64,000 bases of DNA, taken from assembly GCF_000003815.2 (NCBI RefSeq), contig NC_049982.1, positions 16,521,659 through 16,585,658 of the forward strand, given 5' to 3'. Source of the DNA: Branchiostoma floridae (Eukaryota > Chordata > Leptocardii > Amphioxiformes > Branchiostomatidae). Positions 1 to 64,000 of this stretch are shown here, one piece after another. Within the stretch, counting starts at the first letter, position 1. The number at the start of each line of letters is the position of its first letter. The notes beneath the pieces are model-generated. The model had not been told where the DNA came from. It saw only the letters and a list, made by a program, of their open reading frames with translations, and ran no database searches. Made by a program: the position numbers and the translations under genes.

Positions 1-1
1 G

Positions 2-307
2 CAGACTCTTGACTCACCGTTTACTGACCATAAACTAATATGTACTACTGATCTAACTACCTGTCCTTACTACCGGTCAACGACGCAGGATCGAGTTCAT
101 CTAGAAACGGGCGTGTCGGACAAAACTCCGCTCAGTCTACACTTCACACGCCGAGGCATACATGACACTGAACTTGTCTACTCAAGGCCAGTGAGGAGAT
201 CCCCTTTGCCTGAACTTTGCCGAGAAACTTCTCCGGTCGCCAGACTTCCGTTATTGGCTGTCGCAAACACGGAGATATACCACTGGGCGAGCCACACATC
301 CCAATAA
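2..307 (+). CDS. Possible partial 3'-terminal exon, unknown protein
   Basis: One frame is open from the window edge to a TAA at 305-307, about 101 codons. The encoded tail is basic and mixed in composition and ends in SHTSQ. I see no domain, no membrane segment and no clear splice acceptor upstream because the window starts here. In this CpG-rich region an open stretch of this length can arise by chance, so it may not be a gene. A reading from the neighbouring contig sequence would settle it. Confidence 0.2.
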   Translation, partial: QTLDSPFTDHKLICTTDLTTCPYYRSTTQDRVHLETGVSDKTPLSLHFTRRGIHDTELVYSRPVRRSPLPELCRETSPVARLPLLAVANTEIYHWASHTSQ

Positions 308-359
308 TCAGCTAGACAATGTCAAGCCCAGAACCAAACACTACAAAAAAGTACATTGA

Positions 360-870
360 CTAAAGACGTGGGGAAACACTCTGCATCACGAGAGAGCAGT
401 ACGAATCCTGTAAAAGCAGAATGTAACTAGAGTTCGGCGTACATCTCAATCTAAAGAAGCAATTTTGCATGGTCTGGGGGAAGTACCTTCATGCTGATCA
501 CTTGGCAATAAGGACAGAAAACGGTGTCATTACACAATCGGATGTAATAAAAACAGACGTTTTTGAAGAAAACATGAATGATGTGCATATGGGGGTGACA
601 GTTTCTAATGGCAATGCAATAAATCTCCTTTCACAAAAAACTAGCTGTCCAGAGCTCCCCCTGAAGTGACAAGAATATCTATTTACAATCAAGTTTGTTT
701 GTTTGTTTGTTGAGACAGGCATGTGAATAAAAACTCCCAAATGACAACTTTGTACAGCTTAAGATTCAAACGTAACCATGTATTGGAACACCTGAACTCT
801 ACAATTGCCCTTTCAAAATGTCAATACAGATTGGCTTCAAAGGAGAAATTCCAAGTAGCCATGCATACCC
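360..870. repeat. Diverged direct duplication, copy A
   Basis: This stretch matches 2190-2800 in the same orientation. Shared blocks include GTGGGGAAACACT, then AACTAGCTGTCCAGAGCTCC, then CATGTGAATAAAAACTCCCA, in the same order and at similar spacing. Substitutions and small indels are spread throughout, and copy B has extra sequence near its end. It could be a local segmental duplication or two insertions of an unknown repeat. No open frame is shared by the two copies. Confidence 0.7.
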
Positions 871-1283
871 GTGATTCTATTTCTATACCAAAGTAACAAC
901 GTAACGCTGCAAACCTGCCCTATGTCTTAAAGAGGTAACGCGCCCGCATACAGGAAGACTACCTTCTGGGTTATGTATGGACTCAATTTGTCGCCAGCAG
1001 GTCATCTTCAACTCTACGTCAACAATAAAGAATAGCGATGTTTTGCATGATCAACCTATTCGACTTCTTGACCCAGGAAGCTCATGTCATCAGTGCCGTT
1101 AGAGCCGTTTCTTTGATGCTACCATAGACAATCACCAGTTGGTCCACTCACTTTGCGGTAGTCTTTTTTGCTTCAGTATTGTTCGTAAGGTGCTAAAGTA
1201 AATGTATCTGACCAGAGCATCTAAATTGTCGACATTTTTGTCAGATGTCACCTGGTGGAGAACAAACGACTTTAGGGTCAAGA
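871..1283. other. Unannotated spacer
   Basis: No open frame, RNA gene or repeat that I can support. Confidence 0.5.
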
Positions 1284-1460
1284 GGAGATGGAACTCCCGA
1301 GGGCTGACCATGGGACTCGGAGATGGAACTCCCGAGGGCTGGTCATGGGAGAGATGGGTCTTTGGTGGGTTTGTGAGAGATAGGTCTCCCGTGGGTCTGT
1401 GTGATGCGCCTGTTAGAGATAGTATTCCCGTGAGGCTGTGAGAGATGGGTTATATCTCGC
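1284..1460. repeat. Short imperfect minisatellite
   Basis: About six imperfect units of 26-35 bp, each starting near GAGATGG or GAGATAGG and containing TCCCG followed by GGGCTG or GGTCTG. The first two units (GAGATGGAACTCCCGAGGGC) are nearly identical; later ones decay progressively. Confidence 0.7.
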
Positions 1461-2189
1461 AGTGACGGGTTGAACAGCAGGATCTGATTACTACCGAGGT
1501 AAAAAGAAATTGTCTGAGGAGGACGAAACAACATTTTTATTAATGAACGATTATCTTGAAATTGAGCCTGGCAAAGGAGAGCACATGGGGAACTGTATCA
1601 TCCTTAATACGTGGTAGTGGTAATCAGTCGATCAAACAATAACCTCAGTCTGTTTCTACCATCAGTTTTGCAGATCAAATCTAAATGACTTGGAGAGGGA
1701 ACACGGCCGTTTAAGTGCCCATGTAGACATCGACGCACATCACTTCTTGAAGCTTTTATTGGACCTGACATATAAGTGAAAGTGTGTGGACATCAACATG
1801 ACAAAGAGGTTGTCAGCAGATGTGTTATATCTCCCAACAGCACCTCTTGGGAAAACCAGCTGTGTGTGGTTCAAGGCTTGGGTTAAAAGGGGTCTATTCT
1901 TGCTTACTATCGGTGAGGCTAGCACCCATTATTTGTCTATTACTACGTGTATCCATTCTGCTTGTTGAGATGGTACATGTACATTTGCTGCAATGGTTTC
2001 TAATGTGCATGTCACTCACGCAGCATCTATTTTGACGACCCAATGTCTACGTACAGGAAAACAAAATGCTAGAATCTGTGTTCGGGGAGGGCCCTAACTT
2101 CATTAGCCTATGGTATATATTTAGACATGTTGAAACCTCCTACAGGACTACTGAAAGCACATGCACACATCCTTCAAAATGTTCATTGG
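1461..2189. other. Unannotated spacer
   Basis: Only short overlapping frames on both strands, with no splice-supported exon. Confidence 0.5.
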
Positions 2190-2800
2190 CTGAAGTCGTG
2201 GGGAAACACTATATCAGAAAAGAGCGGAAGGTATACTGTAGAAGCAGAATGTGATAAGGTTAGACTGACAAGCTTAAGAGTATCATTAAGAAAATGAGTA
2301 TAATTGAAACAAAGAAGTTTTCAAGGAAAATATGAATGATGGGTATATGGGGGTGAAAGTTTCTGACAGTGATGCAATAAATCTTCTTTTCCAGAAAACT
2401 AGCTGTCCAGAGCTCCTCCTGAAGTGACAGGAATATCTAGTTACAATCAAGTGAGGCAGGCATGTGAATAAAAACTCCCAAATGGCAATTTTGCACAGTT
2501 TAAGATTCAAACGTAACCATGTATTGGGACATCTGAACCTTTAACTCCACAATTGCCTTTTTAAATGTCAATAGGTACAATGTATACCACCACTGACATC
2601 TCCAGCGGTGTAATGAATAAATACAACACAGCTGCAATGACTCTTTAACTACTGTTTCCAGTCTTTCCATTCTAGACTCACAGTGCGTGAAATGCCATCT
2701 ATGAATGCCGAATCAGCATTCTAATCCAATCTTGCCCTCAAAAGAATACAAATTGTCCTTGTAGCTGTAATTGGCTTCAGAAGAGGAATTCAATTTTGTA
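2190..2800. repeat. Diverged direct duplication, copy B
   Basis: Second copy of the block at 360-870, same orientation. It ends with TTGGCTTCAGAAGAGGAATT, which corresponds to TTGGCTTCAAAGGAGAAATT in copy A. About 150 bp present only here separate the last two shared blocks, so one copy has gained or lost sequence since the duplication. Confidence 0.7.
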
Positions 2801-4213
2801 AGGTGATTTAGTAAGAAGCAAATTCTATTTGCCATCTCCTCGGGCGCTAAAGGTCGTGCGCTGTTTTGTAAATGAAAGGGTTCAGAGAGGTTTGAGACAC
2901 TGGATTGAATGACTTTAATAGGCTGAATCTGAACGAAGCTATCAAAGTTCACTGGCTCCAAACACGGTCTCCGGAGATCATGGTACCGGAATCATATAAA
3001 GGTCTCTCGCGGACAAAGGCGCTCAAGACTAGTGAAGGTTTGGGCAGTACATGAATGGCAGAAAACATTATTGCCCGCGGACATGTTCTTCCTCCTGTTC
3101 TCGGAATGTTGGATGTCATTTTTGTATTTCCGGAGATGTTTTTCTTCTCTTCTCGGCATGTCGGATAACCTGTGGCACGTGAAATTGACTGCCGCCAGGC
3201 CTACCATTGGGCCAATCATACTTTCTGTAAAGTCGTGATATTGTGGCCACATGTATACACTCAGTCTGCCAAATTATTATCAAGACTACCCACTGGAAAG
3301 GAGGAACAAAAGACTTTAAAACAAAAACTTGAAGAATATGGTGACCTTCAACAGTGCATGTACAACAACAATGGGCAGAATAATGAGAACAGCTTTCCAT
3401 GGACTTATCGTCTGGGCGGGGGAAAGGTTCACTTATCAGGCATTGCCCAGGCGTCGAGACAGTTACCAAATTGCACATGAAACTACCTTACTGCACCTAC
3501 ATGCCAATATGAGGGACCATATGAGTCATTCACCGGCGTAAAGAATATTGATCTGAACAGCATTCACAGTCTGAACTAAAAGTTAGAGGTTGAAAATGAC
3601 CCTTTATAAGGAAAATCACTTTAAGTAGAATTCAAAACTCCACTAGTAAAAGTCAAAGGTGCTCAGACTTTTGACACTTGACTTTATTGAATAAAAGATA
3701 CAGAGATCTAGAGGTGAACTTTGATGGTAATTGTTGGAGGCGGGAATCAGCTAGAAGTCATAGGGTTATATATGTTCGCCGTCAACTTAACAGCTGAAGT
3801 ATCGATACTATGGTGAGCGTGTGGTAAAAATCGCTATAAGTTTATATTCAGCTTGCTTATTCTTTAGTAGCGTATAACAGTCATTTGTCAGTGAATATTG
3901 TTCTGTACTTCAGCTGTGCGGACTAGCAGGCGCTAACCTAAAGCATGTTCTCTCTTCATGTAATACAGCTCTCAAACAGGGAAGATTTACGTGGAGGCAC
4001 AATAACGCACTCAGAGTGCTTGCCGCAGCAGTGGAAGAGAAGAGAGGCAAATCTGAGAGCGAAGAGTCAGCCCAGGCCAAGTCTATACCCTTTGTCAAGG
4101 AAGGCCAGAAGCCAGTTCGGAAAACAAAGGGGAAACAGGAAGGCGGTATTCTGCGCAAGGGCGTGTGGAATATGGCAGTGGACTTGGAAAACCGCCCTAT
4201 GTTTCCCGAAGAA
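2801..4213. other. Unannotated region before assembly gap
   Basis: Several 80-120 codon frames overlap on both strands at 3116-3480 and 3945-4213, none with a recognisable domain. The frame at 4016-4213 is charged and Lys/Glu-rich and runs into the gap. It could be an exon, but the missing bases prevent a call. Confidence 0.4.
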
Positions 4214-4517
4214 NNNNNNNNNNNNNNNNNNNNNNNNNNNNNNNNNNNNNNNNNNNNNNNNNNNNNNNNNNNNNNNNNNNNNNNNNNNNNNNNNNNNNNN
4301 NNNNNNNNNNNNNNNNNNNNNNNNNNNNNNNNNNNNNNNNNNNNNNNNNNNNNNNNNNNNNNNNNNNNNNNNNNNNNNNNNNNNNNNNNNNNNNNNNNNN
4401 NNNNNNNNNNNNNNNNNNNNNNNNNNNNNNNNNNNNNNNNNNNNNNNNNNNNNNNNNNNNNNNNNNNNNNNNNNNNNNNNNNNNNNNNNNNNNNNNNNNN
4501 NNNNNNNNNNNNNNNNN
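4214..4517. other. Assembly gap (304 N)
   Basis: Run of N. Open frames drawn across it are artefacts, because N codons cannot contain stops. Confidence 0.99.
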
Positions 4518-4772
4518 TGGCTTTGGATCAAGAGGAAAGAGAACACGTGGGGGAAGACATCAGAGAAGTGATGGAAATCCAGTGTAGTATCTTAGTGACT
4601 GAAGGAAGTAAGACATGTAGGAAGAGTCAATCTAGACTGAAGAAAGTCATGTAGGAAGAGTCAGTCCAGGAGTGAGGAGTTAGCCAAAGTCCAGTCCAGA
4701 GTCTGGCAGACGTTTAGAAGGAAACGGATAGAAGAAAGAAACAACAAAGGAACGAAGCAAGTGTAGCAGTGA

Positions 4773-4798
4773 AGCAAGGGGGGGACGCCCCCCTTGCT
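4773..4798. repeat. Perfect GC-rich hairpin
   Basis: An 11-bp perfect inverted repeat (AGCAAGGGGGG and its complement) closes a 4-base loop GACG. The flank downstream to about 4870 is unusually GC-rich for the area, so this may be the end of a decayed mobile element. Confidence 0.7.
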
Positions 4799-5653
4799 GT
4801 TCCACCTCCCGGAGGGCGTTCCAGAGTTTCGGGAACGAAACGCCCAGTGATGAGAGGCCTCTGGCTGACGATCGCTGTTACATGGTGCTGAAAAGCACGG
4901 CAAGAGAGAGAAAGACCTCTTAGCAGGTGAGCGTATTATCGGTTCACTCTGTATTTCCAATGTACTTTATTTTGAAAATCAAACTGATAGGCTCGGATCA
5001 AGCTTTGGTTTGGTTATGATGACTAATATAAATGATGATGTTGATGTACCGATTCAGAATATCATTCCAAATATTCTCAGAAGGGTCATGGGACTGACCG
5101 AAAGCTTGATGGTTGAGTGGGGAATTAACGTGTAATGTTTTTACTATTTCAATTGCCATCAAAGGCCAACCTTCCTACGAATATTCTCAGCCATGATTGC
5201 GTCTTACGCTTGTCATATCTTTCAGGCCATGCAAGATTTATGGAAGTTGGTCTAATACTTTCCTAGTCTAATCTTGTCTGGTATGTACATATTTTGGCTT
5301 AGAGATTCCGCATTTTGGCTAGTTCTGTTTGTACACTCCAACTTTTTCTAGTGTTGAAAATCACCGTTGGATATTCCTACAGAATGAATTCCCTTCACAC
5401 ATAAGGACTTTCAAGCTAATTTATGGGACTGACATTTCAGCTATCAACGGAAGCCTTCACAGTGTTGAAGCTATGGCTGTCTGCACATTCAACCCTGGAA
5501 AACCTCAGTCTTGAATGTCGACATTAACTATTTGCGTATTGTCCAAGTGGGACCTGCTCACATGTAACTTGTAAGTGGCCTATTGAAGTGAGTACATCCT
5601 TCCTTGTAGTGCAATCTTTACATAGAAAAACTCTCAATGAAAAACCTGGTGAG

Positions 5654-5691
5654 ACCAAGGAGGTTAAAAATCTTTTTTTAACCTCCTTGGT
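5654..5691. repeat. 17-bp perfect hairpin
   Basis: ACCAAGGAGGTTAAAAA at 5654-5670 is mirrored perfectly at 5675-5691 with a 4-base loop. The inner core GGAGGTTA/TAACCTCC recurs in weaker form at 21756-21777, which suggests a small dispersed foldback family. Confidence 0.75.
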
Positions 5692-8600
5692 GAGACGTAA
5701 TGAAGATAACTGCTTGTTAACTAATGGCCCGGCACGGTTGCAATGAATAAGTCCTTTCTTCGAAAGTTTGAATTCCCGTTCCAAAAGGTGCAGTTTGCAA
5801 CCTCTCCAATTGGCAAGCAGTGCCTGAAAGAGGCAATCAATACAGATAAGGAAGGAAGGTAGGATTATAGGCAACCGCCGGTTGGAATCATTTGCATGAA
5901 AACGTGACCGTTTAGGAAAGTCGTGTGAGGATTCAAATGCACAATGATAATATTTTGTGGCCGATTTTGTTGCCTTCCTTTATAACACTGTCACATTATA
6001 GACGATCTTGGGATGTACTTCGCCATCGCTGTTAGGTCGGCCGATTTTATAATCGACACTATTTTTCGCCTGAAAACCGCCCCTGTCACATTGATCGAGT
6101 CTCGGGCGATCGTCTAAAAACACATTTATGATAATGAGCCTCCCATGACAAGGCGCCACTTCTTGCATGCGGACGAGGTTAGACAAAACGTTTCTCACAA
6201 AAAGGCAATAGTTCAATTAATTTTGATCTAGTTGTGGGAATCTTTTTAACCATTTAATGGACCGCATGGGCAGAACAGAAATGACCACAGGAAAGGAATT
6301 GTGTGATAAACCCAGTCTGCGTACTACCACAGTAGCCACAATGTCAAAATTACTCGCTAGGTCAAAGAAAGTCTACATTTGCAAACAAACGGGAGCCGGG
6401 TGACACTCGTCCAACCAAGGCGCGTACGTCATCTGATTTGCGACCGATGATAAATAAGTCGGTCTCTACTCACCCTACACCTCAAAGCTCTGCGAGCTCA
6501 AAGATCACCGGCGACTAGTCGCTGATGTAAAGAACAAGTTTCGTTGCATAGCGAGAATCGATTAATTCTTAAGAATCCAAGACGATCACTGAAATCGCGC
6601 GTTGATCGAGAAATTAGGTACTGGCGAAAATGTCATTTACAGTTCGCAGACTCGTCGTCTGATCAATTTTCGCCCGATGTGACAGAGACCGAAAGAAACA
6701 TTATGGACCAGATGCAGTGTTAGCAGTATCGGCCAGTACTGGCAAAAGCTGGAAATGGCGACAGATAATAATGACAATTGTTATTCATCATGTTGTCGGT
6801 GGTTTCTCACTACAAGCTATAAGTTGAAACGTTTCGGATCATATTCCTATGCAAACGACATCCAGCCGCGAAGTATCGTGCGCTACGCAAACATTTCCAT
6901 TGCCATTACCGCTCTTTAGGGATACTATTTATGCACATGCCCAACGTTAACATTTTGTCAAACACGCTAATAGCTAAAGTACGTCTGGATACATACCGAT
7001 AGGTTGAAGTTGTTATGTTGTGGGTTACAAGGTTAGTGGAAATATTGCTCTTTGGGATCCGTAAGGCTTTAATGGATGTTCATGGATGTTATTCTGGTCG
7101 AGACAGTCTGAGATGCTTCCCACTTTTCACCATTTCACATGACCAGGATGACAACCCCCCTGTGGAACAACCTTTCTGTTTATATTGTAGACAGTCCCTC
7201 ACTTGACACAAGAGCAGGCTGTAGGGAGTACGCTGCATGCCCCTCCCCCATTTGTGTGATGTCCCAGAAGGGAATTTGTAGACTATGAGACGAGAACTTT
7301 GCCGTGTCTTCTATTAAGTAAAGGCATGTTGGTGAAAGGTTAGGTCCGAATAATGGATTGTGTTCAACATTTAACGAATATCATGGAAACACTAAAGGGT
7401 CGTCACAAAGTTCCTCCGAAATTGCTGTGAGATGCAAGACGAACGTTGGACATGTGTTCATTTGCTACCAGTGAAAATGTTGGAGTATTATGCCAATGTA
7501 CCTGGATGTCTCGTCACCTAGGTAGTTCTCAGATGAAGTGATGATGTCACCGTGAATGACACACAAGCGCAGACTATGGTCTCTTCAAGGTCTATAGCTG
7601 CCTGTAAGTTGACATGATGAAAACTGCGATGCTACAACGTAGATTATTCATGTGAGAACGTCCAATCTTTTCAAATTCTGTTTTGTCCTACAGTTGTCAT
7701 CACTGTCATATCTGCATTGAATGAGAAACATTCCTTCGACCCCACAGAGGAATGAAATGTAATTACAGTATACATGTGCACATCTGATCAGGGAAGTCAG
7801 TGATGCATGTCTAGCTTAATTACTTTCCCTCCGCGTTGACGCTGAACCTGTATAAAGTCACTCAAAGCATCTCATTGATCAGCGCCTAAAAGCGCCAAGT
7901 TGGACCAGACATTTGCAAAGTGGCTACTTGGTACAAATCGGAGCATTTTTTGCTTGAAATTGCGATTTTTTAAATAAATTGACTAATTGACGCAAATGGA
8001 AGCAAAATAGAGCAAACCGGTGAACAGCTCTTTATCACTGCATATCACTTTTTGATTAATGTTTGATTATCGTAAAATGTATGGCTTTTACTTCAGTGGC
8101 AACACTGCGGTTCCAAAAAAGTTAAGAATGACATTCCGGTCACGACCATTTTGTCTGGCTGATCGGGGCCTGATACACATATGCGTCGCACGTCAGTGTG
8201 ATCTCTAGCCACAGTCTAGGGGAAATGGAAAATTGGCACAAGTTAGCAAAGTTGGTGCAGCTTCCTGGCGCAGTTTATCGCAGTTAAATAAAACCGCTTA
8301 AAACCGTGTCTTATGAGAAGCTCAACGTTTCCGTGCTGTTACGCCTTAAAGGAAGACCATGGCTATAGACGACTTAGTCTGCAATATTTGGTTTGTAATC
8401 ATCTTAGGATGACTTCATTTTGCCTTTTCGACGCGTTTAATCCCTTTCTCCGAGTCAATGAGATGTCACCTACGCCATATCGGCCACTGAGACAGACATT
8501 TCCAGACGCTTGACTGGGCTCCAGTGAATCCATAGATTATTCTTTGTTCGCCGGATCATTCTCATTGAGTGAGCCAAACTTACACAAAAGTACGTGCGGA

Positions 8601-10994
8601 TTAACGAGCTTACCGGTGCTTTATGTGTAATCCTATAGAATTGTTCATCTTAGCAAAGAACGCCAGCAAATCTGGATCGTTGTTGATTCATAAAGATGTG
8701 TTCAGGTGCATTTGAAGTAGGGTACTGCTAAATCACGCATGTTGGGCGTTATATATTATGGCACAGCTGTGCAAAAGCACGTCGACTTCAATTATCAGTA
8801 TATATAGAATGTAACGTTCGTGAGAGTAAAACGTTAAGAATAACTTGAAAGAAGAAACCCTAAAAAAACACTTTAATGAAAGTCCCTCCTTAGAAATGAA
8901 TTTCTACCCACGCATCGTAATGTGGATATGATGCAGTTCAACATATTTTTTTTTAGATCGCGGAAAAAGGCAACTCCATAAAATCTGTGCACGGTGTTGT
9001 TTGAATCCCTGTATTCACCCATTTGGTCTGTTTCATACATAAGTGATGGGTAGGTAAACGTCGCGCCACGCAGATAACAGAAATAGCAATATCCGGCTAG
9101 ACAACTGCGTCCAAGTTTTTCTGCTTGAGGCTCCCAGTATTACCGTAGTTTATCGTGTGGGAGATCTGCCATGATTCTGAAAGTTAAACTAAAGCAGTCG
9201 TCAGGCAGTCTGTCTTGTTCCATCAACATCTTATTAACGTGGTGGCGTCATTCCTGTACTGGGTGTGTGTGGCGTAAGAATAATCCACTTTGTAGCTGCC
9301 ATTTTGATGGTTGAGAAATCTCCGATTCAAATCGTACGGCGATGGGTTTTGAACATGTTCAAAATTCATATCAGTCCCATTTACCTACGATTTATCAGCG
9401 ATTACCTGCAATTGACGTAGGTATGCTTTTATGACCCCATCGAACATACACCACGTCGTTTGTGACCACGGCTTGATGTGTTTAAACTATTGCGCCCGAT
9501 TCTTCCCCTGAAATTTACGATGTACGGTGCCATTACCGCGTATGAAATCCCCATTGCGGTAAATGGTGCGATGTATATGACCGGGGCTTTAGATGCTTAC
9601 TACTGTTGCACAGTCCATCTACAACTTTATGTATCTACGTCTTGTGAACTAACTAATAGGTGAGACAACTGATGAGTAACATTAAAAAAGAACTATCAAT
9701 TGCAAGATGATTGTATGAGATCGGTGCGTCCTCGAGACCTGGGTGACGGACCATCGCTCTCACTACATGGACAACCCGCAAGCGGGTGTCGTCAAGATAG
9801 CCTGAGTTTGAACAATTTAGTAGGTACTATTACGTCACAACAATATCCATTACACTTGACATTGCCCAAATTTGATCAGTTGTACTCACAATGAAAATGA
9901 CTTTCCATGGTACTTGCAGTATGGCTTTCCTTGCGCCATACTGCAATGATGTCTTACAGTTTTTAATAAACTTGTCTTTAAACAAGGAGTGCAAGTTATT
10001 GCAGGTTTGAATATTGTTTCTATCCCCTTCATTCTATATCACAAAGTCATTTTTCATCAAATACCTGCAGATATATCACGGGAACTAAATTCATGCCTAT
10101 AGCCTTGAGATACATGCCTTATGGGATACTTTAAGGTATTGCTCAAGGTGACATTACACTAACTTTCCAAATGTCAAGGGTAAATTGCACATTCCTCGTC
10201 ATTATTTTCAGCGAATGCAGTAGACTAAATTGGACACCAGACAACAAATTGGACACAGAACTCTAGTTATAATCGTCTCGGATGTTAGCTTAGTGTCAAC
10301 ATTTATATCTCTCACCTATACATTTCTCATAACAATGCCTCATCAACATGTACATGTACCTGGCACTGCGATAGTGTAGATATATCTTTGATAGTTTACA
10401 TCGAATATGAATTCATACAGTTAATACACCGTTTATATATTACACCACAGATATCTATGAATGCATATCTCCACTTATTATGTGCAACTCTTGAAGACTT
10501 TTCTAAGAAGCTAAATCAGTAAAACTTAAATAGAATGCTACTTTAACCGAGCGTGAAACGCTGAATTAAGCTATGAAGCCGACAGAAAAGCACTCTGATT
10601 CAATAACAAGAAAAGTCGTCCCCCAGATGATTACATGGAACATAAAGGAATATTTCCAGGTAATCCTCCCGTTATCCTCCTAGACACAATCCGCCTGAGG
10701 ACGGCAGAGATTGCCTGGCATTCCCGGGAGCGAAGGCCAATTTCCGGAAAGTTGCAAACGATATCGTCTGTAATCACAGATATTGATATTGGCCATTCAG
10801 ATAGTGCGTTATGTATACTCGTGGTTAATGTTATCTCATGACAAGGCTGAGTGCAGACTCTCACTGTAATCTGGTATATCGAAGCTGACGCGAATCTTTG
10901 GGTAAGTTACAGTTGTCCGACCAAGAAGGATTATGGGAGGGGGTGACGAGATGATTCATGTGCGTAGGCACAGTTTTCCGGCTCGACAAAAGGC

Positions 10995-11142
10995 NNNNNN
11001 NNNNNNNNNNNNNNNNNNNNNNNNNNNNNNNNNNNNNNNNNNNNNNNNNNNNNNNNNNNNNNNNNNNNNNNNNNNNNNNNNNNNNNNNNNNNNNNNNNNN
11101 NNNNNNNNNNNNNNNNNNNNNNNNNNNNNNNNNNNNNNNNNN
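10995..11142. other. Assembly gap (148 N)
   Basis: Run of N with no information. Confidence 0.99.
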
Positions 11143-11990
<848 letters not shown>

Positions 11991-12652
11991 TTCCCTTAGG
12001 CCAATGATAGATAATAGCCATAAAGACATGATTTACTGTCAGACACAGGGAGTGTACAGCATAGCTACATGTAAAGCAACGAAGTACATTTATCACATTT
12101 CAAACAACATATCATTCGTCACTCGTGTTTACAGTAAAGCTCGTCAGCAAGATATCGTTAGCTTCACGTACATTTAGAAAAATTCCTGGATTCCAAGAAG
12201 CTGTCTTTGTGGCCTACCTGAGTATTAGGTTTGCTACTTTAGACGATGTTGTGGAGGAGTTATCACGACTTGGCAAACTTCCCGTTAACGAAAGAAATCA
12301 ATGCCAAGGTGAACCCCATGTCCTTTTCAAGCTGATTATAATGGAGCCGAGGTGCCGGGGCGTCACACACCCCGGGAGCGGCGATAATAACATTTTCATC
12401 CATCAAAACTGCTAACAAGGTCACCCTTTGAATTCGGCCTTTGATGGAATAAATGGAAACTTCGAGGAGATCCAAGCCTCTTGTGGGGCGACGACCGACC
12501 AGATGAATTTAATGGGTCACTCAGACATTTTAAACATACACTACGTAGTTCAAGTGAAATGACTTTGGTCTAGACTGATTCACACTTCAATGATATATTC
12601 AGTTTTCTGTAACTTTACATGTGCATGGCGAAAACACCGGTCTGCTGAAACT
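11991..12652. other. Unannotated spacer
   Basis: A 96-codon frame at 12125-12415 has no domain or splice support. Confidence 0.4.
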
Positions 12653-12687
12653 ACAGCTGCAGGCTTCGATGTATACAAAATTCTCTT
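12653..12687 (+). repeat. 35-bp direct repeat, left copy
   Basis: Identical to 14001-14035 (core GCAGGCTTCGATGTATACAA). The 1.35-kb interval contains an assembly gap and a local tandem duplication. The pair could bound a mobile element or be two fragments of one repeat family. Confidence 0.8.
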
Positions 12688-12700
12688 TAACTTAACAAAT

Positions 12701-12733
12701 AACTAGAGTTCGGGGACCTCATACCTCCATGAA
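12701..12733 (+). repeat. Dispersed repeat fragment
   Basis: AACTAGAGTTCGG followed by GACCTCATACCTCCATGAA. A near-identical block lies at 27838-27870, and shorter matches to its first 12 bases occur near 424 and 37465. This looks like one end of a dispersed repeat family. Confidence 0.7.
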
Positions 12734-13355
12734 ATATTTATTGCTTTTTTGTGGATGGTATGTATGTTTATAGTTGGTTGTATTTGAGAATAAAAGTTAT
12801 ATATGTTATGGGAAAGAAGTGGTGTAATCATTTAAATATCGCAAACGGGAACAAAATATAGGTGCGAATACCACAGACAGTAACCACTCATTTTCCAAGA
12901 CAGGCATTATGTTCTACATACTGGGTAAAATCGCAACTGTATGCTTTGTCATAATACTAGTATGACATATGACAAATTCAATAATGAAATACAATACAGG
13001 ATACAAACACATCATCAACACAACCAAAAGGACATGAAATATCCGTCAACCAATACCTACATGTAGGATACGGGGACAAGTTGATGCCCGATATATAATA
13101 ATGCAAGTACTTACCAACACAACATCAGCATAAGCCACGCGGAGCACAAAATCTAACAGCGCAAACGAAGTATAACACACCAGGTCCCCAAAGGCACAAG
13201 TGGCTATACAATACAAAGTTATTTATCATATTCAAATTGTCCAGCATCGGGAAACAGTTGCCCAGCATCGGGAAACAGTTGCTTTAAGGAGTTAAATGCT
13301 ACATTACCCTAACCAGTTGCTATACGCAACACCTGTTCAGATAAGGGATTACCTG
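12734..13355. other. AT-rich spacer with a 21-bp tandem pair
   Basis: No gene seen. CCAGCATCGGGAAACAGTTG occurs twice in tandem at about 13242-13282. Confidence 0.5.
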
Positions 13356-13568
13356 NNNNNNNNNNNNNNNNNNNNNNNNNNNNNNNNNNNNNNNNNNNNN
13401 NNNNNNNNNNNNNNNNNNNNNNNNNNNNNNNNNNNNNNNNNNNNNNNNNNNNNNNNNNNNNNNNNNNNNNNNNNNNNNNNNNNNNNNNNNNNNNNNNNNN
13501 NNNNNNNNNNNNNNNNNNNNNNNNNNNNNNNNNNNNNNNNNNNNNNNNNNNNNNNNNNNNNNNNNNNN
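13356..13568. other. Assembly gap (213 N)
   Basis: Run of N with no information. Confidence 0.99.
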
Positions 13569-13830
13569 CGGGTACGGGTCTAATGTGCCAACTGTTACAA
13601 ATATTTCAAACAGTCCTAAGCAGACATAAATAAAACTACTGGGGGTTCGCCAAACAGCTGTCATAGAAATCCCCTCACTATCTGCTTGCAGCTAAGCCCA
13701 TTCTTAACAAACACATAAAGCACGATGCTTGTTCCAATATATCTCAAATATAGGGGTGATTTCTGATATCATTACATCAATTATAACGACGGATACGGCT
13801 CCCAAAATCTCATCGATTCGAGCTTTCATC

Positions 13831-13995
13831 ACACCCCACCAACACAACAAGTATGAAACCAATCCATCCAGCCGTTCTTGAGTAACTTGTACACAGACAG
13901 AGACACATAACACACCCCACCAACACAACAAGTATGAAACCCAATCCACCCAGCCCGTTTTTGAGTAATCTTGTACACAGACAGAGACACCTAAC
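13831..13995 (+). repeat. Tandem duplication, about 82-bp unit
   Basis: Two adjacent copies begin at 13831 and 13912 with ACACCCCACCAACACAACAA and differ by a few substitutions and single-base indels. They produce a repetitive minus-strand frame, which is not taken as a gene. Confidence 0.85.
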
Positions 13996-14000
13996 AGAAA

Positions 14001-14035
14001 ACAGCTGCAGGCTTCGATGTATACAAAATTCTCTT
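14001..14035 (+). repeat. 35-bp direct repeat, right copy
   Basis: Partner of 12653-12687, identical over its length. Confidence 0.8.
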
Positions 14036-15900
14036 GAACATAATGCTCTGAACAAAACTTAGGAGGGCTGATGTTAGCATACAATACATGCATGACATGT
14101 TACGGCAAAAAGCAGTTACTCAACCTCATTAGGGACAAACTGTCGTTAATGGAGTGAAAGAAAAAATACTTGACTCTGCAAGAGAGATTGCCATTAGCGG
14201 TGTAATAGGCAATCAAAATCCTCTAATCGACAATTCAACCTTCGCTAGTGTGAAAGTAATGTCGGGATTCCACTCAACGGCCGGAAACACCTTTCCGTCG
14301 TGTATTTTCTAAACAACTTGAAGAATGAGTCCTGCAGCTGTAGTGAGCTGTGGCCTTTGCAAGCGATGTTGAGTGATTGTGTGCAGTTTTCTCCCCGTCG
14401 AACTGTTTCCCTGCAGTCACAGACAGTGCTCATGGTAATGGCCGGGAAGACATCGCGGATACAGACCACACTTAAGTTCCGTCCCAATTAAGCATCTAAA
14501 CGTGGATAGGAAATTTGAGGGGATGTTCCAGAGATGGTATTGTCTAGACAGGAAGACGGAGGAGAGGTTGGGGAATGGGGTGCAAGGTGAGTATCTATAA
14601 CAAGCTTTATTGACACGACAGCAGAAAGTACAGTGACGTTTTAACTGTTAGGGAGTTTAAAGAAACAAAGTGGGACGTTGACGTGCGGAAAACGTTGCCT
14701 TACTACAATAGCACGTGCACGTCAGCCCAAACGCTGGGGTTAATCCTTGGGTTAATGAACTGTACGCCAAACGCTTGGTCATGAATTTAAACGAGTGACT
14801 CAAAACCTGTTGATTATTCAGCTGATAACGTGAAGCCTTCCTGAGGGAATGGTCTGTGACGTTGGCACTAATTAAAGGTTAATTTCCCAACCCGCGGTGG
14901 TGTATATGATGTCATAACTCCTGCTCCTGGTCCCCCTCATACACCGAGAAACAGGTGGGTCATCAACCTTATTATCATATAGCCCATCCAAACTGAGTCA
15001 TATATGAGAGACAAGTACATGTATCTTGTTTTAACAAAAACGTCCTTTACTCAACAATATGTAATACATACGAATATTTTTCCATGTGGACCAATTGGTT
15101 CCATATCAACTGTTGCATTTGGTACCCATTACGATAGAAGGCGTGAGGAGTGAGAAGGAGTGAGAAATGAGGCCACACAAACCAACGTCTTACACGTGAT
15201 GATAGCTGAAACGTCGCAGTGACATCAGTGTTGTGAGCACGCATGTTGATCATCACCTCATCATGTTATTTCTGTTGTTGATCGCCATAGCAAAGAGTCT
15301 TCGTGGAAACCGACCGGTAAAACTTACTAAAAGTGACCGGTGAAAATATGAACTGTAAAGCAAAATCCCCACCTAGCAACTTATACTGGAACTTCAGAGC
15401 GATCAGGTCCATGCGCATTTCTGACGGGATCAAGACGAGCCGAGAATGATGTTGAAGTAAAACTTATCATTGATAGATGAGAGACAGACGATGGATAGTT
15501 GGCCTGGTGATGATTGATGGATATTCATGGCTTTGTCATTTTTGCTAGCAGTCATGATCATCACCGGTCGAATTACAGACACGAACTTCTTTTGGTGGAT
15601 CTGCATCGAAATAATAATCTGACGTCAACGATAACGAAATTTGATTACACAGCACATCCCCATGTGAGCAGGGAAAGTGAAATGTGATTGGATTTTTTTG
15701 ATCGGAAGTGGCCATACCTCATACCCCTTGCGTTTACAGTGCCGACTCTTGTTGAGTTCACAGGTGGCCCATTCACTTTTTATAGTGGGACAATAAGAGA
15801 CCTGTCAATCACACGCAAGACGCAGTCTCTTAATTACTACCTTTGCTTGGTTTATCAAACACTACTGTCAGGTTAGAAAACACGGCCATAGCGCCGATCT
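14036..15900. other. Unannotated intergenic region
   Basis: No frame with recognisable domain content. A minus-strand 80-codon cysteine-containing frame at 14245-14487 is unsupported by splice sites. Confidence 0.4.
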
Positions 15901-15914
15901 GTCGCCATAGCAAC
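15901..15914 (+). promoter_or_regulatory. Candidate X-box (RFX site)
   Basis: GTCGCCATAGCAAC fits the RFX X-box pattern RYYNYY-N(1-3)-RRNRAC. It lies 307 bp upstream of the inferred start of the five-exon gene that follows. RFX factors are the established activators of motile and sensory cilium genes in animals, and their sites usually lie close to the promoter. The consensus is degenerate, so a chance match is possible. Confidence 0.45.
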
Positions 15915-16221
15915 GTGGACGCCATGTTGGAAGTGATCTGCTAAGGAATCAAAAGCCGTGTATTGTAGCGTTCGATTTGTTTTCAAAACCCCGGGCTCAG
16001 TGTCGGGACCCCGAAACTCGATAAGACGTCTTTTGTGAAGACGTTAGCAGCGAAGGTGTGGTAAACATAACTCTTCATCCTGGAAGAAAGACGGCAACAA
16101 CCGAACGTGTTGGTACATCTTACAGTACATCTGCTTTTGGGAGGTTTACAGAAAAACAGCGGGCGTGCCATAAACAAGCCGGGTGGTACAGTGCAGAAGA
16201 TATTACTTGTACCAGGGCGGC

Positions 16222-16286
16222 ATGGTTCGACTGGTGAACACCGTGTTTGGTGACTATTGTACACGCGTAGCAACACCACCTGACAG
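16222..16286 (+). CDS. Exon 1 of unrecognised five-exon gene
   Basis: ATG at 16222, 21 codons plus AG, donor GTACGTAAG after 16286. Phase 2 matches exon 2, which supplies G to complete an Arg codon. It was chosen because it is the nearest ATG-containing stretch with a strong donor in the needed phase. Other first exons inside 16.3-19.1 kb cannot be excluded. Confidence 0.5.
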
Positions 16287-19200
16287 GTACGTAAGTTGGT
16301 GGAGAGACGCTGCCAGGTCTAAACTTTATAACATTAATTCTGTTTGACGTATATCACCTTTACCTACAGATGGCAACATCAGCTGGTTTTGGCTTGGAAA
16401 GTTTTCTTTGTGAATAAGATTGCTGTGTGCTGTGCGTTTTACTTAGCATAACATTTGCCTCAAGTAGTGTGTTGGCTTTGTTCCTATTTTTCCTTTTATT
16501 TATTTTTTGAAGAGCGCTGTAAAAACAGGAGTTTTGTTCTGGTAAGCACAGAGCGTCCTGTTTTAGGAAACAAAGTCGCTCCATTTGAAGCTTCCCTATC
16601 AGGGGCAAACCTGACTTTCACACTTCGTCAGACGGAATTACCTTCTTAACATTTCTTTCTTCAAAATGTAATTTAACATTGAAAACACTTTTTTGCAGTC
16701 AAAATATAACTGTATAGAACAAAGATGTGTTTAAAAAACGTGTTACTTGTGTGTGTGTTAGTGATAAACGTTTAAGATAAAATAATATGTCATGGAGTGA
16801 GACAGTCTTTTTTACTTAACCCTCTTTCCTTTGTATATTTGTTTGAACCTTTATTTATTCATGAGAAGCTCAAATCGGCCTGCCGATTTCATATATGCAT
16901 TCAGGTCATGAGGGAGGTAAGGGTCAGATAACATATAACCGAGATAACGTTACAGATTACATTGAGCCTTAATATATCCGAATATGATCACTAATATCAC
17001 TATTTAATCTTCACGATTCAAAACAAAATACGTCCACCGAACGTTGTTTTTTTAATCGCGAATTCAGGGTAACCATGCGCATGAAAAAAGCCACACACTT
17101 TCTGCTGTTGAAATTGTGCACTGTAGCTGTAAAAACAACCCCTGGCTCGGAACTGTTTGTGGTCGGTTCTCTCCTCTTTCGTCTCCACCCGTGACGGGAT
17201 CGCTGCAAGGTGTAGGGCAGCCGTGTCACCGATGTGGAGGGGTCGCTAGTGACGGATCGGACAGGTTTCCTCAGCTCACTGACGGGTGATTACACGAGGC
17301 ATCACAGATGATGGTCCATGTGTTTATCAAAAGATTTGCCTAATTTGTCAGTGTTAAGCAGAATGGGCGCGTTGTCCTTGTTACAGGGGAACTTGATGCA
17401 TAACATAGCAGTTGTTACTTGTCTTGGCATAAAAGGGTGCATTTCTATTCTTTTAGTTAATGTTGTCGGGTCAATACTCCAAAATTGACGGCGTACAACT
17501 TTCAACAAAAGAATTGCAACCCCAAAACGTGTGATTATGTGCCATTTTTGTATCTGAACCGTATAGACAAAAAAACTTCCTAGAAATCGAAACTTCACAT
17601 TATTATCTGGAGCACTTAAGTTGTATTTTGTTTTCAATAGAACCCCGATGGTGTGTTTGGCAGCCATATAGTTACATAGGTCTGCTTAACCGTCTACGCA
17701 CAACCAACTCTGGCTAGATTTTGTATTCAGCACGACACTTGTGGTGACCAACCTCAGGTGAACTACAGGTGACTTATGGCCCTAAAGTGATAAGAAAGTT
17801 AACAAATACAAAGGTCTGGCTTTTCCTTTACCGATTCAGCTTTTGTCAGGAAGACGGATTAGTTTATAAGGGTCCTAACTGGTCTCAATAAGTATATTTG
17901 CGCACGGGGACGTGCTTTTTATTCAGAAGTGGCGTTATACCGCCGTATGTTTACCACCAGTAAATAGTGCCGTCGCTTCAACTCCGAACTGTTTACTGAT
18001 AAGGCAGACAGAAGTGACACTTAAAGCATAGATGTGTTAGGCTGTCCAGGTTAGCTTCAATGTTGACTGTTATTTCTTTAACATTTAGTACGCTGCAGCT
18101 TACTTTTGTCATTGATATCACGTCTTTACACATGCAAATTTGTCACAACATGCTACTGCATGTCATGTGCTGCTTATATCTGTTTTTTTAATACCTAAAA
18201 TCTTAAGAGGAAAATTAAGTAGTTTTTATGAATGTCAGAGGATATGACATCGATGATGTATCAGTCACCAGTTTTAACCACCTGTTTTCAACATAAACGC
18301 CAGAACGTAAGTAGTTTTGCGTGGGAGTATTTTGCATTCTTGGCCATTCTTCTTCTTAACAAAAAGCTCGGGGACTGATCCTGACTGACACAAAAGCCGA
18401 GCGGCTTCGATACTCACGCTCCCTTACGTTTGCAGTGACCGTGAACCAAGCATACAGATTGTGTCCGCTGGGTCTCCTTTCACGCCTGTCCACACGGACC
18501 AGTTCTTTTCTATAGGCTCGTGTTTTCCCTGGCTGATATACAATGAGGACTAATTATATGTGTGTCTTACACCTGCCCTATAACACCTGGCCACAGTTCT
18601 CGGCTTCCCTCTTACCACGGACAAACCAAATCAACATTCTTAATGAATACTGAAGGTCTGACACACGCGTTGCTCTATAATGTCATCATCGTCAAAGGAG
18701 AAATTGAGATGGATATAAGTCAAGAACAGGGTATTTGTCTTAAGTATTTAAGGCCCACACACCACCACCACCATTGTGTGTTCACACTGTGTTGACTCAA
18801 AAGTCGTGGTAAATATTAACTCAGTGGTTTGTGTGTTGCTCTGGATACGTCACCGAGAAGACGTTTCAGTCTGTGCAGTTTTGTGGTAATTGTATAGGCG
18901 GCGTTTTTGAGTCTGTTCAGTTTTCAAGTTGCCGTTTAACACAAACGATGGATCTATTCCCTTCGCGTGAAAAGCTTATGTCAGAAATCTAAGTCAAAGA
19001 AGTTCAAGATAAATCGAGTTTCTTCTTGGCCAAGAGTTCACCGTTTGGATGTTGTTTTTTGGTACATGATATGGTGTCGGGTTGGGATGAAAATAACATC
19101 TAGGTGTTAGAATATTAGATTCTGGTTACTCCCCGAAGCAACTGTAAGACAGACGTTGTTTGTACGGCAGAAGTTCTAACGACCAGCCGTTTCCACAGGG

Positions 19201-20493
19201 CTAAGCGTGAGCTCCAGGAGGCGCGGGAGAAGCTGCCGTACCTTACCCAGGTAACCCTGCGGCAGACGGCAGCAGGAGGGCGGCCCACCATGCCGGTCAA
19301 ACCTCCCACTGCTGCCCCAGAGAAGTCGTACAACATCCACCTCCTGCCGCACACTGATGTCACGTATGCTGGGCACGGAAAGTCGTGTGAGTTTTAACTT
19401 TATTCTTCACTTTATAAACACATAACGTTACATGTACTACTTGCACACTTTGGGTTCATTCGTCTCCATTCCAATGTCAAAATGGACCTAACTTAAATGG
19501 ACCTAACTTAAAAGTATGAATTGATAATTTTGCTCAAGACTACAGGCCTTCAGATGTGACAGGTTGTTGTTATCATTAGGATGCTGGGATATTAGTTTTA
19601 AAACGGTAGATGTGACGAGCAAATTTGTCCTGCAGACCCAAACCACAAGCATTTCGACTGGAGTAGGATTTTCCTGAAGCGCAGCTGGAAGGACCAGCCG
19701 CGCACAGCCCCTTCTCTGTACGAGCAGCCCATAGACATCCCACGCACACGGGCACAGACTGACGGCATTCCTAGGCAGAGACTACCGCCGGACAGCCTCA
19801 ACGCGAGGAAACTCAAGAAATTCAGCGATCACAACCTGAGGTCAGTCTTCACACATAGTAAGGCCATACAGATGGAGGTACAGGTAGCGGCAAGGACGTA
19901 CCCGGTGTATGTTACGACCTAGTATAGAAGATATTACCCCGATTCATAAATTCACCTCTTAGACCCAGAGTAATATGCTCGATAGCAACTTTATAGCATC
20001 ATCCATAGAGGCATGCATGGAGATCGAGATGCACGTTTGCCAAAACTAGCATACCCCAAAACGATGTGCCCATTTCCCCACATGATGTACCGTTGAACGT
20101 CTGACTTGACCCGTCTGTTCTACAGATTACAACAGAATGCAGACGGCCTACAGTTACGCCTTCCTGAACTCCGTCCCGCGCCGAGGATCACGGGAAGGGG
20201 CACGGTTTACAAGCCACAGAATCCACTTGTGCATTCAGGTGAGTCACAACACTTAAAGATGGGAGAAGAGAACATTTGTTCTGGATGATTATTGGGAAAT
20301 ATGGAAGCCCATGTCTTATTATATCACAGTAAATTACACACAATTTCTCCTGCCGATGTCCCCTGCAGAGATCACGCGGTCGTCCGTGACGCTACCTGAC
20401 GTTGGGAAGGTGACGGAGACCCGCTGGGTGAACATGGTACCCATCAGCGGCCCGGCCAGGGGACCGTGGTCCTTCTACACCACAGAACGATGA
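16222..20493 (+). CDS. Unrecognised 231-residue protein, five exons (candidate ciliary)
   Basis: Joined coding exons 16222-16286, 19199-19386, 19636-19840, 20126-20238 and 20369-20493. Every junction keeps phase (2, 1, 2, 1) with GT donors and pyrimidine-AG acceptors, which is strong evidence for a real gene. The product begins MVRLVNTVFGDYC and ends WSFYTTER. It has no signal peptide, membrane helix or domain that I recognise. It is rich in Arg, Pro and Lys, with a predicted helical stretch AKRELQEAREKL near residue 23 and many short Pro-containing segments. This composition and size resemble small axonemal microtubule-associated proteins, and an X-box lies just upstream; the ciliary role is inference. 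The first exon is the least certain part, because it is 21 codons and 2.9 kb from the next. Confidence 0.7.
16287..19198. other. Intron 1 of unrecognised gene
   Basis: Nothing conserved or repetitive that I can name. Further exons of the gene could hide here. Confidence 0.4.
19199..19386 (+). CDS. Exon 2 of unrecognised five-exon gene
   Basis: Acceptor TTTCCACAG, donor GTGAGT. Encodes a charged helix-prone start, then a Pro-rich segment, then HLLPHTDVTYAGHGKS. High CpG content and no stop in frame. Confidence 0.8.
19636..19840 (+). CDS. Exon 3 of unrecognised five-exon gene
   Basis: Acceptor CCTGCAG, donor GTCAGT. Encodes HFDWSRIFLKRSWKD followed by a basic Pro/Arg-rich stretch. Confidence 0.8.
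20126..20238 (+). CDS. Exon 4 of unrecognised five-exon gene
   Basis: Acceptor TTCTACAG, donor GTGAGT. Encodes a Leu/Arg/Pro-rich segment containing RITGRGTVYKPQNP. Confidence 0.8.
20369..20493 (+). CDS. Exon 5 (last) of unrecognised five-exon gene
   Basis: Acceptor CCCTGCAG. The frame ends at TGA 20491-20493 after WSFYTTER. Confidence 0.8.
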
Positions 20494-22261
20494 CTGACGG
20501 GAAGTTTCTGCAAACTCAGAACAACAGACCACAAGGCAACTATTCACCAAACAGCTGTTGCACGGAAGATCGTAACTTTTCTGACTGCCGGGCGGTTTTG
20601 ACAGCTACTCAGAAAACGTTATGATCTGACACCCAACATCTATTTGGAGTTTCCAGGGCAATTATTAAGACTACAGCTACATACGAACTAATTAGGATTT
20701 AAGTTAATCAGACTTTGTTTAATCTGAATTTGTTTAATCTTATGTATTTTTTTTGTGGTACTGTAATATGTCCTTGTCTACCTAAGTCCTAAGAAAAAAG
20801 ACTACAGCTGGTGACAGACGTTAGCTATTGAAAAGCTATATAGTCTGAAATACACATGACAAAACAAAATCACATTCACTGAGTCACAACGGACAGTGAA
20901 ATGTACTTTACACAGCAAGCCATATACAAGTCTTAGCTAGGGTCGTTTGACTTTATATCAAGAACAGAGCAATTTTAGCTACAACGTCGAATTTCTCAGT
21001 AGCTAGGGGTAGAAATTACTCACGCTAGTCCAGAGATGTTTTGGTAAACCAACGTTACATAGTAGCTCGTGGCAAAGAACATGGATGTTAGCCATTAAGC
21101 TGCTAATAGAAATTCAAAGGTTATGTTATAGCATTTATGATAAGGTAGATATACTTCTTGTTGTAGATTTATTAAATTTCAAACCGATCGGGAAATGATT
21201 TAATTTTCAGTATGTGATAGAAGTCTTGAGATTGAGATCAGTGACGGAAAGTTGCCACATGCTGCTCAATGTTGTTCTGACTGCCATGAAGTACAATTCG
21301 ATTGAAAAGTCGTGATTTAACGTAATGTACACTGCTATTAAGGCCAAATAGTGTTAATGATATTGCTGCTAATAGGTGCACAGAAATATAAGGTGAGATT
21401 TGTCACATTGAACTTTAAAAAAATATTGTAATTCGATAATCTTAATCACACGCTATAGATATGTTCAATGCAATTTCTTTTCATATAAGGTAATAAATCA
21501 CAACATGCTGCTACTACTCAGGGAGTATAAGTAGTTTCGTAGCCTGTATGTGTCAACAAAAATATGTTTTCCGATTTTTTTATAGAAAACTTGCATTCTT
21601 GTTGATTTTGCTTTTTCCTCTGTTTAGAAGTAGACTGAAATCACAATTTGCTGGGAAAAACTGTACAAGTTATGAACACACAACAATGAAAAGAATAAAG
21701 TGACGGAAAGTTTAATTACTGTTGTAATTTTGATTTTAGATGGATGAAGTAAGGAGGTTATGTAACCTCTTTGGATAGAGGTGGTCTATACTGTTCTATT
21801 TGTACCCCAGGCCATTATGGTTTAGTTAAGGAGTTGAACCGCTGAAACCTGACATATACAAAGTAATTTTTCACGATGCTTTATCTCTTATCTGCGCCTC
21901 TTCGAGAAAACGTACATGTATGCACCTCCCTATAGCTAGTTTACAATGAATCAATCTTGTACCATGTGCCTGTTTGCGTATAAAAATATCGATGAAAAGC
22001 CAATGGCACAATTGCCTGCATGGCGCTCTTATTTCACGACATGATGATAGGTCGTCTATGAGCTCTAAACCAATCACCTACATCAATTGCATGCTGGGAT
22101 TTGAAATATGACCCAGGTAATGGCGCCATATTCACTAGCGCCAGGGTCGCGTGACCTAACGTCAGGACAAAGGATTGAGTTGTTTTCCTCCATGAGAACG
22201 ACACCACTGCTGCTCCTGCAAAATTCGATGTTTGTTTCGACAGATTGTGAATCACGCAGAC
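20494..22261. other. 3' UTR and intergenic spacer
   Basis: A likely polyadenylation signal AATAAA lies at 21694-21699, about 1.2 kb past the stop of the five-exon gene. A weak foldback (AAGGAGGTTA/TAACCTCTT) is at 21756-21777. The last 150 bp before 22262 probably contain the promoter of the first TIR gene; no TATA box is evident. Confidence 0.45.
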
Positions 22262-22295
22262 ATGGTAACCACAGTCCAGCAGTTAGCGAAGAAGG
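22262..22295 (+). CDS. TIR copy 1, exon 1
   Basis: ATG at 22262, encodes MVTTVQQLAKK plus one base, donor GTACGT. Phase 1 matches exon 2. The exon is short, so the start is inferred, but copy 2 has a first exon of the same kind and phase. Confidence 0.6.
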
Positions 22296-24511
22296 GTACG
22301 TACAATATGATATCACAGTTTTAGTAAAGTTAACCGAAGCTGCTGTATGGACGCAGAATCTTTGCAGGAAAAAAATTAATGAAGGTCAAACCTATAGTTT
22401 ACAACTGAGTCCTTGTTCTAAGTTTTCTGACTCAAGATTCAATCGTTAGTTGTAGTTTACTATTTAGAAATTGACATAACGTTACTGCATAGTGTAACTG
22501 TTACCTTGCGCTACGTTACGTTTGGTTCCTTTTACTATCATGGTTAACACTATGACCTTCTGCAGGACTCAAGGGGTCCCGTTACATGCTTCGTCACAAG
22601 GACCCTGGTGGATATTAGCATCTCTTGCATATCTGTCGTAACATAAGCTAAGACATGTTTTTACCAGGAAGGCAGGCACATACACCTATTAAATCAACCC
22701 GATGTACCTGATAATTTTCTGTCCCATATGCAGACGTGACGTTTGTGTACCACGCCCAGGACGTGGAGCTGGTCAGGTTTCTGGTGTTCTCCGTGGAGAG
22801 CCAAAACTACAGCACTCTCTTCAGACACCGAGATGTCGTCATCCGACCTGATCAGTCGATCACGGACTGGACGGAAAAGAGCACGCGGAACTCCCGCGTC
22901 ATCGTCGTCATCATTTCTCATTCTTTCATACGTTGGGACGGGCTACTCGATTTGGAAATTGCCATGGTAACGGCGGCACAAAGTCGGGACAAGCTGGTGG
23001 TTGCAGTGATCTGTAAGGGGTGTGAACAGCCAGCTCTCCTATCGGCGGCCAGAACTGTTTCGTTCTACGGAGATTTTGACCGACTTAAAGGAGATCTGCT
23101 GAAGGTCATCCAAGGACATGTGAGTAACCTAAGTAACACCGAATGGTATTTCACAGTTTTAGGCTATGCATATTATTGTATTCGTACAAAACTTATTGCC
23201 TGCGTTGGATTAACTTTCATTGAGGTCTATTTCCCCAAGTTGGTGTACTATGACAGAAAGCGACTCAAGTTTGAGTCTTACTCCCCAGTGCAGTCGTTTC
23301 GTACAGCACTAGTACTATACACTATATCACAGTATTTTAGTATAGCTAATATCTGGTATTCAAACGAGTCCCATCAGACTTTATAATAATCCAAGAAGTT
23401 AATCAACTTATGTTCCTGAAATGAAATCCCTTCTTTCAGATACCAAGTAGCCAGTCGTCGGCGGAGAGGGTGTGCGAATCTCAGCCTATCCCTGGGTTAT
23501 CGCCTTCCAGGCCGCGACAGTGGGTGAGTACAACGTTTGCCAAGGGCATATTACTGACATGATATGTACTGTCGTTCTGTCATAGCGTTTTATGTTCATG
23601 AATCGAGAGCAAAACATGTAGGAAGAAAGCTAGGAGGCAAATCACAACCATGAGAACAATGCAAATATAGTGAGGATTGTTATAATTTTACACTACCATT
23701 CGGCTATTTACGTTCTGAATTATCGTTAAATGCGGCTCAGTCTGCCCATAGATGATTTACTCCAGTCTTTGTACCCCAGGACATAAGCTTGTTAGAGGAA
23801 GACGTGCTGTGTCACATCCAGCTGGGGGTAATAACAGCTCTGCGACCAGCGGACATTGCCGACAAGATGCGGTACATCGTGCGATCCTCCAGAGATCGGA
23901 GCTTCTTCACGTTCTGCGGAACAGCCATCATGAACACGGCCACCTTAACCCTGGCCCTGCTGCTGCTAGCTTTAGTTTCCGATGGTCTAGGATACCCCTT
24001 GTTCGGTGTCCACCCGGTACACATGATTTTTCTGGTGTTCCCATTGTTTAAGGCTTTATACTGCTTCCAGCTGATTGTGACGTATAGATACAAGATTGTG
24101 GCCATGTACAAGTGCTGTAGGTCTGGTAGGGAAAATCAGGTGCCCGATATCATTGATACACTAGTCCGCACAGCAAATACGTCATACAGATCAGTCCGAA
24201 ATTGCGTCATCACTGTCCTAGCCGGAGAGATAGCAATTTGGGCAGTCATTGCCAATGTCTCCCTCGCTCAGGGACATAACATCAAAGGTATCACACAGCT
24301 TCTGGATATGTATCCCTTCACCGTTCTACCCTTTTCTGTCTTCTTGATTCACACGTGTTATGTGGCCGCACACTTGTTGTTTTATCATGACCCGACCATT
24401 CGGACCCTGATAAGGGACCAGAGGTTTTACTTCGAAGAGATCATGAAAGATCCAGACTTCCATAAACACCACAAAACATTGGAGTTTTACCTCAGTAGAC
24501 TGCATCTATAG
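22262..24511 (+). CDS. TIR-domain protein with C-terminal four-helix membrane domain, copy 1
   Basis: Joined exons 22262-22295, 22734-23119, 23440-23523 and 23780-24511 give a 411-residue protein; phases 1, 0, 0 agree at each junction. Residues 12-140 form a TIR domain: box 1 DVTFVYHAQD, the box 2 region RHRDVVIRPDQSI, a core strand SRVIVVIISHSF, and LEIAMV, where TIR domains carry the helix glutamate. Box 3 is poorly conserved. Residues 141-168 are a Ser/Pro linker. Residues 169-411 hold four hydrophobic segments at about 214-236, 246-270, 309-331 and 347-370, with MYKCC and NTSYRSVRNC between them and a charged tail. There is no signal peptide or ectodomain, so TIR should face the cytosol. 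TIR domains either scaffold immune signalling or cleave NAD+; which applies here cannot be told. A paralogue follows directly downstream. Confidence 0.85.
22734..23119 (+). CDS. TIR copy 1, exon 2 (TIR domain)
   Basis: Acceptor CATATGCAG, donor GTGAGT. It carries the whole TIR domain. The frame stays open for about 88 codons beyond the donor, so intron retention would give a soluble TIR protein with no membrane domain. A hand count finds 28 CpG in 386 bp. Confidence 0.85.
23440..23523 (+). CDS. TIR copy 1, exon 3 (linker)
   Basis: Acceptor TTCTTTCAG, donor GTGAGT; 28 codons, phase 0 at both ends. Encodes a Ser/Pro/Arg-rich linker. Confidence 0.75.
23780..24511 (+). CDS. TIR copy 1, exon 4 (membrane domain)
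   Basis: Acceptor GTACCCCAG, stop at 24509-24511. A single exon encodes all four hydrophobic segments and the tail, which contains HDPTIRTLI. Confidence 0.9.
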   Translation, partial: DISLLEEDVLCHIQLGVITALRPADIADKMRYIVRSSRDRSFFTFCGTAIMNTATLTLALLLLALVSDGLGYPLFGVHPVHMIFLVFPLFKALYCFQLIVTYRYKIVAMYKCCRSGRENQVPDIIDTLVRTANTSYRSVRNCVITVLAGEIAIWAVIANVSLAQGHNIKGITQLLDMYPFTVLPFSVFLIHTCYVAAHLLFYHDPTIRTLIRDQRFYFEEIMKDPDFHKHHKTLEFYLSRLHL

Positions 24512-24833
24512 GAACATGCGACATGTAGGGTATACTATGTTTGGGTAACATCACTGCAAGTTTAATTGCGAACATTGTTAATCATATCATTAAGTGTTAG
24601 TTACTATCAAAAATGATATTGATAAACGTTAGATTTCATCAACACCATGGCATTTGGTTATGAAAACTCATGATCATGGTTTGTTTTGTAACATGAATTT
24701 TAGGCACATGCCATGTAACGTCAACAAGTTAATTACGAAACTTCATTAGGCATATAGCTCGTAAACGTTGGCCGCACGCGTGTATTGAGACAAAAAATGT
24801 ATTGTACAAAGGTAGCAAAAACTTCAGTTAACA

Positions 24834-24839
24834 AATAAA
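24834..24839 (+). terminator. Polyadenylation signal, TIR copy 1
   Basis: AATAAA 323 bp after the stop codon; the next GT-rich text is about 20 bp downstream. Confidence 0.55.
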
Positions 24840-25499
24840 AGTGTCAGATTGCAGAAATTCCGTGTGAGTGAGTCCGTTATCAATAACGTTGCATTACGCT
24901 TATGGTCCCATGGCAATTAGGCGACGGCCTTCGAACTTTTAACATTTAATATATGCAAGCCTCCAACAAGTAACGTTACCCGCCACCCGTCAAATTACTG
25001 TAAATGGCACAATCGCGACTTGCAGTTTTTAAGCATTACACCTGGCATCAAAAGGGTGGAATCTGTGATATTCACCACGGCTTCCTGTTGGAAATACCCA
25101 ACAAATACAAATATCTGGCATATTGGGGCTTCCCCCTCGAGGTGACGAAGCCTCGAAGGCACGAGGTAATCTTCCACTGATCACGCCACACTTGGCGCCG
25201 ATCACGCAACTAGATTTCAGGTGAACTGGGCTTGACCAATCAACAAACAGGTGGCACGTGTAACAGGTAGCATAACATTCAAGCAAACCTCATACATTCA
25301 TGTGCGAACCGCCAAGCTGAAAAGAGTGTCGTATGGTGAATCACATGTAAGAATCTTGTAACGACCAATTGTCCAAAGTTTAATGGTCGTTGCTAATATT
25401 TACGTGACCTGAGGTTACCTGTGTGCGACTGAGTGCCGGGCCGAAGACGTCACCATTTCCGTGTTTCCGTGGTACACACACGACTCCGGGGCGCAGGGT
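24840..25499. other. Spacer between TIR paralogues
   Basis: No coding evidence. It should contain the promoter of copy 2; no clear core element was seen. Confidence 0.4.
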
Positions 25500-25560
25500 A
25501 TGTCCACTATCCCTGACCACATACAACGGGAGGCAGACAGAGCAACAGGTGAAGCAACAG
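25500..25560 (+). CDS. TIR copy 2, exon 1
   Basis: ATG at 25500, 20 codons plus one base, donor GTCAGT. A second in-phase donor (GTGAAG) 12 bp earlier would drop four residues. Phase 1 matches the TIR exon. Confidence 0.55.
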
Positions 25561-28500
25561 GTCAGTGATATCAGCCGCTGAATAGCTTTACATGTCAAAA
25601 TCTTGAATGCCATGATATAGCGCGCCAATACAATCGCCAAAACTTCAGGGTAACTTGTTGTGTTACCGATATGTATCTCCGACAAAACGTTGTTAACGTT
25701 ATTTCTATTGATTGACATGTGCAACTATCACTGTAAACGCCTAGTGTATGATAAGAAAGTCAGGAATTTTTGTGTAACTGCTGGGTTGCCCGTATTATTT
25801 AAAATTTAAACCACCACAGCTTGTGTAAAGGCACACCCTGGCAGCTCCCACCACACACCTGTGTTTGTAAATAAAGGCACGTGACTGTCGGGATTTTACC
25901 TTCCCAGAATTCCTGCAACAAAACATTACGTCATGTCCCACTGTAGGACAGGTATTTACAGGTGGCTGTAACGACAACTTCTTTTTTGGTGGGGGGAGTG
26001 ACTTAAAGTTTTGATTTTTTAAGGGGGGTGGGAGATTTAAACATGGACAATTTAGCAATGAAAGTTAGGGTGTAATCAATTTCCATAAACTGTGTCGTAC
26101 TGCTTTGTTGTGTTCCAAGTGTGTGTGTTACTTGATAACTGCCCCCTTACACCTCTGCTGGAGTATTTACACATTTTTAGCTTTCCAAAAATGTAAAAAC
26201 GTCATGGGCATTCACATAAGCAAAACAGCCAAGAAACATTGATGTCAAATTGTCATCAGTCAACAGTTTCTGCATTATTCAGCCATTACCTTTATCTGCC
26301 AAATTCCAAAGTTTGTGAGTTAGCTATAAAACCAATGCTATTACCAATATCAAGTGAAATGATCAGTTTCAAAATGTCAGGCTATCAAATTTTGCAAAGC
26401 ACTTATAAAGTTGGCATACTTAGCAGCTTCCCTTACTCCTCCTGTGTGCAGGTGACCACCTGTATGATGTCACCTTCATCTATCATGACAAGGATCTGGA
26501 CTTTGTGGTCCAGGCTGTGAGATACATCGAGCAACAGCAAGGCCTTAGGATCTACTATCGACACCGTGACTCTTCAGGGCCCATACTGAACAACATGGTC
26601 TACAGTATCCAGAATAGTTGTATTACTGTTGCAATCATCTCCCAGAATTTTCTGGAGGATACATTGCGTGACTATGAGCTACAGCTAGCAATCCTCACTG
26701 CTGTGAAACATGGACAGGGGTGTTTGCCGATTCTCCTTGACAACTGCAGAATTCCTGCAACATTGGAAACTATCGAAACGCATAAATACTGCAGGAGCAC
26801 AGAGTTTAAGGGGCTCAACAGCCTAGTTAAAGTCCACCTGAGCAATGTAAGTCAGTCTCATTATGTCATCAAGTATATAGTTTGTATTGATCATACAAGG
26901 TTCTACAAAAATCTAATTAATCTATGAAACAAAGTTTTTATAACATTGTTCTGAATTTCTCAAAGAACACAACTTCAAAATTACCCTTTCATTAATATGT
27001 TGGAATATAACTGCTATATTTTTTCCTATACATATTTCTTTTGCTCACCAGGTAAGAAGAAGGCTGGAGCTTCAAAGGACTATGTACACTCAAGGAGAAA
27101 CTGCAGAACGGACTGTTGCAGATGTGCATAGGCAGTCCTGCTTCCCCCATCCTCTCTCACAGAGGGTTGATACACAGGTAATATTTTAGCACTCCATCAA
27201 CTAGTGCTCCATATTCATAGTTGTAATTTATAGGTGTTGTGTCATGACATGAACGTACCACTAATGTCAGCTTAATTTCAGAAGGGTGATGGGTCTACAT
27301 AATTAGGACTGGAGGAGGAGACAAGAGTGTTGGTCAGAGGAGGGTCTTCATTGACGACAAACAGTGGATATACTTCACCAGGGGATTGAGATGGGGGTTT
27401 GGTCAACAGAAAATATATAACCTCAGTTAGCATTGATGCTATTAGCCCAAATCTGAGGTGGTAAGTAGAACATGATACAGCACATTAGGAGCTGTGTTAG
27501 CACAAAAAGTTGGTTTGATTCCACTGTCTTTTTGAAACTTAAACTACGCATAGTAAATTACTTGAATAACTAAAATGTAATATAACTGACAGATGTGTCT
27601 TCATTTGACAGCTTGCTAATGCAGCTTGACCTCCAACTGATTCTTGAATATCTATAATTCTCCAGGCTCTGAAGGGAATGATCATCCATGAAGTGTGGTA
27701 CCTGTTGTTCTTGATAGTGTTCCACATAAAGATGGTCACAAGGGGTCTTCCTGAAGGTAAGGGTTGATACAGGCAAAATACAGATAACAGTGCCCAGGGT
27801 TTACATTAGTTGCAAAATGTAGGTGCATTGTATGTTCAACTAGAGTTTGGCGACCTCATACCTCCATGAATATTAAGAGCTTTTGTAAATTTCATGCAAT
27901 TAATTGACATTAACATAATCTATGCATGGTGTTGGTCATCATTGACTTATGTACACATGTCACAATAATAAAATAAAAAAAATCATTAATCATAAAGAGG
28001 TTTTGCAATTTTTACATAAATTATGCAAATAAGTTCCTAATTACCATATAAGTGTTACATTTATTGAAGTCCAGTTATATTGCAAACAATGGAATTATAC
28101 AATTTCCTCATTAATTATGCAAATTAATTTCTCATTTGCATAACATGCATATTATTATGAACACCTTTGCCCAAGCTACTTGCATGCCTAAAATGATGTC
28201 AATCCGTCAATCCTTTCTGCCGTTATCCTCTTTGGAATGTCTTGACAAAAAAAAGCCCCTGCAGTTCCAAAATGAAATGTTAGGGGGCTGAAACCTGCCC
28301 CACTTTGTCATGACACTGCAAGCTATCTACCACCCAAATGTCAGGACCATATCACGTCCAGGACAAGAGATACATGGAAGAAACTGAGATGATAGAATAT
28401 TGTCATTAATTATGCAAATGTTTTGACATTTCATGGAGATAATAATAAGAAAGAGGCTGCCCTAGATATAGGTGTTTAATGAAGGTCTGGTATCTGGTGA

Positions 28501-29440
28501 TGGCATATGAGCAGATAACCAGAATGAAATCCCAGACATAACCATATTCATGCATGATATATCCCAATCATTGACTCACTTGTTTACTCTAACTCTTAGG
28601 TAAAATAATGATTTACTCCTACATGACACGACACTGTAACAATCAGTGCGATGACAAAATCTTGTTCACCTTGTAGGGAGATACGGAACTTGTAACGGCC
28701 TTGGCTGGTTGCACAATGGCTCCCGCTGTGTAATGTCTCTCCTGCAGTCAGCATACATGTGTCTGCAGGTAGCATGTAAGACTGCAATGGCACCCCTACA
28801 CTTGGTATGGGCCCAGGTCTTCCGCCAACCTGAAGATTCCAGTCTTATGACTTACATAGGGATGCATCTGTACAACAGTACAAATATCTTAGTTCTTATA
28901 CTTGTCTTTCACATAGTTTGGCACAATAACTATTCATTACTTAGTTTGAACAGTACATTTCTCATTGTCCCTTTTGTGAAAGGCCACTTCTGTGGTCAGC
29001 ATACCTCAGCCTATCGGAAAAAACTCAAACAAATGTATGAGTGTTGCAAGAAAATCAGAAAGAAGAAGACAAGAGCAGAGTTGAGAAGATGTTTATTCTC
29101 TGCCAAGACTAGCTATACCAATGTGCGGAACTGTATCATAGCATCATTAGGATATGAACTGTTGCAATGGGCAGTCCTTGTGTATTGTACTGCCAAAGGA
29201 GTCTTTGATTTTACCACGCTTCCAACATTAAACACTTTTCAGCTGATCGTTTTGTTTCTCCACACATGTTATCTTGTTGCGCATTTATGGCTCTACTACC
29301 ATGACTCTACTATGTATACCCTCATAGAAAAAAACAGATTTCACTATCCAGAATTGATGGAGGACAGTAATTTTCACATTTATCATGTAGAATTGATGAA
29401 TTTTGTGTCTTGGTATTATGACAAGGGACAGTTCAAGTAA
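25500..29440 (+). CDS. TIR-domain protein with C-terminal four-helix membrane domain, copy 2
   Basis: Joined exons 25500-25560, 26452-26846, 27052-27177 and 28748-29440 give a 424-residue protein with phases 1, 0, 0, the same gene structure as copy 1. Residues 22-152 are the TIR domain: box 1 DVTFIYHDKD, box 2 region YYRHRDSSGPILNN, strand CITVAIISQNF, and DYELQLAI with the usual helix glutamate. Residues 153-194 are a Gln/Arg-rich linker. Residues 195-424 have four hydrophobic segments, the inter-helix motif AKTSYTNVRNC, and HTCYLVAHLWLYYHD near the end. The membrane domain aligns with copy 1 throughout, and several motifs are almost identical. TIR conservation between the copies is lower, so the membrane domain appears to be the more constrained part. 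An optional cassette (27666-27756 with 28677-28747) would lengthen it to 478 residues. Confidence 0.85.
26452..26846 (+). CDS. TIR copy 2, exon 2 (TIR domain)
   Basis: Acceptor TGTGTGCAG, donor GTAAGT. Encodes the complete TIR domain. Only 7 CpG by hand count in 395 bp, against 28 in the paralogous exon. Confidence 0.85.
27052..27177 (+). CDS. TIR copy 2, exon 3 (linker)
   Basis: Acceptor GCTCACCAG, donor GTAATA; 42 codons, phase 0 at both ends. Encodes an Arg/Gln/Thr-rich linker, longer than the 28-codon linker of copy 1. Confidence 0.7.
27666..27756 (+). CDS. TIR copy 2, possible cassette exon with extra hydrophobic segment
   Basis: Acceptor TTCTCCAG, donor GTAAGG, open in phase 0 and leaving phase 1. 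It encodes VWYLLFLIVFHIK, a membrane-helix-like segment. The leaving phase fits an upstream extension of the last exon that starts at 28677 after TTGTAG, and that extension is open into the main exon. Copy 1 has no counterpart that I can see, so it may be an alternative exon or chance. Confidence 0.4.
27838..28500 (+). repeat. Dispersed AT-rich repeat in TIR copy 2 intron
   Basis: Begins with the same block as 12701-12733. Further along, blocks such as CTGCAGTTCCAAA, GGGGGC and a run describing TATCTACCACC recur in the same order at 38740-38890. It looks like a decayed member of one repeat family; no coding capacity. Confidence 0.55.
28748..29440 (+). CDS. TIR copy 2, exon 4 (membrane domain)
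   Basis: Acceptor CTCCTGCAG, stop at 29438-29440. The start at 28748 is set by phase 0 from the linker exon and by alignment with copy 1. The frame is also open upstream to 28679, which is needed for the cassette form. Confidence 0.85.
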   Translation, partial: SAYMCLQVACKTAMAPLHLVWAQVFRQPEDSSLMTYIGMHLYNSTNILVLILVFHIVWHNNYSLLSLNSTFLIVPFVKGHFCGQHTSAYRKKLKQMYECCKKIRKKKTRAELRRCLFSAKTSYTNVRNCIIASLGYELLQWAVLVYCTAKGVFDFTTLPTLNTFQLIVLFLHTCYLVAHLWLYYHDSTMYTLIEKNRFHYPELMEDSNFHIYHVELMNFVSWYYDKGQFK

Positions 29441-30620
29441 AAGACAAGAGTTTGTTACATGCATCTTTCTTTTGAAATAGTGAAATCTAAGAAAATGCAT
29501 AAAAGAAGATATTACCAAGGTTTGGTGACTTTTGATTCTTTAGTGTTATGTCTAAGAAGAAGAAGGTTAGCTATTCCCCCTTTGTAAGGGATGTTTCCTA
29601 CGCTTGTCAGAACATAACATGTCATACATGTTGTAAAGGAAAGCTCTGTGCAGAAGGAAAATTCAGCTTATCATATGAAAAAGACATTTCAATCTGATGG
29701 ACATCTCACATGAAGTCATCTCGTTTCAACAGATGCTTCAGGACAATTTAGTCAAATGTAAAGACTTCATTCATAAAGAACAATTCTATGCAAATTGCAG
29801 ACCACTATACAATATATGTATATATATACTGCTTGTACATTGTACAATCATGTTAAATGACCGATAACTAGCAAATGTATGCAGTTAAACTGGTTTGTAA
29901 GTTTCCATACAGAGAGTGTGGCAACAAGATGTTTTACAATGACTGTGTCATTTTGTACTATATGATATAGATATAATGAGAAAATGCAAATTCAAGTTTT
30001 GAGGAGTAAGCACTGTCACGGTGGTCTGTTACAGTATGCTACATTTGCATACTACCGGTATACAGAAGTCATCATCATATGGTGCAAAGTCTTGTTCTTT
30101 TGGACAAACCAGGAGGGAAGAGTTGAATAAAATATGATACTTTGATGCAAATGTTGCTTTTGTCTTTAATTGCTGTCACACGAAAATGTCAGTCAGTCCT
30201 TTAGGACCATTGTGCAAATGCAATAGGCCAGAAAAAAGATGATGCCCTTGTAGTTTATCTAATGTTTGTTCAAACTATTCTTGCCCCAAATCCTGAACAT
30301 CTGAGTTTGAGGACTTGTATTCCATGGATTGTCTTGGCATCCATGGATTGTCTTGGCAGTTGTTTTTTCTGCTCAGGATGGCCATCATATTTGATTCATA
30401 TCAGCTTGAGTGCAGAACAACAGTCAAAGCTACATTTATCCATATATGGAGCTTTGACTAATCTTCCATTATGGTATTTCCCCTGATTTTATTCAATTAA
30501 ATTTCCAGTTTTAAATCATTTTCATTCATCGCAATAAATCTGGGTGGTCTTGCAACAAACAGTATGTCTGGACTGTTTTCAGCAGCGCTGAAGCACCATC
30601 TAGTAATGAGCAGTAGTACT
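29441..30620. other. 3' UTR and spacer after TIR copy 2
   Basis: AATAAA at 30126-30131 is the best polyadenylation signal, about 0.7 kb past the stop. A 19-21 bp tandem pair containing CCATGGATTGTCTTGGCA lies at about 30322-30359. Confidence 0.45.
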
Positions 30621-30626
30621 TCAGCC

Positions 30627-31560
30627 AGGAACAACAGGTCTGTCCTTGGTGCTGAACACTCCACGTATAAGAACAGGTCAGTTCTTGGTGCTGAACACTA
30701 TCCACATATAAGAACAGGTCAGTTCTTGGTGCTGAGCACTGTCCACATAAGAACAAGTCTGTCCTTGGTGCTGAACACTATCCACATATAAGAACAGGTC
30801 AGTTCTTGGAGCTGAACACTATCCACATATAAGAACAGGTCAGTTCTTGGTGCTGAGCACTGTCCACATAAGAACAAGTCTGTCCTTGGTGCTGAACACT
30901 ATCCACATACAACAACAGGTCAGTTCTTGGTGCTGAACACTATCCACACATAAGAACAAGTCTGTCCTTGGTGCTGAATGCTGTCCACACAAATGAACAG
31001 GTCTGTCCTTGGTGCTGAACACTCCACGTATAAGAACAGGTCAGTTCTTGGAGCTGAACACTATCCACATATAAGAACAGGTCAGTTCTTGGAGCTGAAC
31101 ACTATCCACATATAAGAACAGGTCAGTTCTTGGTGCTGAGCACTGTCCACATAAGAACAAGTCTGTCCTTGGTGCTGAACACTATCCACATACAACAACA
31201 GGTCAGTTCTTGGTGCTGAGCACTGTCCACATATAAGAACAAGTCTGTCCTTGGTGCTGAATGCTGTCCACACAAATGAACAGGTCTGTCCTTGGTGCTG
31301 AACACTCCACGCATAAGAACAGGTCAGTTCTTGGTGCTGAATACTATCAACATATAAGAACAGGTCAGTCATTTGTGCTGAGCACTGTCCACGTAAGAAC
31401 AAGTCTGTCCTTGGTGCTGAACACTATCCACATATAACAACAGGTCAGTTCTTGGTGCTGAACACTATCCACACATAAGAACAAGTCCCTCCTTGGTGCT
31501 GAATGCTGTCCACACATAGGTTTGTCCTTGGTACTGAGCACTATCCACACATAAGAACAG
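30627..31560 (+). repeat. 40-bp minisatellite array 1
   Basis: About 23 imperfect units averaging 40 bp, core TTGGTGCTGAACACTATCC followed by an ACATAAGAACAGGTC-like half. Higher-order structure is visible: a block of several units starting near 30800 recurs about 284 bp later with the same variant order. The repeats create long minus-strand frames that are not genes. The same unit, inverted, forms arrays at 54110-54700 and 56632-56830. Confidence 0.95.
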
Positions 31561-34500
31561 AACCTGTTCATTTGAATGTTTGTTCGATGACAACAGGCCC
31601 TCCCACAAGTGGACGGAGGGTCTTCCAGGTGTTGGAACGCCTTTTCTAATGAGCGCTTGAACCCATTCCTGAATTTGCTCATGTGTAACGTTAGGGACCA
31701 ATCAGTACTATTCTTTTAATAGTCATCTTCCTCTTTTATTGACCAAAACATTAAATGTAACTTACAAACATTATTGTATAAGTTAACACTTGCAGGGTAT
31801 ATGTCACAAAATAGCAAAATGATAATCAGGACAGCCCTGCAAGTTTTAGGGTTTACATCTGATTACAGAACTGTACCAAATCATCAGCCATGACCTCAAA
31901 TTTTTCACAACGTTTTGTTCCTCACACCTTGCACTTCTCTGGATGGCATGATAGCAAGGAGAACATCTCTACCCAGCTTTCAGCACAGTCACCGTAAGTT
32001 TAGGGTCAAGGGTTAGGGTTAGGATTACCTCAACCTGATTTCAACAATGTTTCTCAAGCATATGTAGTATAAATGTGAAGGTCATGGCAGTCTTACCAAA
32101 ATTTAAAGTTAAAAGCAACAAAAGTCTAATAGTATACAATATGAAGATTTCTGCAACTTCCCCCTTGTCACCCAATACATGTACATTGTGCAGTGCCATG
32201 CATTCCATAAACTTTTCACTACCAATAGACTGTTTTCAATATGATCTGGGTTGAGCTAATCTCAGCAGGGACAGGGTTTGGCTTAGATGAGACGCAGGGC
32301 CAAAAATGCTGATGGATTAGCAAATGTTCAAGCATGACTTGTAAAGCTCTGAGCTGAACCCTACATCTGCTTAAAGATTAGTTTTAGCCTGGTGTCAGAA
32401 CTGCATGTAACGTTAGTTTGTTTGATTCTTGAACAACTTAGCTGTTACATCTGAATCTTTCTCAGTAAGGACCTGTCTGATGTACAGACCTTGATTACAA
32501 CCTTTCTTCAAAGTTGCCTTCTACATAAAAGCACATCTCAAGTGAATTGAAGCCAAGCAGAGAGACAAAGCAGAAGGGTTATGTTCATCCTCCCAAAGTG
32601 GCCAATATTGACAGGTGCTTTAACATCAATGGACAGCCCGCTATTTGGGTAACAAGACCTTCTCAAAAAGATTGAGTCAGATTGATTTTCCTTTGTCCCT
32701 AGTGATGATTCAATTCGAGATTCAAGTATAAGGGAATTATAGAGGATGATGAAACTGCTGGGCCCAAAAGAGAACAAAAGCTTGTGTCATTACATTTGCT
32801 TAATCCTTTGGCACCATCAGGTTGTAAATGGTTTATCCATTTGCTTTGTCGATACTTCAACCATGATGGGAGATGAATGGTACCACCGATTCTGCAGACA
32901 ATGCAGAAAAGCACAACCTTCTACAGCTTCAGACTAATTGTTGGGATATAGCAAAGATAGATGTGTCTGCAGGTCTGTGATTTGCCTCATCTTGGTAATT
33001 GAGAATGGATCCTAAACGATCATTCTGCCCAACCCCACCCCTCAAACTTATACTGACAATACTTTGGAATATCACCAAGGTCTTGATGAATATGATAATG
33101 AGCCAATGCTTTAGTCTGATAAAGATGAAAATCAATAATACTTGCAAACTTCCCCTTTCAGCCTCTCTGGCTAATACACCACTTTTGAGAATGACAACAA
33201 TCAGTTTTCTGTTGTCTCAGACAAATGGATGGCAACCCTCTACTCAATGAATAGCTGTTTTCTCTTTATCGCTCTTGCTGCAGATTTGGCTGATAATTAC
33301 ACATTGATTTGTCAATTGGGGTCAAGTTTAGATCGATTGTAGTCCCAGGCATAGGCACTGATGAATGGCAGTCACTTGGGACGGGGACCCCAGGCTGACA
33401 AGTCTTCAATACCTCAGTGACCAGTGGATGATTTACCTTATCCTGCTACAGATCATTACCTCATCTCCTGGGGGTGAACTTTATTGTATTCCTGTAGACA
33501 TTTGTTAGCATTACATCTGAGGTATGCTGCCAAATGTCTGTGTCAAGTTTCCATGTGACTGGAAAGTAAAGTTATTTTAGTACAACCTGAAATGATAGAA
33601 TGCATTTTTTTTCAGTTTTCTAAACTGTCAAACCAACACACACAAAAAAGTGATGTAGCAGCTACATTGTATAGTCACAGATTTTCAGAAACTGTAGAAT
33701 GATAGAACGATTGAAAGAGATAGTTCAGCAACTTACACATGTAGCATTTGGAATTTCCCTTGTCTGAGGAGTGCCAGTCCTTAAAGTTTGGGACAGGTGG
33801 AAAGTACTATTCCAGGACTGATAGCTGTCATAATTGTGATTTCATTATGAGGTGGGTCTATCAAATTTTAAAGTATAAATTTTGAGTCAACTTCTGCTGT
33901 AACAATAAAGGTCAACTATGATCCTCACAAGGGAAATAATTTCTGTGGTTCCTTGACCAAGACAAATCCTGGGTTTATCATGTACAATGTACAACAGTTG
34001 CTATTATGTCATTAGATACAATGTATATGGAGTCACTTCTTTGTGTACAGGATTTTCACACAAAGCTGACAGCTGTCTTGAGAGTCTCAGAAATAGCTCA
34101 CAGGAGAAGCAGTTACGTTTTGGTAGAGTGACAACCATATCAGGTGAATGTAAAAGTTTCAGCTTGAGAACTTTCTTGTGAGTGTCTGTACAGCACTGAG
34201 TGCAATGATATGTTACAATCCAAGCATCTCGTTTTGAGTCAAGTTAAATAACATAGACAATATCTTGTCCATGAAGCACAGGTAAATCACAAGTATCAAT
34301 AACATTTATCTTCGGGCCTAGAGGATTGACCATTGATGGTGTGCTGTGAAGTGTCTTCAATCAACAGTTACTAATGGATCATGTGACTCTGTGGTAATGT
34401 AATGTATCCTATTACCCATCCAGCCTGGGGGTGTTAACCATCAATGTGTGACATTACAGAGTGTGTTTAAGGTTTGATAAATGATATGTCCTTGTGCTGA

Positions 34501-36173
34501 GGGGGGAAGCTGAAACTTTTTATCAAGTTATCAAGCAAGGTCAGTAATTTCAATGGCTGTTCTTCTCTGTTTCACATTCAAGGCTGCCAAAGAGGCTGTG
34601 ACAGTCTGGAAATATTTTCCATTCCAACATCCACTAGGTCATATTTGTTTCTTCACTTGTAAAAGAATGTTCTACTGTTTGCTCCCCATATTACCAAACA
34701 TTTGCAACATTTGAAGTTTCAAGAAAGCACCTTGAAATAAAATGTACATTGAAACAATTCATTGCATGGGTAGTTGTTGTCTACAATGTCATTGATGCAA
34801 TGATACTGCCAACTTCCTCTTCCCTTTGAAGCAACCACAATCAACTTGCTGATTATTCTGTCGCTTGTGAGTGAAGGGTCAAGGTCACCAGCCAACTTGC
34901 AGTGTTGATAACTCTTCACACAGTCAAGCTTGGACATTCATCATAAGTCACTACATATCTCATTCTGGAAATGCTTTTGTGCCAAGCATCAATGAAAGTT
35001 GTTACTATCCAGGCAGACTGATGTATTTTAGGGTTACATTACCCCATTCATGGCCCCTGAAATATGAATGATCAATCCTATGTTTTCTTCTTCTGCAGTT
35101 TCAGCAAGAAGACAGTGTTTCTGCAAAACTGTTAATTTTTTCCTTAATGCATTCACAGTAATGTGCTTTTTATGCTATTTTACCATTGAATACTAGTTTT
35201 AAATGTCAATAATCCATGATAAATCAGCCTTTCCCTTGGCTCCAGAGGTGTTGAAATAGATTGGCCATTCTATTCATAAAGATGAGATAGATTAGAGTTT
35301 GATGACCTGGGCTTTGATTGCCTTTTCCCCACTGACAGGTGAAAATTGTGTGTAATTCCTTCACATGAAGATTAATGTTCCCTTCTCCAGAATTGATAGG
35401 GATTGACTGGCATTTATCTATTTGAAGGGGAGGGACTTGCAATTCGGGATATATCAAGGATGTACCAGTAAAAGTTACTAATAACTTGTTTTATACTTGT
35501 TATCCTTTCAGTGACAGAATAGAGGCAGTAAAGAGAAAATAATACTGCAGAGAGGTCAAGCAATTAGGAAGAGAAGCTGTCTGACTTGCCAAGTACTCCA
35601 AACCCTAATCATCAGTCAATCCAGATTGGGGGTTTCTAGGCAAAACTTGTTAGATGAAAAATCATTATAGATGTATTTAGAATTTAAAAAAAAATCATCT
35701 TAAACCTTATCACTTCAACAAAATCAGAAGAAGAAAAACACAGATTGCAATACATGTTGTTGACATCTATGAAATGCACAATCACATAATAATCCATCAC
35801 AGGATAACATTTACACAAACATAATTTTACATTCTCAACTGTGCTGGGAACAACTTAGGCCCCAGCACACTGACCATGATTGCTTAATCCATTTTGTACC
35901 AAAATCCATATCAAGTAATCAGTTAATCAATTGATTGCCTGAGGCTTTACCAGCGATGACCCACATATGAACAATAACACTTAATGGTGATCAGGACTAA
36001 AAAAACATCAATGCTTGGTTTAAAAAAAATCAATTATTTCCCATGATTAAAAGGGTGACCTGCAATCATTATGAAACAATCAATATAAAAGAATAGCTGC
36101 TCAAAAATAAAGTACTTTGTTGATGAAAAATATGATAATTGATGTAAATGAAAGGATGTTGAGGGAGCAGGCA
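31561..36173. other. Intergenic, CpG-poor
   Basis: About 4.6 kb with only short frames. No domain, RNA gene or splice-supported exon seen on either strand. Confidence 0.5.
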
Positions 36174-36333
36174 CTGTAAATGCATTTAAGTTTGTAGGGA
36201 TTTACTTTCGCGGTAGCGGGGAAATGGAGTGTTTGCGGTGGTTTTAAGTTTGCGGTAGTGCCATAGACTGCAGTCTCATACTATAATGAAAAAATGAATG
36301 GCTTTAAGTTCGCAGACATTTCTGCATTTACAG
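36174..36333. mobile_element. Small foldback element (MITE-like), about 160 bp
   Basis: Ends are inverted copies of CTGTAAATGCA. The inside contains repeated TTTAAGTTTG/CGGT-like text and is richer in CpG than its flank. Too short to code for a transposase, so non-autonomous if mobile. Confidence 0.55.
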
Positions 36334-37463
36334 CATTGGGCAATGACTGGTTTGTCCCTTGAGCAGATGACACCAAAATGCAGCTACCAGCACCAGAGTT
36401 ATCAGATCACTTAGGTGTACACTCACTTATCATCAGCCAGATAATCAGCTCCCCCACCCAACATCACATGGCACTGCAAGGAATATAGAGCCTCAGCATC
36501 TGCCTCCCTCACTCAGAAAATCTCCTTTTAAGGTTATCTTGAGTCCTTGAGGTCATGCCTCAGCTTTGCTGACTGTAGCTCTTACTGCCTGGTGTGTGGT
36601 TAATAATATCCTGTTTTCCTCCCCACCTGGTGATGGTTCCTTAACAGGACGCACCAGTGGTGCATGGGATTGGGCAAGGTGTTAAGCTGGGCTGAAAGAC
36701 TCTACCTGACCCTGATGGCAAACATGTATGACTAACAGGTTAGGACTAGGGATAACAGGTTCTGGAGTAAAAACCACGCTCCAATATCAACACCTGGTAT
36801 CTTGCAAATTAAAGGAATAGACAAATTTACACCTTGTTATCCAACAGGAGATAAAGACTTATGGTGATCTCCTTTACATCTAGGTGCCAAAGTCGCTACG
36901 GCTTTTTAAAGATTGAAAAAGAAAATAGAACAAACAACAGTTACCAAAGAAGGGGAACTAGATGGCAAAAAAAAATTGATGAGCCTTTCCTCATCATTTC
37001 TACCTGCATATACACAAAATTGAAAACACACACACAAACAAACAAACACTACAAGTACAGCTATTGTCAAACTGCTCCATTGCCAATTTTATTACAGTAT
37101 CTTGTAACAGTACCATACATATACATGTATAAGTAGGGTTAAAACCCACAGCAATATACAGTTTGCAACAAGAAGTTCAGTTTTACCTGAACAGAGGCAG
37201 TATCTTGGGACAAAAGATTCCTACATCCAGCCTAACCTTGGTACAGGCTTCTGCTTGGAGTAAAGCTTTCGTGTTTTTGCTTTATTCTGAAATTTGTATA
37301 ATATTATGCTGATATTTTGAAATATGTTCCTGTCATGAAGAAGTACACAAATAGAAGGGAGACTCAATCAACAACAACAGCTAGTAATGCTATTTCTGAC
37401 TGACTGACTGATGGATGGAATGGATTTTAGCAATGTATAAGGATGACCAATAAATCCCATACC
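36334..37463. other. Intergenic, no gene seen
   Basis: Simple-sequence patches (ACACAAACAAACA at about 37030) and short frames only. Confidence 0.5.
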
Positions 37464-38420
37464 AAACTAGAGTTCCTCGAACACACATCTTCGCCAAATA
37501 AACATTCTTTATCGAAGGTCGTTGTTTTTGAATGATTAATGTATGTAATTGTGGCTATAATGGACCGGATAAGCACCAAATACAGCTTAATACGAGATGT
37601 TAATATAGCAAAGCTGGATGTAAGGTCTTTAGTTAGGCTAGGTTAGGCTAGGTCTTTAGTTTTATATAAGATTTCACTCTACAAAATGTACATTGCAGTC
37701 TTTTCGTAAAAAAAGAAATAATAAACAAACTTTGAGTGACTGGCCTATATATTAGATAATAGGTCATCTAAGGGTTACCTAAGGGTCATACGTAAGGATT
37801 GTTACGGCCCCGCCTTGGTGAATGTTTGTGTCCATCTCATGAAAATAGTAAGTAAACTTTTGCAATCGCGAGTTAAGTCAGAGGTATTTTACACAGTCTA
37901 CCTGGCCTGGCTATCACGTCAGGCTACTCAGATCCCCCCATTCATAGCCCCGCAAAGACAAAATAGCTGATTGACAGGCATAGTAATTGCTAATCTCCAA
38001 GTATTAGTATATTCATAAGCCTTACTTAGATCTTCCTCTACAACCTAGCACAAACCGAGACAAGATACGATACCACCCGCGTTCTATGACCGCACTCGTA
38101 CAACCCGGAAGTATATGATATTGTTGTAATCGGTTGCACGGAAACCCCCATGCAGTGTGAAATCGAGGCCAAAATCAGGCAAAAAGAGCCAGTTTGAAGG
38201 CCAACTTTGACTCTTCAAATCTCGTCCTGAAATAGTATTTGAATCATTAAGCGTACTGTATGCGATCGAACAACTCATGAGGATTACGTTGGCACCTTTG
38301 ACAGCCTGATTTGGCCCACCGCGATGTTTTAATCTTTTTTTACGTGACCATGTCTTATGCCTCAAACGGGCGGGCGTGTAACACCCTGCCATGGCATGAC
38401 GATTAGTTCTGCTCCACCTT
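37464..38420. promoter_or_regulatory. CpG-dense island in a CpG-poor domain
   Basis: CpG is frequent here, for example ACGGCCCCGCC near 37804 and ATGACCGCACTCGTAC near 38086, while the sequence for several kilobases on either side has very few. A minus-strand 102-codon frame starts inside it at 38392. Such islands usually mark unmethylated promoters in animals with mosaic methylation, so an unrecognised transcription start is plausible. The left end begins with a fragment like the 12701 repeat, so a recent insertion is the alternative. Confidence 0.4.
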
Positions 38421-38679
38421 TGATTTGTCTGTGCTAAGACCCGGAGACTGAGGGCAGGGAGCTAATTTGGTGTGACTGGCCCTTGTCAGGGAAAGGAGAT
38501 CAGGCTTCTGCTTCTGTCTGAAGGGCTTGAATGATAAATGAAGATTAATGGTCCACACATTAGTGCTGGACTAGGGTGACAATGGTGCCAGTGTCATGTT
38601 GCACTGCACACCACTTTTGTAAGGGATGTGGTTCTCTCCATGATAAGAATCCCAAAGTAATTATATTAAGTAGATCGCA

Positions 38680-39420
38680 ATTTACATAATTAGCATCTCA
38701 TTATGTTGATAATCACCCTAAGTACCTACCTACCAAAAGCAAAGAATATCCATCAATCCCCTCTGCAGTTATCCTTTTTAAAAGTTACAAACTATAAGAC
38801 CCACTGCAGTTCCAAACAAGCTGCTAGGGGGCCCAAAATTACACCATTCACTCCTAGTCCCAACAGCTATCCACCACTTAAAAATCATGAACATGGCACT
38901 TCTGGAAAATTTAGGCGCAAGCTTTGATGCTCACTTGCAGTACCAAAACAAGTCGCTAGGAGGCCCATTATCGAACTTGACCTTCCTTTCTGTGTCCCCT
39001 ACCTATCAACAAAATATCATTAGCATCCATGTAGAACATCTCGAGTTATCGTGTTAACAGACAAACGCAATTACATACAAAGCCAGCTACAGCACCATAG
39101 GTAAAAGCTAGCTAAACCATTCTCGCACATGACAATCCTTTACACAACCGCTACACACCTGCCAAATATCGTAGAAATCGCCCAGCTGCATTTTGAGTTA
39201 TGCTTCTCGAAACAAACCTCGAAAAAATACAAAGCTCGCTGCTGTACCGTAGGAAAACGCCAGGTAAGCCATTTTCAAACTAGGCATGCCTTTCGACAAC
39301 CGCTACACACCTGCAAAAAATCAAAAAGTTCCATCCACAATTTCTCGACTTATATGCTGTTGACCTACATACAGACCCAAGTAAGCAATCTTATAATCTT
39401 CGCTGGCGAAGATAATAATG
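38680..39420 (+). repeat. Second copy of decayed dispersed repeat
   Basis: Shares ordered blocks with 28190-28400 (CTGCAGTTCCAAA, then a GGGGGC box, then TATCCACCAC). Internally it repeats a phrase with CGCTACACACCTGC at about 39148 and 39300. Confidence 0.5.
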
Positions 39421-41014
39421 CAAGAAGATAGTGATACATGACATTTCTGCAAAATTCATGATAAGTTAGCAAGAATCTGTCCCAATCATTAATACCTGAC
39501 ATGGATATTTTGATTCAATCATATTTTCAGCTATTATGTGCATCTGAGAACAACATGATGTTTACTGCATTTTTGCAAACTTATGGAAAATTAAGATTAC
39601 CTTATTTTGCAGAAAACATGGGCCAAAAGGTGAAGAGTAATGCAGTTAATATTATGTAACAATACAGTGGTCTACAATGTACACCACTAGAGGTGTGTTA
39701 ACTGTAAATTTCTAAACCTTTACCTTATGAGGTCATGAACATTATACTCATTGCTCACCTCCATATATATTGATGCTGAATTGATAAGGACAATAAGCAA
39801 TAGTATACACCTGTTATCATCTTCAAGAAAATTACCCTGACAGCACAATTATGGTCTTTTTGTTTAGCCAAGCTATCAAAGAACAGACCTCATTGTTGAA
39901 ATACAGTAGATGTGCATTGTATAGATGAATATTGCTTTATTTTCAATATTATTATAAAGAGCAGCAGCTTCTCAATGATGTGTTTAACGTTATGATACTT
40001 CTTCACAAAGATAAATTGCATTTCAAGAATCTGCTAGTGACTATAGTAGTAAAGAATTTAACAAATGTGTTTAAATCATGCACAAAGTCTTGCCAATTGC
40101 CACACCTTTAGACTCTGAGGTAAGTGTACTATGTGTACATTGTACATTTCATGACCATGCCAAAGATGTTTGACGTCAACTCTGTCAGAAGTTGACAGGA
40201 AACTAAATGAATTGCCTATCATATCATTGCACCTCTTATTTTGAAGTCAATCATAATGTCATACGTTACAATACATTTGTAAGTGTTGCAACCTAGGTAT
40301 TGCAGTTAAAATCCACAAAAAATGCCAGAATAACGTGTATCGTCAGACACTAAATAGGAAAGTACACACTCTCAGCAAGCTGAAGTAGCACACCAGGTAA
40401 ATGTAAACCCTGATACTACCGGAACTAACGGCAACACAATCACAACTAATCAGCTAAAACACAGAATACACAGTTATGAAGTATGTGATATATAATGTTT
40501 TACATGGAAAGCAGTAATACATTTGTACATGTAAGTTATCAGCAGATAACCCCATGGAGCTAGTAATGTTGTATTATGAAGGGTAATGTTTGTGACATCC
40601 CCAAAGCTACTGGCCAGTACACCTGCTTCCTATAAACCATCCATTTCAGAGGGATGAGCTTCTCCCCTCAACAAATAGTAACATCACTTATAACTTATCA
40701 AATAAAGAAGAATTCAAGCTGAACGTTATGGACCCTTACCACAGATAGATACAAGTTAAGAACAATCTTTATATAAAAAAAGTCAGTTATCTGTTGTCAG
40801 TTATCATCTTACATTCATGGAACAATATTTAGCAGAATATTTGGAGAACATTTACCAGAGAGTGATGCACAATATATACAACAAGACCATCCCTAGTACT
40901 TTCCTATTCCTGGCAGTAGAAAAGCAGCATCCAAAATAAATTACACAGTACATGATTAGGTAATGATGCGCAAACATTTTGAATGTTTGAATTTTATCTG
41001 CAGCTCCCATTCTG

Positions 41015-41053
<39 letters not shown>

Positions 41054-41671
41054 CAAGGTACCTATCAGTACAGAAAAATGTCCCCAATAGCAATATAAAC
41101 ATCATGTTTGCTGACATGGTCAGCATAATACCCAATGGACTTGAGCCTTTTTTATTATCATAATATGTTAACACCTCTTACAGGTAAGCCTTATCCTTTC
41201 TCAAAATAGTTAAAAGTACATGTAGTGAGATTAAAACAGTCATGCAAGCTGTCAAAAATACTTCCAGCACATTATTTCTGTGCATGTCTCTTACCTTAGG
41301 ACTACTAGTAATGCCAGCTCCTTGCACTAAGTTAAAAAAAGTAATTTCCTGGGTTGAAAGAGCAGGAAATTACAATCATTTCAGGCGAACTGCACGATGA
41401 AGACAACAAAGGTCTGCTGACATTAGCAAGAGGGCTTTCAACTGCATCTAATGTAATCCATTCAGTGATGGTATCTGGCAAAATAAAGGCCATGAAATGC
41501 AGTTGACAGCTCTGGTGTGTGCTTGTAGACCTTTGTGCCTACACTGTCTCATTAGCAAGCAAAATATAGCCTCACTGTAATCATCAAAATCTAATATTCA
41601 TGATCTTTATCCAACACCACCCAACACATACTTCAACACTGGTATAAATGCACCCTCAAGACCAGGCCGTG
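39421..41671. other. Intergenic and probable LST2 3' UTR
   Basis: No coding evidence. On the minus strand a possible polyadenylation signal (TTTATT on the + strand, about 41151) lies roughly 0.5 kb past the LST2 stop. Confidence 0.4.
41016..41049. repeat. (TA)n microsatellite
   Basis: About 17 TA dinucleotides. Confidence 0.95.
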
Positions 41672-41797
41672 TCAGTGGATGTCTGCGAGGAAGGGGGTGA
41701 CTTGGAACATGAAGCAGCGGTTGCAGACCCGGACTGGTTTCATCATGCCGTAGCGTGGGATGGGCACAGAGTTGGCAGAGCAGCGAGAACAGAAGAT
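41672..41797 (-). CDS. ZFYVE28: LST2 last exon: second half of FYVE finger
   Basis: Acceptor CTCCCCAG, 42 codons including TGA at 41672-41674. Encodes [17 protein letters not shown], then PVRVCNRCF and a short tail [12 protein letters not shown]. The Cys pairs CSRC and CNRC are late zinc ligands of FYVE, and RVC is a family signature. Confidence 0.92.
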
Positions 41798-44700
41798 CTG
41801 GGGAGAGTGAACAATGTTACCACCTGTATGTCATCTTCAACCTTTGGCTACAATTTAGCCAGTTTCTCTCTGGACACAAAGTAGATTTTATAGAAAAATA
41901 GGAAGAAAGTAGTGAAGTTTAGCAGAGCAAACACGAAGCAAAGCTGCACCTGTGACAACATTGCATCCTTCATACCTGTAATATCATTACCAGGCTACTC
42001 AAAGTGCTGAGGGATGGATCAAGAAGGATTGTGAGGAGAGGCTTCAGACATTGTTAACCCTCAAACCACCGTAGCTTTTTTGTGACGTAGATTACCGTAT
42101 GGGGTCAAAACTGACCCCATAAGTTTTTCTACAAATACAGTTTTTTGTGTGACTCTTTTGGGGATTTGTATATATTCATAGTTTCGTTAATCTATGTCGG
42201 ATAGTTTGACATGATTAGATGAGAATACTTCTAGCTCATTATCATAATTTATGCAAAAAATTATGAGGACCACATTTTGCACCAACGCTATTCAGACCGC
42301 GTAGGAGGTTTTTGATGCCTGCTGTACCAATTTCAATGTCGTATAGCGCCTTAATGTCTTATGCTAGGGCCACCAAACTTGGTAACTTTTTTAAAAATGT
42401 TGATAGTAAACATTTTCAGTGAACAAAGTATGTTCATCATTTTTCATGTTGCCATGGCAACGGAATTCTGATAGACATATTTATTATGAAATTTTCTAAT
42501 TTTGTATTAAACATTTATGTTTTAAGGTTTTCTTGGCAAAAAGCAGTTGTTTATCGCATGTAATGAAATTTAACGTAAATTTAATAATTCAATATTCATA
42601 ATTGATGCAAATATAATTACGTCATCAGTGAAAATCCAATATGGCGGCCGATATTAGCTAGATGACGTCATAATGTTGTCATAAAACATGATAATTGCAT
42701 AAAAGCTGTTACGATAATTTCTGTCTTACGTGTACATCATTCTCTAAAAATTTCGTAATCATACGATAATTTGTTTAGGTGTGGGTCCCCAAAGTGTGTT
42801 TAAAAAAATGCTGGGGTCAGTTTTGACCCCACTGGACCATGCATAAACTCTCAAGGATAACTTAATCAACAATGAGCCAATCCCGGTAAAAACGTATGAG
42901 AAGTTATAGGACATATAAACAAACAAACTCATGGAAGGAAATTTGTTTTCGACCAGAAATGTCATAATGGCACACATTGATATATGCCTGGGGTCAGTTT
43001 TGACCCCATACGGTGGTTTGAGGGTTAAGGGAACTTCTTTTTTCAAGCAGCAATCTTCACCACTGATCTCTCTCTATGTGACCATGGTACAGATTGAAGC
43101 AATCACTTATCATATACTGTATACAAAATACTTTAAATAGCAACAAGAGTCCATTGTAAACAAGTGTCCATGAAGTTATTATGATGTTTGCAGTACGTTG
43201 TACGTATATCCTCTTAACTAGGAACAAATGTTTTCAATTTCCTTAAATCTCTTTTGACAATGTCCAGGTAGTTGTTAAGATTATAACATTTAAGCCAGTG
43301 TCCATTGCATACATGCATGTAGCAAGCAGGAGCCTAACCTCTACATGGAGAGTAGATATTTACCCAATCTTGACAAAGCAGTACCCCCATACATGTATAT
43401 AGCAGATGTACCCCTTTACAGAGGTAACAAATACTATGTAGAAGACTGATGAATGTAGATGTAACCATTACATGAGGCAGAATATGGACCACTTCAAGGG
43501 GAAAGGCAATGTCAAGAGAAATTAGATCTAAATTAGATTATGAGTTCAAATGACCTGGAGAGTATGTAAGTCATGGGCATGAACACGTCACTGAGGACAA
43601 TTCATCTACAGCTACTTTTAAATCAAATGAAACTAATATATTGCAGAGATGTTACCAGGGCCAAAAAGAATGGCCAAAAGAAGCTAAGTTAGCTCAAACA
43701 TTAATCAAATTAGAAATAGCTAGTGTTATAACATTATATCACCTTTTATTGTTTCTAGTGCATGGCATGACCAATTTACCAAACCACAATGTTGCAGAGC
43801 TGACCCAATAATAAAGGATGCTATTATAATGGCTTTTGCTGTACATCCAGAGGAGAGTATTTATTTGAGTATCATTTGGCTGATGAAGATCATCAATAAT
43901 TAAAAAAAAAAGGTACCGTCTTCAATAAATGAAAAAAAAGTAACATTACAATGTAATAAACTATATCAGGTTTTTTTAAAGGATTATAGCCAATTAAGCC
44001 TGAAGCATCTCCGGATAAAAGTGAGCTGTCTAAATGTTCATCATGTATATCAAAACAGCTTTTGTTCTCTGCTAGATTTCGTGAATTAGATTTGCTGACT
44101 GGATACGGCAGCTGACCGGATCTGGGAGGTGACGGATCTGGCAGGTCACCTCCCAGATGCGGCAGGTCAACATATTTTGATGTGAACAGTGCCTAGTACT
44201 GCCTACCCAAATTTGCCTTATATCACAAGGACTCAGTCTGACCTAAAGAGTAAAATTTTACACTCTGAATCAAATGTGAAAAGGTCATAGGTCTGCAGAA
44301 AGTCCCAACTTGGTGGTTGAAGAATGGTTGAGAGGTGGGGAGGGAGATGTGTATCATGACATGTGGGCAACAATGGTGCTCACTCGGTCTACATTATTGA
44401 TTCCTTAAAGTTGGACCAAGCCACAGGGAGCTGGAAGTGCTGATGTGAGGCTTTTGTCATAATCAGAGAGATGATTTCTCAGGTGGCTTTATAAAAATGG
44501 TCATTATGGCTGCAATCAAAGACCTCTGATGTTAAGGGACTGTGACAACTCAAGATTCATCGAAATCGAGATATACATTTTTTTGTATATGGTATCATTC
44601 ATTTAGTAATCTTTACAAATTCTTCAGTACCAAAGAAAGTTTTCATTTGCTATATAAAATTGAAAAAAAGTTTCTATCAACAGTTTCATAGAAAATGTGG

Positions 44701-47700
44701 ACCATAACAGACTGTGAGGGGAGAACAGGTGAAAGACTTTTCTTGTATCTTCCTCAGCTTCTTCTGACCCTGTGGTGTTCTGTGTTGACCTTGCAATACN
44801 NNNNNNNNNNNNNNNNNNNNNNNNNNNNNNNNNNNNNNNNNNNNNNNNNNNNNNNNNNNNNNNNNNNNNNNNNNNNNNNNNNNNNNNNNNNNNNNNNNNC
44901 CCACAGGCCATACAGCCAGATACAGCTTGGTCGGGAAGCCAGGCAGGTGGTTCTATGGGTTGCAAAGAATTACAATCAAGATATCAGAAAATTAGCCTTG
45001 GATAATTCTGTTACAAGAGCAAGTAAATCATTTACATTTTTGGTATACATGTAACTTTAAGATCAAGAACTGCTACTCATCCTTGTTAACTTCTGAGTAG
45101 CAAATGGGTACATGAATAGTTATATAGTCAACAAACACTATAAAGGATAAAAGTATTTAAATTTAAGAGAACAGATGGAATAAAAGTAATAAATGTTGAC
45201 AAATGATACAGATTTTGTGGATGCTTTGCCTGACACAATATATTTGCCAGCCCTTCCAAAATATACCCCACCTTCCACAGAACCTCTCTCCCTTCTTCTT
45301 AAGCTGAAGACGTTTGTGTCCATATCTGTGCGTGGAGGAGGGGGAGGGGGCACCATGAAGTCCAGTCCAGTAGAAAACAGGGGCATGTCTATCCTGTCTG
45401 GTCGGGTGGCACTGAAGGTGGATCTGCCAGGTCATCAGGTGGTGTCAGTGTGGCATCAGAGACATCACCTGTGTGGACAGTTTCTGTGGTGTCCTGGGGA
45501 AGTGGTGGCAGTTCTCGGGTGATTCCATACACAGTGTACTCTGTGAAGTCACGTTCTTGTGTGTCATGATCTTCACTGGGGGAAAGAGTATCCTCAATTG
45601 TGTTGCGGGTGTCTATTACGTTTTGTGTGGGCGTGGACGTGTCTGAAACATTGCACGGGATACTTGGCAGTGTGGCTGGATCAAAGGGTATGTCCTGGGC
45701 TTCGCTTGGCCCCCACGACTCCATCTCATGTTCTGACCAATCAGCTTGATTTCGAGCAAGCAGTGCTGCTATCCCATTGCCAGAGGGTGTGGTAGCCTCA
45801 CCCCCCTCCAACCCACGTCTTACATCCATGGTGTTCTCTCTGAGTGACCAAGCTGCGGTTTCCCCAGTGTTTTCCCCTATGTACTCTGAGGGGGGCACTG
45901 GTTCGGCCACAGCATTACTGGGTAGTGGAGGCAGTGGCCGGTTAGACTGTAAGCTTCCCACACCTCCAAGTATCACAAACTCTTCATCATCGTAGTCTTC
46001 AAGTTCATCAATGGCTTCCTCTCCAAGGGCATCTACTGCTGTCTCTATCTCAATATCTAATAGGAAAGACAAAACAGTGCATACAAATCAGTATTTTGGT
46101 CATGGAAAGCTGTATGGGAACATGGTACAGGTAATATTTTGAAGGGCCTTCTCAAGGATTTTGTTATTCCTTATTTTTTTCTTGCTTTCTTTGAACTTTG
46201 ATTTACACATTAACTGGAANNNNNNNNNNNNNNNNNNNNNNNNNNNNNNNNNNNNNNNNNNNNNNNNNNNNNNNNNNNNNNNNNNNNNNNNNNNNNNNNN
46301 NNNNNNNNNNNNNNNNNNNGGGGCTATTCCATAAAGATGACATCACTTAGCATATAGAAACACAGCTCGAGGGAGGGATAACTTGTACACAGTTACATTG
46401 ATTTTCAACCACATCAATGCCTGTCCCTATTTTCAGATTGCTGCCGTAGGACCTAATTTGTCTTTAAGATCCAGCTGGACGACCTTATGTATGTGTATAT
46501 CCATGCCTGGCAGACTAGAACCAGAGACTTCAGGCATTTTACCTTCATCATCATTAACATCTGCTGGTGAACATTGTTCCCCCGTTCCCTCTGTAATGCC
46601 ATTCTCCTGAGCTTCTGCAGTGGGACTGGGATTTAGACTGGTGTCTTCCACAACCTCCTCCAGCACAGTACAGTGCATCAAGAACACTGCCTTTAGAATG
46701 TGCCTCAGGTCACTCGCGTAGTTGGTCTGTAGTTGGTCTGCAACACCTAAAAAAAGTGAATACAACATTATCATAAGTATTTGCCTTAAAAGTTTACATC
46801 ATTATTTGTACCTGTGAGGTTACTGACAAATCCAAGTACTGGGTGCTTATCACGTTTGATTTAGACTCTTGGAAGTTTCTCCTATTAGCAAGTTATGTGA
46901 TCAAAAGTAGACCCTGCAATATATTTGCACATTCTATTTCCCATCCATCTCTTGGCTTTTAACTGTACCATATAAAACAAAATGCTACAACAGTCAGCAA
47001 TGACCCTTACAAGCTGAAACAAAATTGGATATTGAACTATATCCCAACTGATCACCATTACTATGTAATCAAAGCCTCTGTAGTCCAAAGTAAGAACTTT
47101 GAAGTTGTGAAAATGATATATAATGCGTATCTGATCTTTCACCTTAACGCTAACAATTTAAGACTCGGCTTAGGATATACAATATCAAGATCAATATCTG
47201 TACTGTTGTATTCAAATTTGATCATCCCCCTAAGAAACACAAAATGGGTTTCCAATATCAGACAGAAAAAAGGATCCCCTAACATTGAATTATTCATATC
47301 TGGTTCAATACTAATAAATCTGAAAACAATAGGTCCCATCACCACTGACTGCAAAGTCTTGATAAGCGTAAAAATGGAAAAAAATCATTATAGGTATCCT
47401 GTGACTCCAGGCCATATTTATAGGTAATCATAACATTGAAAAAAAACATCAACAGAATAAGGATAAAAGACAGACATGAGAAGACTGGCATGAACAATCT
47501 CTTGCATTACATGTATAACAAATCCCTTCCCTCCAGCAAAATAAGGGAAAATTGCTGATTCAAAAACCTGTGTCACAGAGCTTTTGTATGCACTGCAACT
47601 ATTGAACGGTTAGTAACAAACATATTCTATCATGCTCTTTCTGGGGGTAGTTCATGACATCTTAAAGCAGTGATTTGACATCAAGAATTTGAATTTTACA

Positions 47701-50700
47701 AACTTCAGGGATTCTTAATTATGACAAGCTACCATTAAGTTTTCTTTCAAATAACAGATTAGTATGTTACAACACTACATTGAGGAACCTACATGTGTAA
47801 GCTGATGTGGTAGAAGACCTGGTACAGTCTGTGTGTGCCTCTCCAATCTAACTCAACATACATAAGTTACACCTGGCTTTTCAAATGTCAGAGTCAATTT
47901 AACTCCTAGCCAACAACACATGATACAGACGACATCACAAAATAAAGATATTGAAAAAAAAAAACACCTAGAAGTTGCCTGTCAGGCAGAGTTAGTGAAT
48001 GGGAAGTAACAACTATCGTGCAATCCATTGACCTGTGTACTGTGCTGGCAAACATAAAGTGAGACTGTCACATCAACCTCTAGACCTACTGCTGAGTACA
48101 TTTTGAAACACCTGTCTACCAGCACTTTTGATCCACCTTATAAACTGAACCTGCCTGCGAGTGAGACAAACACGCTTGAAATTGATGAAATACTTTCAGA
48201 GATGAGACTTAATTTTAGATAAGATTATGTCTGTGCCGACCATATTGATTACTGCTTGGCCTAGTTATCTGGGATGGATACTTTCAAGCTTAAAATTGAT
48301 TTCAGTTTAAATCAAACTGATATCAATTTAGTTCCTTAATCAGTTCAAATTTTTCACATTTTAACTACATTGTAAATATGAAGCAGATACACCAAAACAT
48401 AGACTGAGGTCTCCGACAAAAATCAATCAAAATTCAGCTGCAAGATATCTGATTCTGCAGTAAATGATAGACACAGCCTCTACATTTCAAGACTTATCAT
48501 AAATGCAGTGAATTTGAACCTGAAATCATCTTGAAAATCCCCTTCAAGTACATGTAACTCGGTTTTCTTTGTGCAACAAGGTCACCACAGCAAATATGAG
48601 ACATAAATTTATTACAACAATGTCTGTATCGGATTGAGCAGACAAAGCAGTACGAGGCTTATAACATGAATGCAGCAGTCATGATTTACCAGATATACAG
48701 ACAAACAGCCGATGGATGAGGTCACTGCTGCTCTTAAACCTGGCCCTGAGTTCCTGTCGAGCTGCTAGCTCTGCTGCCTGGACGGCCAGCGCAATCTCAT
48801 GCTCATCGTGCATCTCTGAGGTGTAGGAGCTGGTCTCACTGCTGCAGCCACTACACATGGGGAGGGGCTCAGGTTAGGAAGAGTACAAGCAAAATCTTTT
48901 CATCATTGAGACAAATAGGCAAATCTGACACTTTATTGTTTGAGATGCATTTCAAATAGGATTGCTATGGATGAAATACTTTGATTCATCAATACCCCCC
49001 ATTTCATGGAGGAAATGAATTTTGGATGATGTAGAAGTGGATTGTATAGTTCTATGCATGACTCAGGTGATTGTGAATCTGTGACTCTACCTTTCCTCTT
49101 CCCACTGCTGTGAGCTGAAGGAGCCCATGCTGCTGGTTACACTGCCCAGGGAACTGCTGTAGGAGCCGTTCCCACTCCCTGAGTCCATGTACTTCAGCCT
49201 TTGGATCCTCCCTGGACTGGGCTTGGGACTTTGTCGTGGGCTCTCCACATCATCAAACCTACAGAAGAACAGAATACACCAAGGTTAAATTCGAACACTT
49301 GGTTTCATGACAGTTCATCAGATTACAAGATCTGACTTTTAAGGGGTTTCTGTTGGAGACTTTGAACTTTTTGCCACTGGTTAAAACACACCTTGGACCT
49401 AGAACACCAGAGCTATAACTAAGTGGAGCAATTCTAAGTATTCTAGGGGTCCAAAGCACTGATTAACCTTTGTATCACATTAATTAGCCTGATAGTACCA
49501 GATTGTGTCCCAGCTGCAAACATAAAATTTTGGCCATTTCACTGCTGAAATATGAAGTTCTTAAAAAAAAACTGTGCTTTTATCGATGCCCAAAAGGCAT
49601 GGACAATGAATGAAAACAATTCTTTGTCCATATCCTTTGATCAGTAACCCAAATCAAAACAAGTTGGTAACAGCAACTTGGGGTAGGAACGAAGAAGTAA
49701 GAAGGATGGAACTAGGGTATGGCTAACCAGAGAGACAACAGTTTTGGGCTGTATCTGGAACTTTCCACATCCTCAAATCTGTAATGGAGACAAAAAAGGA
49801 CAACGTGTGAAGGACAACACCTATTGAATGTGAAAAACCAGGCTTTTGGCATATCAACTTATAAAATCAACCCAAGATTTTCATATGCTGATGCCAAATT
49901 GAACACAAAGTAAGAGTCAATGCCAAATAATGTTCCCAACATCAAATACATTAATTTTGTACAAGTTTTCAAACTGCATCTTCTATGTTCTCAACAGTTG
50001 GATGTATGATTGCAATGACGCAGCAAGTCACTCCATAAAATACAGCTTATAGTGTGGCTCAGGTCACACAACCAAAACATGAATAAAACAAAATATTATA
50101 AAATAAAAAACGAAATAAAATGTCATGCAAGTCTTTTGCTTCACTTCTGGGCTGCTTTTAAGGACTACTTTGTAAACATTTCCGTAAGTCTGTGCACTAA
50201 ATGGGCCTACCAAAACAAATTAAGTACAGTGTAGTTTTGTTCTTGCCTGAAGTTTCTTCTTGGGCTGTACTGTGCAGCAGCACTGGCAGGGATTCCCACA
50301 GCATCCAGCAGGGGTGACCTACGACCTCGTGCCTCCTCCCCACTAAGATGTCTTTCCTTCAACACCTTGAGCTGACCCACTGCACTTGCAACTGGCTCCA
50401 CCAAGCAATTTGCTTCTCCTCCAACTTTCCTTTGCTCATTCCATGATGTGGAACAGACATTTATTTCCACGTTATGACCTTCTTTCCTCTGGTGAGTTGA
50501 CTTTGAGGAGTCATCCTCAGAACTGCCTGGCTCGAATGAATCTTCCATATAAAACATTGGCTCGTCTGAACTTTTACTGACATGTCTGTTTCTGGGAGAC
50601 CCAACAGACCTGTGGCTGCTACTTAGACCCTCAGCCTGGCCTTCAGGGTTGAAAATGACGGTGCTGGACGTCTTCATACCAAATATCTCTGAAGTGTCAC

Positions 50701-53700
50701 TTTCACTTGAAGACAGGCAGCTAGTGGTGTCGGAGATGGCAGTGTCAATCATTACGCTGTCCTCATCATCATTGTCTAATCCACTGGAGATCAAACTAAT
50801 GTCACTACCCCTTCTTGGTTCTTGGTACACTCCATTTATCAATAGACTATCACCTGGTACATCTGGAGGTGAACTTGTTTGGTCATTGATTTCTCTGTCA
50901 TGGTTGGTGCTTTCTACTTGACTTTTGAAAGTGTATTCTATTGTTTCTGATGGCCCTTCTTCACTTGACATGCACTTGTCACTGAGATCCCCATCTTTCC
51001 TCACTTCCTCCTCCTTTACAACTCTAGAACTTGGAATTGATCTTGGTTCTACTTCCAACAGTTCTGACAGCTCCTGTATTTCTTTGTGAAGGCTTTCATC
51101 ATTTTTGTGTGTATCTCTTTCATGCAGATCAGCAGCATCTTCTATTTCTTCTGGTCGAACGACAGTCATACCAATGTTCATACTTTCATACCTTGTAGCA
51201 AGATCTGAGGAATAGTTGCTTGGACTAAAGGAGTCAGGGTCAGATAGCTCCTCAAATGACACTTCTCTTTGTCTCATCACTTCCTGGCATTGACAAGGCT
51301 TCCCTTCTTCCCCACTGCATTTCTGTAGGGCCTCTTTACGATCTGATTCAGGTTTCACATCAGGTAAAACCTCTGCATCCTCCTTTGAGGTGCACCCTGC
51401 TACAGCTATTCCATCAACATTCTGCTCTTCTTCAGTCTGATTTGATGCTTTCCATGCACCAAAGGATACCTCAGTCCACTTGACAGGGCTGCTGCCCCCG
51501 GACTCTACTGCTGCAGCTGCCTGTGACTCTTCAGGAATGGGTTCAACTGTGGGCTGGCTGGCAATGTGGTAGACATTTATGTCTCTCCCACTTCCACCAG
51601 TATCAGTTGCCAAAGTATCTGTCTTTATTGCACATTGCTCTGACAGTGAGTGCTGTATGTCCTTTAATATCAAAGCCTCGATTACCTCAGGGTTGCTCTG
51701 TAGCTCGTTTGACTCTGTCCTTGCCAGTACCTCTTTCTGAGTTTCTGACATGGATCCAGTGCTTGTGACAATTATTTTGGAGTTTGCATTCTGGCTGATT
51801 CTTGTGTCTGCATTTTTTGCAGTACTGCTGTTCTGTGTGCTGCCTATTGGTGGTGAGCCATTTCCACATGGGTCAGGAGTTCTGTCTTCAACATCACATC
51901 CCCTGACTTCAATTGTGACAGATTCTACCACATCTGGCAAATTTGCTCTGAGCCTATCAATGTCTGGTGGTTTGTCATCTAAGGGCCTTATGTCAGGAGG
52001 TTTCCCCTTTGAGGGCTCCTGTTCCACCACATTACTGTCTTGTATTGCCTTTTGGTGCTGCTCCAGCATGGCATTCATCCCATCCCTGGGGGAGTCTGAC
52101 ATGTTGGACACATCTGTCTCCTCTGTTTCGTTCCCAGACTGATCGCTGTTCTCTTCCCTACTGGATAGCCTGACTCTAACCTCCTCTCCGTACATGGGCA
52201 TGCTTGTTCGGTGGGGCTCGCTGCCACTCTGGTCCAGGTAGTTGGCCATCTCACTGCGGATGTTCTGGAACATGCTGTGTAACTGCTGCAACTCTGCAAC
52301 ATTCACACAAAAAGTCAGACTTTACAATCTTTACTAGGCAGATAAACATGGTGCAATGGAATTAGTTTCATCTTGAGGCCTTCTTTGTCATCGTTATGAT
52401 CACTTTCCCATTTCATTAATTGTTGTCATGGATGGCAATTAGTGCCACTACATTAATCATTAGAACACAATTTATCACCATTACACTGAACGTCATTTAT
52501 CATGTATACTAATTTTTGTAACCTTGATGATTATAGGTCTGGAGCACCTGTCATCTTCAGTGTCAACATGGTGCAGCATTATCTCATTATCTCAGACCAC
52601 ACAGCAATATTTGATTACTGGGACAACCATGGAATTACCCCACAATCATCACTGTCATTGTCAAACAAACAGCAGGTCACAACAGTTGAGACGCATTGCA
52701 GTTAGTGGTGTTTTGGTCTGGTGTTTTGGAACATTACACGCAACTCTGGTACAGTGTGTAGACTTTGCTTGTCCCTTACCAATAGGACACATGTTTCTAT
52801 CTTATGATATACATGTACCCTTACCTATATGGTACATGACCCCGACATGTATGTACATTGTATGTCTGTTGTATGATTGTGCGTTTTAGGATTATGACTG
52901 TTCAATTTCTGACCTGTAGTATGTGTGTCCTGAGCTTCAGGTGAATACAGATCTGATTCTTTAGGTGGGAATGATTCCAACTTCAGCTCCGTCCTCTCTG
53001 ATTGGTCCAGGTCATGAAGATTGACAGGTTCCACATCCCTGTACATCCCAGGCTCCTCTGAGCTGCTCAGAGCCCTCCCTAGAACTGTCAGCTCCTGTGG
53101 ACTCAAGGTCTGCAGCAGCTCTCTGTATGTAATGTTACAGATGAGTGAAAATGGTGTCCATACAGTCTTCAAGACTGGTACATGATCACTGCAAAAATAC
53201 AGCTCAATATATTTGAAGTGAGGAAAGACAAAATCTAAAAACAAATCTAACTCTGAAAATTGGATTAAACCTTGAAGTAAGGTTTTTTCACTACAAAAAA
53301 TGCTGTCTGAAATGTTACCTTGCACAAAAGAGTATGACAGGACATAACATATATCTTACAAAAAAATTTAAAAGAACTTCAATGGATTGAAAAGTAAAAG
53401 ACAATCAGTACAATACATTGTGTTTTATATGGATTTCCCCATTGCTCCCCACCCTGCTCTCCATAAGAATCATCTATTTGGGACAGGTGTACAGAACCTG
53501 CAGGCCCTCACTGCAGATCAACAAATAACAGGCTAACATCTGCCCTGTAGGAATACATGATCCAGTGGCCATATCTATCCTCAAACTTATGTCTTTGTTT
53601 GTCATCCCCCCAGGTTGTCTAATAGCACCATATAGTATCAAGCAGCAACCAATTGTGACAGATGCCCTCCAGCCTTTGACTGATCTCACAAATTTCACTT

Positions 53701-56700
53701 CTCAGAAGGCAATGCATCAGGCAAACATGTCGATTTAGTAGCGAAAATTTCCTCTGACAATATGTGAGCTTATCAAATGGAAAGGTAGCACAGAAAGATG
53801 TCAGTAGTTGCTGACTCTACTTTCTTGACACAATACATTTTTGTTTGTTTATAGATAATGGCCTACTAAGAATAACAAGCCATAAAATTGGCGAGAGCAA
53901 TTATGTCCCTTACAGGATGTGATCCATCAACTTGAGTGAATATAGCTGTTATCCACTATTACAACAAGCACTGAGCTTGCTTGCAAGGTGGAGGAAAATG
54001 TATTTAACAACTGCACTAGATAGGAAATCCCAAACCTGCAATAATCTGTACAGAATTGTATTCTATGTGTTACAAGTGCATCTTCAATGTTGTATGATGA
54101 TTGCATTCAGCAACAGGTCTCCTTTTGTGTGGATAGTGTTGAGCACTAAGAAAAGAAATGTTCTTCTGTGTGGACATACCTGTTTCTTAAAGTAGATAGT
54201 GTCTAACACCAAGGACAGACCTGTTGCTTTGTGTGAATAGTGTTCAGCACCAAGGACAGACCTGTTCTAATGTGTGGACAGTGTTCAGTACTAAGGACAG
54301 ACTTGTTCCTTTGTGTGAATAGTGTTCAGCACCAAGGACAGAACTGATATTATGTGTGAATAGTGTTCAGCACCAAGGACAGAACTGATATTATGTGTGG
54401 ATAGTGTTCAGCACTAAGGACAGAGCTGATCTTATGTGTGGATAGTGTTCAGCACCAAAGACAGAACTGATCTTATGTGTGGACAGTGTTCAGCACCAGG
54501 ACAGACCTGTTCAAATGTGTGAATAGTGTCCAGCAACAGGGAAAGACCTGTTCTTAATATGTGTGAATAGTGTTCAGCACCAAGGCCAGACCTGTTCCTT
54601 TGTGTGGATAGTGTTAAGCACCAAGGACAGACCTATTCTTAAAAATACATTGTGTTCAGCGACAGGGAAAACCTTTTCTTGTATGTAGATAAGGTTTTTT
54701 TCCATTCACTCTCTTCTGATGATGCTTAAAAAGGTGACCTAAGAATTTCAGAATGTCAAGATTTCATCAAAAGATTTATTCATCCTTGGGAAACTTTAAT
54801 GATTCTAGTCATCTGTCTCACAAAGGTTCCATGGTGACAAGACAGGGGTCATATTGTGACCCTACTGCAACCTAATGACCTGTAATGATTGCAAATAAAT
54901 GGCAAGGTGTTGGGCAGCAAGGGAAGGTCACATGGGTTAATTGATGCTGGCTGTTTTCTCCTCAGACTGCTGACAACATAAAGGTTTCCTGAGGACTGAG
55001 AACATCCACATGCACCTTTTAATGGCCTTCATGACAGCTAAGAAGGACCCAGTGGACATGAACATGCATCTTACTGTTATGCTGACAAGTTGCTTTTTTC
55101 AAATATCACATTCAACTTTTTTGCTTACATTGTTATGTCTCTTGCTATCTAAAGGAATGACATACTTAAACTTAAATACGAATAAACTAAGGATGATGGA
55201 TCATCATCGGTCTTTTGATGCACAACAATAAAACCTGATGGAGGTAGAGATAAAGCATATACTAACAAATGTCGTGATCTTTGGAAGGAAAGACGAAGTG
55301 CCCTGAATGAGACTGGTTGATTCTATAACTTACATAAGGAGAGAAATGACCTGTCTGTGACAGGAATGATCCCGACATCATTAGAACCACAACTGAGGCA
55401 GTGTTATAGTGGCTAGGGAACTCTGTTTCTTTCTGGGAGGTCACGAAACCAAGTCCCATGGCAGAGTATGCCAACAGTGCCTCAGCACTCATGTCATCCC
55501 TGTGGGTCTTGAAATAATTGGGTGGAGGATGCTAGTATCACCAGGTCATACCAATTTACTTCCATGCTTCTCTCTCTTCTTTGAATAAACATGAGTGAAA
55601 GAAAAGGGAGAAATAAGCAAGTGTGACAAAACAGTAACCTACTCCCAAGACTTTACTGTAAAGATGTTCTGATGAAGTCCAGGAGGAATGAAGAAAACAA
55701 ATTTGATGTCATCTGCAATAATATGTCCTGTTATACATTCTTCACAGCTATAACTGTCAAACTTTAACACAAATGCAGAATAAAAGCTTACCTGATCTTA
55801 TAAAGGAGTGACTGGAATGGTCTGAACATCTCACATATATCTGTAGGGTCCCTGTCCACATTAAGAGGGCCATCTTCTTGCAGCAGCAGCCCACTGACGG
55901 TAAGGAAGAATGGAACACTGTCATTTATACATCAACATGAACAGCAAGGGAGTGGTGTGTGGTGATAACTGTTGTCTGCAGCTTTGAATTGTTTTTCATA
56001 CCGCTCAATATTTGGGAGCTCATGTTGTTTATTTTCCATGTTAGATTTTAAGGGGCATTCTGCTCCTGAAGTGAGTATCATAATTGATTGGAGAATAAAT
56101 TTGTATGCTTGAATACAATTTGTTTTACCAAATTTACCATACACTGAAGCATGAATGCAGGGAACATTGTAGTGATCGAGTTCTTGGACTTCTCAGGAGG
56201 ACTCTACAATGTCGATTTCTCTTTTTACTTAAGTGCAGAAATCCATAGGACACAGAATGTCTGTTCAGCTGGTAATGTTCATTGCCAACATTTCATTTCT
56301 GACAAGTAGAAATGGGAAGAATGCCTGAGAAAAGAACGTTGAGGAAAAGCCCATGCAAAGGCCAAAATCATGCACAATAGAAGAAGGTCAGGATGGGGGT
56401 ACATGGATTTGATAAAGGATTATTGTCAAAAAGACAGCTGAGATGCTTTAGCCGAAAGTCGTATTTGCAACCCGAAAAGCATAATCTGTCAGAAAATAAT
56501 ATGTGCTTCTGAAGTGGAATGCTCCTTTAAGCTTATAAAAATACATTTTCATCAATTTCACGTCATGAAGATCAGATTTTTTGTTTGGATGAATTGGTTT
56601 TAACTCCCTATCAAGCAAATAAGACCTGATCTTATGGTGCTCAGCACCAAGGACTTATATGTTCTTACGAGTGGACAGTGCTCAACACCAAGGACGGAAC

Positions 56701-59700
56701 TGTTCTTTTGTATGGACAGTGTTCAGCACCAAGGACAGACCTGTTCTCATGTGTGGACAGTGTTCAGCACCAAGGACAGACCTGTCCTTATGTGTGGACA
56801 GTGTTCAGCACCAAAGACAGACCTGTGCATTTGTATCCCCCAAAAATGTCATCTATCAGAAAATAACACACACTTCTGGAATGAGCCCCTTACAGATTTC
56901 ATATGACTCTACATTGCAAGAAATTTTGCATTTTTGGCCAGATATATGTGCACATGTACTGTTTTTAAGCTTGCATTAAATGAGGCCACTGACATGTGTA
57001 AACCATGCCTGCTTTCCTGATGCAAATTAGATGACCAGGCAAAACCGATCTCACTTCAAGTTCATTGGCAAGCCTTTAGGCTTAATGTAATCCCATTGAA
57101 CTGATGGGTTTAGGCCTGGTTGCACAGCTAATGCACACAGGATTGGAAAATTCATTATTGCAGGGCTGGGAAAGAGCAATTACTTTGATGGCTTTATTCA
57201 GCTGGTATTTGACATGCTCTACCAACTGGAAAAGTACAAATGGAATGAACATAGCTTAATACACATTTCCATGACAATGAGATACAAAGTAGCACATAAC
57301 CTAAATAACACTTGCACAGCATGGTAAATAAAGTTTATGCTAGAGTTACTGTCAAGTGTACTTACATTGTACAATTATGTGCATCTTTAGTTCAGAACTT
57401 TTAGAGAACATATTTCCCAATCAATCAAACCATAGATTGAAATATTTGCATAATGATGCGAATCAGTAATAAAGGGAGGTACAGTTTTTGGATCTGCTGT
57501 TTTTTTCCTTAACGTACTGCACTTGAAATATAAACTTAAGGGCACATGAATGGTTCACTGACATCCGCATTTTAAATCTGTTTGTGTCTGTTTGTGAGCA
57601 TAACATTCAGTAGTTTGTCTACAGCACAGACAACACAATACTATTTAAAAATGTAATATAGGTTGTCACATCAAAGCCATAGGCTAAACTGTATGTACAT
57701 ACTTTATAACACTGGGTGATAAAACCCAAATGCTCTGTGTATACACATGTAAAACTTACAGTTCACAAAATGACAGTAATATATAGGATACTCTACTAGG
57801 GATGACCGACAATGCAGATTCTTTAAAAGTTGGATGAGGTAAGGGATTGATAGCTTCTTACAAATGCCCTGAACAGCTTCCATTTCACTCCAAATCCTTA
57901 AATCCTACGTGGTTTGCTTGAGGTTCAGTGTGTTTCAATTTATTAGTTTGTCTCATAACTTGAGGCCACTTCTAGCAAGAGGTCTTGTCCTGGCTTATCT
58001 CAGTCATCGCTATACTGCATGCCATGAGTGTTTCCTTTACAGACTTTCCAAATGTTAAACATAAATCCAAACAGACACATTACCTGTATAATGAAAGATA
58101 TATATAAAGATTAATAGATGACAGGGATTTGGAGATTTTGTTCTGGGGCTAAAAAGGTGGGATTTAGAAAAAGTACTTTCCTTAAAAATCCCCAGACAAC
58201 ATAACCTGCAATGCCATGGGTAATGCCATTACCACTTGTAATTTCTCGGAGCCCTGTAGAGATTTAAACCTAATTTGGGGGAAGCAGCTTGCTGGATGTA
58301 TGAGCTGAAAGGCACCCTTGCTGGCATGCTCAAAATAAAGGGTTACTCAGGAGATACTTAAAACAAGCCAACAAAATGATTTGAAACATGTTAACAAACA
58401 ACAAGCACTTTTCAGTACCCAACATGAATTTACTTACCGTATATTCTCGAATAAAGTACGCACTTTTTTAACTTTTCAAAATTGAAAAGGTGCTACAAGT
58501 TGTTGCCAAAGTTGGGGTGCGTACTTTATTTGAGGTCATTGCACAGAGAAATGGTAAAAAAGCTTAAAATAAAGCAAGGTGGAGCTGCACTTCTAGTAAT
58601 GTTTCAAAACATGCACATTGTTGTTGTCTTGTAGTTGTCTAAAAATGAAACAAAGAAATTGTCTTAACAAGATTTACATAAGATTGGCATTTGCACACAA
58701 TCCTTTGAGTTACCGTATATTCTCGAATAAAGTACGCACTTTTTTAACTTTTCAAAATTGAAAAGGTGCTACAAGTTGTTGCCAAAGTTGGGGTGCGTAC
58801 TTTATTTGAGGTCATTGCACAGAGAAATGGTAAAAAAGCTTAAAATAAAGCAAGGTGGAGCTGCACTTCTAGTAATGTTTCAAAACATGCACATTGTTGT
58901 TGTCTTGTAGTTGTCTAAAAATGAAACAAAGAAATTGTCTTAACAAGATTTACATAAGATTGGCATTTGCACACAATCCTTTGAGTTAGTGACTTTGACT
59001 TGTACAACTGGTTTTTCCTGATTTCTTCTACCATTTCACAGTGATTTTTATAATTTGCAGCAGGCAATTCACAAGTTTATAGAGACAATGACAGTGTCAA
59101 TGCAGGTTATTTCATGCAAAATAACCTGGGAAAAACATAATAAATTTGAATTTATCCAGTTAAAAGTCTGTTCAAAATTGGTGGAGAAGGGGTGCGTACT
59201 TTATTTGAGTTTTTCCATTTCATCTTTCAGTCCCAAAGATCTGCCTAAGACTTGTCCAAAATCAGGGGTGCGTACTTTAATTGGGGTGCGTACTTTATTT
59301 GAGAATATACGGTAGTGACTTTGACTTGTACAACTGGTTTTTCCTGATTTCTTCTACCATTTCACAGTGATTTTTATAATTTGCAGCAGGCAATTCACAA
59401 GTTTATAGAGACAATGACAGTGTCAATGCAGGTTATTTCATGCAAAATAACCTGGGAAAAACATAATAAATTTGAATTTATCCAGTTAAAAGTCTGTTCA
59501 AAATTGGTGGAGAAGGGGTGCGTACTTTATTTGAGTTTTTCCATTTCATCTTTCAGTCCCAAAGATCTGCCTAAGACTTGTCCAAAATCAGGGGTGCGTA
59601 CTTTAATTGGGGTGCGTACTTTATTTGAGAATATACGGTAGTAGCTACAGGGGAATCCCAAAATCAAGTCTACATGGAGGGGGTCTTGGCTTGTTGAAAG

Positions 59701-61559
59701 CTGCCCGTATCCATATTTCATTTCTCCTAGACAAGGAATACATATACTCTGGGCCACCTTCAGCATACCCCAAACACCCTCTGTAAGTAATGCCATACTC
59801 AAGGCCCTGGATTGCTACATCATACACCCTACGGCAAATTTGGTAAGTTTCCATAATAGCAGAACACAACATATAGTGCATACTGTGATAACATGCTAAT
59901 GCTTGGCTTTAGGGTGACATAATACTGGTTTCACTTTCCTGACCTTCCGAGCCAGGAAAAAGGAACTTAATTTTTCAATGTCATTTGTGACTTAGTTTTA
60001 TGTGCAGTAATAGAAAACTTCCTAACTACATTGACCAAGGTCACTGGTTTACCTGTAGGACAGTAATATATCACGGTGGAAGTTGAAATATACAGTGTCA
60101 CGTAAATGCAACATGAACCTGCAAAAATTTCTTTTGAACTTTATTTGTAGAAGGGATTTTGCGCTTGAAATGATGATGTTTCCTGAACTTCGCCTCATTT
60201 GATGGGTAATACTGCATACTGTCATAATGGCAACATTACCAAAAGCAGTTAAAAGGTGGCTACAACTATTCAAGATATCACAATTCATGCCTTTAAGAGG
60301 AAGAGACCACTACTTCACTGGTGGGTGTGGGTTGTACATTGTGATAGTGCAGATCATTCATAACTATAACAGAGCGGTGGACTCATTTTTTGAGATTTTT
60401 GATCCACAGAAACCAATTCATGCCTATTTCTCTGGCTTATACACTAATGGATTAATAAATAAACGAATGATCAACCAACGCAATTGGATTCTTTGATGGG
60501 AATACCAGAATATTTTAGCGACTACATGTAGCATTAACTTGATGTAATACAATAAACAACTACAAAAAAAATATATATCATTCACTATGTTTGGCAACAT
60601 GCCTGATTGTTATGACTACCAAATAAATGTCTTGTGCAAGAATTATCTAATAAACATCACAATTATTAACCCTACAAATTTCCATATATTATGTGATTCC
60701 CAGCATAGCGTCAATCCTGATGTTGGTAAAACACCCAAATTAAACTCCACATATGCAGAGAAAATGAAAACACAACAATCCTGGACCAAAGTATTTTCGA
60801 ATCAACTGAACACATGGAAATGCCAGTCTCTGATTGGTCACTACATTCTCACATCTTCAAGGGCAAGAATCCCATACATAGAACATGAGCCTTGCGGGCA
60901 ATCGGAAATTAGTATCGTCCCTCATGTCCAGCCTAAATTTTTATTCATGTCTCATACACTGTGTTTGCATAGAAACATGGCCTTTGCTCTCACAAATACA
61001 TGTAGGTTATTTGAAGTTGCCATGGAAACTTGGTAACAATTTCATTTCTGCAACCTGTCTTAAGAATTATTGTGGTCTGCATGTTTCGGTTCTTGGAAAC
61101 CCCCTTTTTGTGTGAATAGTTGAGAGAGGTTAAAAGAATGAAAATTATTCTTCTCTCTACATGTATGTCATGTCTACTTAACCATTAATGTGTCATGTCT
61201 ACTTAGAGTCAGGGGAAAATAACTGTAGCCCTATAATCTTGTAACTGCAAATGACACTGCGATGACATGCACAGGATTTATTGGTTTATTACCTCATGAC
61301 ATGCTTCACCTTGTGTTAATGGAAGCAATAAACACCATGCATTATCCAGCAGACATGGGTAATAAGTGTCTAATTTCTCAAGTACACTGCAATGGGTCGA
61401 CATTGAAATGCTGTAATCCCAATTACTAATTTACCCCAGAGAATAGAGGGTAACAAAGTTTACACAGACCTGACAATAGCAAGGCGAGGAATGGTGAACA
61501 TCAGGGCTGGGTCATAGTCATCAATCATCTCCTGTGTTAGCAGCTCTGCTTCCAGGGCC
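41672..61559 (-). CDS. ZFYVE28: LST2 / ZFYVE28, FYVE-domain endosomal regulator (5' end outside window)
   Basis: Ten minus-strand coding exons: 61470-61559, 55792-55893, 52914-53122, 50247-52293, 49091-49258, 48690-48850, 46543-46746, 45469-46056, 44952 into the gap at 44800-44899, and 41672-41797. Phases agree at every junction I could test. Recognised by family motifs: [19 protein letters not shown], then [20 protein letters not shown], then [40 protein letters not shown], and a C-terminal FYVE finger (WLPD, CMAC, then CSRC, PVRVC and CNRC). Known role: LST2 binds PI3P on endosomes and restrains EGF-receptor signalling, controlled by monoubiquitination near the N-terminus. About 1,190 codons precede FYVE in the window, so the protein is much longer than the roughly 890-residue human one, mainly through one 681-codon acidic, Ser-rich exon. 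Confidence 0.92.
42058..43024. mobile_element. TTAA-flanked foldback element (piggyBac-like, non-autonomous)
   Basis: TTAA stands at both ends (42054-42057 and 43025-43028), and the ends are inverted: CCCTCAAACCACCGTA on the left, its complement on the right. Both arms then carry a palindromic GGGGTCAGTTTTGACCCC-type box, and one more copy lies inside near 42812. Left arm has an extra 25 bp. TTAA target duplication and CCC ends are typical of piggyBac relatives. No transposase frame is present, so it is non-autonomous. Confidence 0.85.
42448..42461. promoter_or_regulatory. Perfect palindromic X-box inside mobile element
   Basis: GTTGCCATGGCAAC is the ideal symmetric RFX site. It lies inside the TTAA-flanked element, so any copies of that element could distribute RFX sites. 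Function is unknown. Confidence 0.5.
44120..44158. repeat. 13-bp perfect hairpin in LST2 intron
   Basis: ATCTGGGAGGTGA at 44120-44132 is mirrored at 44146-44158 with a 13-base loop. The loop and flanks contain further GGATCTGG/CAGGTCA repeats. Confidence 0.75.
44800..44899. other. Assembly gap (100 N) inside FYVE-coding exon
   Basis: Exactly 100 N, likely a placeholder of unknown true size. It removes the FYVE segment with the basic R-R/K-HHCR motif. Confidence 0.99.
44900..44952 (-). CDS. ZFYVE28: LST2 exon: start of FYVE finger (runs into gap)
   Basis: Acceptor ACCCATAG, phase 1. Encodes [18 protein letters not shown] before the gap: the W-x-x-D motif and first Cys pair of FYVE. Confidence 0.85.
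45469..46056 (-). CDS. ZFYVE28: LST2 exon before FYVE
   Basis: Acceptor CTATTAG; 195 codons, acidic start [20 protein letters not shown] then Pro/Thr/Asp-rich. The donor GTGATG after 45469 is chosen because it gives the phase needed for the FYVE exon; the frame itself runs on to a stop at 45389. Confidence 0.75.
46220..46319. other. Assembly gap (100 N) in LST2 intron
   Basis: Run of N between two coding exons that are in phase without it. Confidence 0.99.
46543..46746 (-). CDS. ZFYVE28: LST2 exon with VADQLQ motif
   Basis: Acceptor TTTTTTAG. Encodes [20 protein letters not shown], highly conserved in LST2 proteins, then a diverged acidic part. Donor GTAAAA after 46543 is in phase; later in-phase GT sites in the same open frame are possible alternatives. 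Confidence 0.85.
46747..48689 (-). other. LST2 intron
   Basis: AT-rich. A 131-codon + strand frame at 47032-47427 has no domain and looks like chance. Confidence 0.6.
48690..48850 (-). CDS. ZFYVE28: LST2 exon with [14 protein letters not shown]
   Basis: Acceptor ATGTGTAG, donor GTAAAT. Encodes [20 protein letters not shown], a helical segment followed by the conserved [14 protein letters not shown]. Confidence 0.92.
49091..49258 (-). CDS. ZFYVE28: LST2 exon, Ser/Gly-rich
   Basis: Acceptor CTTCTGTAG, donor GTAGAG, phase 2 at both ends. Encodes [18 protein letters not shown] then a Ser/Gly stretch. Many Ser-Pro sites suggest phosphorylation. Confidence 0.88.
50247..52293 (-). CDS. ZFYVE28: LST2 giant central exon (681 codons)
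   Basis: Acceptor GAATGTTGCAG. The donor is AG|GCAAGA, a GC-type site: it is the only site in the region with phase 2, which the next exon needs. Encodes a low-complexity acidic, Ser/Asp/Glu-rich stretch, probably disordered, with conserved islands [11 protein letters not shown] and FYMEDSFEP near its end. Failure to splice adds 13 residues and a stop at 50207, giving a form without FYVE. Confidence 0.9.
52914..53122 (-). CDS. ZFYVE28: LST2 exon with [11 protein letters not shown]
   Basis: Acceptor ACATACAG, donor GTCAGA. Completes the conserved N-terminal domain ([18 protein letters not shown]) and begins the acidic variable region. Confidence 0.92.
53123..55791 (-). other. LST2 intron with minisatellite array 2
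   Basis: Contains the inverted minisatellite at 54110-54700; otherwise nothing recognised. Confidence 0.6.
54110..54700 (-). repeat. 40-bp minisatellite array 2 (inverted relative to array 1)
   Basis: About 14 units with core AGTGTTCAGCACCAAGGACA, the reverse complement of array 1 at 30627-31560. Units are more diverged at both ends. Confidence 0.93.
55792..55893 (-). CDS. ZFYVE28: LST2 exon with [11 protein letters not shown]
   Basis: Acceptor TACCGTCAG, donor GTAAGC. Encodes [15 protein letters not shown] and [14 protein letters not shown], part of the conserved N-terminal domain. Confidence 0.93.
56052..56526. mobile_element. Possible foldback element, about 480 bp
   Basis: TTAAGGGGCATTC on the left and GAATGCTCCTTTAA on the right are imperfect inverted repeats, with related TTCTGAAG/CTGAAGTG text just inside. 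TTAA stands at both ends. Match is short and imperfect. Confidence 0.4.
56632..56830 (-). repeat. 40-bp minisatellite array 3
   Basis: Five units with core GTGTTCAGCACCAAGGACAG, same orientation as array 2 and inverted relative to array 1. Confidence 0.93.
58434..59640. mobile_element. Foldback element with both halves duplicated (L-L-R-R)
   Basis: Outer ends are inverted: TACCGTATATTCTCG on the left, GAGAATATACGGTA on the right, continuing as AATAAAGTACGCAC and its complement. The left half (276 bp) occurs twice in tandem (58434, 58710), then the right half (326 bp) occurs twice in tandem (58987, 59313). The copies look identical. The single-copy element would be about 600 bp. Internal GGGGTGCGTACTTTATTTGAG boxes recur. 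The small frames inside are not transposase-like. Confidence 0.85.
61016..61029. promoter_or_regulatory. X-box-like motif in LST2 intron
   Basis: GTTGCCATGGAAAC differs by one base from the symmetric RFX site. Possible intronic enhancer element, or chance. Confidence 0.3.
61470..61559 (-). CDS. ZFYVE28: LST2 exon, first one visible in the window
   Basis: Acceptor TTTTCTCCAG, donor GTCTGT. Encodes [16 protein letters not shown] then [13 protein letters not shown], the signature of the LST2 N-terminal domain. It begins mid-domain, so upstream exons for roughly 190 residues lie beyond the right edge. Confidence 0.93.
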
Positions 61560-64000
61560 CTGGAGAAAATAAAGTTCAAATCATAATCATTGTGGTCATT
61601 GTTTAACATCTATTATCTATTCAGACTGGGTACCAGATTCAGTTGGGTTTTAAGTTTATGATTTAATTTTAATTAGTACTTGAGCTTACAAAGACAAACT
61701 TTCAGTCTGTAATCAATTTGCATATTACTCCCCAATCATTTGTAGTTGTCATTCATGCTGTTGAAAACTGTAGAATTGTGCTGTATCATGCTAACTTTTT
61801 CTTCCATGTTGCTTCAATTTTGTATGATTCAAAACTGCCAGGTCTCCTTCATTTCCTAACATTTCTTTACATTTCAAGCAAAAAGGAAACCATGGCTATA
61901 TAAGACCAGAACTGACGGGAGTTAACAACATTTACTAACTTAGCTTTTTTAAGACTTTTTTATCAATTGACTTAAAGTAAGATTTGAAAATGCTGCTGCT
62001 AAAAAAAATACTTCAGCAAAGTATTGTGCCAATGTGTGCGTGTAACTGAGAGAGAGGACTATGTTAGGAATGTGCTGTCCTGTGAGACTTCTCCCAATTT
62101 GCATACTACTTTGGTCTATGAATATGAAAAGTTGGAAGTTTGCAAAGCAGGAGCAATTTGATAGGCCCGGTCATGATCTGACTTTTCTTTCATTGCTGTC
62201 AGCAGCTCGCTTTATACTATATAGAGAGCTTCAGGGCTGACAGTTATGCCATAAATTCCCTCTGTGACCCATCAGAGGTAATCTGACGGGAGTCATTCTG
62301 GCACTGCTGTATGGGCTACACTGATAGAATTGCTATCACTATTGGTTTGGGCTGATGTGGATGTAACTGTTGTGTGTGTGTGTGTGTGGGGGGGGGGCAG
62401 AATGAACTCAGACAGTCACATTGAAGAATGACAAAAAAAGCTGTAACTTACATTTTGTGACATAAGTATAGGTATACAATTTACATGTATAAACCTTACA
62501 TGTACAGAAAAATACAGAATACATTTTGTATGTGAATATATGTTTCAGCTTTACATTTAACATAACAGCTAGTGTTAGCTTGGAACAAGATACAGTTGAA
62601 TCAAGTGAGGAAAGACCATCCAGGTAAAATACAAAATTGATCGATTCATTGATTGATTGATAGCACCTTTGGGACATTTCAACATCAACAACTTCAGAGC
62701 ACAGTCAACACCAACAAATACTTGTGTATGGACATAAAAATACCTAATAAATATGATTATATAATTATAGTGCTGTGCATGTATGATAAATCACTTACAG
62801 TTTAAGTCGTGATCGACATCATAATTGGACCTTAAATGTTCATGACTGTTGAACCATAATTATAAGTCTTCATCTGTAAGTCTGGTACAGTACCTGACTA
62901 GTGAACTTCTGAAGTTGACCTATTTTTCAGTAGCAAACATTTCATACTGCTGGATTGTATTGAAATGGTTAACTTTAAGACAAATTCCATACCTTGTTCT
63001 TGATTCTAAGGTTTCTAACAGAATTTCAAACTTGCACAACAATAACATGCTCAATCAAGGAGTGAATGAATTATAGAATGATTTTAACTAGTTAGCAATC
63101 AAATTCATCTGTAAAAAGATAATAGCGGTTAAAATGACTTTTCATGTCATAATCTCTTAGTTACACAATGGGACAGGTACATTAGATATGCCTGAAGATA
63201 GCCTACTTCAAATGTGGCAAGGAGAAAAGTTCATGATTTTTTTTATACAGGACCCAACTGCAACTTGGAATCATGGCTATAAAAAGAGAAAATAGGCAGA
63301 TTTCACAACTTTTGAAGCCATGCCAGAGTGGGTTTAACAGGCACTCAGGGCTTGAAAATTTGCCAACACATGCCAAAGTCAAAAGGTCAGGCAAACAGCA
63401 TTCCAGCACCATCCAAGTACAAACAGTGACTTCTTTATCTCAAAGAGTGATCATTCCCAAAATTGCCCAATCTAACAAATAGCTGCTATTGACTGCCTAA
63501 GGGACGTCATGACTCTGCCAAGCTGAAAATTGTTCAAAACTTGCCTATTGATCCAGGTAAAATCAATGAAAAGCATTCAAAATAGAACGGAATAGCATAT
63601 TGCACAGTTAGCTTAAGAATTGAAAGTCAATACCTGCAGGATTGAAAATAATGGTCGTGCCAAAAAGTGGTTTGTACTCTGAAAGATACTGCCATATGCA
63701 GTAATGCAGAAACAGTAAGCCCTTTCCCAGGGGAACCTACATGTACCTGAGGTGCGTCTTAGTGCAGGTTTTTAAAACCAGATACTAGGTTTGCAGTTAT
63801 ATGTACAATAGAGATTGTACGAACTGTTGTTGATTTCTTTCATCAGCATTGATTGAATAAAACCAAACCAAACTTTGTGCAATAAAAGAAACAAGAGAAC
63901 TTGTCTTCAACATTATTAGGCCCCCTAATTAAGCGGTTAGCACTTGAGATGACTATAGACAAACACACACTTTTAAATTAGTGCAACATGAAAACAAATG
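61560..64000 (-). other. LST2 upstream intron
   Basis: I searched the minus strand for the missing N-terminal domain and saw no matching exon. Contains a (GT)n/G-run at 62369-62397 and otherwise AT-rich sequence. Confidence 0.5.
62369..62397. repeat. (GT)n followed by G-run
   Basis: About ten GT units then ten or more G. The exact G count is prone to sequencing error. Confidence 0.9.

Follow-up and report, generated by a model that had tools for sequence, protein, structure and literature searches.

The Tandem Gene Pair

Two genes with a TIR domain are arranged head-to-tail on the + strand (gene 1 at 22262-24511, gene 2 at 25500-29440) in a 64,000-nucleotide stretch of the Branchiostoma floridae genome (contig NC_049982.1). 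This whole stretch is referred to as the window. The predicted product of gene 1 has 411 aa (intron phases 1, 0, 0). Gene 2 can be read as a 4-exon model (424 aa, phases 1, 0, 0) or as a 5-exon alternative (478 aa). The models of both genes are free of internal stops, and their splice sites are consensus-like. The following features are distinguished:

22262..22295, +, gene 1 exon 1: leader, 11 codons plus 1 base, phase 1 donor (97.3rd percentile of window GTs)
22734..23119, +, gene 1 exon 2: TIR domain (Pfam TIR_2, 2e-8, 35.2 bits; also recovered at C4:16544397-16544732 by a genome-wide TIR_2 scan)
23440..23523, +, gene 1 exon 3: linker, 28 aa, phase 0/0 (gene model)
23780..24511, +, gene 1 exon 4: membrane module with four hydrophobic segments, stop (hydropathy and homology to gene 2)
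24834..24839, +, AATAAA that may serve gene 1 as poly(A) signal (motif position only)
25500..25560, +, gene 2 exon 1: leader, 20 codons plus 1 base, phase 1 donor (gene model; predicted start)
26452..26846, +, gene 2 exon 2: TIR domain (Pfam TIR_2, 6.8e-8; PDB Toll-receptor-related 2, E 3.1e-6; own-genome LRR-TIR frames from E 3.7e-8)
27052..27177, +, gene 2 exon 3: linker, 42 aa, phase 0/0 (gene model)
27666..27756, +, gene 2, candidate additional exon found only in the 5-exon model: carries one hydrophobic stretch (splice signals)
28748..29440 (from 28677 in the 5-exon model), +, gene 2 last exon: membrane module, stop (homology, hydropathy)

The first-pass annotation had described a pair with a common exon order (leader, TIR, linker, one large exon) and common phases 1, 0, 0. 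The 4-exon models of both genes agree with this, and the two-gene observation is confirmed as a gene prediction. Both start codons are predicted only, because YAG acceptor-like sites fall between each start and the upstream in-frame stop. In gene 1, this stop is 69 bases upstream of the start, with two YAG sites in between.

The reading frame of the 5-exon version of gene 2 is also open. The donor of its extra exon (27756) is at the 99.9th percentile of window GTs and the acceptor (27666) at the 90.2nd. For the last exon, the acceptor at 28677 (5-exon) reaches the 96.2nd percentile, versus the 94.4th for that at 28748 (4-exon). Judged by these signals, the 5-exon splice sites appear as good as those of the 4-exon model or, in part, better. 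The extra exon has no other match in the genome at E<=1. Other frames of the window, examined in two sets of 10 and three, had no Pfam match at the thresholds used.

The TIR Domains

Both proteins exceed the curated cut-off of TIR_2 (PF13676; 28 bits), with 35.2 bits for gene 1 and 33.5 bits for gene 2, the Pfam scoring of the latter being done on the 5-exon version. This places both in the TIR domain family and corroborates the TIR identity that had been proposed from the sequence letters. The cut-off of PF01582 (21.3) is passed by gene 1 only (22.6; gene 2, 20.4).

The TIR domain of gene 2 has 46 own-genome matches at E<=0.01, itself and gene 1 included. Besides the pair, the best of these is a frame from the C11 cluster (E 3.7e-8), and both C11 frames tested for domains carry LRRs and a TIR domain. 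Among PDB sequences, it matches Toll-receptor-related 2 (best, E 3.1e-6), which we take to be a Hydra protein, as well as TIRAP and TLR entries. The TIR domain of gene 1 is divergent. Its own-genome matches at E<=0.01 are itself and gene 2, and it has no match among PDB sequences at E<=10. Its signalling partners can thus not be read from the sequence of this domain.

In a 27-row tree, the two TIR domains are sisters (support 92/90). Each sits on a long branch (1.53 and 0.57), and the 17-row side to which they belong lacks resolution. Stretches of <85 aa, those beyond the E threshold and those identical to or contained in another row had been removed; 14 of the 20 TIR regions fetched in one set contributed no row.

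The Membrane Module

At 33-34% identity, the membrane exons of the two genes are homologues; searching the whole genome with them gave E values of 5.3e-30 and 1.2e-30. In a one-to-one BLASTP comparison of the whole proteins (5-exon version of gene 2), E is 2e-41. At the sequence level, the paralogy of the two genes is thus far beyond chance.

Four hydrophobic segments had been claimed for each protein. This holds for gene 1, where all four are clear, but in gene 2 only three are clear (KD>=1.4) and one is weak, the counterpart of TM2 being detected only with the GES scale (1.01). The segment count is weak evidence by itself, because shuffles of this hydrophobic composition often do as well: out of 2000 per gene, 313 reach the count of gene 1 and 100 that of gene 2. 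The TM2-TM3 loop is rich in positive charges (K+R/D+E of 7/3 and 14/2), and the predicted lumenal loops contain no more than one K or R. These loops are short (12-18 aa) and are the least conserved parts, with 17% identity each. Most conserved are TM3 and TM4 (43% identity) and the predicted cytosolic tail (39%). The two modules share identical His and Asp residues in the tail, as well as a CC pair that follows TM2.

In BLAST-type searches of the 513-Mb genome with the membrane exons, nothing was found beyond the pair at E<=0.1. For the gene 1 module, gene 2 is the single other match at E<=1. A third match of the gene 2 module (C10, E 0.307, with two stops) was rejected. Scoring in these searches was confined to the top candidates from an initial pass (5 of 5 for the gene 1 module, 4 of 4 for that of gene 2), so that distant copies may be missed. 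Both modules found follow a TIR exon of the same orientation.

Searches of Pfam, NCBIfam and PDB sequences gave no significant match to the module; the only hits, PDB 7w5z_T6 (E 0.28) and Pfam AHH (0.22), were taken as chance. Two short peptide patterns of the module gave 157 pattern matches in prokaryote genomes and 34 in viral contigs, none of which was confirmed. In plasmids, where only the gene 1 module was used as a query, no significant match was obtained. A two-sequence HMM of the module was run on open frames from 30 loci and the window, and then from 49 loci. The best frame besides the pair had an E of 0.023 (0.039 in the 49-locus run) and is on a TIR exon.

The surroundings of TIR domains were screened for polytopic frames (minimum length 80 aa, with three or more segments at KD>=1.5). 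The screen covered a sample of the 145 TIR_2 matches found in the genome, and modules split over several exons would escape. Six frames besides the pair were found, all within 20 of the TIR regions; four further regions had no frame with three segments. By eye, four frames on the strand of the TIR domain (L015 with two, L023 and L027 with one apiece) seem to be low-complexity or non-coding sequence, and a long frame in L030 resembles NB-ARC. One plausible polytopic frame, in L023, is on the strand opposite to the TIR domain.

Origin of the Pair

The sequence data fit a single event that fused a TIR exon with a polytopic membrane module, followed by one old tandem duplication. The TIR exon would have been fused only once, and the tandem pair would derive from that fusion. 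Third codon positions are saturated between the copies (0.75 different). Positions 1 and 2 differ by 0.57 and 0.38 in the module and by 0.53 and 0.42 in the TIR domain. This pattern, with the exon order kept despite the saturated third positions, points to old purifying selection on both parts.

Splicing of the TIR exon to the membrane exon is a presumed step. Alternatively, a TIR-only gene and a membrane-protein gene may have been tandemly repeated as two separate genes, with no fusion at all. In favour of separate genes, the linker exons are poorly conserved (5/27 identical), gene 2 has an ATG near the start of its membrane frame (fourth codon, 4-exon version), and its intron 3 contains two AATAAA motifs. 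However, gene 1 has no AATAAA between TIR and membrane exon, and the first Met of its membrane exon occurs only at codon 30, inside the stretch that aligns with gene 2. The donors that close the two TIR exons are strong (99.4th and 99.6th percentile). By chance, one module would lie on the same strand as, and within 2 kb of, one of the 179 TIR candidates with a probability of about 3.5e-4, as calculated after the fact. We consider two separate genes very improbable.

Possible Functions

The short, least conserved lumenal loops, together with the high conservation of TM3, TM4 and the tail, suggest that the proteins are TIR scaffolds or adaptors held on a membrane and not receptors with an ectodomain. 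We give about even chances to a fusion-derived tandem pair that encodes membrane-embedded TIR proteins and displays the TIR domain as a scaffold or regulator. The TIR domain, the linker, the TM2-TM3 loop and the C-terminal tail would be in the cytosol, with only short loops on the other side. The helical module would place and cluster the TIR domain on a membrane (plasma membrane, endosome or ER). The TIR domain may then act by TIR-TIR contact with Toll-like receptors or MyD88-type adaptors, and the proteins would function without a ligand-binding ectodomain.

This reading builds on the open gene models, the TIR homology, the paralogy, the restriction of the module to the pair and the conservation pattern, all visible in the sequence. 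The splicing, topology, membrane site, partners and direction of effect are inferred. Several points speak against it. TM2 of gene 2 is weak, the linkers align poorly, and some N-glycosylation sequons are in parts predicted to be cytosolic, membrane or TIR (N36 and N301 in gene 1, N237 in gene 2). The 5-exon version of gene 2, with good splice signals and an added hydrophobic stretch, would change the topology.

A membrane sensor had been suggested by the first-pass annotation, a claim for which the lumenal loops offer no ectodomain. The helical module itself might nevertheless detect lipid, ion or membrane state and trigger the TIR domain, which would be a new kind of innate sensor. The identity being highest in TM3, TM4 and the tail, the invariant tail His/Asp and CC pair, and a module without significant relative in the collections searched (Pfam, NCBIfam, PDB sequences, prokaryotes, plasmids, viral contigs) are consistent with this. 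The same conservation is, however, expected of a simple oligomerising anchor, only two sequences are compared and the ligand is purely hypothetical, so we regard such a sensor as unlikely. It is tempting to speculate that the two proteins are the first of a new class of innate-immune membrane proteins in animals, receptors without ectodomain in which the polytopic module senses a membrane-borne or lumenal cue and assembles the N-terminal cytosolic TIR domain. The prospects of this bolder idea are similarly low.

In SARM1, clustering of the TIR domains leads to NAD+ cleavage. The catalytic Glu of TIR NADases sits in the WxxxE motif of helix C. This Glu is kept in both genes, and a profile of the two TIR domains weakly reaches bacterial TIR entries (E 0.028 and 0.046; AbTIR 0.1). 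A membrane-tethered NADase might thus be considered, for which amoeba TirC, a TIR protein with proposed NADase activity that is held by a transmembrane helix, is a precedent as far as described in the preprint (PMC13142454). But the Trp of the motif is missing in both genes. WxxxE is complete in 18 of the 25 other tree rows, whereas both genes show Leu four residues before the Glu; in gene 1, a Trp occurs another three residues upstream. The Glu does not discriminate an NADase because it is also present in Toll-like receptors, which are the nearest relatives of the gene 2 TIR domain within the genome. NAD+ cleavage, also raised by the first-pass annotation, is thus not supported by the sequence, and we rate it as distinctly unlikely.

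A membrane-held TIR domain might also titrate TLR adaptors as a negative regulator or decoy. The loop after the conserved RD, presumably the BB loop, differs by eye in both genes from the other TIR domains of the genome, and the gene 1 TIR domain is very divergent. Sequence cannot, however, tell a decoy from a positive scaffold, and we assign a decoy a rather poor chance.

Comparison with Known TIR Proteins

Toll-like receptors of the same genome (C11 cluster) are the best matches of the gene 2 TIR domain apart from itself (31-35%, C11 rows), and they share with the pair a TIR domain held on a membrane, as predicted for the latter. In these receptors, an LRR ectodomain is followed by one helix and a C-terminal TIR domain, whereas the pair has an N-terminal TIR domain, no ectodomain and several C-terminal hydrophobic segments; no other Pfam family was found in either protein at E<=10. 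The pair also differs from the soluble TIR adaptors (MyD88, TIRAP, TICAM), having no death domain in Pfam and several hydrophobic segments by hydropathy. As far as sequence comparison goes, it is distinct from STING and TIR-STING, since there is no STING match in Pfam and the module has no PDB sequence match better than E 0.28.

Hydra TRR-1 and TRR-2 are likewise membrane TIR proteins without LRR. Their extracellular part is described as short (PMC1896004) and likely Ig-like (PMC6321704), and the portions of these sources consulted do not describe an N-terminal TIR domain with a polytopic C-terminal module. Amoeba TirC resembles the pair in having a membrane tether outside the receptor layout but has a single N-terminal helix and a TIR domain acquired from bacteria (PMC13142454). 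The ecTIR-DC families, invertebrate TIR proteins absent from vertebrates (Gerdol 2017, as cited in PMC6321704), may already include a TIR-polytopic layout.

The architecture of N-terminal TIR domain and C-terminal polytopic module is supported by sequence, and we found no description of it in the accessible parts of the literature searched (including PMC2575513, PMC7075850, PMC5094078, PMC11797021, PMC6321704, PMC1896004, PMC6836662, PMC5549309 and PMC13142454). If the fusion is true in transcripts, an animal TIR domain would be displayed from a multi-helix anchor without recognised sequence relatives, outside the receptor and soluble-adaptor layouts. Such a layout would put an immune-signalling TIR domain on a membrane while lacking the external part that usually does the sensing.

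In one survey, 20 of 28 unusual TIR combinations were specific to amphioxus, including TIR-NACHT, TIR-NB-ARC-WD40 and TIR-SAM; a polytopic membrane partner is not named in the portion of the text available (PMC2575513). These combinations come from the same animal group and represent the same kind of event, a TIR domain joined to a new partner. Our preferred reading of the pair is a new TIR domain combination, amphioxus being already known for numerous such combinations. Being a two-gene family at a single genome site, it could be removed as one unit and traced in other Branchiostoma species.

Gene models

In the window, which spans C4:16521659-16585658, two predicted genes lie head to tail on the + strand and both assemble cleanly. 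Each appears to join a TIR domain to a membrane module, a large last exon with hydrophobic segments (TM1-TM4).

22262-24511, + strand: gene 1, open model of 4 exons, 411 aa
25500-29440, + strand: gene 2, 4-exon model, 424 aa, last exon from 28748
25500-29440, + strand: gene 2, 5-exon model, also open, 478 aa, extra exon 27666-27756, last exon from 28677

The first-pass annotation had assigned intron phases 1,0,0 to both genes, and these were reproduced for gene 1 and for the 4-exon gene 2. The shared phases argue for the 4-exon model. The 5-exon model has good splice sites (donor at the 99.9th percentile; last acceptor at the 96.2nd, versus the 94.4th for 28748). Immediately 5' of 28748, the residues SLL match gene 1; this short stretch would be coding in the 5-exon model, which is an added argument for it. 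Both models are predictions from sequence, each with points in its favour.

The membrane module

The point of interest in this pair is the orphan membrane module. It is encoded by a single exon and is homologous in both genes (5e-33 by tblastn inside the window; 5.3e-30 and 1.2e-30 in searches of the genome, 513.4 Mb in 431 contigs). The genome search revealed no further copies, the gene 1 module having two matches at E<=1. The gene 2 module had three, the third of which was rejected as a copy (E 0.307, two stops). The genome scan with TIR_2 gave 145 matches, and the TIR candidates number 179. By post hoc arithmetic (179 x 2 kb / (2 x 513 Mb)), a lone module would fall within 2 kb downstream of a TIR candidate on the same strand with a chance of about 3.5e-4. 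That the TIR part and the membrane part belong to separate genes is considered very improbable. In the module, the two genes differ at 0.57 of first, 0.38 of second and 0.75 of third codon positions; in the TIR domain, the fractions are 0.53, 0.42 and 0.75. This pattern indicates that both parts are coding and under purifying selection, with third positions saturated.

Four hydrophobic segments had been proposed for each gene. This holds for gene 1 (KD>=1.4), but in gene 2 only three reach that threshold and the fourth is seen by GES only; the 5-exon model would carry one more. Shuffled module residues match the segment count in 313 (gene 1) and 100 (gene 2) of 2000 trials, so the count alone is weak evidence. 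Charge is the better evidence for the predicted topology. The TM2-TM3 loop is basic (K+R/D+E of 7/3 in gene 1 and 14/2 in gene 2), while the predicted lumenal loops have one K or R at most. This pattern fits a cytosolic location of the TIR domain and both termini. Some N-glycosylation sequons (N327 of gene 1; N255 and N262 of gene 2) occur within or bordering predicted lumenal parts, others (N36 and N301 of gene 1; N237 of gene 2) in parts predicted to be cytosolic, membrane or TIR, and thus they do not discriminate between topologies.

Identity between the two genes, by region (boundaries placed by hand on the gene 1 hydropathy profile)
TIR: 32% (40/124)
Linker: 19% (5/27)
Part before TM1: 18% (7/39)
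TM1, TM2, TM3, TM4: 22%, 35%, 43%, 43%
Each predicted lumenal loop: 17% (2/12)
Cytosolic loop: 31% (11/36)
Tail: 39% (16/41)

The lumenal side appears short and free to vary, while TM3, TM4 and the tail are kept. This would suit an anchor or assembly module acting towards the cytosol rather than a ligand-binding ectodomain, an indication only, because two sequences and 12-column loops are compared. That the module is a novel type of sensor is placed among the unlikely readings, though it is the foremost of them.

TIR domains and possible function

Both proteins pass Pfam TIR_2 (gene 1, 2e-8; gene 2, 6.8e-8). Against PDB, the gene 2 TIR exon matches Toll-receptor-related 2 (3.1e-6), TIRAP (from 2.1e-5), a TLR15/TLR2 entry (7.3e-5) and, weakly, MyD88 (E 0.24 and above). 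The gene 1 TIR and linker alone have no PDB match at E<=10. A profile from the two genes gives the same kinds of match, plus bacterial TIR entries (0.028, 0.046 and, for AbTIR, 0.1). In its own genome, 46 matches to the gene 2 TIR reach E<=0.01, counting gene 2 itself and gene 1; the top ones are frames on contig C11 (3.7e-8), and both of those tested (2/2) have LRRs and a TIR. The gene 1 TIR matches only itself and gene 2 (2.1e-4).

In a tree of 27 TIR stretches, the two genes group together (92/90; 92% of 200 bootstrap trees). Both have long branches and lie on an unresolved 17-row side, which also holds the seven TLR rows and eight further ones. The tree support for a single fusion event is therefore moderate.

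We consider it most likely, at about even confidence, that the membrane-held TIR would act as a scaffold or regulator within Toll-type signalling. That it is a TIR decoy seems rather improbable. A tethered NADase is also doubtful. The WxxxE residues of helix C have a role in NADases; both genes keep the Glu, with Leu replacing Trp. WxxxE is present in 18 of the 25 other tree rows (17 by script, plus locus L049 by reading, as the script cut its motif), and six of the seven rows lacking it come from the 20 sampled TIR regions. Because Toll-like receptors also keep the Glu, the WxxxE state settles nothing on NADase activity.

Comparison with known architectures

According to the part of a survey that was available, amphioxus has 28 TIR domain combinations, including 20 that are amphioxus-specific (PMC2575513); a eukaryotic TIR group of diverse architectures includes lancelet members (PMC7075850, likewise in part). 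The available portions of the amphioxus and TIR literature covered name no combination of a TIR with a polytopic membrane module. Gerdol 2017, reportedly a paper on invertebrate TIR architectures, lies outside that literature, so the layout is not claimed as unpublished. From partial sources, cnidarian NLRs have 3-5 N-terminal transmembrane domains (PMC5094078) and amoeba TirC is an immune protein with a membrane segment (PMC13142454, preprint), which shows that immune proteins elsewhere have gained membrane segments too.

Other features

At L023, another TIR locus of the genome, a 416-aa frame (5365-6612, minus strand) with three hydrophobic segments adjoins a TIR exon on the opposite strand; by eye, it is perhaps a channel-like protein.

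In the window, the minus strand of 45389-53355 carries one long open frame (704 aa, 50207-52321) and three shorter ones (232, 121 and 176 aa), for which a Pfam search gave no match; as a guess, they may be exons of a single large protein. The adjoining tandem duplications 58434-58988 and 58987-59642 (100% matches, periods of 276 and 326 bases) are either very recent or an assembly artefact.

Minisatellite/mir-2060 stretches
30633-31560
54196-54639
56637-56826

Both window matches to Rfam mir-2060 (RF03662; 30868-30953, 54350-54435), an amphioxus family, fall within minisatellites with a 41-bp period. Like the 145 TIR_2 matches of the genome, they indicate an amphioxus source. In the whole genome, there were 84455 first-pass candidates; the 55 scored gave 89 matches (87 above the cut-off), many in adjoining copies. 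mir-2060 seems to be a minisatellite and not a microRNA gene.
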